Source of the DNA: Laetiporus sulphureus 93-53
Lineage: Eukaryota; Basidiomycota; Agaricomycetes; Polyporales; Laetiporaceae
Direction of reading: 5' to 3'
DNA length: 64,000 nt
Assembly: GCF_001632365.1 (NCBI RefSeq)
Contig: NW_024468599.1
Span: forward strand, 3,774 to 67,773
Part shown: positions 1-64,000 of the stretch, in pieces
Layout: every line of letters starts with the position of its first letter
Position numbering within the stretch: position 1 is the first letter of the stretch
Translations under genes and position numbers: made by a program
Notes under the pieces: model-generated
The model's input: the letters and a program-made list of their open reading frames with translations, nothing else
What the model was told of the DNA's origin: nothing
Database searches by the model: none

Positions 1-117
1 TATCACCTGATCTCTACGCGTCGCGTCTGTGGCTGAGTGGCGTGAGATATTGGTGAAGCACGTGATCTGTGGTGTGAGAAAAGTCACGTGCGGACTTTGT
101 GGCGAAAATCTGTGACA
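1..117. mobile_element. 3'-terminal piece of a solo LTR (TGTCAC..GTGACA family) inserted in element A pol
   Basis: Similarity to the pol of element D begins only at about 118 (CCAGAAGAGCG). The foreign sequence before it ends in CTGTGACA, the same end as the solo LTR at 46892-47550. The last 26 bases of both also align (GACTTTGT..AAAA..CTGTGACA). A CACGTG palindrome at 59-64 and another at 85-90 are also typical of this LTR family. The left end and target duplication lie outside the window. Identification is an inference from the shared end. Confidence 0.6.
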
Positions 118-3100
118 CCAGAAGAGCGAGCCCTTATGCACGCATTCATGTTTTTGCATAAGCAAGCTTTCACTTAGAGTGATTCTGAGCAAGGATGGTT
201 CAAATCGGAATACTTCCCACTGATAGATTTCTCAGTCATTTCACATCAGCCATGGGTTCAGCAGAACATTTCGTTTCCACCAGGCATTTACAAGGAAGTC
301 TGTGTGATTATCAAGAAGAAGTTGGATGCCAGAGTTTACAAGCCTTCAAACTCATCATACTGATCGCAATGGTTCTGCATCATAAAGAAGGACAGAAAGT
401 CTCTATGACTCATGCACAGTCTTGAACTGTTGAATGCAGTTACGATTCAGCACACGGGAGTTATGCCGACTCCGGAGCACCTAGTGGAGCAGTTCAGCAG
501 TCGTGCCTGTGGAGCCATGCTCGATCTATATGTTGGATACAATGAGAGACTCATAGCAGAGACATCGCATGACCTTACCACGTTCCAGATGCCATTTTGA
601 GCTTTGCAACTCGTCACCCTTCCGGTGGGGTTGACCAACTCAGTGCCGATCTTTCACAATGACGTCACATACATTTGCAATCAGAAATTCCTGCATTTAT
701 GGTGCCATATGTCGACAATGTCCCAGTTAAAGGTCCAGTGACTAGCTACATATCTCAAATCAGATGATAGCTTCGAGACGATCACAGGCAACGATGGTAT
801 CTGATGATTCATTTGGGAACATTTCCAAAATCTCAATCACATTGTGCAGTGAATGGAGTATGCTGGAGGTACCTTCTCAGGAATGAAGTTGATGCTTTGC
901 ATGGAAGAGATCACAATAGTCAGACACAGGTGCACCCTGATTGCACAGTTGCCAGATGAATCTCGAGTCTGGACAGTCAGAAATTGGGGCCCATGCAAGG
1001 ACTTATCGGAAGTTCGAGCATTTTTAGGCACAATCGGAGTCACAAGGATCTTCATTAAAGACTTCACAAAGCGAGCGCACTCACTTGTGCAGCTCACTCA
1101 AAAAGGAGTTCTGTTTAAATTCGGCGAGGCACAGCTCAAAGCAATGAAAGACCTAAAGCAGGCATTATTGGAGTCACCAGCTTTGTGAATGATCAATTAC
1201 AACTTGTCAGCACCAGTTATCCTTTCAGTGGACACTTCTCCGATCACAGTTGGATTTCAGTTGTGCCAAGGTGCAACTGACAGATCGAAAAAGCAGTTTT
1301 TCAGTCATTTCAGGTCTATCACACTCAACGATCACGAAAAGAGGTTTTCACAACCAAAGCTCGAGCTCTACGGCCTATATCATGCCTTGCGAGCACTCAA
1401 GGTCTATTTGATCAGCATTCATAACCTGATAGTCAAAGTGGATGCCAAGTACATCAAGGGCATATTGCAGAACCCAGACATCGCTCTAAGTGTAAGCATC
1501 AACTGTTGGGTCATCACCATCCTCATGTATCATTTCTGACTAGTCCACATACCAGGAGTTATGCATGGCCCAGACAGATTATCACACTGACTGAGTCAAC
1601 TGAGAACGGTCGATTTTTCAGAATGGGGGAGGAGCTAGCCATGCAATCAGTTTTTGTGCTGCTGACTCAAAGTAATGATGAATCAGAAACTGTGCAAGAT
1701 ACTCAGGACCTGAAGTCAGTCAGCTACAAGGACGTTCCATGATCTGCACATGCCAGATGGAATGACCATCTCATCGCGTTAATCACTGACTGGCTGAAAA
1801 CGTTGCAGCGACCAGAAAATTACTTGGATAAAGAATACGATCAGATGCTTAAGTATGCACTTCACTTCTTCAAACGAGACAGACATCTCTGGAGAAAGGA
1901 TGGACAAGGATCACACAAGTTGGTCATACTATCAGAAAACTGACTACGAGTCCTCGCTGGAGCACATGATAAGCTAGGACACCGAGGCATTGTTCTGACT
2001 TGGTCATTGATTCGTGAACAATTTTGGTGGCCTGATGTCGTGGTTGACATTGCTTGGTTCATCAAGACGTGCGTAGTATGTCAAAAGTGACAGATTCACC
2101 AGATTCTCATACCGCCGATGGTTGCAATGCCAGCGCCAATATTTGCAAAGATATATATTGACACGATGCATATGCCGCCCTCAAATGGATTTAAGTACAT
2201 CGTGCAGGGTCAGTGTTCGCTCACCCACTATCCTGAATTCTGTATGCTGCGAGCAGAATCTGTGAAGGCCCTCAGTAATTGGATTTTTGAAGATATACTC
2301 TGTCACTGGGAAGCACTATTGAAAATCATAACCGACAACGGCGCACCATTCGTAAAAGCAGCAGCCTATCTGGAGAAGAAATATCACATCAAGCACATCC
2401 AGATAAGTGGCTACAATTCACGTGCAAACAGAATAGTTGAGCGACCACATTTTGACATTTGCCAAGGTCTATTTAAGGCTGCTGACAGAGAGGAGTGCAA
2501 ATGGAGTCAAGTCGCACATTCAGTTTTCTGGTCAGAAAGAGTCACAGTTAGAAGATGCATGGGTTGTTCACCCTACTTCACCATCATGGGCACTCATCCT
2601 GTCTTACTGCTGGACATAGTTGAGGCAACATATATGATTCCAGCACCAGTCGGGATGGTGACAATGACCGACCTGATCACGAGTCGAGCAGAAGCACTAC
2701 AAAAGCACTGAGAACAAGTCATGAGGATCCACAACACAGTCTACAAGGCCAGGAGAAAAGCAGTGAGGCGATTCAAGTGAGTCCACAAGAATGCGATCAA
2801 AGATTTCAATTTCAAGTGTGGAGACCTAGTCTTGGTTTGGCATACGCAGATTGAGAAAGCACTCAATCGAAAAATGTGACCACGATATATAGGACCATAT
2901 ATTGTGTTGGTTCACAATTGGGGAGGAGCCTACATGCTCTGCGAGTTAGATGGAGCTGTACTGGACTGACCGATCACAGCATTCAGGGTGGTACCATTCA
3001 CAGCAAGGAAGAAATGTTGGATGCATTGGAAGCCAGATTGAAGGAGATGCATCAGTCAAACGATCAAGGAGAAGAGGAACTGGATGAAGAACGAAAAGAT

Positions 3101-3163
3101 GAGGAGTCAGGGGATGAAGACGAAGGACTGCAAGACCAGTACGATGCAAATGAGTCAGAATAG
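118..3163 (+). pseudogene. Ty3/gypsy element A pol remnant: reverse transcriptase, RNase H, integrase
   Basis: The polyprotein would copy the element RNA into DNA and integrate it. RT spans about 118-1190, but its active-site box reads Tyr-Val-Asp-Asn (708-719) where element B has Tyr-Ile-Asp-Asp, so a catalytic Asp is lost. RNase H follows (about 1190-1500). Relative to B and D about 110 bp are missing near 1590. Integrase has an HHCC-like zinc region (about 1975-2090), catalytic Asp near 2160, Asp-Asn-Gly near 2332 and Glu near 2436. The C-terminus is strongly acidic (3050-3163). No chromodomain is visible. Many in-frame TGA codons interrupt it, for example 2967-2969, where related elements have Arg (CGA). 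The 5' part including gag lies outside the window, and the pol is itself cut by the solo LTR at 1-117. It is most similar to element D. Confidence 0.88.
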
Positions 3164-3449
3164 ACAAGTATAGGGATTCAAACTAATAATTCAATTGTAT
3201 ATAGGCAAGGACTCAGCTAGGGACTCAAGAGACTCAAGGACTCGAACAAGACAACACTATTTTGTGACATCTCACTTAATATTTCATTCAGGAAAGCTTG
3301 CGCAAGGTTTTCGGCATCCAGGTTTATTCAAGCAAACTAACTAGTACATTGCTCCATGTGCAGAGGGAGAGATCACGATAGAGATACGAAGAACCATGCA
3401 GACAGCCCGCTTTGAGTCCCCAGCACATACCCATCATGCACCAACAACA

Positions 3450-6400
3450 TTATGGCTTGCGAGCCCTCAAGGCCTGATTCTTCTCGTGAAGCTGCTGCAA
3501 CAGCGCGATCATCCACTCAAGTTGTGTACTGGTTTCGGAAGGCTCAATGGTGGCTGGCAAAGAGCTAAATGGCTCTGACTTTATGATCGCAGCTTTAAAA
3601 GAGCCCTTTGCATGAGCCTTGCCTTTTGACGAGTGTGGCTTGAGAACCTTAGTAGATGGAACAACAATGGTGCTGGCGTGGGCATGTTGCATCATGATGT
3701 TATCTGGGTCGGAGTCGTTGAAGTGAGGACACTTGAGAGGCCTGTTGAATTGGCCTAGTGAAGTCGTTAGCAAGGAAGTAATGATGCCGAAAGGGACATA
3801 CCACATGGCAGCAGAGGAATCACCAACTTATGACGAGAAGGCCCAGCAGTGCCCTTCTCTTGCTTGATGGTAACAACCTCAGGTGTGCCTTCAGCATCGG
3901 ACTCGGCATTGGGCTCAGGCGTGTCAGGCAAGGTATGGACCGAACCTGGAGGGAGGTCAGTTAGCCAGGAACAAAACTGAAAGAGGGGAGGCCTACGAAG
4001 GTGTGGGGCCAGGGCAATCACAGTTTCATATTCATCAATCGGTGTGTCCAGCAGGAGCTCGAGCTCCATGGAATAATTGCTGCTGGCAGTGTTCGCATCG
4101 TGCATCTGCTCATCATACATCTGGCATCTTGGGCAGTGGCCAGTCCTTCTGATGGTACAGCTTTTTTGGTGAAAGCCATCCATCGGCATCATCAATGTTA
4201 GGGACTGTATCACTCATCCACCACTTGCAGGCCATGTGGTCATGGTAACACTTGCAGCATTTAGGACAGAACTCACTTAATGTGCAAGTGTGAGACACCT
4301 TGTCGGAAAGAAGGCAGTAGCAACACTGGGAAGAGGAATTAGCAATGGAAAAGTGTGGGCCAGGCAAGCACTTACCAAACAAGCGATAGACAGCTTCTGC
4401 CAAGCCAGGAGATACTCTGGAGGAAGGGAGTGATCATGAAAGGTATGCACAGGCATGCGCACATACTGGTCCTCCGAGTTCGTAGTTATTTTGGAAGCCT
4501 TGGTGAACTTGCGACCGTGACCCTTGCCCTTCTTCGGATGCACTGGCGAGAGGTTTAGAAGGTTTCCACTCATGAACTCGACCTCATCACTATTGCTGTC
4601 ATCCTCATCATTGCTGGAGACCTCAATAACCTCAGAGCCTTGTGCGGAAGGTGATTCAGTGACCACAGTAGCAAGTGGAGGATCAACTTTCATAGCCACA
4701 GCACCAGAGTCAGAAGGAGGGTTGATAGCAACTGGGTTTGTTGCACAGGCCTGGAACTCAAACTTTGGGACAGGAATACCAATAGCAGCAGGAGCCATGA
4801 CAGGTGCAGCTACTACAGAAGAAGAGGTCAGAGCAACAGAGAGAAAAGCATCATCAGTGCCGGTGGAAGCGGTCAGAGAGTCAGAGGCCATGACCTCCCC
4901 AGTATTAGAAGGCATGTGAGCAGAAGCCTCAGTCACCAGAGGGGGGCTCAGATCCTAGGAGAGTCGAAGGATCATGTTAACAAAAGATAGTGGATCACAG
5001 TCTGGTGCATGCACCTTGCTCGCTGAAAAGGCAGCAGCTCACTTGGGCGAGATCAACTCCTCACACCACGAAAGCCACGATGGCTGTACAAAGGCATCGA
5101 GATGTGCCTGAGCCTTGTGGCAAAACTGGGTGTAGCATGTTTGCGACACCATGTCCAAGAAGGTGCAAAGATCATGCTAGAAATGAAGAGAGTTATCCGG
5201 TTGCGAGTACAACGGCGTGATCACTTACCACAGCAGAAAGGAACTTGCGTATGAGAAACTCGAAGTCCATGGCTGGGTCGAGGGGCTCTGCCTCACGAAA
5301 TGCCTCCCAAGCAGAATAAACGATACCCATGACGGCGTCCTTTGGGTCCGCTGCCTATGTGTCAAGGACAGAAGTTAGCAATGCAAAAAGCCAAAGGTAG
5401 GAAGACAGGTGCACCTTGCGAGGAGAGGCAACTGGAGTTGCAGGATGCTGAGAAGATGAAGGCATAGTGGGGTGACCCATCATCGAGCTGAAAGAATGAG
5501 GTAGAGGGAGAGGACAGTTAGGCGCCATCGGACACTGAAGACAATTTCGAACTAGCCATGCTCGGACATGCAAACATGTCATTAAAACCTCATGGTATCA
5601 TCCTCTACCATGTGGTAGAGCCAGTTGGCTTTCTCAGGGAGCCAGTTCAAGTGACTCAGATGGAACTTCTTATGTGGGACCAAAATCAAGCCAACTCTGA
5701 TTGAGGCTACCGAAACAATGGATCTACAGCATGAAGTCAGAGACGAACACATTTGGACTACTGTACATGAGAAAGCGGAGTACATGAAGGACAAATTGAG
5801 ATGGTTCTAGGCTACGTGACTTTCCCATTCACAGCCAGGAAGGTCTTCAAGAACTGGAGATGATCGCTAATGTGGGTCGCCTCCACAACCAGTCGTGCAC
5901 GCTCCTGAGTATAGATCTTGATCAATAGGGCATTGGGAATGGCCAGCCCACGAACCTCACTAAGAATCCTCTTGGTCTCTGCAAGCGATTTGGCATCTGC
6001 AATCATGAAAGGGATAAAGTCAGTATTGCAGCCTTTGTGATCAAGAAGACGAAAAGCTTACTAGAGGGAGGCTAGACAAATGAGCACTTGAGGTGCGACA
6101 CTCAGCAGTGAATGCAAGCCTGCCCACTGTGGTCAGAAGGCATGATCATGCAGTCCCTGTCCACCAAGCACTTGAAACACTGGTGGCCAGAATGTAAGCA
6201 ATGAGCTGAATATGAAGAAAGCGACCAGGCGCACCTTGGTATGCGGCCATGGCTTGCCGAAGCTCAGAAACACGATCTGCACACACTTTGGGAGAGCGTG
6301 GATGGTGACGTAGTACTCGTGCAGTGTATCTGACTCAGAAGACTTGATGGTGACCACGGACGACATCGTACTCATGACAGACGCAGAACGCAACTGCACC

Positions 6401-7442
6401 CTCGGAGTCGCTGCAACAACTTCAGGTTCACGCTTGACCACATCCTGAAGAATCTGCGCTATAGCAAGAGACATGGCAGAAGGAGGAGGAACATGTCAGC
6501 TATCATAGTCTATCCACCAGCAGCTAATCGGGATGGTCTGCCCAGGGAATGTACGGTCGCGCTGATCCACAAAAATGTCGTTCGCCGTGTATGCCATTTT
6601 AAAGTGATCACAAATATGATTGTGACCTTCAGGGAACTTGGCAAAATTGTCACAGTCTGCAGCCTCAATAATCTCTCGCATAATCTCAGTCATCGCAGCA
6701 GGAGAACGAATTGGGGCAGTGGTCCCAACAGCATCGGAATAACCTCTCAGGGAGGAAGGGACCACTGCTGGGATCCAATCGAAGTCAGGGCTCACGTTCA
6801 GCATGAGCCAGTCATACACTGAATTGACCTCATGCAGCAAACTTTTGGCACGGTCTGGATAGTCACAGGTCATGCATAACTGGAAGGCCACAGCATTGAC
6901 TGGCAGAAGGCAGATCGCAACATGGAATACTCACCTCATAAGTGAAAAATGACGTGGCCCAGCCCTGTCAGACCAAGGCATGAGCATCGGGAGTGGGTGA
7001 TGTGAACACAAGATTATCCAGGTGCTGCAGTAGTGAAATGCAAGCACTGTCAATGGGGTAGACACTGCAAGCTCGAGCAGCGAGGCTGAAGACACCATTG
7101 ACATGGGACATAGCAGTGAAGGACCAGGGAACTGACAGCGAGGGCATGCTATCTAAAGTACAGAAGCCCGATGGACTGAGGATGATCCAAATCTCAGAAT
7201 GGGGGAGGTGATATGCACTGAGATATTCTGCGATCAGAAAAACACCAGAAACTGTGTTCGACTATCGCACAATCGGATAGCGGGTCACTGCAATTCGAAA
7301 AGACAAACACTGAGCTGGAACAGTCCAGAGTGGGTGAAGAAGACTTTACTGACAGCCTGAGGAAACAGAACTGTGTGAAGGGGTCAGAAGGTGAAACATG
7401 AGGTGCAGAAATGATGAGCAAGCCATGAGGAAGCATAGCCAA
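3450..7442 (-). pseudogene. Antisense multi-exon gene of Ty3 element A (putative Zn2Cys6-like nuclear protein)
   Basis: Minus-strand coding segments run from inside the 3' LTR (about 7442) to 3450, convergent with pol. Pieces seen: N-terminal block crossing the LTR edge (7194-7442), a block 6496-6891, block 6133-6474, a cysteine cluster (about 6084-6179; CX2CX5CX11CX2CX6C), a Ser/Thr/Pro-rich block with acidic SSNDEDD and basic KKGKG stretches (4400-4936), a second cluster (4227-4325; CX2CX9CX8CX2CX6C), and a C-terminal heptad-like end (3450-3530). Introns with GT/AG ends on the minus strand: 4326-4375 (GTAAGT..CCCAG) and 3946-3996 (GTAGGC..CTCCAG with a CTAAC-type branch point). Joining exons across 4326-4375 keeps the frame. 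Several TGA stops and frameshifts disable this copy. Function is inferred only from the cysteine pattern. Confidence 0.6.
7196..7208 (+). promoter_or_regulatory. Polypurine tract of element A
   Basis: AGAATGGGGGAGG lies directly against the LTR start TGATAT, the position where the plus-strand primer of LTR retrotransposons is found. The same tract precedes the 3' LTRs of B and D. It fixes this LTR as the 3' LTR of element A. Confidence 0.8.
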
Positions 7443-7687
7443 TTACGAGGTGCAGTGCGAGAAGTGAAACATGACCAATTAGGCAACTCAGAAATGAGCA
7501 AGTGTGCTAATGGAAGATAGGGTAGCGGACCGACGGACCCTGACAGGGCCAGACTTCCAGTTCCCTGACTGTATGATACAGAGAAAGAACAGGGACGAGC
7601 TTTGCGACAGGTTTTTCAATGGATCGGAAACACAATGTATGATCAGAAACATGTTTCAGCAACTCAGCTGGCTCATTTCTGATCCAC

Positions 7688-7694
7688 TATATAA
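7688..7694 (+). promoter_or_regulatory. LTR TATA box (sense promoter)
   Basis: TATATAA is conserved in all four LTRs (also 26397-26403, 43843-43849, 56309-56315) and lies downstream of the antisense first exon. It probably directs sense transcription of gag-pol. In this LTR the MITE at 7710 sits just downstream of the box. Confidence 0.6.
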
Positions 7695-7709
7695 TCTACA
7701 CTATACATA

Positions 7710-7953
7710 CACGGCAGACATGATGCGATTTATCAATGTGGGAAATTATGTGTGAATGTCAACTGATTTCTTACACATGTGACAAATATTTGCAACCATG
7801 GCATTTTATGTTGAAAATGTTTCACATTGGCTGTGAATGTGCACTATTTACTGGTTAAATGCTAAATTGGCAAAGCTTTGCCAAAAATGTAAGACATCAG
7901 CTGACATTCCCACACGATTTTCTACATTTATAAATCGCATCACATCTGCTGTG
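7710..7953. mobile_element. CACTA-like MITE in the LTR
   Basis: A 244-bp insertion present only in this LTR; the other LTRs read straight from TGTACATA to GAATAATAAG. Its termini form an imperfect inverted repeat of about 24 bp beginning CACGGCAGACATGATGCG on the left and CACAGCAGATGTGATGCG on the right (read in reverse). The flanks share ATA, a possible 3-bp target duplication. CAC ends plus a 3-bp duplication suggest the CACTA/EnSpm group. It has no coding capacity. Confidence 0.65.
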
Positions 7954-8790
7954 ATAGAAATAATAAGAGAGTTTTACATGGAGTTTCCCCACACAGCAGT
8001 GCTCAGTTCTCATCTTGTCTATGCTAGGACATCATGCCCGACTACGTCTACGTCTATTGCGATCATGTTCTACATCTCTGGGATTCTCGACACCAAGAGA
8101 GGCAGCACTCTCAGCAGTGGCCTCTAGCTCGACTCAGGTTTCAGCCAGATAAGACACGTTATCATGTTCTCGTATCTCATGCCATCGCATTTTGCTTGCA
8201 CGCCACCAGTCACGAGTCTCAAACCAGGATTCCGTCTCTATTGGATCCCGTAGCCTAGCTAGTGCTCAGGAGTTCATTGTTAGTGCTCGTTCCCATTCGG
8301 AGACATCCAGGGATTCATTGTTGACACTCATTCCAGTCAGAAGTGCTCAGGGCTTCATTGTCGATGCTTATCCCAGCTTGGAGACAGTTAGGGGTTGCTC
8401 GTCGGTGCTTGACCAGCACTTTCCAGATATAGAAGGTTCTTGTGCCCCAGCCCAGACCTTCAGCCACCACAGTTCACGAGTACAGAAGTTGCCAATCGCA
8501 TTTGACACCCACACACCTCCGCATTCCAGCTTTCGACTGTTTCCCAGTTGGAGGCATCCATACAGTCGAGTCCCACACTCACCGATCCAGAACATTTGAC
8601 AATCTGACTCCATTTCAAGCATCACAGCTGAACGACTCACAGCTGCCCGTCGCTGTGTTATCATCTGAAGTTTCCTGTGACCATAGCCCAAAGGGAATGC
8701 AGACAGACAGAGCCCCAGTTCGCCTTCCACCAGTAGGGGTTTGGTTAGGAGTGCTGCTCATGGCCAGAACACGGTTGAGCATATCATTTC

Positions 8791-8807
8791 TGGAGCCCAC
8801 CGCGAGG
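8791..8807 (+). promoter_or_regulatory. Candidate tRNA primer-binding site of element B
   Basis: TGGAGCCCACCGCGAGG starts four bases after the LTR end, begins with TGG as expected for pairing with a tRNA CCA end, and recurs at 44717-44733 after the 5' LTR of element D. It is absent after the 3' LTRs. The tRNA cannot be named by eye; its acceptor stem would start GCCCACC. Confidence 0.6.
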
Positions 8808-9998
8808 GGTGGAGAGAATTTAAAGTTTCACAGCACCGAGTCATCAGCCTTACGATCAGAGATCGAAGAAGGAGTTTGGTATCCCCTTGAAACAGAGTCA
8901 GGATTACCACAATAGGTGAAACATCGGATGAAGAAGTCTTCTCGTCATTCAATCAAAGACTCAGGTGACTACACGAGTTTCAGAGGGCCGGATTCGAGCG
9001 AGCAAAAGAAGGCCGACCACACTTAGCCAATTTTTGACCATCTCCATCATTCGAAACACATTCCTCAGCTTCACAATCCACATCACCAGCTTCTAGAACC
9101 CCAAGTCCACTTAGTTTGCTTACCCCACTATTGCATCATCCGTCCAAGTCTTCTACAGTAGAAGCACAGTCGGAACACATCTCCGAGGCTTTGTCGCAAG
9201 AAGTTTCACTTAGGACCCTTCTAGATGAGCTAGAAACAGCCCTCGCAGCTGAACAAGTGTCAAATCCAGTCCAGAACCCTACTCAAACACTTAATTTCCT
9301 GATCACCACAGCCACAGTCACGATGGGAACAGTAATAACCAATCAAATGCCATTCTGTGGCAATCGATCGGCACCTACCTTTGATCCCAATCAGCCAAGA
9401 ACTCTCTTTCGCTTCTTTGATGACCTAGAAATCCTATTTATGTGTTGCCAAGTAAACACTGAAGCAGAAAAGAAGCTATGGGTGAAATGTTACCTCAATA
9501 TAGACGTCGCCGACCTCATTGAGTCACTTCCAGAATATACAGATCGAACAAAGACCTATGTCGATCTGCGACAAGTACTCCAAGAGCTGTATTCAGGTGC
9601 AGATACAGAGCACAAATGGGAAGTGCAAGACATGGATCTCTTAGTCAGAGAGTGAGCCCAACTGGGAATTCAGACCATCGCAGAACTAGGGAACTATCAT
9701 GGAGAGTTCCTAGCTATCACCTCATTTTTCATTGGCAAGACTCGCATTTTGGAGTCAGAACGCAATCGCGCATTCATTCGAGGATTTTTGCCTGAGCTAT
9801 GGAATCAGATTTCGCAATGCCTACAGCTGAAGCAGCCAGACCATTATCCAGATGATCCCTACTTAGTAAATGACATCTATAAGCCAGCAAAGTTCGTGTT
9901 GCATGGCACTAGCGCAGGGCCGACCACAGTAAAGCTGACTACAACTACGTCGACTAGCAGTGCACCAGCGATCAAGAGTGAAGATATCTCATTGCTTG
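8808..9998 (+). pseudogene. Ty3/gypsy element B leader and gag, 5' part
   Basis: Gag would form the virus-like particle around the element RNA. No convincing ATG is visible at the start; the reading frame opens after the leader at about 9000. The recognisable capsid-like segment (FDPNQPRTLFRFF..) begins about 9380. A TGA at 9653-9655 interrupts the frame where element D has CGA (45578-45580), a CpG deamination. Gag continues in another frame to 9998 and is then split by the LINE; it resumes at 15818. Confidence 0.7.
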
Positions 9999-10008
9999 TT
10001 GAAAGCTT
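9999..10008. repeat. Target-site duplication of the LINE (left)
   Basis: TTGAAAGCTT occurs here and at 15808-15817 on the other side of the LINE; the uninterrupted element D has it once (near 45918). This fixes the insertion exactly. Confidence 0.85.
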
Positions 10009-10147
10009 TTTTTTTTGTACATTTATTTCTATACCGCGCTATGCATGGTTGGTAGGGTAAAATACATGTGGTTACCGTGCGACGAAGTATCAATGTGCGG
10101 ACTATGGGCGAGATTGAGAAAGGTCTCCAGGACCGTAAAACAGTAAA

Positions 10148-13100
10148 CTATCCGAGGTCTGGTGGGGCTAGCGATGCAGCCGTGAATGAAGAGGTGTGGG
10201 ATATGAAAGAGGTGAGATGATGAACGCCGTCTGGACGGCTACACAGACGGTGCAGGTCCCAGGATGTAGGCTTGAGTTGGTGAAAGAGCAGGTGCCGGGC
10301 ATGCGTGTGCCTCGGGCAATGGAGCAGAGTGTGCTCACGTGTGCTGGGGGTTGTTAGGTTGCATAAAGAGGGGGAACCATGGAAGTGACAAGCAGGGCCA
10401 GCCATTCCAAAAAGAGAGGAAAAATAAGGAGCCAGGTAGCCGTAGCCGGTTAAGGCTTGGGTCAACCTGGCTTTGATGTCACATTCAAAGTAGTGATCAA
10501 GATAAACAGGATGTAGCGTAAGGGTCAGCTGACACAGCCAGGCAGAACGTAACGTGGTGGGATGATCAGTGGAAGTGAACTTGGTTCGCCAGGAGGTGGT
10601 CGCTCGCTCTCGTGCTCAGCGCTGGGTCCATGTTGAAGTGGGTAGGATACTATCAGGTAGGGACGTGCCCTCCTTGGCTAGACAGTCTGCCACCTCATTT
10701 CCCAGCACGCCATGGTGGCCAGGGACCCAGAGCAGTGAAATAGTTAAAAGAGGGTATCGCTTCATGAGAGGAGCGAGAAGTGCTCGAAAGCGAATGGAGA
10801 ATGGCTGCCCACTGTGCGGATGCAGGAACAGAATATTGAACAGTGCAGCTCTATTGTCCGTGCAGAGGTAGATGCATGTGATATTGGGATAGGTCTCCAG
10901 AAAACTGGCAAAGCAGCTGGAGACCACCACCATGGCATAGAGCTCAGCATCGTAAACCTCAGCACAGTGGCCTAAGCTCCACGTCCACTCATATTTTATG
11001 GCCCTCTGATGGATGATACATGCACCTGCACCTGCTCTTCAATTGTGGAGGGCCAGCGCCAGTGTGTCGACCTGGGAACCATCTGTGAAGACCCACAAGG
11101 CCTCAGGGGATGGGATAGAAGAATGGAGAAGAGGGTAAAAGAAAGTATGTAAATAGTCCTCAGAACCCTCCTTAGTAGGGGGAGGGATGGTGATGGAGAC
11201 ACAGTCTCTCCATGGGTGAGCGGACACCCACGGAGGTTGGAGCCATGGGTGAAGTTGCACAGTGCAGTCAGGCAGTTCGCATTCGAGGACGTCCACCGCA
11301 GAGTTGCCATAATGCACGGGGATGTTGGGGTTGAGGAGGGAGAAGTTTGGTGGGTGGGCAGAATGGTTCGCTGCGAGGCAGTGAGACACGGGATGATTCG
11401 AGGGGAGGGTGAGCAGGCAGGTGGCAGCTAAGCCATTGAGTTTGTCGAGCTGCTGGCGCATCGGCAGGATGCTGGAGATAAGGTTGAGGGCAACCTGGGG
11501 CGTAGACCTTCAGGCACCCAGAAACCATCGTAAGGCATTGACTTGGACCTGCTGGAGAGGGAGAAAGAGTGAGCGTGGTCCCCATGGGTCATACCACATG
11601 GGGCTGCCAAAAGTAAGGACAGGGAGGATGGTGGTGAGATAAAGGAGGCGCACTTGCGCAACTGTCATGCCGTGCTGGGTGTTAGCCAGCATGCGGAAGG
11701 CAGTGACATGAGAGGTTGCCCTCGAGGCCATGACACAGATGTGGTGAACAAAGGACAGTCATTGGTCAAACCATATCCTGAGCCAGCGGAGATATGGTGC
11801 AGGGCAGATGGTGACCTGATTCCCCTGCCACTGAACTCGCAGCGTGGGGTTAATGTCGAGGGAATGGTTGGGGGAGGTGAAGTGAATGAGCTCAGTTTTG
11901 GCCATGCCAATGGTGAGCCTGAGCTGGTTCAACATGTGCCCGACGCGTGGCAGGGTGCGTTGGATGACAAGAGCATTTTCATTCAAAGAAAGAGAGACGA
12001 CGAGGAGGGAGAAATCGTCCACGTAACCACCAGTGGACTGTTGGGGATGAACAAAAGGATTGAGAGATGCATAGAGGGGAGAAGAATAGATAGTGGACAG
12101 GACAGGTGAAAGGGGGGAACCTTGTGGAATGCTGAGAGCAGCGACAGAATAGGACGGACCGAGCTTGGAGTTGAGCTTAGGACAGACCGTGCAAGACGAG
12201 AGAAATGACATGGTCCAACAGATTTCGTTGGCCAGAAAACCCATGGAAAGCAGGCCGGAATGAAGGATATCATGACGTATATTATTATAGTAACCTTCCA
12301 TGTCCATGCACAGGAGGGTGGCTGAAAAGCTGTTCTCTCATGCTGTGCGGACGTAATGCGTGAGGACGATGCCGGCATCCACAACAGAATGCTGACCCTG
12401 CCTGCCAAACTGGGAGCCTGGAACGAGATTGTGGACTCCGATCTGGAAATTAAAATGAGCGGAGAGGACCTTTTCAAGCACTTTGCTCAGGGTCTCAAGG
12501 AGCGCGATAGGGCAGTGAGCCTTGGAGACGGTATAGTCTGCCTTGCCCGGTTTGGGCAAGTACACAACTGCAGCTTCCTTCAGAGATGTGGGCAGATGAC
12601 CCGAGCGCAAAGATGCAGAGAGAAAATGAAAGAAGAGATCTCACGCACTGGACTGTCAGACCCATTTTAGAAGGCACCAGGAGGTACCAGACACTCCTGG
12701 TGCAGAATAATTAGATGCTGATTCTATAGCTGTCGTCACTTCAGATAGCAGAAGTGGGTGGGCAGATCTCACGGGTGGAGGAGCAGATGCAAAGAGAGGA
12801 GGCAGATCAGGAAGAGGAGGAGACAGGGGGAAGTAGAAATGAGTGAGTAGCTGACCCACATCAGCTGGCAGGGAGCCCACTTCCCCACCCATGCGAATAA
12901 CAGGTAGGGGGGCACTCGCACTCCTTTGGTCCAGGAGGCAAGGCGCCATGGGTTGACGTGTTGGAGATGAGCAAGTGCCTCACATGCCCAGTCTTTTCAT
13001 GCTTGGTGGATGGTTGTAGACAAGGCGCATTTGGCCTCGCATCTTTCATCTCGGGAGGTGGTGGTTTGCACGCGGACATGGGCCAGATCACAGGAGTCAT

Positions 13101-14080
13101 TCCACCAGAGCTGTGAGGCGCGGTGAGCATGGGCGCACTGTGGAAAGACTTCCTGATTAGCGGTGATTAGAGCCCACATCAGAACGTGGGCTCCCTCCTC
13201 TAGATCATCAACAGTAGAGTAGGTGGAGTAGGGTAGTGACATAGTAAGCTCACGGTCGAGGCAGGACAGCCAATCCCTGCATCGAGATACATCTACTCTA
13301 AAACTCAGGTCAACTGGGACCAGATGGGCAGTGTGGGAGAGAATGGTGGTTAGCATAGCATGATCAGACTCGAAAGGGGTGGACACTGCAGCCACTCCGT
13401 GAACATGAAAGTGTTCACTGGAGATTGCGCAGATCAGGTCGATGATCATCCCTGAGAGTGGGTCGTCACCGACCATGTGAGTGGGTTGGTCAAGATCGTT
13501 AAGCAAAATGAGAGCTTCACGTTCGAGCCACTGAACGAAGGTGGATGAAACAGGACTAGTTAGGCGTAGAGTATAGCCAGTCCATGACCAAAGGGGGTTG
13601 TGAATGTTAAAATCACCACTGATGATGAGATTTGCTTTGGATGGGAAAGGGATATTACAGAGAATGGGGAGGATGTGATGTGAGATCGCATGCCCTCATT
13701 ATAGCAATTGATAGCAAAGAACAAGTGTGTGGGGTCAAAGCGAGAGACAAAGTGAACGATAACTAGGTCTGGATCCGTTATCAGATCGGTGCGCATGGAA
13801 ATATGATAAGTGTCAAGTAAGCCACGCCGGACCAGGATGCTGGCTCGAGGGTGCGGTAAGGCAGTGGTGGAAGAAAAATGAAAGGCATCCAGACCATAGG
13901 GCTGGACGTTGACATGGTCATAAACAGTGGTGCCAGATTCGGAGCTGTGGGGGGGTCGATGCCAATCTGGCCCCACCACAGCTCCTGGAGGAAGTATATA
14001 TCATAGCAAGAGGAAGAAACCAAGCCGTGGACACGCGGATTAGACCAGGCCACATTCAGATGTGCGGTTGTGAGATTCAT
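10148..14080 (-). pseudogene. LINE ORF2: APE endonuclease, reverse transcriptase, RNase H
   Basis: ORF2 nicks target DNA and primes reverse transcription. Seen in order: endonuclease with a Gln-Glu motif (FLQELWW, near 13980), Gly-Asp-Phe-Asn (ISGDFNIHN, near 13600) and Ser-Asp-His (near 13365); RT with GSPLSPVLS and the YVDD active site (about 12020); RNase H with FTDGS (about 11070), CTDNRAAL (about 10860) and the GNEVADCLAKEG end (about 10690); a C-terminal Cys/His segment around TREHTLLHC (about 10340). The endonuclease reading frame shifts twice between 14080 and 12950, and several stops interrupt the RT frame, so it is not functional. Its ATG overlaps the ORF1 stop as ATGA (14077-14080), suggesting coupled reinitiation. 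Confidence 0.85.
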
Positions 14081-15777
14081 GATGAAGAGTTTGATCGCGA
14101 AATGGGGATGCGGTAATCTTTCCGTGCAGGACAGGTGGTATCAGCTGTGCTGTGGCCATTGGTGCCACAGATGACACAGAAAAAGTGAGTAGGATCACAG
14201 GGCTGCTTGCTCGGGCAGTTTTCATGATTACACATAAGGCAGGCATGATGATGCATGTCCGCCGTATAGTCAGTTTTACCACAAAAGTGACACACAGGGG
14301 TACACTTCTTGCAGTGGCTCTCGAGGTAAGTGAGTCGCCAGCATCGCATGCACTGATGGAAGATCGGTCTGTCCTTGGACTTTTTGACCATCATATGGGA
14401 ACCATAGAACCAAATGAATCCAGCGGTGTCACCATGGTTATCACGCCCAAGAAGGTTACGTGCGCAGAAATCACGGTGGGTGTCTTCGACAGACACGATG
14501 ATGGAGGACTTACTGAGCTGCTCCCGCCGCTCGCTGGGAATGATAAAGCCAGGAAGGCCATTGAAATGGACCATGGAAAACATGAAATTATGGCGCAGCT
14601 CCACCAGGATCTCTTTCTCAGTGAGCATAGCACCCATGTCTGGGTGGCGGAGAGGGCAGCTCAGAATAAAGAGCTTCATAACTGGTGCAAGCCGGCAGAA
14701 ATCCTGAGGCACAGTGGCCTGCTCATGCAGTTCTGGTGCAGGTGAGGATGCATGGGGCATGACACCCAGGAGATGTCTGATAGGGCAGAGACACTCACAG
14801 ATGAGAGCATCCGGTGACTCATTGGAAAAGACTGCCATGACCTTGGAAGGTCCAGCGAAATGGAGATCGAGAAAACTTACCTTAGCCCACGCTGGCATTT
14901 TGCGCAGGCAGGTGTGGATCTTAGCATACCATTGGGGCATAGTTCTGCCCTCTATGATGGTAGCGTGCTATGCGGGGGTGATGAGTAGCACGTAGCTCTT
15001 CTCTCGAGACTTGGCAGCCACCTGAGCCATGGTAGGGGCCCCAGGAGGTGGTGCATTAGGCTGGGCTATGGTCACGGTGGTGGAGCTGACAGTCTGTTGG
15101 TGATGGGGTGGCAGAGGCGGTGGATTCTGTGGGCCAAGCGGCTTGGGCAGGGAAGGTGGCAGAGGCAGCCAGTTGTGTGCAAGCTGCACTTTGACAGCTG
15201 AGAGCCTCGTGGTGATGGCCGTGTTGCCCATGTGGATGCCATCCTCCACCGCTTTGGTGATGGCAGCCTGAATGTCGATGTTCATGGACAGGGCTTCACC
15301 GTGGTGGGGGTGCTGGTATTCCAGTTCATGTTCCTCCCCCTCTAGCTCATCATCCAGGGCAGGGTTGAGGCAGAAAAAGTGGTCGAGGATTTGAAGAGCC
15401 GCCATACCAGGGTCCAAGTTGTTGATGTCAGAGTCAGCCGGCAGCTCAATGTGGAACTCGCGGATGATGGTGGTGAGCTTGGTGACGACATGGGAGGTGT
15501 CGTCTAGATAGGTAGTGGGGTTGGGGTGGTCGATGGCGATGTTTATGGCCTCCTCCAGAGCCCGCACAGAGTTTCTGACATGGCACAGAAGGCTGCCAAA
15601 GTGGTTGATGACCCTGTCCCGTCCCTCCAATTTGGAGGTCCAAGACAGTGTAGCAGCCAGAGCAGGTGGAGTGGGTGGAACAGTAGCAAAAGAATGCACT
15701 GGAGGAGTAGGCTCAACGCCAAGAGCCACCATGTCAACGTTGCTGGCGGTCGTGGGTTGGGTGCCTAAAGCGAACAT
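14077..15777 (-). pseudogene. LINE ORF1: nucleic-acid-binding protein with Cys-rich fingers
   Basis: One reading frame of 567 codons with a single in-frame TAG at 14968-14970, probably from CAG. The N-terminal third is Pro-rich; the C-terminal part (about 14080-14380) has a series of Cys/His motifs: CMRCWRLTYLESHC, then CHFCGKTDYTADMHHHAC, then CVICGTNGH..C. The first lacks the usual His. Such ORF1 proteins package LINE RNA. Apart from the amber codon the protein looks complete, and the stop overlaps the ORF2 start. Confidence 0.8.
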
Positions 15778-15807
15778 GGTGGTTACGGAACAAGAAGGAT
15801 TGATTGT

Positions 15808-15817
15808 TTGAAAGCTT
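15808..15817. repeat. Target-site duplication of the LINE (right)
   Basis: Second copy of TTGAAAGCTT; gag of element B resumes immediately after it. Confidence 0.85.
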
Positions 15818-16789
15818 GGTCAAGTCAGTTCAGACACTCACAGCAGCTGTGACTGGAGGAGTTGTGAAGCAGAATGGGAGTCAAACTGTGACTGCAAGCA
15901 GACCACCAGTCACAAATGAAAATCTGAGTGGATTTTGCCACTATTGTGGAGAAGCCGGAGGCATGATCGAAACATGCAAGCATGTCGAGGAGGACATTAA
16001 GAGTGGCAAGTGCATGTGCAATGCAGCCAGAAAAGTTGTCCTTCCAAATGGCACCTTCGTCCCTCGCACAATTTCAGGCATCACGATTCACGATCAGATT
16101 TATGAGTGGCACAGATGGAACCAGACTCCAGTCATGGCATCGGTCTCAGCAGCAAATCTATTTGAGGTCTCAGAAGACAAAGCCAGCTCATTATTGCTAG
16201 GCACAGAAGATAGGATCGAAGCTCTGAAGCAAGAGTTGTTCAATCTGAAGTGATCACGACCAGTCTTCGACAGAGTTCATATGCCACCGAGGTGACCGGC
16301 AGAAGCGGCCGCAAAGCCAGCACAGTCTGAGAAGGCACCCAAACAGCAGAAGCCTCAGGTGGAGCCAGAGAAGGCCACTGAGAGCGCACCGAGTTCGTCT
16401 ATGCCAGTAGTCGCAGACCCAGTTCCAGAGCATTCTTTCTAATCAGTTCGAGATGCAGTATACGTTCCACTGAACATGTGTCATTTTGGGCAAGCACCAA
16501 AGCCTGGAGCATGAGATGTGGCTTGTCGCAATGCACCACCAGTCTACCAGCCAGAGCTTGCGACTACAGTATTCGAGCGATCAATGAAGTCATCAGCAGT
16601 AACGTTGTCCATGGAGGAGTTGCCGTCAATACTGCCAGATGTGCGCAACAAGTATCGTGAAGCATGCACACTGAAGCAAGTAGTACCTCCAAGTGCGACT
16701 GGAATGGTGATGATCTTCGAAAATGCGAAGACAGCAGTTCTACGATCGGACAGGAGGAAGAGTTCACCTGTTGAGGGGAGCCTTTAGCA
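15818..16789 (+). pseudogene. Element B gag, 3' part with zinc knuckle, and gag-protease linker
   Basis: Continues gag after the LINE. The nucleocapsid motif at 15936-15977 reads C-HY-C-GEAGGMIET-C; the spacing matches a CCHC knuckle but the His position is Gly. Element D has the same change (46041-46082). The gag frame ends at 16251-16253. 16254-16789 is a low-complexity Pro/Glu/Lys-type linker in broken frames leading to the protease. Confidence 0.7.
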
Positions 16790-17240
16790 GTGACGGGTTC
16801 AGTCATTCCCGATCCATATGATGCCTACTTGAAGCACGTTCACAATGGAGAAGAGCCAGAACAGTTGACAGTCACAAAAGACTTGCATGCATTGCGATCG
16901 ATAGTCACCCTCATCGACAACAAGGAGCGAGTACAGGCGATCCTAGATTCAGGATGCCAGATTGTCGCAATGTCAGAAGACATCTGCCATTCACTGGGAC
17001 TCATCTATGATCTGACAATAAAGCTCAACATGCAGTCTGCGAATGGAGAAGTCGACCAGTCACTCGGACTCATTCGCAACGTACCATTCCAAGTCAGAGA
17101 TATCGTCCTCTACTTGCAAATTCATGTCATTTGCACAGCCGCATACGATATTCTTTTAGGATGACCATTTGACGTGCTCACCAAGAGCATGGTGCACAAC
17201 TTCTTCAATGGAAACCAGACAGTTACAATCATATGTCCCA
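16790..17240 (+). pseudogene. Element B aspartic protease domain
   Basis: The retropepsin would cleave Gag-Pol. The active site ILDSGCQIVAMS (Asp-Ser-Gly near 16946) and a C-terminal YDILLG near 17155 are visible. The frame then meets TGA at 17162-17164, where CGA would give the expected Arg. It lies between the gag linker and RT, in the usual Ty3 order. Confidence 0.75.
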
Positions 17241-20200
17241 ACACAGGAAGAGTCACAACGATACCAAAAGGACCACCACGAGTCAGGGCACAGCATTTGT
17301 GATTGAAGAATCTGGGTTTTCACTAGTGGAAGATATGAGTACTGAAAGCAGTGGGATGGCATTAATCATTGATGTAAGCAGCAAAAATACCTGTATCATA
17401 TCAGCCTATTCCCCAGTCGTATCTTCCGATCCCATTTCCATTCAGTCAAGCTATTTGCAAGCCTCAGGACAGGCCCTTGATGCAGTATCATCATTGTACA
17501 CAGTCACCTCAGATTTTTTACCGACCCCTCGAACCTCGACTTCATGACTGCTACAGATGATCATAGGTCACAATTGCGATCAAGAGTCAAGCTCGAGAGC
17601 AGGCTATGCTGTGACCAAGAAAAAGTACAAGCCAGTCATGCTCAAAACTTGACCAGTAATCGCATCGGTACCCGAGCAATTTTGAATCATTTGATGGATA
17701 CATGGAGATCCTTTGCGACACCTACCTAAGCTTCCAGAGTGGCCGGGTCCATTCTTTTTAACCAGTCACTATATGAAGGAATGCATGGAGGTTTTGGATG
17801 TGATGCACCAGCCAGGATTCTTATTGCCAGAACAGCGAGCCCTCATGCACGCGTTCATGTGTCTGCACAATTAAGCATTTGCTTGGAGCAATTCTGAGTG
17901 AGGACAATTCAAGTCACAGTATTTTCCGCTGATTGATTTCTCAGTCATTCCACATCAGCCATGGGTTCAGCGGAACATTCTGATTCCACCAAGCATTTAC
18001 GAGGAAGTCTGCACAATTATCAAGAAGAAGCTGGATGCTGGAGTCTACGAGCCCTCAAACTTCTCATATTGATCACGATGGTTCTGTGTCATACAGAAGG
18101 ATGAAAAGTCTCTGCGACTCATTCACAGTCTCAAACCACTCAACGCCATCACAATCCAGCACTCGAGAGTTACACTGACTCCGAAGCATCTAGCAGAGCA
18201 GTTCAGCAGTCATGCCTGTGGAGCCATGCTTGATCTATATGTTGGATATGATGAGAGACTCATAGCGGAGACATCGCATGACCTCACCACATTCCAGATG
18301 CCTTTTGGCACTTTGCAACTTGTCACCCTTCCGATGGGATGGACAAACTCGGTGCCGATCTTCCACGACGACGTCACATACATTTTGCAATCGAAAATTC
18401 CTGCGTTCACCATGCCGTACATTGATGATGTCCCAGTCAAAGGTCCAGCGACTAGATATCTCAATTCAGACAAAAGCTTCGAGATGATCGCAGGCAATGA
18501 TGGCATTCGACGATTCATCTGGGAACACTTCCAGAATCTCAATCGCATTGTGCAGCAAATGGAGTATGCTGGAGGTATCTTCTCGGGAACGAAGTTAACG
18601 CTATGCGCCAAAGAGATCACGGTCGTCGGACACAGGGGTACTCTGATTGGATGATTGCCAGATGCATTGTGAGTCTGGACAGTCAGAAATTGAGGCCCAT
18701 GCAAGGACCTATCAGAAGTTCGAGCTTTTCTAGGCACGATCAGAGTTGCAAGGATCTCTATCAGGGACTTCGCAAAGCGAGCGCACTCGCTTGTGCAGCT
18801 TACTCGGAAAGGAGTTCCATTTGAATTCAGCGAGGTGCAGCTCAAAGTGATGGAAGACCTAAAGCAGGCATTATTGGAGTCACCAGCTTTGTGAATGATC
18901 AATTACGACTCATCAGCACCAGTTATTCTTGCAATGGACACATCTCTGATCGCAGTTGGATAACAGTTGTGCCAAGGCACAACTGACAGATCGAAAAAGC
19001 GGTTTTTCAATCAGTTTGGGTCTATCACGCTCAATGACTGCAAGAGGTTTTCGCAACTGAAGCTCGAGCTCCACAGTCTATATCGCACTTTGCGAGCACT
19101 CAAGGTCTATCTAATCAGCATTCGTAACCTGATAGTTGAAGTGGATGCCAAGTACATTAAGGACATGTTGCAGAACTCAGACATTGCCTCGAGCACAAGC
19201 GTTAATTGTTAGGTCATTGCGATCCTCATGTACCATTTCTGACTAGTCCACATCCCAGGAGTCATGCATGGTCCAGATGGATTATCATGCTGACCAAGAC
19301 AGCAAGGTGACCTGCCACCAGAGCTGATCGAGGACACCAACTTCGATGACTGGGTGGATCACATGAATGGCTTTATGCATCAAGTACTTCCCTGAGTGCA
19401 GCTTCTGAGTAATCCACTGTTGACCGAGGACGGTCAATTTTTCAGAACGGGAAAGGAGCCAGCCACGCAATCAGTTTTTGTGCTTCTAACTCAAAATAAT
19501 GATGGATCAGAAACCATGCGAGATGCTGGGGACCCGAAGGTGGTCAGCTACAAGGATGTTCCATGATCCACATGAGCCAGGCAGAATGACCATCTTATTG
19601 CTCTAATTACTGACTGGCTAGAAATGGTGTAGCGACCGGAGAACTACTCGGACAAAGAATACGATCGAATGCTCAAGTATGTGGTCCACTTCTTCAAATG
19701 TGATGGACATCTCTGGAGGAAAGATGGACAAGGATTGCACAAGCTAGTCATATTACCAGAGAACTGACTGCGGGTCCTCACTGGAGCACATGACAAACTT
19801 GGGCATTAAGGCATTTTTCTGACTCGGTCGTTGATTCGCGAATGCTTTTGGTGGCCGAACATCGTGGCTAACATTGCTTGGTTTGTCAAGACTTGTGTAA
19901 TATGTCAAAAGCGACAGATTCATCAGATTCTCATTCCACTGACTGTTGCGATTCCAGCCCCGATATTTGCAAAGATATATATCGACACAATGCATATGCT
20001 GCCCTCAATGGATTCAAGTACATTGTGCAGGGTCGGTGTTCACTCACCCACTATCCTGAGTTCTGTATGCTTTGAGCAGAAACTGCAAAGACCCTCGGCA
20101 ATTGAATTTTCGAAGATATACTCTGTCACTGGGGGGGCGCTATCAGAAATCGTAACCGACAATGGCGCACCATTCGTAAAGGCAGCAGCCTATGTGGAGA

Positions 20201-21006
20201 AGAAATATCACATCAAGCACATCCGGATAAGTGGCTACAACTCATGAGCAAATGGAATCGTTGAGTGACCACATTTCGATGTTCGGCAAGGTCTATTCAA
20301 GGCTGCTGATGGAGCGGAGCGCAAATGGAGTCAAGTCGCACATTCCGTTTTCTGGTCAGAAAGAGTAACGGTTAAAAGACACATGGGTTGCTCACCCTAT
20401 TTTGCAGTCACAGGTACCAATTCAGTCCTACCGCTTGACATTGTTGAAGCAACGTATTTGATTCCAGCCCCAGTCGGAATGGTGACAACAACTGACCTAA
20501 TTGTGAGTTGAGCTGAAGCATTGCAGAAGTGCCGTAAACAGGTCGCAATAATCCATAACACAGTCTATGAAGCCAGAAGAAAAGCAGCCAGATGATTCAA
20601 GCAAGTCCACAAGAATGCGATCAAGGATTTTAACTTCAAGCGCGGAGATCTAGTCTTGGTTCAGCATATGCAGATCGAGAAGGCACTCAATCGGAAAATG
20701 AGACCACACTATATTGAACCATATATTGTGCTGTTTCGCAATTGGGGAGGAGCATACATGCTCTGCAAGTTGGATGGAGCAGTATTGGACTGACCAATTG
20801 CTGCATTCAGGGTGGTGCCCTTTGTGGCAAAGAAGAAGATCACAATCACAGAAGAAATGTTGGACGTATCGGAAACCAGATTGATGGAGATGCATCAGGT
20901 GGATGACCAAGGAGAAGAGGAACCAGATGAAGAACAAGAAGATGAGGAGTCAGGGGAAGAAGACGAAGGACCACAGGACCAGTACAATGCAAATGAGTCA
21001 GAATAG
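17241..21006 (+). pseudogene. Element B pol remnant: RT, RNase H, integrase
   Basis: RT active site is an intact Tyr-Ile-Asp-Asp (18418-18429). RNase H follows (about 18900-19212), then integrase with a HHCC-like zinc region near 19790-19920, catalytic Asp near 19983, Asp-Asn-Gly near 20158 and Glu near 20262. The acidic C-terminal tail ends at the TAG 21004-21006. Many TGA codons replace Arg codons, for example TGA at 18652-18654 and in the EWPHF-like segment near 20267. Sequence is clearly more diverged from A and D than those are from each other. Confidence 0.85.
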
Positions 21007-21285
21007 ACAAGTATAGGATTCGAACTAATCATTCAATCATATATAGGCAAGGACTCAGCTAGAGACTCAAGGATTCGAACAAGACTATCATATTCGGTGG
21101 CAAATTTCTTAATATTTTGGTCAGGCAAGATTGCACAAGGCTTTTTGGCACACAGTTTATTCAAAACAACTAACTAATACACTTGCTCCATGCGCACGTA
21201 GGGAGAGATCACGAAAGAGATGTGAAGAAATATGTGGACGGCCCACTTTGCATCGCCCCAGCCCAAGCCCAGCACACCAACGAAG
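21007..21285. other. Spacer between convergent pol and antisense gene
   Basis: About 280 bp between the pol stop and the antisense stop, conserved in A (3164-3449) and D (51739-52046). It probably holds both 3' untranslated regions. No ORF of interest. Confidence 0.5.
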
Positions 21286-24036
21286 TCACGACTTGTGAGC
21301 CCTCAAGGCACAGTTCTCCCTGAGGAGCTGTTGTGAAAGCTCGATCATCCGCTCGCATTGCATACTAGCTGCAGAGGGCTCGATGACAGCTGTCGAAGCA
21401 TGAATCGGCTCTGACTTCACAGTCGTGGCCTTGGAGGAGCCCTTTTGATGAGTGCAGCTTGAGGACCTTGGTTGGTGCAACAACAATGGTGCCGGCATGG
21501 CATGCTGTGTCATGATGTCATCAGGATTGGAGTTATCAAAGCGAGGACACTTGGGAGGCCTGTCGAAATGATCTAAAGAAACCATTATCAAAGAAGTAAT
21601 GATGCAGAAAGGAACATACCGTGCAGTGGTGGAGGAATCACCAGCTTATGACAAGAAGGCCCAGTGGTGCCCTTCTCTTGCTTGACGGTCACAGCCTCGG
21701 GTGCACCTTCAGCGTCGGACTCAACATCAGGCTCGGGCATGTCGGGTAAGGTATGGGCTGGACCTGGAGGGAGGTCAGTTAGCCAGGAACATAATGAGAA
21801 AGGAGGGAGGCCTATGAAGGCATGGGGCCGGAGCAATCACAGTCTCATATTCGTCAATCAGTGTGTCTAGCAGAAGCTCGAGCTCTGTGGTGTAATCGCT
21901 GCTGGCAGTGTTCACATCACACATCTGCTCGTCGTAGTCACCCTGGTGACTGGAAGCCTTCACAATCACTGAAGCATCCAGCATCTTGGGCAGTTGCCAA
22001 TCCTTCTGATGGTACAGCTTCTTTAGCGAAAGCCATCTGTCGGCATCGTCAATGTCAGGGACCGTATCGCGCATCCACCACTTGCAGGCCTTGTGGTCAT
22101 GGTGACATTTGCAGCATTTAGGATGGAATTTGCTTAGCATGCAAGTACGAGACACCTTCTCAGACAGAAGGCAATAGCAACACTGTAGAAAGGAGTTAGC
22201 GATGGAAAAGGGTGGGCCAGGCAAGCACTTACCAAGCAAGCGATAGACAGCTTCTGCCAAGCTGGAAGATACTCTGCGGGAAGGGAGCGATCACGAAAGG
22301 TGCACACAGGCATGCACACATACTGGTCCTCTGAGGTCGTAGTTATTTTAGAAGCTTTGATAGACTTGCGACCACAACCCTTGCCCTTCTTCGGATGCAC
22401 TGGAGACAAGTTGGGGATCGTGCCACCCATGAACTTGACCTCATCACTATCGCTATTGTCCTAATCATTGCTGGAGAGCTCGATGGTCTCAGAGCCTTGC
22501 ACAGAGGGAGGTTTATTGAACACGAAAGTGAGTAGAGGATCAACCTCCATGGCTGCAAGATCTGAGTCGAAAGGAGGGTCAATAGCAACTGGGTTGGCCA
22601 CACGAGCCTGAAACTCAAATGTAGGAACAGGATCACCAAGAGCAGCAGAAGCTGTGACAGGCATGGCCACCACAGAAAAAGAGGCCAGAGCAACTGAGAG
22701 GAGAGTATCGTTGGTGCCATTGGAAGCGGTCAGAGAGTTGGAGGCCACGACCTCCCCAGTATTGGAAGGAGTATGCGCAGAAGCCTCAGTCACTGGAGGG
22801 GGGCTCAGTTCCTAGAGAGAGTTGAAGGATCATGTTAGTAGAGGACAAGAGATCACAGTCCAGCACATGCACCTTGTTTGCCGAGAAGGCAGCAGCCCGC
22901 TCAGGTGAGATCAACTCTGTGCATCACGATAGCCATGATGGTTGAACAAAGGAGTCGAGATGTGCCTGGGCTTTTTGGCAAAACTGGGTATAGCGCGTTT
23001 GTGACACTGAGTCTGAGAAGGCATGAAGATCATGCTAGAGGAGGGAGCAAGTTAGCCAGCTGCGAGTACGATGGAGCGTTCACTTACCAGGGCAGAAAGG
23101 AACTTGCATATCAGGAATTCGAAATCCACAGCTGGATTGAGAGGCTCTGCTCACACAATGCCTCCCAAGTGAAGTAAACGACGCCCATGACAGCGTCCTT
23201 TAAGTCTGCTGCCTAGATGTCAAGGAAAGGCATTAGCGCTGTGAGAAGCCAAAAGGTTTGAAAGACAGGTGTATCTTGCATGGAGAAGTGACTGGAGTCG
23301 CAGGACATTGAGAGGACAACGGAGTAGCAGGGTCACCCATCGAGGAGCTAAGAGATCAAGGTAGAGGAAGAGGCTAGTTGGGCACCATTGCAGAAAGTTT
23401 TGGACTGGCCAAGCTCGGACATGCGAATGCGTCATTAAAACCTCACGGTATCATCCTCTACCACGTGGTAGAGCCAGTTGGCTTTCTGAGGAAGCCAGTT
23501 AGAGTGACTCAGACGGGACTTCTATTGCAGGACCAAAATGCGAGCCAACCCTGATCGAAGCCACACAAAACAATGGATTCATGGCACAGCGCCAGAGATG
23601 AACACAGTCAGACTATTGTATATGAGAAAGTGGAGTACACAAAAGACAAATCGAGGCAGTTCTAGACTACGTGGCTTTCCTATTCGCAGCCAGGAAGGTT
23701 TTCCAGAACTGAAGATGCTCGCTAATGTGAGTCACCTCCACTACCAGTCACGTGTGCTCCTGTGTATAGATCTCGACTAGCAGAGTGCTGGGAACGGCCA
23801 GTCCACGAATCTTGCTAAGAATCTGCTCGGTATCAACAAGCAATTTGGTGCCTATGATCACAAAAGGAGTGGAGTCAGGACGGCAGCATTTCTGATCAAG
23901 AAAAAGAAGATGTACTGGAGGAAGGTGTGACACTCAGCAGTGAATGCAAGCCTGCCCACCATGCTCGGAAGGCATAATCATGCAGTCGCCGTCCATCAAG
24001 CACTTAGAGCACTGGTGGCAGAAACATAAGCGACGC

Positions 24037-24950
24037 TGTCACAGTATTAAGTGGCACCTTTCTTTTTGCACCAATAAAGTCATCATTCGGCAACCACAAG
24101 TGGTAATTTGGACGCCAACCTTCATATTGGTTTCACAAAGTGAATACTTAGACAAACAGCACAATACCACCACATACATCGTGGATATGACTGTGTCTAC
24201 CACATGACCACCAAGCGCCCATGATTCAGCCACCCAGTCACGTGACACTGGCCACTTGCCCTATTCAGAAGTTATCAGGCGTTGATCACATGACAACAGG
24301 CCACTTGCCCAGAATGAAACTCTTTGGCCCACAATAGGCTTACCTGTGCTCATTGGACCATCAAGCTAGCAAGCACCCAATTCGCTGCTCAATAGCAGCA
24401 CCAACTACATGGCTGCCAAATAGTAGCACCAGCATTAGAATATGCGCTATGGCAGAACCCCCATTGGCCACTCAATAAGTGGCACCACTTCAGCCACTCA
24501 AATAGTGCACCACCTTCAGGCAATTATCTCATTGGGTAAAGTAGGATTACCTTGACGTATCCATGGCCTTTATAGATAGTTGCTATAGCGAAGTCCAGAA
24601 CCATTACTGGTTTTGGCAATATGTTCACATGTAGACAGGACAGGACCTCAGTAAGTACACCATAGTTAGGGTACCCAGGGTCCACCACGACATGTATATA
24701 AGCACATGAGGATCTAAGGAAAGACCTTAGATTCATTCAACTATTGTATGCGGCCAGCAGGCCAGCTCCCCCCTTTTACCTTTTGTGCAAGGCCATGCAT
24801 TGGGGCTTTGCCTTGATTGCTGGTTGTATGCCACTGTGCGCCATCCTCAGCCTAGCCCTTGTGGCAGGCTTTTATGTTATGGATTTATTTGTGCAGGTCA
24901 CACAAGCAGACTTGCCTTTAATTGGGTTAAGTGCTTTGTGCTTTGTGACA
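24037..24950. mobile_element. Solo LTR (TGTCACAG..TTTGTGACA) in element B
   Basis: A 914-bp insertion absent from A and D. It begins TGTCACAG, ends TGTGACA and is flanked by the 5-bp duplication GACGC (24032-24036 and 24951-24955). It contains a TATATAAG box at about 24695, a GTCACGTGAC palindrome at 24237-24246 and no coding sequence. It interrupts the antisense gene beside cysteine cluster 1. Confidence 0.85.
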
Positions 24951-25923
24951 GACGCGGAGGAGGTGAAAAGCGAATGAACGTACCTTGATATGCGGCCACG
25001 GCTTTCCGAAACTCAAGAACATGATCTGCATATGCTTTGAGAGGGTGTGGATGGCAGCATAGTACTCGCGCAGTGTATCTGACTCAGAGGACTTGGTGGT
25101 GACCATGGACACTGAATGTCACTGAACTCGCAGAGTCGCTGCAGCAACTTCAGGTTCATGCTTGACCACATCCTGAAGAATCTCTGCCATAGCACGAGAC
25201 ATAGTGGAAGAAGAAGGAACATGTCAGCTATCATAATCTATCCACCAGCAGCCAATTAGGATGGTCTGCCCAAGGAATGTACGGTCGCGTCATTCCACGA
25301 AAACATCGTTTGTTGTGTACGCCATTAGAAAGTGATCGCAAGTAAGGTCATGACCTTCAGGGAACTTGTCAAAATCACCACGATCTGCAGCCTCAATAAT
25401 CTCCTGCATGATCTCAGTCATCGCAGCAGGAGAACAAATCAGGTCAGCGGTGCCGACAGCCTCAGAATAACCTCTCAGGGTGGAGGGGACCACTGCTGGG
25501 ATCCAATCAAAGTCGGGGCTCGCATTCAGCATGAGCCAGTCATACACTGAATTGACCTCATGCAGCAAACTCTTGGCATGGTCTGGATAGTCACGGGTCA
25601 TGCATAACTGGAAGGCCACAGCATTGACTGGCAGAAGGCAGATCGCAACACGAAATACTCACCTCGTAAGTGAAAAATGACGTGGCCCAGCCCTGCCAGA
25701 CCAAGGCATGAGCATCGGGAGTGGGTGATGTGAACACAAGATTATCCAGGTGCTGCAGTAGTAAAATGCAAGCACCGTCAATGGGGTAGACACTGCGAGT
25801 GTGAGCAGCGAGGCTGAAGACACCGTCGACGTGGGACATAGTGGTGAAGGACTGGAAAACTGACAGTGAGGTTGTGCTATCTAAAGTATGCAAGCCCAAT
25901 GGACTGAGGACAGTCCAGATCTC

Positions 25924-25936
25924 AGAACGGGGGAGG
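25924..25936 (+). promoter_or_regulatory. Polypurine tract of element B
   Basis: AGAACGGGGGAGG directly precedes the 3' LTR start. The antisense frame reads through it. Confidence 0.8.
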
Positions 25937-27273
25937 TGATACGTACTGAGATATTCTGTGATCAGAAAATGCCAGAAACTGTGTCTGACTATCACACAAT
26001 CGGATAGCGAGTCGCCACGATCTGAAAAGACAAACACCGAGCCAGAACAGTCCAGAGTGGGCAAAGAAGACTTTACTGACAGCCTGGGAACATGGAACTG
26101 CATAAAGGAGTCAGAAGGTGAACATGAGGCACGGAAATGACGAGCGAGCCACGAGAAAGCATAGCTGATTACAAGGTACAGCGCGAGAGTGAAACACGAC
26201 CAGTTAGGCAACTTGGAAATGAACAAGTGCACTAACTGAACAGAAGATAGGGTAGCAGACCAATGAACCCTGACAGGGCCAGACTTCCAGTTCCCCGACT
26301 GTATGATGTTGAGAGGGGGCAGGGACGAGCTTTGTGACAGGTTTCAATGGATCAGAAACGCATTTCAGCGACTCAGCTGGCTCATTTCTGATCCACTATA
26401 TAATCTACACTGTACATAGGAATAATAAGAGAGTTTTACATGGAGTTTCCCCATGCAGCAGTGCTCAGTTCTCATCTTGTCTATGCTAGGATGTTGTGCC
26501 CGACTATGTCTACGTCTATTGCGATCACATTCTACATCTCTGGTATTCTCGACACCAAGAGAGGCAGCACTCTCAGCAGTGGCCTCTAGCTCAACTCGGG
26601 TTTCAGCCAGATAAGTCATGTTATCGTGTTTTCGTATCTCATGCCATTGCATTTTGCTCACACGCCACCAGTCACAAGTCTCAAACCAGGATTCCATAGC
26701 CTCGCTAGTGCTCAGGAGTTCATCATCGGTGCTCGTTCCCATTCGGAGACACCCAGTGATTCATTGGCGATGCTCATTCCAGTCAGAAGTGCTCAGGGCT
26801 TCGTTGTCGGCACTTATCCCAGCTCGAAGACAGTTAGGGGTTGCTCATTGGCGCTTGACCCAGTTTGGAGGCAGTTAGGGATTGCTTGTCGGTGCTTGAC
26901 CAGCACTTTTCAGATATAGAAGATCCTCGTGCCCCAGCCCAGACCTTCAGCCACCACAGTTCATGAGTACGAAAGTCACCAATTGCATTCTACACCCACA
27001 CACCCTCACATTCCAGCTTTTGACTGTTTCCTGGTCAGAGGCATCCATACAGTCGAGTCTGACACTCACCGATCCAGAACCTTTGACAATCTGACTCCGT
27101 TTCAAGCATCACAGCTGAATGACTCATGGCTGCCCATCACTGCGTTATCATCTGAAGTTTCCTGTGACTGTAGCCCAAAGGGACTGCAGATGGACAGAGC
27201 CCCAGTTCACCTTCCACCAGTAGGGGTTTGGTTAGGAGTGCTGCTCATGGCCAGGACATGGTTGAGCATATCA
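25937..27273 (+). mobile_element. 3' LTR of Ty3 element B
   Basis: Starts TGATAC and ends ATATCA, 1337 bp. Sense TATA box TATATAA at 26397-26403. Shares with the D 3' LTR an extra segment of roughly 40 bp near 26845-26885 (an imperfect repeat around CAGTTAGGG..TTGC) that the two 5' LTRs lack. The next base belongs to a copia element, exactly as after the D 3' LTR. Confidence 0.85.
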
Positions 27274-29576
27274 GCGGGAGCAGAGGCTGATGCCGGTGCT
27301 GGGACAGGTGCATCACCGGGAACGAGTGGAACTTCTCCATTGTGTGATGTTGGATCAGGATTGGGTACAGGTGGTGAAATAGGGGCAGGATGAGCAGCTG
27401 CAGTGGAGACAGTAGGCTCCTGACCATAGATGTCAGTGAATTTACAGGTGCGGTGACCCTTTACCTCCTCAAAGACCACATCGTGTGACCTAATGATCCC
27501 TCCCCTTGGACCAGCAGTGGGATCCCACAAGCGAAAGTTTGCATTGTCAGTATAACCCATGAGGATACAGCAGCATGACTTAGGATCGAGCTTGGTCTGG
27601 GTGTCATCGGTAAGTCTAGCTCATGCTACTGAACCAAATGCATGCAGGTGCACTACGTTGGGCACGCATCCATGACAATGTTCATATGAAGTGCAGCCTT
27701 TCTGCCTTGCGGAGGAAGTAAGTGACTTCAAGTAGACAGTGATATGGAAAGCCTTCACCCACAAATGGTTCAGGATGCCTGCATTATACAGCATAGCGTG
27801 AGCATGGTCAGCAAGGGCGCAATGGCTGTGCTCACTTATGCCATTCTTCTGGGGTGTATAGGGCACAGTCAGTTCTGCAACAATTCTGTTGTCCTGGGAG
27901 TAAGCTGCCCATGCTCCATTATTGAACTCAGTGTCATTGTCAAAGTGGATGTGGTGCAGCTTGCAACCTGTCTGTCACTCAGCCATGTGATGGAAAGTTT
28001 GAAAATGGTGTAATGTTTCATCCATTGACTTGGTGGTGAGTGGGTATACCATGGTATAGGACGATGTGTCATCATCGATTGTCAAAAGGTATCGAGCACC
28101 ACCTAGCGAAGCAATGGGAAATGATCCCATCAAATCCACATAGACTCATTCAAGGAGCTCCATCTTGACTTCAGATGCACAAAATGGTGCGTGGGTTTGC
28201 TTGCCCTTAAGACAATCCTCACACTTCCCAGCAGGACGGTCACCCTTCATGATCATACCTGACACCACATTGGATCGTGCCATCGTCTGTACAGTCTGTT
28301 CACTAATATGACCCAGTCTGCGATGCCAATTTGCGATGTCAGCCACAGAACTGTGGCCATCAACCGCTAGTGCATGATGATCATAAGTGAGGTATGCGCG
28401 AGGGAGATTTGGCAAGGTAGTGAAGTCGACCTTAGTGAACTCCACCTCATACAGGTCACCCGATGTCAAGATGCAGGTGAACATTGTCTTCCCTGCTTTG
28501 CCCATCACGTTCATCATCCCCGCTGCACCAGAGAATGAATATTCAGCATGGTCAAGGCATGGCATCGATATCAGATTTGCCATGAGATCGGGAGTATGGA
28601 TGGTGTTCTGAAATATAATAATGGATGTACATCCATCTATCATCATCTTGATGGCAACATTGCCTACTCCTACGATGCTAAAGAACCTTTCTTGGCTCCA
28701 TTTCCCAGCATCAGAGTGAGCTGCATATAGTTGACGAAACTTGCATGATCCACAAAGCAGTGGTGAGTAGCACCGGTGTCAGCATAGGCCCTCAGGGTTC
28801 CATGGCTGATGGGCTCGACATGTGGTAGATTGACGAGGTGGGTGCTGGCCAGGAATATATGATAATCATATTCTGATACATGCTCATCACTCATGTTCGC
28901 GGAACGTGCGGTCGCTGTCGTAAGGTGAGCTTGTGGCGGAATCTGAGGACTAGATGCAGTAGCCTCAGATTTCACTGCCGTCGATGTCACTGCAGCCTGT
29001 TTGGCTGCCAATGCTTTCACTGCAGGTGAGCCCTTCTTAGGGATAGGCTTTGTCCACCCTGCTGGCTGCTGACCCTCTCGTCCTCTGCCTTCACAGAAAC
29101 AATTGGCTTGCAGATGGCCCTTTGCACCACACGGGCACCACTCACATATCTGTATGGGTTTTGCACATGTCATGAACACACTGGTGGTTTGCGATGCAAC
29201 TTGGTCTGTTCCCATCAGGTTAAGTGGGTTACCGGCCTGTATGCGGTCATTCTCGAAGACAGCAAGAATCGACTCCATGACAACATCTGGGTTGATTTGC
29301 AAGAGGAGCGATGTACATGTGGATTGGAGCGATGGAAGGTTTGACATTGAGTTGCACATAATGATTGCGAACCTAGCAGCATTGAACGTAGATCCCAGGT
29401 CACGTGCGACATGTCAACGGTGGTGAAGTTCTATGAAATGATCCTGGAGGTCGGTCCCTTCAGTCCACATGCATACTTTGAGGTAATCCTCAGCATTCAT
29501 GATCGTCAATGCCGTCTTGTGCTCCCGCTTCTGCACTAAGGCAGTCCATACTTCATGAGCTGTTTTCCCCTCATCC
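27274..29576 (-). pseudogene. Ty1/copia gag-pol fragment (left copy), truncated at both ends
   Basis: Minus-strand order: Gag with a CX2CX4..C zinc-knuckle-like WCPCGAKGHLQANC (about 29120), protease ADTGATHHCF (about 28770), gag-pre-integrase WHRRLGHISEQT (about 28320), and integrase with a C-terminal DPTAGPRGGIIRSHDVVF block (about 27500). It is cut at 27274 by the gypsy LTR before RT and at 29577 by the Helitron fragment before the Gag start. A frameshift near 28690 is shared with the right copy. Confidence 0.85.
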
Positions 29577-30404
29577 TCCACTCCCCCACAGCATGATGTA
29601 CGAGAAGCCTGGAATGAGGCTGCGCTCGACCGGCACTGTAAACAGAGTGGACAAAAGATGTATATCTGTATGGCAGAAGACAATGTAGAAGGACGACCAC
29701 TGAACGTGCACGAGAAGATAGCACTTGCCAGATCTGAACACCGACCAGCATGACATCAGAAACAACGACTTCCTCGCGAGATCAAACTGGCGGTTGGGAT
29801 GAAAGTCATGGTGACTTTGAATATCGCCACAGACCTGGACATCGCAAATGGAGCACGAGGAGAGATCAGAAGAATCATCCTACATCCAGAAGAGCCAGAA
29901 CACGGAGACGAACGTGTAGTGAGGTTACAACACCTACTGGCGTACATAATTGTCAAGCTCGATAGGATGAAGATATCGAGGCTTCATGGACTGGACGAAT
30001 GCGAAATACCGATTGAACCTTCAGAGCATACATGGTCTCTTAACGTCGGAGATGTAGGACCTGAAAACCAAACAGTCAGGGTCACGATTCACCGAAGACA
30101 ATTTCCGATAATGGCTGCGTACGCTCTCACAGATTATCGCTCGCAAGGACAGACAATTTTGTGTGTGTTGATTGACATGGCAAAGCCTCCGACCAGAAAA
30201 CTGAGCCTCTTCAACCTATATGTCGCACTGTCACGTAGTCATGGCAGGGATACCATTCGAATCCTCAGGGACTTCAATGCAGAGATGTTCCACGAACCTC
30301 ATGATGAACAATTGCTGATGGAAGATGAAAGACTGGCTAAACTGGACCGAGAAACGACGGAGTGGTGGACGGAAGTTCACGGGAACAGAAATACAACAGA
30401 TGCA
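29577..30404 (+). pseudogene. Helitron Rep/helicase C-terminal fragment
   Basis: The Pif1-like helicase of Helitrons unwinds DNA for rolling-circle transposition. The frame from about 29661, after one TGA near 29752, reads LPREIKLAVGMKVMV, then IANGARGEI, and later YALTDYRSQGQTI and LYVALSRSHGRDTI, the hallmark C-terminal helicase motifs. The Rep domain and N-terminal helicase motifs are missing. The fragment ends at TAG 30402-30404. It sits exactly where the left copia and GH79 copies are truncated. Confidence 0.8.
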
Positions 30405-30770
30405 TAGATCAACATGTATCTTACATCACATAGCTCATGAACATTTAACGATAGCTTGGTGTGATATGAGAATACTCAGGGGGAAGGGAAGAGGGGAGGG
30501 TATGGTAGCGTTACAGTCGAGTAAAATGTGTGCGTGTATGTGTGTGTGTGTTGGAGGGGGGGGGAGGGGTGATGGCGTTGGCGTGGATCGTAAAACGAGT
30601 GCGTTGGGGAAGGGAGGTGTGGTGGCATTAGGATTGAGTGGAAGGTTCATGGGGGAGGGGGAGGTGGCGTTAGGGCTGATGGAGAGAAACATTATCAAAT
30701 AGAGCCAAACAAGTACAAAATCCTGTGTAAAAAATCGCCTTACATTCTGACCTGGGAGAAACCTTGCATA
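30405..30770. other. Helitron 3' flank with TG/G-rich low-complexity DNA
   Basis: No gene. Contains an alternating purine-pyrimidine run of TG repeats and a nine-base G run (about 30529-30566) followed by further G-rich tracts up to 30665. No clear CTRR-type Helitron terminus or hairpin was found before the GH79 similarity begins at 30771. Confidence 0.5.
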
Positions 30771-33255
30771 CGATCCTACTGTTCTTAACCCTCCACCTAT
30801 ACCTGACCCTCCACCGTCTACTCAGTTTGAGTTACAGCTCCATAATGATGCCGGTGACGTACAGGGACTCTCTTTCCCTATGAGTGGTGCCTTGCTCGGG
30901 TTCTCCATCGAGATGTCTGTGGCCGACCAAGTTCGTGAGTAGCTTTACAGAATTCCACGACGAGCAAGTACCTCATATTTGCAATCGCTCACTGGATTTC
31001 CTGACCTTCGTCCACAGTCGGTCTCAATGGGTAAGCTCTCAACAGTTTGCGTGGCGTAGCAACATTCAGAAGCCTGATCTCCGGTCATTGACAGCACACA
31101 TCTGCAAGTGCCATTCTTGAACCTGATGGCGCTCATAACCCAACGCGCAGGCCGCGTTCACGTTCGTGTAGGAGGCAACTCCCAGGAGAATGCAACGCTC
31201 GTCTCAGATCTTTCAAATGGCAAATCGATCGCAAAACAGAGTGTGGATGGAGGCAACCCCGTACGTCAGAACGTTGCCTATAAGCCTCCATAATGCGACA
31301 CTAACTTCAACTATTGGAAGACGGATACACCGGCCCTTTTATATACCCCTGAGATCCTCTATATGCTCTCAAACATCTCAGGCCTTGTCAATACGAAGTG
31401 GTATCTCGGCGTGCCACTGAATGATAGCTCCACCTTCGTCGTGCCATCGCAGAATACGGTGAGCGTATTTTGGGCGACAACCTCATAGGACTGCAGATTG
31501 GCAATGAGCCCGATCTCTATGCCCGGTATGCACTAGTCTTCCGCTTCATGAACCATATGCATGTTGACATTGAAGTGATGACAGCCACGGCCACCGCCCG
31601 GCTACCTATAGTCCATACGACTACTTCGGCGAGTTTGGACAGGTCGTTCAGGCGATGCAAGCAGATGTCAATACGCCGGTCACCAACAAACTGCTGGCTC
31701 CGAGCGTAGCTACTGGAGACTGGACCCCGGAGGGTATGGCAGCCGCTGTTCGCGTTTTCTCACCTCTGCAACGACTGATACGTGCATGTCAGATGTTTGG
31801 AACACGAATTTCATCCCGGCATATATGAACAATCTTGCGGCATTGACCGTAGAGCAGCGAGTATCCTTCTTTTCGGGTGTATGACATTTCGGATAACGAA
31901 TGGTCCCCGCTACCCAGCTATCCAAATGACAACTGTGCCGCACTATATCCAGGTTTCGGTCCCCCTCAAGACCCTCAGTCGGTCTTCCCGAGCTACCTCA
32001 CTCATGCCTCTTGCAAGAGCATCGTCGCACCGTATCTGAACTCGTCTGCGATCGCGCTTGCTGCGGGCCAGCCGTTCGTAATGTTCGAGACGAACACCGC
32101 GTCGTGCGGAGGATTTCCCGGAATTAGCGACAGTTTCGGCGCGGCTCTGTGGGCAGTGGACTACGCGCTGCAGATGGGTGCGAGTGATTTCTCGCACGCG
32201 TTGTTGCACGTGGGTGGACAGGACGTGTACTACAACGTACGTCGCGAATGCCATTCTTCAGTCCGTGGCACGGCCTCATATATCTGATCACAGCCATTCA
32301 CCCGTGAGTCTCCATTTCCCAATTCCTCATTCACGACCATGATAGCCATCGTTCCCTGGTAGCGCCACTAACCAACCAGTCCAAGATCCACCAATGGACC
32401 ATCGGCCCCATCTTCTATTCCGTTCTCGCGGTCGCCGAGACGCTTGGCTCCTCGAACCACTCGCAGATCATCGATCTCGCTTCGAACGGTGACAACGACT
32501 ATACGCCGGGCTACGCGGTCTACAAGAATGGGACGCTCGCGCGGCTGGCGCTGATCAACTTCATGACGGACCCATCCGGCGCCAATGATTACACTGTGAC
32601 CATCTCCGTCGGTGGAAACGCGCTCGGGCAACCGAGCACGACTCCATCTCAGATCAGGCTGAAGTGAGTTGCATGAGCATGGTCATCGTTGCTGTCAACT
32701 CTGATCATGATGATGGATGGTTCATCTTGTAGATATCTCTTGGCCCCATCTGTCGGCGAGAAATTCAATATAACTTGGGCTGGCCAGGTTGGTCTTGCAT
32801 TTAGGTCCGCGGTCAAGACGACGCTCACCATTGTGCATGTCTAGACTTTCGGCGGTCAATTCGAGTCAGACGGACGTCTGCGCGGTGCGGAGACAATGCA
32901 AACCGTAGACTGCGACACCACCAACAATACCTGCCAAGTCACGGTACCAGCACCCGGCTTCGCGCTCGTCTTCCTCTCCGACGGCGCGTTCGAGGAGTCC
33001 ACGCCTACAAGCACGCATACATTTGCCACGACGGTCACAGCCGCCGGGGAACAGAAATACAGCACGACTGTCGATCCGAGCACATTGCAGACCTCGAACG
33101 GACACAAGGGGGCGGATGGCGGCCATGGCAGCACTAGCAAAGGGAAGCACAGCGGGGCCACAGCTGCGGGTATATACCCGAGTGTTGTGCTGCTTTTGGC
33201 GATGCTGGCTGGTGTGGGGGTGCTGATCAGAGCAGTGGGAAATGGATGGTCTTGA
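30771..33255 (+). pseudogene. GH79-family glycoside hydrolase, left copy, 5' truncated
   Basis: GH79 enzymes are retaining beta-glycuronidases acting on glycans at the cell surface or outside. This copy starts in the middle of exon 1 and lacks the signal peptide. Both catalytic motifs remain: acid/base in IGNEPD (about 31500) and nucleophile in FETN (about 32085). Intron structure equals the right copy, including the GC-AG intron 31857-31917. A one-base deletion at about 31431 (AACC to ACC) shifts the frame, and the mini-exon 2 has Pro changed to Leu. It shows the 3' half missing from the right copy: exons 32733-32787 and 32845-33255, ending in a Ser/Thr-rich stalk and a hydrophobic C-terminal segment, so the intact enzyme is probably membrane- or GPI-anchored. 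Confidence 0.85.
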
Positions 33256-33938
33256 AGTTGACATTCCCGCTTCTATCGTGGAGCTATCAGTATATTCAAG
33301 GACTTCACGATACATACCCACTCCGGGGAGGGACATTTCCATCTAGCATGTCACATCGTTCTGTGGTAACTAGCATTGTTTATGATGTACCAATATATCC
33401 AAGTTGAGCTTCCTCCGTAGATCTGAGAATAGATCGTATAAATAAGGTGGACTCGATGAGAACGAGAGCAGGGAACCGAATGAGTTGGGTGGACATAGTA
33501 CGGTTTTGAGTGAGAAGCAAAACATCTAGAACGACGAAAGCGCGATTATCCGTTGAGGCAGAATGTCAGATGGAGTTGAAAAAGACGATGCCAGCGCCAT
33601 GATTTGCAATACACGACAGAAGATATCTGTTCTCAGGGCATGATACCATCATCTGGACCAAGTACTCAGGAACTTAAAGTGAAAGACACACGAAATTAGT
33701 TCGAATTTGGATCCGTGATTCATCCACCGAAATAGGTGTCAGGAATTGCATTGAATGTGCGTGGCTCGACATCTGTTATCTGTGTCTATGTAACATCAGC
33801 AGGGACTACGGATCACATGGGACATAGCACAAACATTATACAGACAACGATCAACCCGAACTGCAACGTTGATCGAAAGCAACCCAGAAAGCCCCATTGA
33901 TTTACATCAACCGAAATGCGAAGAATGCTCGACCCTTG
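33256..33938. other. Intergenic region
   Basis: GH79 3' flank and 3' flank of the minus-strand gene. I see no ORF, RNA gene or repeat copy in it. Confidence 0.5.
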
Positions 33939-35813
33939 TCACCGCTGTTCCCAAGCAGCTGGCTTCTTCCACCGTCTATTGAACCATGTTTTCAGCACCT
34001 GTGTCACCTGCGAAGTCAGGCTCTCCTTCATGGCATCGTCATTGATGCAAAGCAGAGCCACGTGGGGCGTTCGCTCGATATGTGCGACGACTTGCGCCGC
34101 TCCTTGGGTGCTCGAGACGCGTTCGAAGAGCGACAGTGTATTGCCTGTAGCACGTTGGAAAGCCCACATTGATCAATGTTACTGTGACGTCCGGGCGTTG
34201 GCACGTACCTATCACATAGCGATAGCGCTGTAGGAGCTGCAGTACCCACTGTCTTGCATTCAGCTCTCGCTTCATGCCCATAACAGCATATAGGGAGAAG
34301 TCGCCGTCTTCCCAGTTCGCGACTAGGGGGAGATAGGGCACTTCTCGCTCGCCATCCTCATTGTTCATTGGTGGAAGGACACGATCGGCAGCAGGAAGGA
34401 AAGCCGACAAGCCATGGCTGCCGCTTGCTTTTGTTAGCGCCAGAATAACCGAGTAACGTTCAATCTGTCTGTTCAAATGAGCGACAGGAAGGACACGTAC
34501 CGCAGTCTCCACAGGCCTCATTGCGGAACGCGATATCCGTAAAGATCTCGCTTGCACGTCGCTGTTCGCCTTCAGATTCCGGATGCTCCATCGCGAAACA
34601 CTTCTCGTAGGATATCCTGCACCTGGGCAGATGCCCCTCGTTGATCTCCGGGGCAAATGACACCCATTCTGGCCGGCCATAGGCACCTAGACCAGCGTGT
34701 GCGTAACCGTCGAGAGATGCTATGTAATCTCGTTAGTAGGGGGAAAACCTTCAATCAAGCAAAGATACACATACAGAATGAATACGAGGTCAAGCTCGGC
34801 AGCGGACATCTGTAACAGGACCCTCTCGACCCTATCCCTCGTGAGCGTATCCCGGTGGCTAGTCTCCACGAGAAAATCGCTCTCCCCCCAGGTGCCACCG
34901 ATTTCCTCCCAAGCGCACCGAGCCTCCGCTTCGCCCCAGGTCCCATTGAGCGCGCCGACCCGTCCAACGACCCAGCTCCACAGAAGCGCTTCTCGTGCAC
35001 GCTCGACAATAAAGTGCGCATGCATGAAGAACGCATTCACGTCTCCGTCGCCGTTTGCAGTCTCTCGGAAGGGATGCGTTGCGGAGGCCGCGAACGACTC
35101 GGGCCAGATGGTGGCCATCTCGTGTAGGAGAGCGCGAGAGGCGACCTTGGCTTCGTGGGCGACATATGGCCGGTATCGGCGACCGAACCGCTTGCGATTC
35201 CGGCCGGGTGTGTGGCACGCCCACCCGCCGTTTCTTCTTCTTGTTTTTCTTCTTATATAGTGGCAGTGGCGAGGGGGTCGCGAAAACCGTCGTCTGCTCA
35301 TAGCTGAGCGTAGACTGCGCCTGCGGGTGTCCGTGCACGTCGTCGTCGTCGTCGTCGCTCGCATACTCGTCCTCGCCGTGCTTGGATCTGCTGTGCGATC
35401 GCGCGCATCGCCTGCGTCTTTCGTTCCGCGTTACCAAGGGAGCTCAGATGCAAAGAAGGGTTCCGTACAAAGTGTCGCAGGTGCTCAGGGAGCGACGACA
35501 CCAGCGACTCCTCATCCACCCCCGCCCCATCCACGCTGTGGCTCAGATGGCTCAATGTCACTGCCAGCTCTGCCTCGGGCGCGCTCTCCAGCGGCGGCAG
35601 CCCATCCGAGCCCTCGTCGTCGTCGTAGTACACGTCTGCTCCTGCTGACGCCGACAGTGACAGGTCTACGCCTTTCCCCTTGATCTTCTTTTTCTTTTTC
35701 TTCTTCCCATTCGTCGTTGCGCCAGCTGCGGGTAAGAGTGCGGGCGCGGGAGCAGTAGGCGGAGGCGGAGGCGCTGTGGCCTGCGTGATTTTTCGTGCTT
35801 TTGCAGTAGGCAT
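33939..35813 (-). pseudogene. Stealth-type (exopolysaccharide phosphotransferase-like) protein, N-truncated
   Basis: Minus-strand blocks resemble the C-terminal conserved regions of fungal Stealth proteins as I recall them: SLPEHLRHFVRNP (about 35500), STLSYEQTTVF (about 35290), YRPYVAHEAKVASRALLHEM (about 35140-35195), REALLWSWVVGRVGA (about 34970), SSLDGY-like SLDGYAHAGLGAYGRPEW (about 34690), SHGLSAFLP (about 34400) and the end ALLCINDDA..WFNRRW (33950-34070). At least two GT-AG introns are plausible (about 34720-34785 and near 34490). Two frame changes, near 35390 and 35235, have no intron to explain them, and the N-terminal catalytic regions are absent; the start at 35813 is followed by Pro and Lys runs. 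Probably a pseudogene. The family call rests on memory. Confidence 0.45.
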
Positions 35814-36164
35814 GGTGCGTGCGACCAGGGAGACGGCAGTAGCTATGTCCAGATGGTGTATGGTGAACGCAGCACGGAAAAGAATAGGATTCGGCTCGCC
35901 GGCGAGCAGAGTCCAAACAGATCAGTCTCGGACTATAGTGAGAGCAAACGCAGAGATCAATTCGGAGTGGCGTTTTCCGCGCCGCTCGTAAACAAATGAA
36001 CAGAGTCTCGCAAAGATAGAGCCTGGTATGCACGTCGTGGTGAGGATGGTCTTGTCGGTGTGATGGTCAGTCAGACGAGCTTTGGGCGCTTCCTGAATCC
36101 TTGATCAGCTCGGAGCGCACGCGCCCTCCACCGCCGCGGAGCGATCAGATGGCAAATCAGCGTG

Positions 36165-36310
36165 TCCGGGGGTTTGGTGCCACTCACGTGCCTAGAGAAC
36201 AAGAGAGTGGCTCCGTGCCACTCATGCCGAGAGAACAATAGTTCGGCAGGAACGGAGTGTCAAGGGGTTTTGTGGGACTCGTGCCGAAAGAACAACAGCT
36301 CAGCACGAAC
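36165..36310 (+). promoter_or_regulatory. Upstream region with three related GAGAACAA motifs
   Basis: Three diverged copies of GTGCC(T/G)A(G/A)AGAACAA occur at about 36187, 36226 and 36282, the last two inside imperfect inverted repeats (GCCGA..TTCGGC and GTGC..GCAC). They lie 130-255 bp upstream of the NTPase ATG and may be factor-binding sites. Inference only. Confidence 0.35.
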
Positions 36311-36355
36311 AACGGACGCCACTGGTGAAATTCCCAGGGTGTGGCACATTGTCGT

Positions 36356-36364
36356 ACATATATA
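36356..36364 (+). promoter_or_regulatory. TATA box of the NTPase gene
   Basis: ATATATAAA lies about 80 bp upstream of ATG 36440 and is followed by a pyrimidine-rich TCTTCTCTTTCTCTCC stretch typical of fungal transcription starts. Confidence 0.6.
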
Positions 36365-36439
36365 AATGCCAGTAGGCAGACAGCACACTCATCTTCTCTT
36401 TCTCTCCTCTCGACATCGCATATCAAAATCTCCATCGAC

Positions 36440-39400
36440 ATGTCGAACATTCAAGATTCGTCACCGGTTGACGATTTGGCTTCCTTGTTCTCGCGACTCA
36501 ATCTAGGTGCCACACCCTCCCAAGACCCAGTAGAGCAGTTGCTGGCTAGGATTCAAGCGCGGTGGAACACCGATCTTCTGGACTATACTGAGCTAGACCG
36601 CGAGCCTGGAAGTGGCAAGAAATTTCTTGACGCTGTTTTCCGTCGCGTTGAAAAGTTAGACCTCCCGCGCGATCGTATTCCTCTTAAATTGCGGACAGCT
36701 CTCTTCAAGGACGGTGGCGAGGATGAACCTTGGCAGAGACTCCAGCCCCTGCCAGATGATCAACTGGACAGTTTGATGGCCGGGAAGGATATCGCAAAAT
36801 TTTTGCAATTTGCCTGCGGTATGTCTGTCCATTTACCATGTTGCTAGTATTGAATGTTGATCGACATCATCGTAGCACTCGAACGGCCGCCTGCCGCGAT
36901 TGAGACAATGTATGTCAACTCCATCCCTCATTGTTGGCCCGACACTTACGTTACGATTGTGGTCATTCTATAGAGCCGAGCAGCAAAAGCGGCTGGACAG
37001 GGCCTTCCATGAAACGTTCCGCGGACGCTTCGATGAATTGTTTGAGAAGTCCTTGGGTGTTTACGCGGGAATATACGACAAAAGTATATATTACGGTCGC
37101 ATGATACCGTTCGTTCAAGCTAGCGGAACAGGTAAGACTCGTTTGGCGTGGCAGCTTGGGCTTCGAGTGAGTGCGGTTGTTTTGTCCGTCGTAGGGTCAC
37201 TGATTGAAGAACATGAACGACAGATGCCTGCGTTCTGTGTTTGTTTCCGAGAGGGCGAACTACCAACTTCAGGATGGCCTCCTCGTGACGTCAGCCGAGA
37301 GTTCTTCGATGGGCTCGATGGGCCGTTCACCTTCCTGGTGAGTTCTTCGTATGATACCCCTTGACGTGTGTCGCTCAGTCAGACTTATAGGCGGAGGAGA
37401 AGGCGGCTGCCTTTCTCGGTGCGCTCGTGGAGGTTTTGCACCACACAGCACCTGCCGTGCACCACACAGCACCTGCCGATCTGGAGGCCTGGGTCAAAGC
37501 CTGGTCTATCGAGGATCCAACCGATCTTGAGAGATCAAGTCGCCACGGTCACTTTGAGGAGGTGAAAAAACTTACTAGAGAGCGGCTGACTAAGTACAAG
37601 GAGGAATTGTTTGCCTTGAGATTGAAGCACCACATCACTGCTGCAGCGGAAGCTGATAACAACACCAGAGGTGGAAAATCCGGAACCAGCGTCACCGGCT
37701 GGCACGTGGCTTTGTTCACAAGGCTCGCGAAGCCGGCTTTCGATCTACTCGCGGAATCGGTGCACCGTCTAAAACAAAAGAGATTCCTTCTGAGTCTCGA
37801 CGAGTGTACAGAACTGAACGATCCCGGCCTACTTGTCGGTCCGAAAGGTCCTCAGCGAGAGATGTCACTCATTGCTCTCCAGCGTATCATCAAGGCCGCA
37901 GACGAATGCACTTTCCCGCACGATATCGAATTTTGGTATATGCTCTTGGACACGAATTCCTCCGTGTATGAACTCGCTTCTTCCGGGCCAGATGCGTCCT
38001 CGTTTCGCTTAGCGAGTGCACTTAAACCCTTGCCTGTGTGGTGTTACGTCGATTTCGACCAAATGCGTCAAGATAACAAGCAAGATGACAAGCAAGATGA
38101 CAAGCAAGGTGCCAAGCAAGATGACAAGCAAGATGACAAGCAAGGTGCCAAGCAAGATGACAAGCAAGGTTCCAAGCAAGATGACAAGCAAGGTGCCAAG
38201 CAAGATGACGAGTTTACAAACGCGGAGGACGCTCTTCTGATCTCCTTCCTTGCAGCATTGGGCCGGCCTGTAAGTAGCGCTTTTTTCCATCTTCGTGAAC
38301 TGTCACTCACCAAGCCGATATACAGTATTGGTATACCCTTCGCTACTCTCCAGACCTTGTGCGTGCTGCAATTAAGAAGCTAATCTATAACGACAAATTC
38401 GATCCAACAAACCGTGAACATGTGTTCGCCGTCTTCGCAAACAGGATCGTGCTGGAACTGAATCATACGATGGAGTCCAGCCGCATCGCTATAAACGCTG
38501 TACGCAGTCACATGCGCCTCCTGATCGGTGTCCATGATACGTTCATCACCACCGCCGCGCCTTCGGAACCTATGCTTGCCGTCGCTGCTGCAGAAGTCCT
38601 GAACTTGAACCCGCAGACCTACGCCAGGGCGTTGGACACGCTGATGCGACGACTCATCATGGACGGGGTCGTGACTGATCGAGGGCGACAAGGTGAATTA
38701 TGCACCAGGCTCTTACTCACCCTCGCGCGCGACAAGGCGACGCTTCCGAAGGGAGGAAAGTTTGTGGATTCCACTCGGCGCGCTGTCCGCCCGTTGAGAC
38801 TGTCAGACTTTCTGAAGACCTTGCTTGGCGACGACCTCGGCGTCAAGCATCAGGAAACGACTGTAGAAGCCACGGTTGGGGAGCCCACGACTCAGAAGCC
38901 CAAGGCTAAGAAGACCAAGGCTGCCAAGCCCAAGGCCGCCAAGTCCAAGGTTGACAAGGCTGAGGCTGACAAGGCTGAGGCTGAGCAGCCCAAGGCTGAG
39001 AAGGCCAACCCTAAGGATTTTGTCAAAGACGCAGACAAGCTCTGGATCAACTTTACTCACTGGGTCCAAACCTCCGAAGAGCTCAGCGTCATTACTCGCA
39101 AGTGGCTTGCTGAGCTGTGGAAGCGGGGTGCCGGCGTACAGTGCACCCATATTCAGGCGTTGTTCGATTCGCTGTTCGTAACATACAGCGGAGACCTCAA
39201 CGAGCCTTTCGACGAGAGTTTGCTCGGATATGTCATCGTTCAGATCAAAGCGAAAACGAAAGCATCTGCATATAGCCTAGTTGCTGGACTGGCAGGCCCT
39301 ATCATTGAACGCACTGACAAATCAGGCGCGGTTGTGCGATATAAACCCGAGAACTACGTCGCACTTTTTATGGACTTCGCTACCGAGAGCGCATTCGGAC

Positions 39401-39801
39401 ACGCTGGCGGGCCTCGCGTTGCTCTCGAAATTGGGCAACCTGCGAAACAGACGCACGGCGGCTGGATAGGATATCTGGAAAAAGACAAGGAGCCGAAGCG
39501 ATACTGCCTAAACATTCGGGGGCACGACAGTTCGGTTTACACCGTGATCACCCCGGAATTCAAGGCGCAGTTTGATCTGCTATTCGCACACTCGATTGAC
39601 ACGCGTGGGCCCTTTGAGGAGGCCAAGGACGCCATGGACTCGGCTATAAATCCTATATCGTCGATTCTGCGCAACGACCCTGCATCGTTGAAGGCCGAGA
39701 AGAAAGCGGCGAAGGCAGCGGAGAAGGCGAAAGAGAAAGAGGAGGAGGTGGAGGAGGAGGAGGTGGAGGAGGAGGAGGCGGGAGGATCGAGCAGTAAGTG
39801 A
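36440..39801 (+). CDS. P-loop NTPase with KQDD repeat, intact six-exon gene
   Basis: Six exons (36440-36818, 36876-36909, 36974-37166, 37224-37337, 37391-38269, 38326-39801), all GT-AG, sum to 3075 nt and give 1024 residues without a stop. A Walker A motif ASGTGKTR (about residues 187-195) and Walker [12 protein letters not shown] (about residue 377) mark an ATPase. Then come 11 four-residue repeats (KQDD/KQGA), a helical region, a Lys/Ala/Pro-rich histone-H1-like segment (38880-39000) and an acidic C-terminus of Glu runs (39720-39780). No signal peptide or membrane segment. Similar large NTPases are expanded in Agaricomycetes, some described as Crinkler-like effector-type proteins; this placement is uncertain. 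The ATG was chosen because a TATA box lies 80 bp upstream. The only fully intact multi-exon gene inside the window. Confidence 0.8.
38078..38209 (+). repeat. In-frame 12-bp minisatellite in the NTPase gene
   Basis: Eleven units of AAGCAAGATGAC or its variants AAGCAAGGTGCC and AAGCAAGGTTCC, giving KQDD, KQGA and KQGS. Because the unit is a multiple of three, copy number can change without a frameshift. Confidence 0.9.
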
Positions 39802-40029
39802 GTGTGGGCTAATGATTCGATTGTCTGATGATGGCTGCTGCGAATGATGACCCCAGTTAGTCCGTGGAGGACATGATCAGTCTTGTATTCTCGCAATGTA
39901 ACGTTACTTTGGATTGTGCTATGGATTGTCAGTTGGAATTCATAATCTTTTATTATCTGAGAGCGGACGAGACTCCGAACCATCTTCGTTGATTATCCTC
40001 GTCTCCTCAGGCTCTAGAGTTCAACGGTC
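39802..40029. other. 3' flank of the NTPase gene
   Basis: Non-coding, AT-richer sequence; probably the 3' untranslated region and terminator. No defined signal recognised. Confidence 0.5.
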
Positions 40030-40882
40030 AACATCGCCGAGCGCTCAGCGCTCAGGCCTCCAGAGCTCCATGCTTTGAGCGTGCGCACGGACGAGTTTGA
40101 CTTATCTCACGGAATTGAACGCACGCCATTTCAGACAGGCGGTCCAGCATGTCGCGAGTGGCCATGGCCAAGTGGCGGTGAGAGTCAGGAGTGATCGATC
40201 GCGACCGATCGCGATTGTCACACTAGATCATGGCTTTGAATATTGCTACTGTATGTCGTCAGATCTTCCGCTTCTGATGAGGATACGCAGCTGTCGCAAC
40301 CGATGGTCATGAGGGTCGGCAGCAGACCGGTCACACGTCACGAGCTCACGTCTTTTTTGACGGACATTGCGAGAATGAGGAGATGTATAGATGGAACGTG
40401 TGCCCAGCCTGTTTGCACTGACTTTGTGTGTAATACATGATGTTGTAACTACAGTCCCGCCTAAGCTCCCGAATTGATAGGTTCTAGTCCAGATCTAAAA
40501 GCTTGTTGGTCAGATGGGACAGGCCAAAAAAAAATGATTTGTAAGGAAAGAGGGTTCAGCAACTCAATGCATTCAACAAGCAACCATGCCCATCTCCATT
40601 TTTGTACACTAGGAGACTTTGGTGTAGGCAGAAGACATTCTGTCCGCCCATCGAATAGGAATTTCATCCGAAACAGCAAGAAATCACGTGTTGCATGCGG
40701 AACATCACTCACCACAAAGTAGATGCCTTCATAGATTTACCTGAAGATGAATTTCACTGATGATGAAGAACAGTCAGGTTCACGCACTTATAGGAAGAGA
40801 AGGAAGAGAATGGTCAGCCAAGGCTGAAACTAGATTGATATGGCTCCAGTTCCACATCGTGTTTTCGGCATAGAAATTGGTA
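40030..40882. repeat. 853-bp segment, first copy, flanking the scaffold gap
   Basis: Appears identical to 40983-41835; the ORFs predicted in both copies agree exactly. The pair flanks exactly 100 N. It most likely represents overlapping contig ends that were not merged. The segment has an 84-codon minus-strand ORF (40461-40715) preceded by GTGAGT-like splice context, which I do not recognise. Confidence 0.85.
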
Positions 40883-40982
40883 NNNNNNNNNNNNNNNNNN
40901 NNNNNNNNNNNNNNNNNNNNNNNNNNNNNNNNNNNNNNNNNNNNNNNNNNNNNNNNNNNNNNNNNNNNNNNNNNNNNNNNNN
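40883..40982. other. Assembly gap of 100 N
   Basis: Exactly 100 N, the conventional placeholder for a gap of unknown size. Confidence 0.98.
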
Positions 40983-41835
40983 AACATCGCCGAGCGCTCA
41001 GCGCTCAGGCCTCCAGAGCTCCATGCTTTGAGCGTGCGCACGGACGAGTTTGACTTATCTCACGGAATTGAACGCACGCCATTTCAGACAGGCGGTCCAG
41101 CATGTCGCGAGTGGCCATGGCCAAGTGGCGGTGAGAGTCAGGAGTGATCGATCGCGACCGATCGCGATTGTCACACTAGATCATGGCTTTGAATATTGCT
41201 ACTGTATGTCGTCAGATCTTCCGCTTCTGATGAGGATACGCAGCTGTCGCAACCGATGGTCATGAGGGTCGGCAGCAGACCGGTCACACGTCACGAGCTC
41301 ACGTCTTTTTTGACGGACATTGCGAGAATGAGGAGATGTATAGATGGAACGTGTGCCCAGCCTGTTTGCACTGACTTTGTGTGTAATACATGATGTTGTA
41401 ACTACAGTCCCGCCTAAGCTCCCGAATTGATAGGTTCTAGTCCAGATCTAAAAGCTTGTTGGTCAGATGGGACAGGCCAAAAAAAAATGATTTGTAAGGA
41501 AAGAGGGTTCAGCAACTCAATGCATTCAACAAGCAACCATGCCCATCTCCATTTTTGTACACTAGGAGACTTTGGTGTAGGCAGAAGACATTCTGTCCGC
41601 CCATCGAATAGGAATTTCATCCGAAACAGCAAGAAATCACGTGTTGCATGCGGAACATCACTCACCACAAAGTAGATGCCTTCATAGATTTACCTGAAGA
41701 TGAATTTCACTGATGATGAAGAACAGTCAGGTTCACGCACTTATAGGAAGAGAAGGAAGAGAATGGTCAGCCAAGGCTGAAACTAGATTGATATGGCTCC
41801 AGTTCCACATCGTGTTTTCGGCATAGAAATTGGTA
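40983..41835. repeat. 853-bp segment, second copy, flanking the scaffold gap
   Basis: Second copy of 40030-40882, continuing into unique sequence at 41836. Confidence 0.85.
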
Positions 41836-43405
41836 TGAAAGAATCATCACCCTAAGTACACTGAGAACAATGCTCACCTCAATGCAAGCCCACTAGACCT
41901 GGCAGAAGTAACAGAGAAACGAGATGCAGAACCGATGCCGACGAGACTCAACGAGAAGAAACTTTTTGGCACTTAGGGCAACAGCAAACACCGGATATCT
42001 GCCTTGGGGCCCTCAGCCACTGCACTTCTCAATCATTGACATGTCATCCAAAATCCAATCGAAGATGCCAAAATGCTTATGTAACTCTGAAATTGGGTAC
42101 TTCACTGTGAGGGTGGTAATTTGAAAGCTATGCTATGAGCAAGTCAGTCTTATGCTGTGAATAGCTACATGGTACATGTGCCTCACATGACATATATAGA
42201 ATCCGAGTCATTGCTCATGTTCATCGTGCTTTTATGTATTGTCTATGATTTTATCAAATGTTTGGGAGCCTAGGAGCGTGAGTTGCATCATTGTCGCAGT
42301 TGCATTGCAGGGCCAATGATAGTGCCTGTCACGAATCACTCAGGAATATCCTCTGAACACAATTTAATGTGTCGGCACCAACATGATTCTGACTAGACAT
42401 GAATTACCTCTAACATCCAGAACCAACTTGAATAGGTCGAGCGTGATATGTCAACAAGTAGGTGGTGGCAGGATAATGGCTTTCACAAGCCAACTACAAG
42501 CAGGCCTGAAGTCCCATGTCAGATGATCATTGACCTGAATTGCTAGCCAGTCTGTATGCACTCTGGTTAAGGAGTGGACCTCAGGTGAGGTCATCGGAAG
42601 TATGATAGAACTGGGAATCTACTCCCAGTTAGCCCTAGTATATATACAAGCAGGGTAGGACCCTGATATACCATCTATCCTACTTACTATTATAATTACA
42701 TCGAGTACTAGGATCCCTGATATCGGGGGTGGACCCACAGATCGAGGACAGATGGGAATCTTATCTTTAGTACTCAATGGCGAGGTGCTGCACCAGATAC
42801 CTTTTAATGGTGCTGCTACATTGTGTTGACCTAACCACAGGTATGACCTGAATATAACTGCATGCATCTATTGGACCATGCCTTGCGGCATGAGTACCCT
42901 TAACTGAGGAATCCCAAGATATCTCAATCTGGGGTTCCGACCAATCAATACTTATCCCCTTCTGTTGGTGAAACACCTGACAGTGTTCCGGCTACTAACT
43001 TGATATTGGCCAAGACTAATACAGGTGTGGAGTTACCCCACACTTCTTGGCTTCTATCTTATCTAGTTAATCTGGATCCAAGACTTTTGGCTTAGTCTGG
43101 CAACTTCGTTACTCAGTTGGTCCAGACTTGAGTCATTGATCGGACCATAGTTCCGATCTGTGGATTTGAGCTGCATGTGATGTGCACTTTAGACATTCTG
43201 GACTCATGACATAGTAGGTGTATGTGATGTGTATGCTGAGTGATGCATGTGAATGATCCAGATGTTCTGTCTTTTAATATAGCTCTGGAATGGCCCAGAC
43301 TTAATGGTGCAACCCTATTGAGGATCCTATTCAGGGATCAGGTTGTCACATATGCAAAGTCTATTGAGGAGCCGTTCCATCATATCTTCGGGGTATTGAT
43401 AGTAT
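41836..43405. other. Unassigned intergenic DNA before element D
   Basis: No convincing gene. A TATATATAC box near 42640 follows a perfect 8-bp stem (AACTGGGA..TCCCAGTT, about 42609-42630), an arrangement seen in LTR promoters, but I could not find paired ends. Several short degenerate frames on the minus strand (42619-42976) are unrecognised. Confidence 0.4.
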
Positions 43406-44712
43406 TGATACGCACTGAGATATTCTGCGATCGAAAAATGCCAGAAACTGCGTCTGACTATCACACAATCAGATAGCGAGTCGCCGTGACCCAGAAAGAC
43501 AAACACTGAGCCAGAACAGTCCAGAGTGGGCAAAAAGACTTTACTGACAGCCTGGGAACATGGAACTGTGTGAAGGGTCAGAAGGTGAAACATGAGGTGC
43601 AGAAATGATGAGCGAGCCACGAGGAAGTGTAGCCGATTATGAGGTGCAGTGCCAGAAGCAGAACATGACCAGTTAGGCAACTCAGAAACAAGCAAGTGCA
43701 CTAACTGAACAGAAGACAAGGTAGCAGACCGACAAATCCTGGCAGGGCCAGACTTCATTTCCCCAACTGTATGGTATGAAGAGGAGCAGGAGCGAGCTTT
43801 GTGAGATGTTTCGGCGACTCAGCTAGCTCATTTTCAACCCACTATATAATTCACATTGTACATAGAAAAAACAAGAAGTTTTCCAGGGAGTTTCCCCACC
43901 AAGCAGCGCTCAGCTCAGGTCTCATCTACGCTAAGGCATCGTGCTCGACTACGTCTACATCTATTGTGATCACATTCTACATCTCTGGGATTCTCGACAC
44001 TGAGAGAGGCAGCACTCTCACCAGTGGCCTCTAGCTCGACTCAGGTTTCAGCCAGATAAGTCATGTTATTGTGTTCTTGTATCTCACGCTATCACATTTT
44101 GCTCACACGCCACCAGTCATGAGTCTCAAACCAGGATTCTGTCCCCATTGGATCTTGTAGCCTCGCTAGCGCCCATGAGTTCATTGTCAGTGCTCGTTCC
44201 CATTCAGAGACATCCAGAGGTTCATTGTCGATGCTCGTTTCAGTCAGAAGTGCTCAGGGCTTCGTCGTCGGTGCTTATTCCAGCTCGAGGACAGTTAGAG
44301 ATTGCTCGTTGGTGCTTGACCAGCACTTTTCAGATATAGAAGGTCCTCGTGCCTCAGCTCAGACCTTCAGCCACCACAGTTCATGAGTACGGAAGTTGCC
44401 AATCGCATTCTACACCCACACACCCCCGCATTCCAGCTTTTGACTGTTTTCCAGTCAGAGGCATCCATACAGTCGAGTCCGACACTCACCGATTCAGAAC
44501 CTTTGACAATCTGACTCTGTTTCAAGCATCACAGCTGAATGACTCACCGCCGCCCGTCGCTGCATTATCATCTGAAGTTTCCTGTTACCATAGCCCAAAG
44601 GGACTGCAAACAGACAGAGCCCCAGTTCACCTTCCACCAGTAGGGGTTTGGTTAGGAGCACTGCTCACAGCCAGGAGCGCTGCTCATGGCCAGGACGCGG
44701 TTGAGCATATCA
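43406..44712 (+). mobile_element. 5' LTR of Ty3 element D
   Basis: Starts TGATAC, ends TATCA (ATATCA at 44707-44712), 1307 bp. No polypurine tract precedes it and the primer-binding-site candidate follows, so it is a genuine 5' LTR. TATA box at 43843-43849. A copy of the antisense first exon, disconnected from the rest of that gene, is readable on its minus strand (43327-43758). The flanking AGTAT does not match the base pairs after the D 3' LTR (GCGGG). Confidence 0.85.
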
Positions 44713-44716
44713 TTTC

Positions 44717-44733
44717 TGGAGCCCACCGCGAGG
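44717..44733 (+). promoter_or_regulatory. Candidate tRNA primer-binding site of element D
   Basis: TGGAGCCCACCGCGAGG, identical to 8791-8807 and at the same distance from the LTR. Confidence 0.6.
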
Positions 44734-46891
44734 GGTGGAGAGGATTCAAAGTTTCACAGCACCGAGTCATCAGCCTTACAATCAGAGATCGAAGAAGGAG
44801 TTTGGTATCCCCTTGAAACAGAGTCAGGATTACCACAATAGGTGAAACATCAGATGAAGAAGTCTTCTCATCATTCAATCAAAGACTCAGGCGACTACAC
44901 GAGTTTCAGAGGGCCAGATTCGAGTGAGCAAAAGAAGGCCGACCACACTTAGCCAATTTTCGACCATCTCCATATTCGAAACACATTCCTCAGCTTCGCA
45001 ATCAACATCACCAGCTTCTAGAACCCCCAGTCCACTTAGTTTGCTTACTCCACTATTGCACCATCTGTCCAAGTCTTCTACAGTAGAAGCACAGTCGAAA
45101 CACATCTCCGAGGCTTTGTCGCAAGAAGTTCTGCTTAGGACCCTTCTAGACAAGCTAGAAGCAGCCTTCACAGCTGAACAGGCATCGAATTCCATCCAAA
45201 ACTCCACTTAAACACTTAATCTACCGACCACCACAGCTACAGTCACTATGAGCACCATAATCACTAATCAGATGCCATTTCGTGGTGATTGATCGGCACC
45301 CACGTTCGATCCCGATCAGCCAAGAACACTCTTTCACTTCTTCAATGACCTAGAAATCCTATTTACATGTTGCCAAGTAAACACTGAAGCCGAGAAGAAG
45401 CTTTGGATGAAACACTATCTTAATATAGACGTTGTCGACCTCGTTGAGTCACTTCCAGAATATACTGATCGAGCGAAAACATATGTCAATCTGCGACAAG
45501 CCATCCAGGTGCTGTATGCAGATGCAGATACAGAGCAAAAGTGGGAAGTGCGAGACATGGACCTCTTAGTTGGAGAGCGAGCCCAACTGGAGATTCAGAT
45601 GATCACAGAACTATCATCGAGAGTTCCTAGCCATCACCTCATTTCTCATAGGCAAGACTCGCATTTTGCAGTCAGAACACAATCATGCATTCATTCGAGG
45701 TTTCCCACCGGAGTTATGAAGTCAGATTTCGCAGCGCCTGCAGTTGAAGCAGCCAGACCATTACCCAGATGATCCCTACTCAGTAAACGATGTCTATGAG
45801 GCAGCAAAGTTTGTGTTGCATGGCACTAGTGCAGGGCTGACCACTGTAAAGCTGACTACAACTACTTCGACTAGCAGCGCATCAGTGATAAAGAGCAAGG
45901 ATATCTTGTTGCTTATTGAAAGCTTGGTCAAGTCAGTTCAAATGCTCACAGAAGCTGTGACTGGAGGAATTGCGAAGCATGGGAGTCAAGCTGCAACTGT
46001 GAGCAGACCACTAGTCACAAACGGAAATCTGAGCAGATTTTGCCACTATTGTGGAGAAGCCGGAGGCATGATCAGAACATGCAAGCACGTCAAGGAGGAC
46101 ATTAAGAGCAGCAAGTGCATGTGCAATGCAGCTGGAAAAGTTGTCCTTCCAAATGGCACCTTCATCCCTTGCACAATTCCAGGCATCACAATTTGCAATC
46201 AGATTTATGGGTGGCACAGATGGAACCTGACTCCAGTCACGGCATCAGTTTCAGTGGCGAATCTATTTGAGGTCTCAGAAGACAAAGCCAGCTCATTCTC
46301 ACTAGACGCAGAGGATAGAATCGAAGCATTGGAGCAGGAGTTGTTCAATCTGAAGTGATTGCGACCAGTCTTTGATGGAGTTTATATGCCACTGAGGTGA
46401 CTGGCAGGATTAGCCGCAAAGCCAGCGCAATCTGAGAAGGCACCTGAACAGCAGTTGCAACCTCAGGTGGAGCCAGAGAAGGCCACTGAGAGCATGCTGA
46501 GTATGTCAGTTCCAGCAGTTGCAGATTCAGTGCCAGAGCATCCTTTCCAATCAGCTCGAGATGTGTTGTATGTCCCACCCAACACTCGCAATTTCGATCA
46601 AGCCCCAAAGCCAGGAGCATGAAATGCAGCCTATCACAATGCACCACCAGTCTACCAGCCGAAGCTTGCGACTACAGTTTTCGAGCAATCGATGAAGTCA
46701 TGGGGAGTTGCTGTCGATATCATCAGATGTGCGCAACAAGTATCGCAAAGCATGCACACCAAAATGAGTAGTACCTCCAAGTGTGACTGGAATGGTGATG
46801 ATCTTCAAAAATGCAGAAGACAGCAGTTCCACGATCGGACAGGAGAAAGAGCTCACCTGTTGAGGGGAGCCTTTAGCAGCGACAGGCTCAG
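44734..46891 (+). pseudogene. Ty3 element D leader, gag and gag-protease linker
   Basis: Gag frame open from about 44890 without a clear ATG; a coding start near 44924 would need GTG. Capsid-like segments at about 45290-45600 and a continuous 204-codon block 45744-46358 with the zinc knuckle lacking His (46041-46082). Frames change near 45610 and stop codons occur (for example TAA at about 45208). Unlike B, gag is not split by a LINE. After 46358 the linker runs to the solo LTR at 46892. Confidence 0.75.
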
Positions 46892-47550
46892 TGTCACAGC
46901 ACGCCGATGACAAAGATAGACAACCAAATGTAGAGTCCCCTTGAGGGCCTCCTGGCTAAGAGCCTACAGTGACGAGCTGTGGCGATATGACGTGCCCACT
47001 GACGAGGCCTAGTAGCTGATTGCAGAGCAAGACTTACTGGTGAGGCTAGAGGTGCTATCACACAAGTGAGGATGCGATGAAATGTATAGCACACTGAGAG
47101 TGTCTGGTAAGACCCCTCTGTGATGGTAGTGGAGGACGAAGGAGAATAAGACTGAGGTCTCCTCCTCGTCGTGCTGGTCCTTATATACATGATTGCTATG
47201 CTACTGTACAGTACTATCTAAGCGAGTCACATGCTATTCTACTGGTCAGTGCTACAATCGTACGACATGTCTCAATTATCCTGATTGGCTGCCTAATAAT
47301 AACCCACAGAGACGGAGCTCCTCTTGAGCACGTAATATGGCGTCATGGCGATTGCAACATATGACACCATGCCGAGGGGCTCGGTGTCACGTGACAATGC
47401 CGAGAGAGATCCAAGGTCATGTGACTAGATGCCTCGTTATCTTATCTTGTTAGGTCATGTGACTTCTTGTGCGACGAGCAATGATGAAAAATGATATGCT
47501 CCTTAATACCGTTTGTTCCTATAATGACTTTGTCAGGTAAAACTGTGACA
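46892..47550. mobile_element. Solo LTR (TGTCACAG..CTGTGACA) in element D
   Basis: A 659-bp insertion between the gag linker and protease, absent at the same point in B (16800). Flanked by the 5-bp duplication CTCAG (46887-46891 and 47551-47555). Carries TATATACA near 47181, and three palindromes GTCAYGTGAC (47386-47395, 47416-47425, 47454-47463). Its last 26 bases resemble those at 92-117. Confidence 0.85.
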
Positions 47551-47555
47551 CTCAG

Positions 47556-48100
47556 TCATTTCTGATCTGTATAATGCCTACCTGAAGCACATTCACAATG
47601 AAGAAGAGCCAGAACAGTTGACAGTCGCAAAAGACTCGCATGCGTTGTGATTGATAGATGCACTTATCGACAACAAGGAATGAGTACAGGTGATCCTAGA
47701 TTCAGGATGCCAGATTGTCGCAATGTCCGAAGATGTCTGCCTCTCGCTGGGGCTTATTTACGATCCAACAATAAAGCTCAACATGCAGTCTGCAAACAGA
47801 GAAGTTGACCAGTTGCTCGAACTGGTTCGCAATGTACTGTTCCAAGTCGGAGATATTGTCCTCTACTTGTAGGTCCATGTCATTCATGCAGCCACATACG
47901 ATATTCTTCTAGGATGACCATTCGATGTGCTCACCAAGAGCGTGGTGCACAATTTCATTGACGAGAATCAGACAGTTACAATTGTATGTCCCAACACAGG
48001 AAGAGTCACAATGATACCCACTATACCAAGAGGACCACCACGAGTCAGGGCACAGCACTTGTGATCGAAGGATCCAGGTTTTCACTAATGGAAGATATGA
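47556..48100 (+). pseudogene. Element D aspartic protease domain
   Basis: Same active-site segment as element B (ILDSGCQIVAMS, about 47690-47730) and YDILLG end near 47912. A TAG near 47869 and TGA near 47914 interrupt it. Confidence 0.75.
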
Positions 48101-51100
48101 GTACCGAAAGCAGCGGGATGACATTAATCATTGATGTAAGCAGCACAAATACCCTGATTATATCAGCCTATTCCCCAGTATCCCATCTCCATTCAGTCAA
48201 GCTATTCGCGAGCCTCAGGACAGGTCCTCGACGTGGTGTCATCATTATACACAGTCACTTCAGATTTTCGATCAACTTCCTGAAGCTCAACTTTGTGTCT
48301 ACTACAGATGGTTATAGGCCAAAGTTGCAGTCAAGAGTCAAGCTTGAGAGCAGGCTATGCTGCGACCAAGAAAAAGTATAAGCCAGTTGTGCTCAAAACT
48401 AGACCAGTGATCGCATCAGTTTCCGAGCAATTCTGAATCATTTGCAGAATCATCGGGGACCCTTTGCGACACCTACCTGAGCTTTCCGAGTGGCCAGGGC
48501 CTTTCTTTCCAACCAGTCACTATATGAAAGAAAGAATGGAGGCCTTGAATATCATACACCAGCCAGGATTCTTGTGGCCAGAAGAGCGAGCCCTTATGCA
48601 TGCATTCATGTGTTTGCATAACCAAGCTTTTGCTTGGAGTGATTCCGAGTGAGGATGGTTCAAATCGGAATACTTCCCACTGATAGATTTCTCAGTCATT
48701 TCACATCAGCCATGGGTTCAGCAGAACATTTCAATTCCACCAGGCATTTACAAGGAAGTCTGTGTGATTATCAAGAAGAAGTTGGATGCCAAAGTTTACA
48801 AGCCTTCAAACTCATCATACCGATCGCAATGGTTCTGCATCATAAAGAAGGACAGAAAGTCTCTACGACTCATGCACAGTCTTGAACTGTTGAATGCAGT
48901 TATGATTCAGCACACAGGAGTTATGCTGACTCTGGAGCACCTAGTGGAGCAGTTCGGCAGTCGTTCCTGTGGAGCCATGCTCGATCTATATGTTGGATAT
49001 GATGAGAGACTCATAGCAGAGACATCACGTGACCTTACCACGTTCCAGATGCCATTTGGAGCTTTGCAACTTGTCACCCTTCCGATGGGGTTGACCAACT
49101 CAGTGCCGATCTTCCACAATGATGTCACATACATTTTCAATCAGAAATTCCTGCATTCATGGTGCCATATGTCGACAACGTCCCAGTTAAAGGTCCAGTG
49201 ACTAGCTATCTCAAATCAGATGATAGCTTCGAGATGATCACAGGCAACGATGGTATCTGACAATTCATTTGGGAACATTTCCAAAATCTCAATCACATTG
49301 CGCAGTGAATGGAGTATGCTGGAGGTACCTTCTCAGGAACGAAGTTGATGCTTTGCACGGAAGAGATCACAATAGTCAGACACAGGTGCACCCTGATTGC
49401 ACAGTTGCCAGATGAATCTCGAGTCTGGACAGTCAGAAATTAGGGCCCATGCAAGGAATTATCAGAAGTTCGTGCATTTTTAGGCACAATCAGAGTCACA
49501 AGGATCTTCATTAAAGACTTCGCAAAGCGAGCGCACTCGCTTGTGCAGCTCACTCAGAAAGGAGTTCCATTTGAATTTGGCGAGACACAGCTCAAAGCAA
49601 TGGAAGACCTAAAGCAGGCATTATTGGAGTCACCAGCTTTGTGAATGATCAATTATGACTCGTTAGCACCAGTTATCCTTGCAGTGGACACTTCTCTGAT
49701 CACAGTTGGATTTCAGTTGTGCCAAGGTGCAACTGACAGATCGAAAAAGCAGTTTTTCAGTCATTTCAGGTCTATCACACTCAACTATCACGAAAAGAGG
49801 TTTTCACAACCAAAGCTCGAGCTCTACAGCCTATATTGTGCCTTGCGAGCACTCAAGATCTATTTGATCAGCATTCATAACCTAATAGTCAAAGTGGATG
49901 CCAAGTACATCAAGGGCATATTGCAGAACCCAGACATCGCTCTGAGTGCAAGCATCAACTGTTGAATCATCACCATCCTCATGTATCATTTCTGACTAGT
50001 CCACATACCAGGAGTTATGCATGGCCCAGACGGATTATCGCACTGACTGAGACAGCCCGGCGATCCGCCACCAGAACCAATCGAGGATACAAACTTCGAT
50101 GATTGAGTAGATTACATGAATGGATTTATGCACCAGGTACTTCCCCGAGTGCAGATCTTGAGTAATCCACCATCAACTGAGGATGGTCGATTTTTCAGAA
50201 TAGGGGAGGAGCTAGCCATGCAATCAGTTTTTGTGCTGCTGACTCAAAGTAACGATGATCAGAAACCGTGCAAGATACTCAGGACCTGAAGTCAGTCAGC
50301 TACAAGGATGTTCCATGATCTGCACATGCCAGATGGAATGATCATCTCATCGCATTAATCACTGACTGGCTGGAAACGTTGCAGCGACCAGAAAATTACT
50401 TGGATAAAGAATACGATCAGATGCTCAAGTATGCGGTTCACTTCTTCAAACAAGACAGACATCTCTGGAGGAAGGATGGACAAGGATCGCACAAGTTAGT
50501 CATATTATCAGAAAACTGACTACGAGTCCTCGCTGGAGCACATGATAAGCTAGGACACCGAGGCATTGTTCTGACTTGGTCATTGATTCGCGAACAATTT
50601 TGGTGGCCTGATGTCACGGTTGACATTGCTTGGTTCATCAAGACATGCATAATATGTCAAAAGTGACAGATTCACCAGATTCTCATATCACCGATGATTG
50701 CAATGCCAGCGCCAATATTTGCAAAGATATATATTGACACGATGCATATGCCACCCTCAAACGGATTTAAGTACATCGTGCAGGGTCGGTGTTCGCTCAC
50801 CCACTATCCTGAATTCTGTATGCTGTGAGCAGAATCTGTGAAGGCCCTCAGTAATTGGATTTTTGAAGATATACTCTGTCACTGAGAAGCGCTATCAGAA
50901 ATTATAACTGACAACCACGCACCATTCGTAAAAGCAGCAGCCTATCTGGAGAAGAAATATCACGTCAAGCACATCCAGATAAGTGGCTACAATTTATGTG
51001 TGAACAGAATAGTTGAGCGACCACATTTTGACATTTGGCAAGGTCTATTTAAGGCTGCTGACAGAGAGGAGTGCAAATGGAGTCAAGTCGCACATTCAGT

Positions 51101-51740
51101 TTTCTGGTCAGAAAGAGTCACAGTTAGAAGATGCATGGGTTGTTCGCCCTACTTCACCATCATGGGCACTCATCCTGTCTTACTGCTGGACATAGTCAAG
51201 GCAACATATATGATTCCAGCACCAGTCGGGATGGTGACAATGACCGACCTGATCGCGAGTCGAGCAGAAGCACTACAAAAGCGCTGAGAACAAGTCATGA
51301 GGATCCACAACGCAGTCTACGAGGCCAGGAGAAAAGCAGTGAGGCGATTCAAGCGAGTCCACAAGAATGTGATCAAGGATTTCGATTTCAAGCATGGAGA
51401 CCTAGTCTTGGTTCAGCATATGCAGATTGAGAAAGCACTCAATCGAAAAATGTGACTGCGATATATAGGACCATATATTGTGTTGTTTCACAATTGGGGA
51501 GGAGCCTACATGCTCTGTGAGTTAGATGGAGCTGTACTGGACTGACCGATCACAGCATTCAGGGTGGTACCATTCACAGCAAGGAAGAAATGTTGGATGC
51601 ATTGGAAGCCAGATTGAAGGAGATGCATCAGTCGGACAACCAAGGAGAAGAGGAACTGGATAAAGAACAAAAAGATGAGGAGTCAGGGGATGAAGACAAA
51701 GGACTGAAAGACCAGTACGACGCAAACGAGTCAGAATAGA
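48101..51740 (+). pseudogene. Element D pol remnant: RT, RNase H, integrase
   Basis: Closest relative of the element A pol. The RT box is Tyr-Val-Asp-Asn (49168-49179), the same loss of a catalytic Asp as in A. RNase H spans 49645-49965. The integrase zinc region lies at about 50550-50670, catalytic Asp near 50738, and the second site reads Asp-Asn-His instead of Asp-Asn-Gly near 50910; Glu is near 51014. The acidic tail ends at TAG 51736-51738. Multiple TGA codons interrupt it. Confidence 0.85.
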
Positions 51741-52046
51741 CAAGTATAGGGATTCAAACTAATAATTCAATCGTATATAGGCAAGGACTCAGCTAGGGAC
51801 TCAAGAGACTCAAGAACTCGAACAAGACAACACTATTTTGTGACATCTCACTTAATATTTCATTCAGAAAAGCTTGCGCAAGGTTTTCGGCACCCAGGTT
51901 TATTCAAGCAAACTAACTAGTACATTGCCCTATGTGCACAGAGGGAGAGATCACGATAGAGATATGAAGAACCATGCAGACAGCCCGCTTTGAGTCACCC
52001 CAGCACATACCCATCGTGCACCAATGGCATCATGGCTTGTGAGCCC

Positions 52047-55000
52047 TCAGGCCTGATTCTTCTTGTGAAGCTGCTGCAACAGCTCGATCATCCACTCAAG
52101 TTGTGTACTGGTTTCGAAAGGCTCAATGGTGGCTGGCGAAGAGCTAAACAGCTCTGACTTCATGGTCACAGCTTTGAAAGAGCCCTTTGCATGAGCCTTG
52201 CCTTTTGACGAGTGCAGCTTGAGAACCTTAGTAGATGGAACGACAATGGTGCTAGCATGGGCATGTTGCGTCATGATGTTATCTGGGTCGGAGTCGTTAA
52301 AGTGAGGACACTTGAGAGGCCTGTTGAATTGGCCTAGTGAAGTCATTAGCAAGGAAGTAATGATGTCGAAAGGGACGTACCACATGGCGGCAGAGGAATC
52401 ACCAACTTATGACGAGAAGGCCCAGCAGTGCCCTTCTCTTGCTTGACGGTAACAACCTCAGGTGTGCCTTCAGCGTCGGACTTGGCATTGGGCTCAGGCG
52501 TGTCAGGCAAGGTATGGACCGGCCCTGGAGGGAGGTCAGTTAGCCAGGAACAAAACTGAAAGAGGGGAGGCCTATGAAGGTGTGGGGCCAGGGCAATCAC
52601 AGTTTCATATTCGTCAATTGGTGTGTCCAGTGGGAGCTCGAGCTTCATGGCATAATCGCTGCTGGCAGTGTTCGCATTGTGCATATGCTCATCATAGTCA
52701 CCCTGGTGACTGGAAGCCTTCAAAATCACCTTAGCATCTGGCATCTTGGGCAGTGGCCAGTCCTTCTGATGGTACAGCTTTTTTGGTGAAAGCCATCCAT
52801 CGGCATCATCAATGTTAGGGACTGTATCACTCATCCACCACTTGCAGGCCATGTGGTCATGATGACACTTGCAGCATTGAGGACGGAACTCACTTAATGT
52901 GCAAGTGCGAGACACCTTGTCGGAAAGAAGGCAGTAGCGACACTGGGAAGAGGAATTGGCAATGGAAAAGTGTGGGCCAGGCAAGCACTTACCAAACAAG
53001 CAATAGACAGCTTCTGCCAAGCCAGGAGATACTCTGGAGGAAGGGAGCGATCACAAAAGGTGTGCACAGGCATGCGCACATACTGGTCCTCCAAGTTCGT
53101 AGTCATTTTGGAAGCCTTGGTGGACTTGCGACCACGACCCTTGCCCTTCTTCGAATGCACTGGTGAGAGGTTTAGAAGGTTTCTGCTCATGAACTCGACC
53201 TCATCACTATCGCTGTCATCCTCGTCATTGCTGGAGACCTCAATAACCTCAGAGCCTTGTGCGGAAGGTGATTCAGTGACCACAGTAGCAAGTGAAGGAT
53301 CAACTTTCATAGCCACAGCACCAGAGTCAGAAGGAGGGTTGATAGCAACTGGGTCTGTTGCACAGGCCTGGAACTCAAACTTTGGGACAGGAATACCAAT
53401 AGCAGCAGGAGCTATGACAGGTGCAGCTACTACAGAAGAAGAGGCCAGAGCAACAGAGAGAAAAGCATCATCAGTGCTGGTGAAAGCAGTCAGAGAGTCA
53501 GAGGCCATGACCTCCCCAGTATCAGAAGGCATGTGAGCAGAAGCCTCAGTCACCGGAGGGGGGTTCAGATCCTAGGAGAGTCGAAGGATCATGTTAGCAA
53601 AAGATAATGGATCACAGTCTGGTGCATGCACCTTGCTCGCTGAAAGGCAGCAGCCCGCTTGGGCAAGATCAACTCCTCGCACCACAAAAGCCATGATGGC
53701 TGTACAAAGGCATCAAGATGTGCTTGGGCCTTGTGGCAAAACTGGGTGTAGCGTGTTTGTGACACCACGTCCGAGAAGGTGCAAAGATCATGCTAGAAAG
53801 GAAGAGAGTTATCCGGTTGCGAGTACAACAGCGCAGTCACTCACCAGGGCAGAAAGGAACTCACATATGAGAAACTCGAAGTCCATGACCAGGTCGAGGG
53901 GCTCTGCCTCATGCAACACCTCCCAAGCAGAATAAACGATACCCATGATGGCATCCTTTGGGTCCACTGCCTATGTGTCAAGGACAGAAGTTAGCAATGC
54001 AAAAAGCCAAAGGTAGGAAGACAGGTGCACCTTGTGAGGAGAGGTGACCAGAGTTGCAGGATGCTGAGAAGATGAAGGCATAGTGGGGTGACCCATCATC
54101 GAGCTGAAAGAATGAGGTAGAGGGAGAGGGGAGTTAGGTGCCATCAGACACTGAAGACAATTTTGAACTAGCCATGCTCGGACATGCAAACACATCATTA
54201 AAACCTCATGGTATCATCCTCTATCATGTGGTAGAGCCAGTTGGCTTTCTCAGGGAGCCAGTTCAAGTGACTCAGATGGAACTTCTTATGTGGGACCGAA
54301 ATCAAGCCAACTCCGATTGAGGCTACCAAAACAATGGATCTACAGCATGAAGTCAGAGATGAACACAGTCAGACTACTGTACATGAGAAAGCGGAGTACA
54401 TGAAGGACAAATCGAGACGATTCTAGGCTACGTGGCTTTCCCATTCGCAGCCAGGAAGGTCTTCAAGAACTGGAGATGATCGCTAATGCGGGTCACCTCC
54501 ACAACCAGTCATGCATGCTCCTGAGTATAGATCTTGATCAATAGGGCATTGGGAATGGCCAGCCCACGAACCTCACTAAGAATCCTCTTAGTCTCTGCAA
54601 GCGATTTGGCATCTGCAATCGTGAAAGGGATAAAGTCAGTATTGCAGCCTTTGTGATCAAGAAGACGAAAAGCTTACTAGAGGGAGGCTAGACAAATGAG
54701 CACTTGAGGTGCGACACTCAGCAGTGAATGCAAGCCTGCCCACTGTGGTCAGAAGGCATGATCATGCAGTCCCTGTCCACCAAGCACTTGAAGCACTGGT
54801 GGCTGGAATGTAAGCAACGAGCGGAATATGAAGAAAGCGACCAGGCGCACCTTGGTATGCGGCCATGGCTTGCCGAAGCTCAGAAACGCGATCTGCACAC
54901 ACTTTGGGAGAGCGTGGATGGCGATGTAGTACTCGTGCAGTGTATCTGACTCAGAAGACTTGATGGTGACCATGGACGACATCATACTCATGACAGATGC

Positions 55001-56240
55001 AGAACGCAACTGCACCCTCGGAGTCACTGCAACAACTTCAGGTTCATGCTTGACCACATCCTGAAGAATTTCTGCCATAGCAAGAGACATGGCAGAAGGA
55101 GGAGGAACATGTCAGCTATCATAGTCTATCCACCAGCAGCCAATCAGAATGGTCTGCCCAGGGAATGTACGGTCGCACCGATCCATGAAAATGTCGTTCA
55201 CCATGTACGCCATTAAAAAGTGATCACAAATATGGTTGTGACCTTCAGGAAACTTGGCAAAATTGTCACAGTCTGCAGCCTCGATGATCTCTCGCATAAT
55301 CTCAGTCATCGCAGCAGGAGAACATATCGGGGCAGCAGTCCCAACAGCATTGGAATAACCTCTCAGGGAGGAAGGGACCACTGCTGAGATCCAATCGAAG
55401 TCAGGGCTCGTGTTCAGCATGAGCCAGTCATACACTGAATTGACCTCATGCAGCAAACTCTTGGCACAGTCTGGATAGTCACAGGTCATGCGTAACTGGA
55501 AGGCCGCAGCATTGACTGGCAGAAGGCAGATCGCAACACAGAATACTCACCTCATAAGTGAAAAATGACATGGCCCAGCCCTGCCAGACCAAAGCATGAG
55601 CATCAGGAGTGGGCGATGTGAACACAAGATTATCCAGGTGCTGCAGTAGTGAAATGCAAGCACCGTCAATGGGGTAGACACTGCGAGCTCAAGCACCGAG
55701 GCTGAAGACACCGTCGACATGGGACATAGCAGTGAAGGACCGGGGAACTGACAGCGAGGGCATGCTATCTAAAGTACACAAGCCCGATGGACCGAGGATG
55801 ATCCAAATCTCAGAATGGGGGAGGTGATATGCACCGAGATATTCTGTGATCAGAAAAACACCAGAAACTGTGTCCGACTATGGCACAATCGGATAGCGGG
55901 TCACTGCAATTCGAAAAGACAAACACTGAGCCAAAACAGTCCAGAGTGGGTGAAGAAGACTTTACTGACAGCCTGAGGAAACAGAACTGTGTGAAGGGGT
56001 CAGAAGGTGAAACATGAGGTGTGGAAATGATGAGCAAGCCATGAGAAAGCGTAGCTGATTACGAGATGCAGTGCGAGAAGTGGAACATGACCAATTAGGC
56101 AACTCAGAAATGAGCAAGTGTGCTAATGGAACAAAAGATAGGGTAACGGACCGACGGACCCTGACAGGGCCGGACTTCCAGTTCCCTGACTGTATGATAT
56201 AGAGAGGGGACAGGGACGAGCTTTGCGACAGGTTTGTCAA
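52047..56240 (-). pseudogene. Antisense multi-exon gene of Ty3 element D
   Basis: Same layout as in A and B, convergent with pol. First exon on the LTR minus strand (to 56240), then block 55112-55489, block 54749-55090, cysteine cluster 1 (54700-54795), the Ser/Pro block with acidic and basic stretches (52894-53553), cluster 2 (52844-52942), and a C-terminal block ending with a heptad-like Leu/Gln stretch (52047-52110). The intron between block 52894-53553 and cluster 2 is conserved (GTAAGT..CCCAG). The next intron has lost its donor (GT to AT). An in-frame TGA after 55112 occurs in all three copies. A frameshift breaks the first exon near 55980. Confidence 0.62.
55812..55824 (+). promoter_or_regulatory. 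Polypurine tract of element D
   Basis: AGAATGGGGGAGG immediately before the 3' LTR. Confidence 0.8.
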
Positions 56241-57185
56241 TGGATCAGAAACACAATGTATGATCGGAAACGTGTTTCAGCAACTCAGCTGGCTCATTTC
56301 TGATCCACTATATAATCTACACTGTACATAGGAATAATAAGAGAGTTTTACATGGAGTTTCCCCATGCAGCAGTGCTCAGTTCTCATCTTGTCTACGCTA
56401 GGACGTTGTGCCTGACTATGTCTACGTCTATTGCGATCACGTTCTACATCTCTGGGATTCTCGACACCAAGAAAGGCAGCACTCTCAGCAGTGGCCTCTA
56501 GCTCAACTCAGGTTTCAGCCAGATAAGTCATGTTATCGTGTTCTCGTATCTCACGCCATTGCATTTTGCTCACACGCCACCAGTCACGAGTCTCAAACCA
56601 GGATTCCGTAGCCTCGCTAGTGCTCAGGAGTTCATTGTCAGTGCTCATTCCCATTCGGAGATGCCCAGTGGTTCATTGGTGACACTCGTTCCAGTCAGAA
56701 GTGCTCAGGGCTTCGTCGTCGGCACTTATCCCAGCTCGAAGACAGTTAGGGATTGCTCATTGGCGCTTGACCCAGTTTGGAGGCAGTTAGGGATTGCTTG
56801 TCAGTGCTTGACCAGCACTTTTCAGATATAGAAGGTCCTCGTGCCCCAGCCCAGACCTTCAGCCACCACAGTTCACGAGTACGGAAGTCACCAATCGCAT
56901 TCTACACTCACACACCCCCACATTCCAGCTTTTGACTGTTTCCTGGTCAGAGGCATCCATACAGTCGAGTCTGACACTCACCGATCCAGAACCTTTGACA
57001 ATCTGACTCCGTTTCAAGCATCACAGCTGAATGACTCATGGCTGCCCATCACTGCATTATCATCTGAAGTTTCCTGCGACTGTAGCCCAAAGGGACTGCA
57101 GATGGACAGAGCCCCAGTTCACCTTCCACCAGTAGGGGTTTGATTAGGAGTGCTGCTCATGGCCAGGACACGGTTGAGCATATCA
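55825..57185 (+). mobile_element. 3' LTR of Ty3 element D
   Basis: TGATAT..ATATCA, 1361 bp; TATA box at 56309-56315. By eye its first part (to about 56280) matches the A/B shared LTR, while the rest matches the B 3' LTR including the extra segment near 56755-56795. It joins copia DNA at 57186, exactly as at 27273/27274. Confidence 0.85.
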
Positions 57186-59774
57186 GCGGGAGCAGAGGCT
57201 GATGCCGGTGCTGGGACAGGTGCATCACCAGAAATAAGTGGAACTCCTCCATTGTGTGATGTTGGATCAGGATTGGGTACAGGTGGTGAAATAGGGGCAG
57301 GATGAGCAGCTGCGATGGAGACAGTAGGCTCCTGACCATAGATGTCAGTGGGTTCACAGGTGCAGTGACCCTTTACCTCCTCAAAGACCACATTGTGTGA
57401 CCTAATGATCCCTCCCCTTGGACCAGCAGTGGGATCCCACAAGTAAAAGTTTGCATTGTCAGTATAACCCACGAGGATACAGCGGCGTGACTTAGGATTG
57501 AGCTTGGTCCGAGTGTCATCGGTAAGTCTGGCTCATGCTACTGAACCAAATGCATGCAGGTGCACTACGTTGGGCACACATCCATGACAATGTTCATATG
57601 AAGTGCAGCCTTTCTGCCTTGCGGAGGGAGTAAGCGACTTCAAGTAGACAGCGATATGGAAAGCCTTCACCCACAAATGGTTCAGGATGCCTGCATTATA
57701 CAGCATAGTGTGAGCATGGTCAGCGAGGGTGCGATGGTTATGCTCACTTACACCATTCTCCTGGGGTGTATAGGGCACAGTCAGTTCTGCAACAATTCCG
57801 TTGTCCTGGGAGTAAGCTGCCCATGCTCCATTATTGAACTCAGTGCCATTGTCAAAGTGGACGCGGCGCAGCTTGCAACCTGTCTGTCGCTCAGCCACAT
57901 GATGGAAAGCCTGAAAAGGGTGTAATGTTTCATCCATTGACTTGGTGGTGAGTGGGTATACCATGGTATAGGACGATACCCCATCATCGATTGTCAAAAG
58001 GTATCGAGCACCACCTAGCGAAGCAATGGGAAATGGTCCCATCAAATCCACATAGACTCATTCAAGGAGCTCCATCTCGACTTCAGATGCACAAAATGGT
58101 GCACGGGTTTGCTTGCCCTTAAGACAATCCTCACACTTCCCAGCAGGACGGTCGCCCTTCATGATCATACCTGACACCACATTGGACCGTGCCATCGTTT
58201 GTACAGTCTGTTCACTAATATGACCCAGTCTGTGATGCCAAGTTGCGATGTCAGCCACAGAACTGTGGCCATCAACCGCTAGTGCATGATGATCATAAGT
58301 AAGGTACGCGCGAGGGAGATTTGACAAGGTAGTGAAGTCGACCTTAGTGAACTCCACCTCATACAGGTCACCCGATGTCAAGATGCAGGTGAACATTGTC
58401 TTCCCTGCTTTGCCCATCACGTTCATCATCCCCGCTGCATCAGAGAATGAATATTTAGCATGGTCAAGGCATGGCATCGATATCAGATTTGCCATGAGAT
58501 CGGGAGTATGGATGGTGTTCTGAAATATAATGATGGATGTACATCCATCTATCATCATCTTGATGGCAACATTGCCTACTCCTACGATGCTAAAGAACCT
58601 TTCTTGGCTCCATTTCCCAGCATCAGAGTAAGCGGCATATAGTTGATGAAACTTGCACGATCCACAAAGCAGTGGTGAGTAGCACCAGTGTCAGCATAGG
58701 CCCTCAGGGTTCCATGGCTGATGGGCTCGACGTGTGGTAGATTGATAAGGTGGGCGCTGGCCAGGAATATATGATAATCATATTCTGATACATGCCCATC
58801 ACTCGTGTTTGCGGAACATGCAGTCGCTGTCATAAGGTGAGCTTGTGGCAGAATTTGAGGACTAGATGCAGTAGCCCCAGATTTTACTGCCGTCGATATC
58901 ACTGCAGCCTGTTTGGCTGCCAACGCTTTCACCGTAGGTGAGCCCTTCTTAGGGATAGGCTTTGTCCACCCTGCTGGCTGCTGACCCTCTCGTCCTCTGC
59001 CTTCACAGAAACAATTGGCTTGCAGATGGCCCTTTGCACCGCACAGGCACCACTCACATATCTGTATAGGTTTTGCACGTGTCACGAACACACTGGTGGT
59101 TTGCGATGCAACTTGGTCTGTTCCCATCAGGTTAAGCGGGTTACCGGCCTGTATGCGGTCATTCTCAAAGACAGCAAGAATTGACTCCATGACAACATCT
59201 GGGTCAGTTTGCAAGAGGAGTGATGTACATGTGGATTGGAGCGATGGAAGGTTTGACATTGAGTTGCATATGATGATTGCGAACCTAGCAGCATCGAACA
59301 TAGATCCCAGGTCATGTGTGGCATGCCAACGACGGTGATGTTCTATGAAATGATCCTGGAGGTCAGTCCCTTCAGTACACATGCACACTTTGAGGTAATC
59401 CTCAGCATTCGTGATCGTCAATGCCGTTTTGTGCTCCCACTTCTGCACTAAGGCAGTCCATACTTTGTGAGCTGTTTTCCCCTCATCCTCGACTCTGGTC
59501 CGATGAAGTCGATGATGTTCAAGGTGGTAATAGCCTTCGCAAACTCATCATGCTTGTCCCACAACTGCTGCTCTGCCCTGGCAAGTGCGACGTTGCCTGG
59601 GTCTGCACCTGGTGGAGCTGGAGGTGGTCACGTAAGCGTTCCAGTGAGATGCGCATATAGGCTACAAATACGAGTGATGGTGATGATCTTTCCCTTCCAG
59701 TCGAACCAATTGGCTTTGCCATGCTGTTGGCTCTTTGGAAGGATGGGCATTTTCACGTCGGTTGTGGCCGCCAT
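57186..59774 (-). pseudogene. Ty1/copia gag-pol, right copy, truncated before RT
   Basis: Gag starts at ATG 59774 (MAATTDVKMPILPKSQQHGK..), meets a TGA near 59630 where Arg is expected, and changes frame near 59490. Then zinc-knuckle-like Gag end (about 59030), protease ADTGATHHCF (about 58690), gag-pre-integrase WHHRLGHISEQ (about 58240), integrase with the catalytic segment DNGTEFNN (about 57845) and ENGVSEHNHRT (about 57740). It stops at the gypsy LTR, so RT and RNase H are missing. The frameshift near 58590 equals the one near 28690 in the left copy. Confidence 0.85.
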
Positions 59775-59888
59775 GATGGAATGCTAATACGACGAATATT
59801 GATGCAAATACTTCGGATATTGATGATTGGTCTCGAATATTGAGGAGTCGATATCGATGTGATGTCTTGTACAGCTATATGCACCTTT

Positions 59889-59903
59889 CGGGGCTCATAA
59901 CCT
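59889..59903 (-). promoter_or_regulatory. Copia primer-binding site, half-tRNA type
   Basis: The plus strand reads GGGGCTCATAACC, the anticodon-loop sequence of initiator tRNA-Met with CAT as anticodon. On the copia sense (minus) strand GGTTATGAGCCCC therefore follows the LTR end ..CGTAACA directly. Copia-type elements are known to prime on an internal initiator-tRNA fragment. Confidence 0.6.
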
Positions 59904-60154
59904 GTTACGAATACAAGGCTAATCTCAGCTGCGCTGTACACTGACGTACTCGACTATATTGCTGAACTGTACATGTTGCGAATACAAGGCTAATCTACTC
60001 AATTACAGTCAGCCTAATGTCCCATAAATGAATGCAGTCATGTCCGATACTCACCTCAGCTGTGTCGTACACTGACGTACTTGACTGAGGTGTTCACTAC
60101 GAGAAATGTGTCATTATATAGGTACGCGACAATCACGTGACTGCGCTGTCAAAC
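59903..60154 (-). mobile_element. Copia 5' LTR (inner part identified; outer end unresolved)
   Basis: The inner end reads TGTTACG on the plus strand (CGTAACA on the element strand). The LTR holds a TTATATAGG box near 60115 and two related GTACACTGACGTACT blocks. It is interrupted at 60155 by a MITE. The outer TG end beyond 60706 could not be placed. Confidence 0.5.
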
Positions 60155-60698
60155 TAAGGCTCCAACTATTTATACTATTTACACTCCTGAGGTGTAAATA
60201 AGTAGTATATAGTAAATAATCATCTATATGTCATATAAAGAGTTTATATAAAGTTTATATAGTTTTTTTGGTCTCATCTTTTGATGGAGTTTTACTCATC
60301 TGTGAGCAGCCTGTGTGATTGTTGAGGCTTTGAAGGACCTGTTTGCATCAGCAAGCACATGACAGTGAGCAGAAAATAAACATTCAATGTCAACACTTGC
60401 ACCAGAAATGACAAGGAAATCTTATGTTATATAAGAAATGACAAGAAACTCATGTTCTAAGCCTATATGATGATCAACTGTCAGTGGTGGCTTCTGTCAA
60501 ACACTATGACTTTCAATTGGCTCACTGTTGTGCTGTCAAATCTAGCAATTGTGCACTCAATAGCCCTATATCATCATAAAACTATTTATACTATATATAC
60601 ATCTATTTACTATGTACAGGCCCAACTGTAAATAAACAGATATAGTAAACAGTTAAAACTATGTAACATAGTAAATAGATAGAAATGTTGGAGCCTTA
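60155..60698. mobile_element. hAT-like MITE
   Basis: A 544-bp AT-rich element with terminal inverted repeats TAAGGCTCCAAC..GTTGGAGCCTTA and a perfect 8-bp target duplication TGTCAAAC (60147-60154, 60699-60706). Each end also contains a subterminal hairpin (for example 60165-60220). Eight-base duplications are characteristic of hAT transposons. No coding capacity. Confidence 0.8.
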
Positions 60699-60706
60699 TG
60701 TCAAAC

Positions 60707-60960
60707 CTGTCAGTCCATCTCCTCCCCATTCTCCCCATAGCTCCGAAGCGGTCTCCTTCCAACAAGATGGCCTCTCGTGCACGGGTTGACGAATGGTTGA
60801 AGAAGGGACTAGACATGTAGCGGTATGAATAGTCGATGGGCCGCCGGCTTTAGTGTGACCGTCAACGACCTCCTGCCCACCCGCTGACCTAGGAGGGGTA
60901 GGAGCTTGCGAGATTTCCTTGAAGGGGCATGGTTTTTGTCTTGGACATTTTGTATTACTC
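60707..60960. other. Spacer between MITE and GH79 relict
   Basis: Contains no recognised gene; may include the outer end of the copia LTR. Confidence 0.4.
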
Positions 60961-61577
60961 TGTACTGATTCTATCTCTAGCTACATTAATCTCCTGTCAG
61001 CACAGTCACCGTCTATGGCATTTCAGTCTTGCATGAGTGGCAATGTTACGGATCCATCGGGGGCAAGCAACATCATCACGGCCAACATTTCGATACCAGG
61101 CGGGTCTGTGTCAACACCAGTACAGGTGCAAGTGGAGCATTCTACCGGCTGAGTCGTGTCGGTCAAAGTGAAAAATTACACAGGTTCACATTGCTGTGTC
61201 TACAGGCTGATGCCGGTTGCTAGACTTTGGGCGACCGGTTCCAGGTTGACGGGCGCTTACAGGTGTACGAAGCCATACAAACAATGTCTTTCGACCAATC
61301 CGCCAGAATCTGCTCAGTTGCTGTTCCTGAAGCGGGCTTCGCACTTTATTGGTGACCCAGAACGCGTGCGAGGAGTTTCTACCTCGACGACAGCGACATT
61401 CTCCACGACCACGTTGACGAAATCTGCAGTGATAGACGGTCGCTGCATCTGTGCTCTATTTCGGGACAGCCACTGAAGCGGCGCAGGTTAGGATGGTCTG
61501 TGCGACGCTCCGCCGTGGCTCTGCTGGCCGCGCTGGTCGTGACAGGCTTGAGTATCGTCTTTATTGTGTTCGAGTAA
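60961..61577 (+). pseudogene. GH79-like relict, C-terminal part only
   Basis: After an intron acceptor TAG near 61224 the frame reads TLGDRFQVDGRLQVYEAIQT and VAVPEAGFALYW, matching the C-terminal GH79 exon at 32845 (TFGGQFESDGRL.., VPAPGFALVF). Upstream 61018-61152 resembles the preceding beta-sandwich exon. A TGA near 61352 breaks it, and a hydrophobic tail (LLAALVVTGLSIVFIVFE) ends at TAA 61575-61577. It is more diverged from the two other copies than they are from each other, so it is an older tandem neighbour of the gene that follows. Confidence 0.65.
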
Positions 61578-61875
61578 GACACTGTTTGAAGTATCTGGTC
61601 ACCATGTTCTTACACCCATTCGCAAATTTGAGGAATTGGCTCGAGCTGCAAGGTATGATCAAAGTGGGTGTGATTTCGCTTGCATTCATATGGCATTTCG
61701 GTGATCGACACGGATCGTGGACGATCGAAGATAAGGTGACATTGTGAAGGTCCGCCATGTTTTCCATTCCTCTGACAGATGTCATGGCTCACAAATTCGA
61801 ACAACAACCAGAAGCGCGTCTTCTGCAACACTGACACCTCTCTCCCAACAAGTGTACTTCGGACAGGCCGCAGCT
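61578..61875 (+). promoter_or_regulatory. 5' flank of the intact GH79 gene
   Basis: About 300 bp between the relict stop and the GH79 ATG; must contain its promoter. No clear TATA box seen. Confidence 0.35.
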
Positions 61876-64000
61876 ATGCTTTTGTACCCGTTCCTCTCTG
61901 CATTCATTCTGCTACTCAGCACGGCTGATGCTGTCACCGTCTATGACCAGTTCCCTTTATCAGCGTCAGCAGCGAGTAGCACTGTAGGGGATAGTATCCC
62001 TGCTGCCACGTACACTGCGGCAGCAGCTTACGATCCTACTGTTCTTAACCCTCCACCTATACCTGACCCCCCACCGTCTACTCAGTTTGTGTTACAGCTC
62101 CATAATGATGCCGGTGACGTACAGGGGCTCTCTACACCTCTGAGTGGCGCCTTGCTCGGGTTCTCCATTGAGATGTCTGTGGCCGACCAAGTTCGTGAGT
62201 ACTTCTACAACTCTACGACGGGCAGGTTGTCTCTGTTGGTAGAGACGCTTCATGCCAGCAATGCTCATATATGACCGACCTTACCTTTACATCTATCATA
62301 TCTCATATTTACAATCTCTCATCGGATTTCCTGACCTTCATCCACAGTCGGTCCCAATGGGTAAGTTCTCAACAGCTTGCGTGACATTGCACTATTTAGA
62401 AGAAGCCTGATCTCTGGTCATTGACAGCACACATCTGCAAGTGCCATTCTTGAACCTGATGGCGCTCATAACTGAACGCGCAGGCCGCGTTCACGTTCGT
62501 GTAGGAGGCAACTCCCAGGAGAATGCAATGCTCATCTCGGATCTTCCAAATGGCAAATCGATCACAAAACAGAGTGTGGATGGAGGCAACCCCGTACGTC
62601 AGAAGTTGCCTATAAGCATGCGAGACTAACTTCAACTATTGGAAGACGGATACACCGGCCCTTTTATATACCCTTGAGATCCTCTATATGCTCTCAAACA
62701 TCTCAGGCCTTGTCAATACGAAGTGGTATCTCGGCGTGCCACTGAATGATAGCTCCAACCTTCATCTTGCCATCGCAGAATACGGTGAGCGTATTTTGGG
62801 CGACAACCTCATAGGACTGCAGATTGGCAATGAGCCCGATCTCTATGCCCGGTATGCACTAGTCTTCCACTTCATGAACCATATGCATGTTGACATTGAA
62901 GTGATGACAGCCACAGCCACCGCCCGGCTACCTATAGTCCATACGACTACTTCAGCGAGTTTGGACAGGTCGTTCAGGCGATGCAAGCAGATGCCAATAC
63001 GCCGGTCACCAACAACCTGCTGGCTCTGAGCGTAGCTACTGGAGACTGGACCCCGGAGGGTATGGCAGCCGCTGTTCGCATTTTCTCACCTCTGCAACGA
63101 CTGATACGTGCATGTCAGATGTTTGGAACACGAATTTCATCCCGGCATATATGAACAATCTTGCGGCATTGACCGTAGAGCAGCGAGTATCCTTCTTTTC
63201 AGGTGTATGACATTTCGGATAACGAATGGTCCCCGCTACCCAGCTATCCAAACGACAACTGTGCCGCACTATATCCAGGTTTCGGTCCCCCTCAAGACCC
63301 TCAGTCGGTCTTCCCGAGCTACCTCACTCATGCCTCTTGCAAGAGCATCGTCGCACCGTATCTGAACTCGTCTGCGATCGCGCTTGCTGCGGGCAAGCCG
63401 TTCGTAATGTTCGAGACGAACACCGCATCGTGCGGAGGATTTCCCGGAATTAGCGACAGTTTCGGCGTGGCTCTGTGGGTGGTGGACTACGCGCTGCAGA
63501 TGGGTGCGAGTGATTTCTCGCACGCGTTGTTGCACGTGGGTGGACAGGACGTGTACTACAACGTACGTCGTGAATGCCATTCTTCAGTCCATGGCACGGC
63601 CTCATATATCTGATCACAGCCATTCACCCGTGAGTCTCCATTTCCCAATTCCTCATTCACGATCATGATAGCCATCGTTCCCTGGTAGCGCCACTAACCA
63701 ACCAGTCCAAGATCCACCAATGGACCATCGGCCCCATCTTCTATTCCGTTCTCGCAGTCGCCGAGACGCTTGGCTCCTCGAACCACTCGCAGATCATCGA
63801 TCTCGCTTCAAACGGTGACAACGACTATACGCCGGGCTACGCGGTCTACGAGAATGGGACGCTCATGTGGCTGGCGCTGATCAACTTCATGACGGACCCA
63901 TCCGGCGCCAATGATTACACTGTGACCATCTCCGTCGGTGGAAACGCGCTCGGGCAGCCGAGCACGACTCCATCTCAGATCAGGCTGAAGTGAGTTGTGT
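61876..64000 (+). CDS. GH79-family glycoside hydrolase (beta-glucuronidase-like), right copy, 3' end outside window
   Basis: Predicted secreted/anchored retaining glycosidase. ATG at 61876 opens a signal peptide (MLLYPFLSAFILLLSTADA). Exons: 61876-62194, 62348-62360, 62428-62593, 62646-62851, 62911-63059, 63119-63182, 63244-63562, 63620-63629, 63689-63989; phases agree throughout and no stop occurs. Two exons are only 13 and 10 nt. Intron 63183-63243 uses a GC donor (GCGAGT) with a CAG acceptor. Catalytic residues: Glu in IGNEPD (about 62825) and Glu in MFETN (about 63415). YNPFTPPLTNQS and QWTIGP follow. The last visible donor is GTGAGT at 63990; the missing two exons can be seen in the left copy. 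No disabling change seen. Confidence 0.85.

What the first reader, a model, noticed from the sequence alone, without database searches (positions are those of the whole stretch)
21286..26232. Ty3/gypsy family carrying a spliced gene on its antisense strand
Seen: in three copies (3450-7442, 21286-26232, 52047-56240) the 4-5 kb between pol and the 3' LTR codes on the minus strand, with GT-AG introns readable only on that strand (for example 25608-25662 and 4326-4375, which join frames). Known: retrotransposon genomic RNA is the sense strand, so antisense introns are not removed during transposition. Inference: the family carries and mobilises an antisense passenger or regulatory gene, making it about 13 kb. 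Antisense ORFs are known in some plant Ty3 elements and antisense genes driven from the 3' LTR in some retroviruses; I know of none with this protein in fungi.
Basis: partly seen in the sequence, partly recalled or inferred. Interest (0 to 1): 0.87.

Follow-up and report, generated by a model that had tools for sequence, protein, structure and literature searches.

The report
Retrotransposon with two spliced antisense genes
A family of jumping elements in the sulphur-shelf mushroom carries, on its back strand, two intron-containing genes that natural selection has maintained, probably to control the element itself; such back-strand genes are known in plants and one other fungus, but what they do is still an open question.

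Summary
The window is from Laetiporus sulphureus 93-53. The 13-14 kb Ty3/gypsy family has LTRs of about 1.3 kb. Between pol and the 3' LTR lie two minus-strand genes, G1 and G2, convergent with gag-pol. Between-clade dN/dS is 0.16-0.43 (G1) and 0.16-0.30 (G2); transversions alone show the same bias. Each protein has a six-cysteine cluster. An antisense homologue follows the integrase in 22 of 33 loci at 60% identity or more and 4 of 8 at 39-59%, so the block is old. No transcripts were available; protein searches found relatives only in this species. Antisense genes in this position are known (Grande, RIRE2, Retand; Boty brtn in a fungus). I found no report of two multi-intron cysteine-cluster genes of this sort in a basidiomycete. 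Best reading: nuclear regulators of the element. That function is inferred.

The parts
43405..57188 (+). Copy 3: element with both LTRs, gag, pol and antisense block (13.8 kb)
   Evidence: its two LTRs are 79.5% identical and its flanks show no matching target-site duplication
43405..44713 (+). 5' LTR of copy 3
55825..57188 (+). 3' LTR of copy 3; purine tract directly before it
25937..27276 (+). 3' LTR of copy 2; purine tract directly before it
7209..8787 (+). LTR shared by copies 1 and 2 (tandem), with about 245 bp (7710-7953) not matching the other LTRs
23667..25839 (-). G1 of copy 2, ATG to stop (contains a 943-bp insertion in intron I3)
   Evidence: overlapping model P0014
21286..23388 (-). 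G2 of copy 2, start to stop (start by homology to C5; this copy has in-frame stops)
25608..25662 (-).
23997..24983 (-). Intron I3 of G1, copy 2, enlarged by the insertion 24036-24978
23213..23274 (-). Intron I5 of G2, copy 2 (its donor is not GT in this copy)
23035..23087 (-). Intron I6 of G2, copy 2
22812..22872 (-). Intron I7 of G2, copy 2
22183..22232 (-). Intron I8 of G2, copy 2, directly before the first cysteine codon
21764..21814 (-). Intron I9 of G2, copy 2 (donor lost in this copy)
21573..21619 (-). Intron I10 of G2, copy 2 (approximate donor)
23456..23473 (.). 18-bp palindrome CTCTACCACGTGGTAGAG in the slowly evolving spacer between G1 and G2
5812..7111 (-). G1 of copy 1
3450..5535 (-).
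54428..55727 (-). G1 of copy 3
52030..54151 (-). G2 of copy 3; I8 is 52943-52992
50524..51541 (+). Integrase part of pol, copy 3
   Evidence: 82.5% identical DNA to the C5 piece that has an H2C2 domain

Best explanation
A Ty3/gypsy family of Laetiporus sulphureus with an old accessory block between pol and the 3' LTR: two antisense, intron-bearing genes, G1 and G2, that encode six-cysteine, probably zinc-binding proteins. Shown: architecture, strand, introns, and purifying selection while the lineages diverged. Inferred: minus-strand transcription starts in or beside the 3' LTR (the G1 ATG lies 98 bp inside the LTR edge in copy 2); G2 has its own start in the spacer or is read on from G1; the RNAs are spliced and the proteins act in the nucleus on DNA or chromatin, regulating the element. 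The introns survive transposition because the packaged RNA is the sense strand, where they are not introns. I put the structural part at about 0.95; the confidence given is for the whole, function included.
For: Codon periodicity with frame changes at conserved minus-strand introns in 15 copies. Between-clade dN/dS median 0.28 (G1) and 0.23 (G2), 73 pairs each; transversions are commonest at codon position 3; in-frame gag/pol pieces give mostly 0.12-0.30. In G2 the true frame holds 0-7 stop-containing codons per pair against 16-63 in the other five frames for the full-length pairs listed (11-29 in the pair with the truncated copy C2). Existing gene models on the same strand, in part with the same introns. 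Six cysteines kept in both proteins; basic and acidic stretches and a C-terminal helix in G2. Antisense homologues after pol in 22 of 33 and 4 of 8 integrase loci.
Against: No transcript, promoter, localisation or binding data. Pfam shows no known domain above cut-off and the structure models are poor (mean pLDDT 42.0 and 46.1). The I9 donor is lost in 7 of 15 copies, and C5 lacks GT at the I3 donor and AG at the aligned I1 acceptor. 13 of 39 antisense places have no integrase within 5 kb. G1 and G2 cluster spacings depart from the recalled Zn2Cys6 pattern.
Confidence: 0.45

Rival explanations
1. The proteins are cofactors of transposition (nucleic-acid chaperone, nuclear import of the pre-integration complex, or target-site tether), not regulators of transcription.
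For: Constraint near that of gag/pol and a cysteine cluster fit this too; nuclear import is one role discussed for plant antisense ORFs (PMC7264820).
Against: The genes are kept on a separate antisense, intron-bearing unit, which suits a product made apart from gag-pol; no direct evidence either way.
Confidence: 0.25
2. The antisense RNA itself is the active part: it pairs with the sense RNA and feeds RNA silencing or copy-number control; the protein matters less.
For: Convergent transcripts would overlap; antisense-RNA control is discussed for such elements (PMC7264820). CpG decay shows the copies were targets of host modification.
Against: Does not explain constraint on amino acids, conserved splice sites or conserved cysteines.
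Confidence: 0.1
3. A host gene (with introns) was captured once in antisense and has been carried as a neutral passenger.
For: Genes with introns are typical of the host; 13 of 39 antisense places lack a nearby integrase.
Against: Purifying selection between clades; the same place after pol in families whose integrases are 43-49% identical to the query. No host copy was identified, though the 13 stray places were not all examined.
Confidence: 0.06
4. The low dN/dS and periodicity are an artefact of CpG decay, or of coding on the plus strand.
For: CpG transitions are 1127 of 2052 differences in six within-clade pairs. The plus-strand frame that shares third positions also has a low ratio (0.23-0.53 in G2).
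Against: The bias remains in transversions. That plus-strand frame holds 16-31 stop-containing codons per G2 pair against 0-7. The intron signals exist on the minus strand.
Confidence: 0.02

Closest known systems
Antisense additional ORFs between pol and 3' LTR of plant Ty3/gypsy elements (maize Grande gene23, rice RIRE2, Silene Retand, bean PvRetro13)
   Same: Position, orientation, a long pol-to-LTR region, presence in many copies; a nuclear role is suggested for some (PMC7264820, parts 1 and 2 of 3 read; PMC11963269, passages)
   Different: Here a basidiomycete, two genes, eight or so introns conserved between clades, six-cysteine clusters; no Pfam match such as TRP28 was found
Boty-like elements of Botrytis cinerea with antisense gene brtn
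   Same: Fungal LTR retrotransposon with an additional antisense gene (named in PMC7264820, and PMC8365987, passages)
   Different: Cannot be compared: the original paper (Zhao et al. 2011) is not in the library and no brtn protein was compared
HTLV antisense genes (HBZ, APH-2)
   Same: Antisense gene driven from the 3' LTR side, nuclear product (PMC7264820 and PMC11963269; that HBZ mRNA is spliced is recalled)
   Different: No sequence relation was tested; host and element are unrelated; promoter and localisation are untested here
Fungal Zn(II)2Cys6 regulators
   Same: Six-cysteine cluster, and in the distant relative L033 the spacing x2, x6, x8, x2, x6 with one extra cysteine inside
   Different: G1 and G2 spacings depart from the recalled consensus; no Pfam Zn_clus match; L033 has a weak RING-type similarity instead

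Membership tests
Ty3/gypsy LTR retrotransposon | Two LTRs with short inverted ends and a purine tract before the 3' LTR | tested here: met
   TGATA...TATCA, purine tract
Ty3/gypsy LTR retrotransposon | RT, RNase H, then integrase in pol | tested here: met
   RNase H and H2C2 integrase domains in that order in the C5 copy; the RT piece before them had no Pfam match and was recognised by eye
Ty3/gypsy LTR retrotransposon | Target-site duplication | tested here: inconclusive
   C56 copy: 4 bp with one difference, empty site seen in other copies; window copy 3: flanks do not match; C5: left flank not fetched
Elements with antisense ORF between pol and 3' LTR (aORF-3R) | Conserved antisense coding region in this place in most copies | tested here: met
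   22 of 33 integrase loci at 60% or more, constraint on the proteins
Elements with antisense ORF between pol and 3' LTR (aORF-3R) | Antisense transcript | not testable with these tools
   No RNA data; conserved introns are indirect evidence
Zn(II)2Cys6 proteins | Spacing C-x2-C-x6-C-x5-12-C-x2-C-x6-8-C (recalled) | tested here: not met
   G1 has x5 and G2 has x9 in the second gap; the L033 relative meets it
Zn(II)2Cys6 proteins | Match to the Pfam family | tested here: not met
   None reported for P0001, P0002, P0012, P0014, P0022 or the L033 and L032 pieces
HBZ-like antisense regulators | Antisense promoter in the 3' LTR and a nuclear product | not testable with these tools
   G1 ATG is 98 bp from the LTR edge in copy 2; promoter and localisation unknown

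The most novel reading that the evidence does not exclude
Fungal Ty3 elements carry their own regulatory circuit: two cysteine-cluster, DNA-binding proteins, made from spliced antisense mRNAs that start at the 3' LTR, control the element's LTR. The module is ancient and spread over the lineage (shared by families whose integrases are only about 45% identical), a fungal counterpart of retroviral antisense regulators and of the plant antisense genes.
Probability: 0.35. Interest if true: 0.82.

Novelty: new variant of a known kind. Interest (0 to 1): 0.62.

Why it matters
What antisense genes in LTR retrotransposons do is open (PMC7264820). Introns readable only on the minus strand, and kept while whole element lineages diverged, are evidence from sequence alone that a spliced antisense mRNA was selected for. 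A multi-copy family with two such genes makes the question directly testable by RNA sequencing, localisation and DNA binding. If the proteins regulate the LTR, similar circuits exist in plants, fungi and retroviruses.

Tried and rejected
AlphaFold on two alignments of G2 proteins gave low confidence, so I ran no fold search. Pfam scans of the antisense proteins gave nothing above cut-off. A PDB sequence search gave nothing for G2 piece P0012 up to E = 1 and a weak RING-type hit, E = 0.009, for the L033 relative. A profile comparison of the G1 and G2 cysteine exons did not show them to be paralogues (hhalign probability 0.2), although both exons begin directly behind an intron. Passenger, CpG-artefact and plus-strand readings were tested (see rivals). 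Errors of mine: G1 exon 1 was one base out of frame (corrected); the piece 'gagA' was one base out of frame (ratio 0.78-1.18 in 7 comparisons, so it is only an out-of-frame control) and the script stopped with an error after the rows shown; the I10 donor was set two bases off. Paper searches for this arrangement in basidiomycetes found none, in an open-licence library and looking at the listed titles only.
Full report
Where it comes from. The window is C90:3774-67773 of a 38.6 Mb genome in 124 contigs. Protein records matching its genes are named LAESUDRAFT_* of Laetiporus sulphureus 93-53, and five contig lengths in those records equal lengths of C5, C51, C46, C85 and C42. The species belongs to Polyporales, Basidiomycota. 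The name is thus inferred, not given.

Architecture. Self-comparison shows three long copies and a fourth, partial stretch, which proves to be the 5' LTR and gag side of copy 3. Comparison with other copies fixes the LTR at about 1.3 kb, TGATA...TATCA, with a purine tract before the 3' LTR. In copy 2 the 3' LTR is 25937-27276, so the finding's right edge lies inside it. Copy 3 has two LTRs (43405-57188, LTRs 79.5% identical). Copies 1 and 2 are in tandem and share an LTR. Copies 2 and 3 are followed by the same copia sequence, and copy 3 shows no matching duplication at its ends, so recombination or segmental duplication has reshaped the array. Elsewhere C56:71001-84194 sits within another copy with a 4-bp duplication that differs by one base (LTRs 81.9% identical), and the C5 copy has LTRs 93.1% identical; the first bases and left flank of the C5 element were not fetched. 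RNase H and H2C2 integrase domains lie in that order in C5; its RT was recognised by eye only.

The antisense genes. I aligned the block of 15 copies; of the 18 DNA matches, C3 and two fragments were not included. Identities are 68.8-96.5%. Between-clade substitutions peak at every third base and the phase switches where the minus-strand frames switch. The switch points carry donors, CTAAC-type branch sites and acceptors on the minus strand. GT is kept in 14 of 15 (I5), 15 of 15 (I6), 14 of 14 (I7) and 14 of 14 (I8) copies, AG in 15 of 15, 15 of 15, 14 of 14 and 15 of 15. Against this, the I9 donor is lost in 7 of 15 copies by my count, and C5 lacks GT at the I3 donor and AG at the aligned I1 acceptor. 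G1 ends at a TAG present in all 15 copies. G2 begins about 280 bp further on and stops before the convergent end of pol. Existing gene models agree in part: P0022 equals G1 exons 1 and 2 of C85 over 274 aa and goes on past I3; P0001 is a G2 model of C5 that skips part of the cysteine exon; P0014-P0016, on an 86,899-base contig, match the window's copies. These are predictions, not transcripts.

Selection. Between clades dN/dS has median 0.28 (range 0.16-0.43) for G1 and 0.23 (0.16-0.30) for G2, 73 pairs each; within clades the median is 0.35 for both, 32 pairs each. In-frame gag/pol pieces against C5 gave 0.12-0.30, and once 0.05 where dS was 2.46. CpG decay is strong: 1127 of 2052 differences in six within-clade pairs. 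I therefore repeated the test with transversions: between-clade rates at codon positions 1, 2, 3 are 0.046, 0.039, 0.089 (G1) and 0.049, 0.024, 0.112 (G2), and 0.112 in intron interiors. So the minus-strand proteins were constrained while the lineages were active. The present copies are decaying: 0-5 in-frame stops per gene and copy, C28 being only partly covered for G1; C5, without stops, has frameshifts.

The proteins. Both have a cysteine cluster in an exon that begins directly behind an intron: G1 C-x2-C-x5-C-x11-C-x2-C-x6-C and G2 C-x2-C-x9-C-x8-C-x2-C-x6-C, each cysteine kept in 13-15 of 15 copies. A loose six-cysteine pattern occurs four times in the six-frame window, three of them in the G2 exons; 20 shuffles gave one hit in all. 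G2 also has a basic and an acidic stretch (by eye) and a C-terminal helix predicted with confidence in an otherwise poor model. Zinc binding and nuclear action are inferred.

How old and how general. With proteins of this block as queries, an antisense match lies within 5 kb after the integrase in 22 of 33 loci at 60% identity or more, 4 of 8 at 39-59% and 0 of 5 below. I entered the best 62 of the 119 integrase rows, merged to 46 loci, and 39 antisense places, one per locus; loci seen only with G1 were not entered. Of the 11 misses in the first class two are pieces of elements that do have it, one (C47) shows an antisense ORF and cluster by inspection, and eight were not examined. C9 ends with a G2-like antisense C-terminus by eye. 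A distant element (C35, integrase 45% identical) has a 528-aa antisense ORF whose cluster has the spacing x2, x6, x8, x2, x6, with one extra cysteine; it also resembles a RING finger weakly. 13 of 39 antisense places have no integrase within 5 kb and were mostly not examined. Protein searches found relatives only in L. sulphureus: 17, 20 and 4 proteins. The first two scored only the 7,994 and 7,989 candidates sharing most words, so distant relatives in other fungi are not excluded.

How it most likely works. The introns persist because the packaged RNA is the sense strand (established retrotransposon biology). Constraint and recurrence after pol argue for a benefit to the element. I think a nuclear regulator made from an antisense transcript of the 3' LTR side is most likely (0.45 with function included), a transposition cofactor next (0.25). 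The G1-G2 spacer changes more slowly than the introns (0.20, and 0.14 in its core, against 0.27-0.35) and holds an 18-bp palindrome with CACGTG, a candidate control site.

What is known. Antisense ORFs in this place are known in plants (PMC7264820, parts 1 and 2 of 3 read; PMC11963269, passages) and in Botrytis (Boty brtn, named in PMC7264820 and in passages of PMC8365987; the original paper not seen). The kind is known. The variant (two many-intron antisense genes with cysteine clusters, in a basidiomycete, across diverged families) I did not find in ten searches of an open-licence library, whose listings I saw in part.

Noticed in passing
window 23456-23473; also 5603-5620 and 54219-54236: An 18-bp palindrome CTCTACCACGTGGTAGAG (0, 1 and 2 mismatches) in the spacer between G1 and G2; chance expectation 0.01 in the window. 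The spacer core changes more slowly than introns.
   Followed up: partly
window 24036-24978: Insertion of about 943 bp in intron I3 of copy 2, absent from the other copies shown, with ends that look like a solo LTR and a 5-bp duplication by eye; related sequence in the C9 locus.
   Followed up: partly
window 27276-29583 and 57188-59495: Copia gag and integrase pieces on the minus strand directly beside the 3' LTRs of copies 2 and 3, suggesting that the gypsy element inserted in a copia element and that the junction was then duplicated.
   Followed up: partly
window about 10009-15807: LINE-like sequence (endonuclease and reverse transcriptase domains on the minus strand) interrupting the gag side of copy 2.
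   Followed up: no
window 40030-40882 and 40983-41835: Identical 853-bp direct repeats on either side of a run of 100 N, probably an assembly artefact at a gap.
   Followed up: no
window 30766-32671 and 62026-63997: A second duplicated stretch, 91-96% identical.
   Followed up: no
window 37391-39801: Two long plus-strand frames of 330 and 500 aa without a Pfam family above cut-off.
   Followed up: no
C5 copy (L027, L028) against window copy 3: Synonymous divergence is about 1.1 in G2 but about 0.5-0.75 in gag/pol pieces, so the block may have been exchanged between element lineages.
   Followed up: no
copies of the family (six within-clade pairs): CpG-type transitions are 1127 of 2052 differences, suggesting heavy cytosine methylation of the elements.
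   Followed up: partly
C56 locus, 72672-78278 and 84192-89800: Inverted stretches 97.5% identical although the LTRs of the element between them are 81.9% identical; looks like gene conversion between inverted copies.
   Followed up: no
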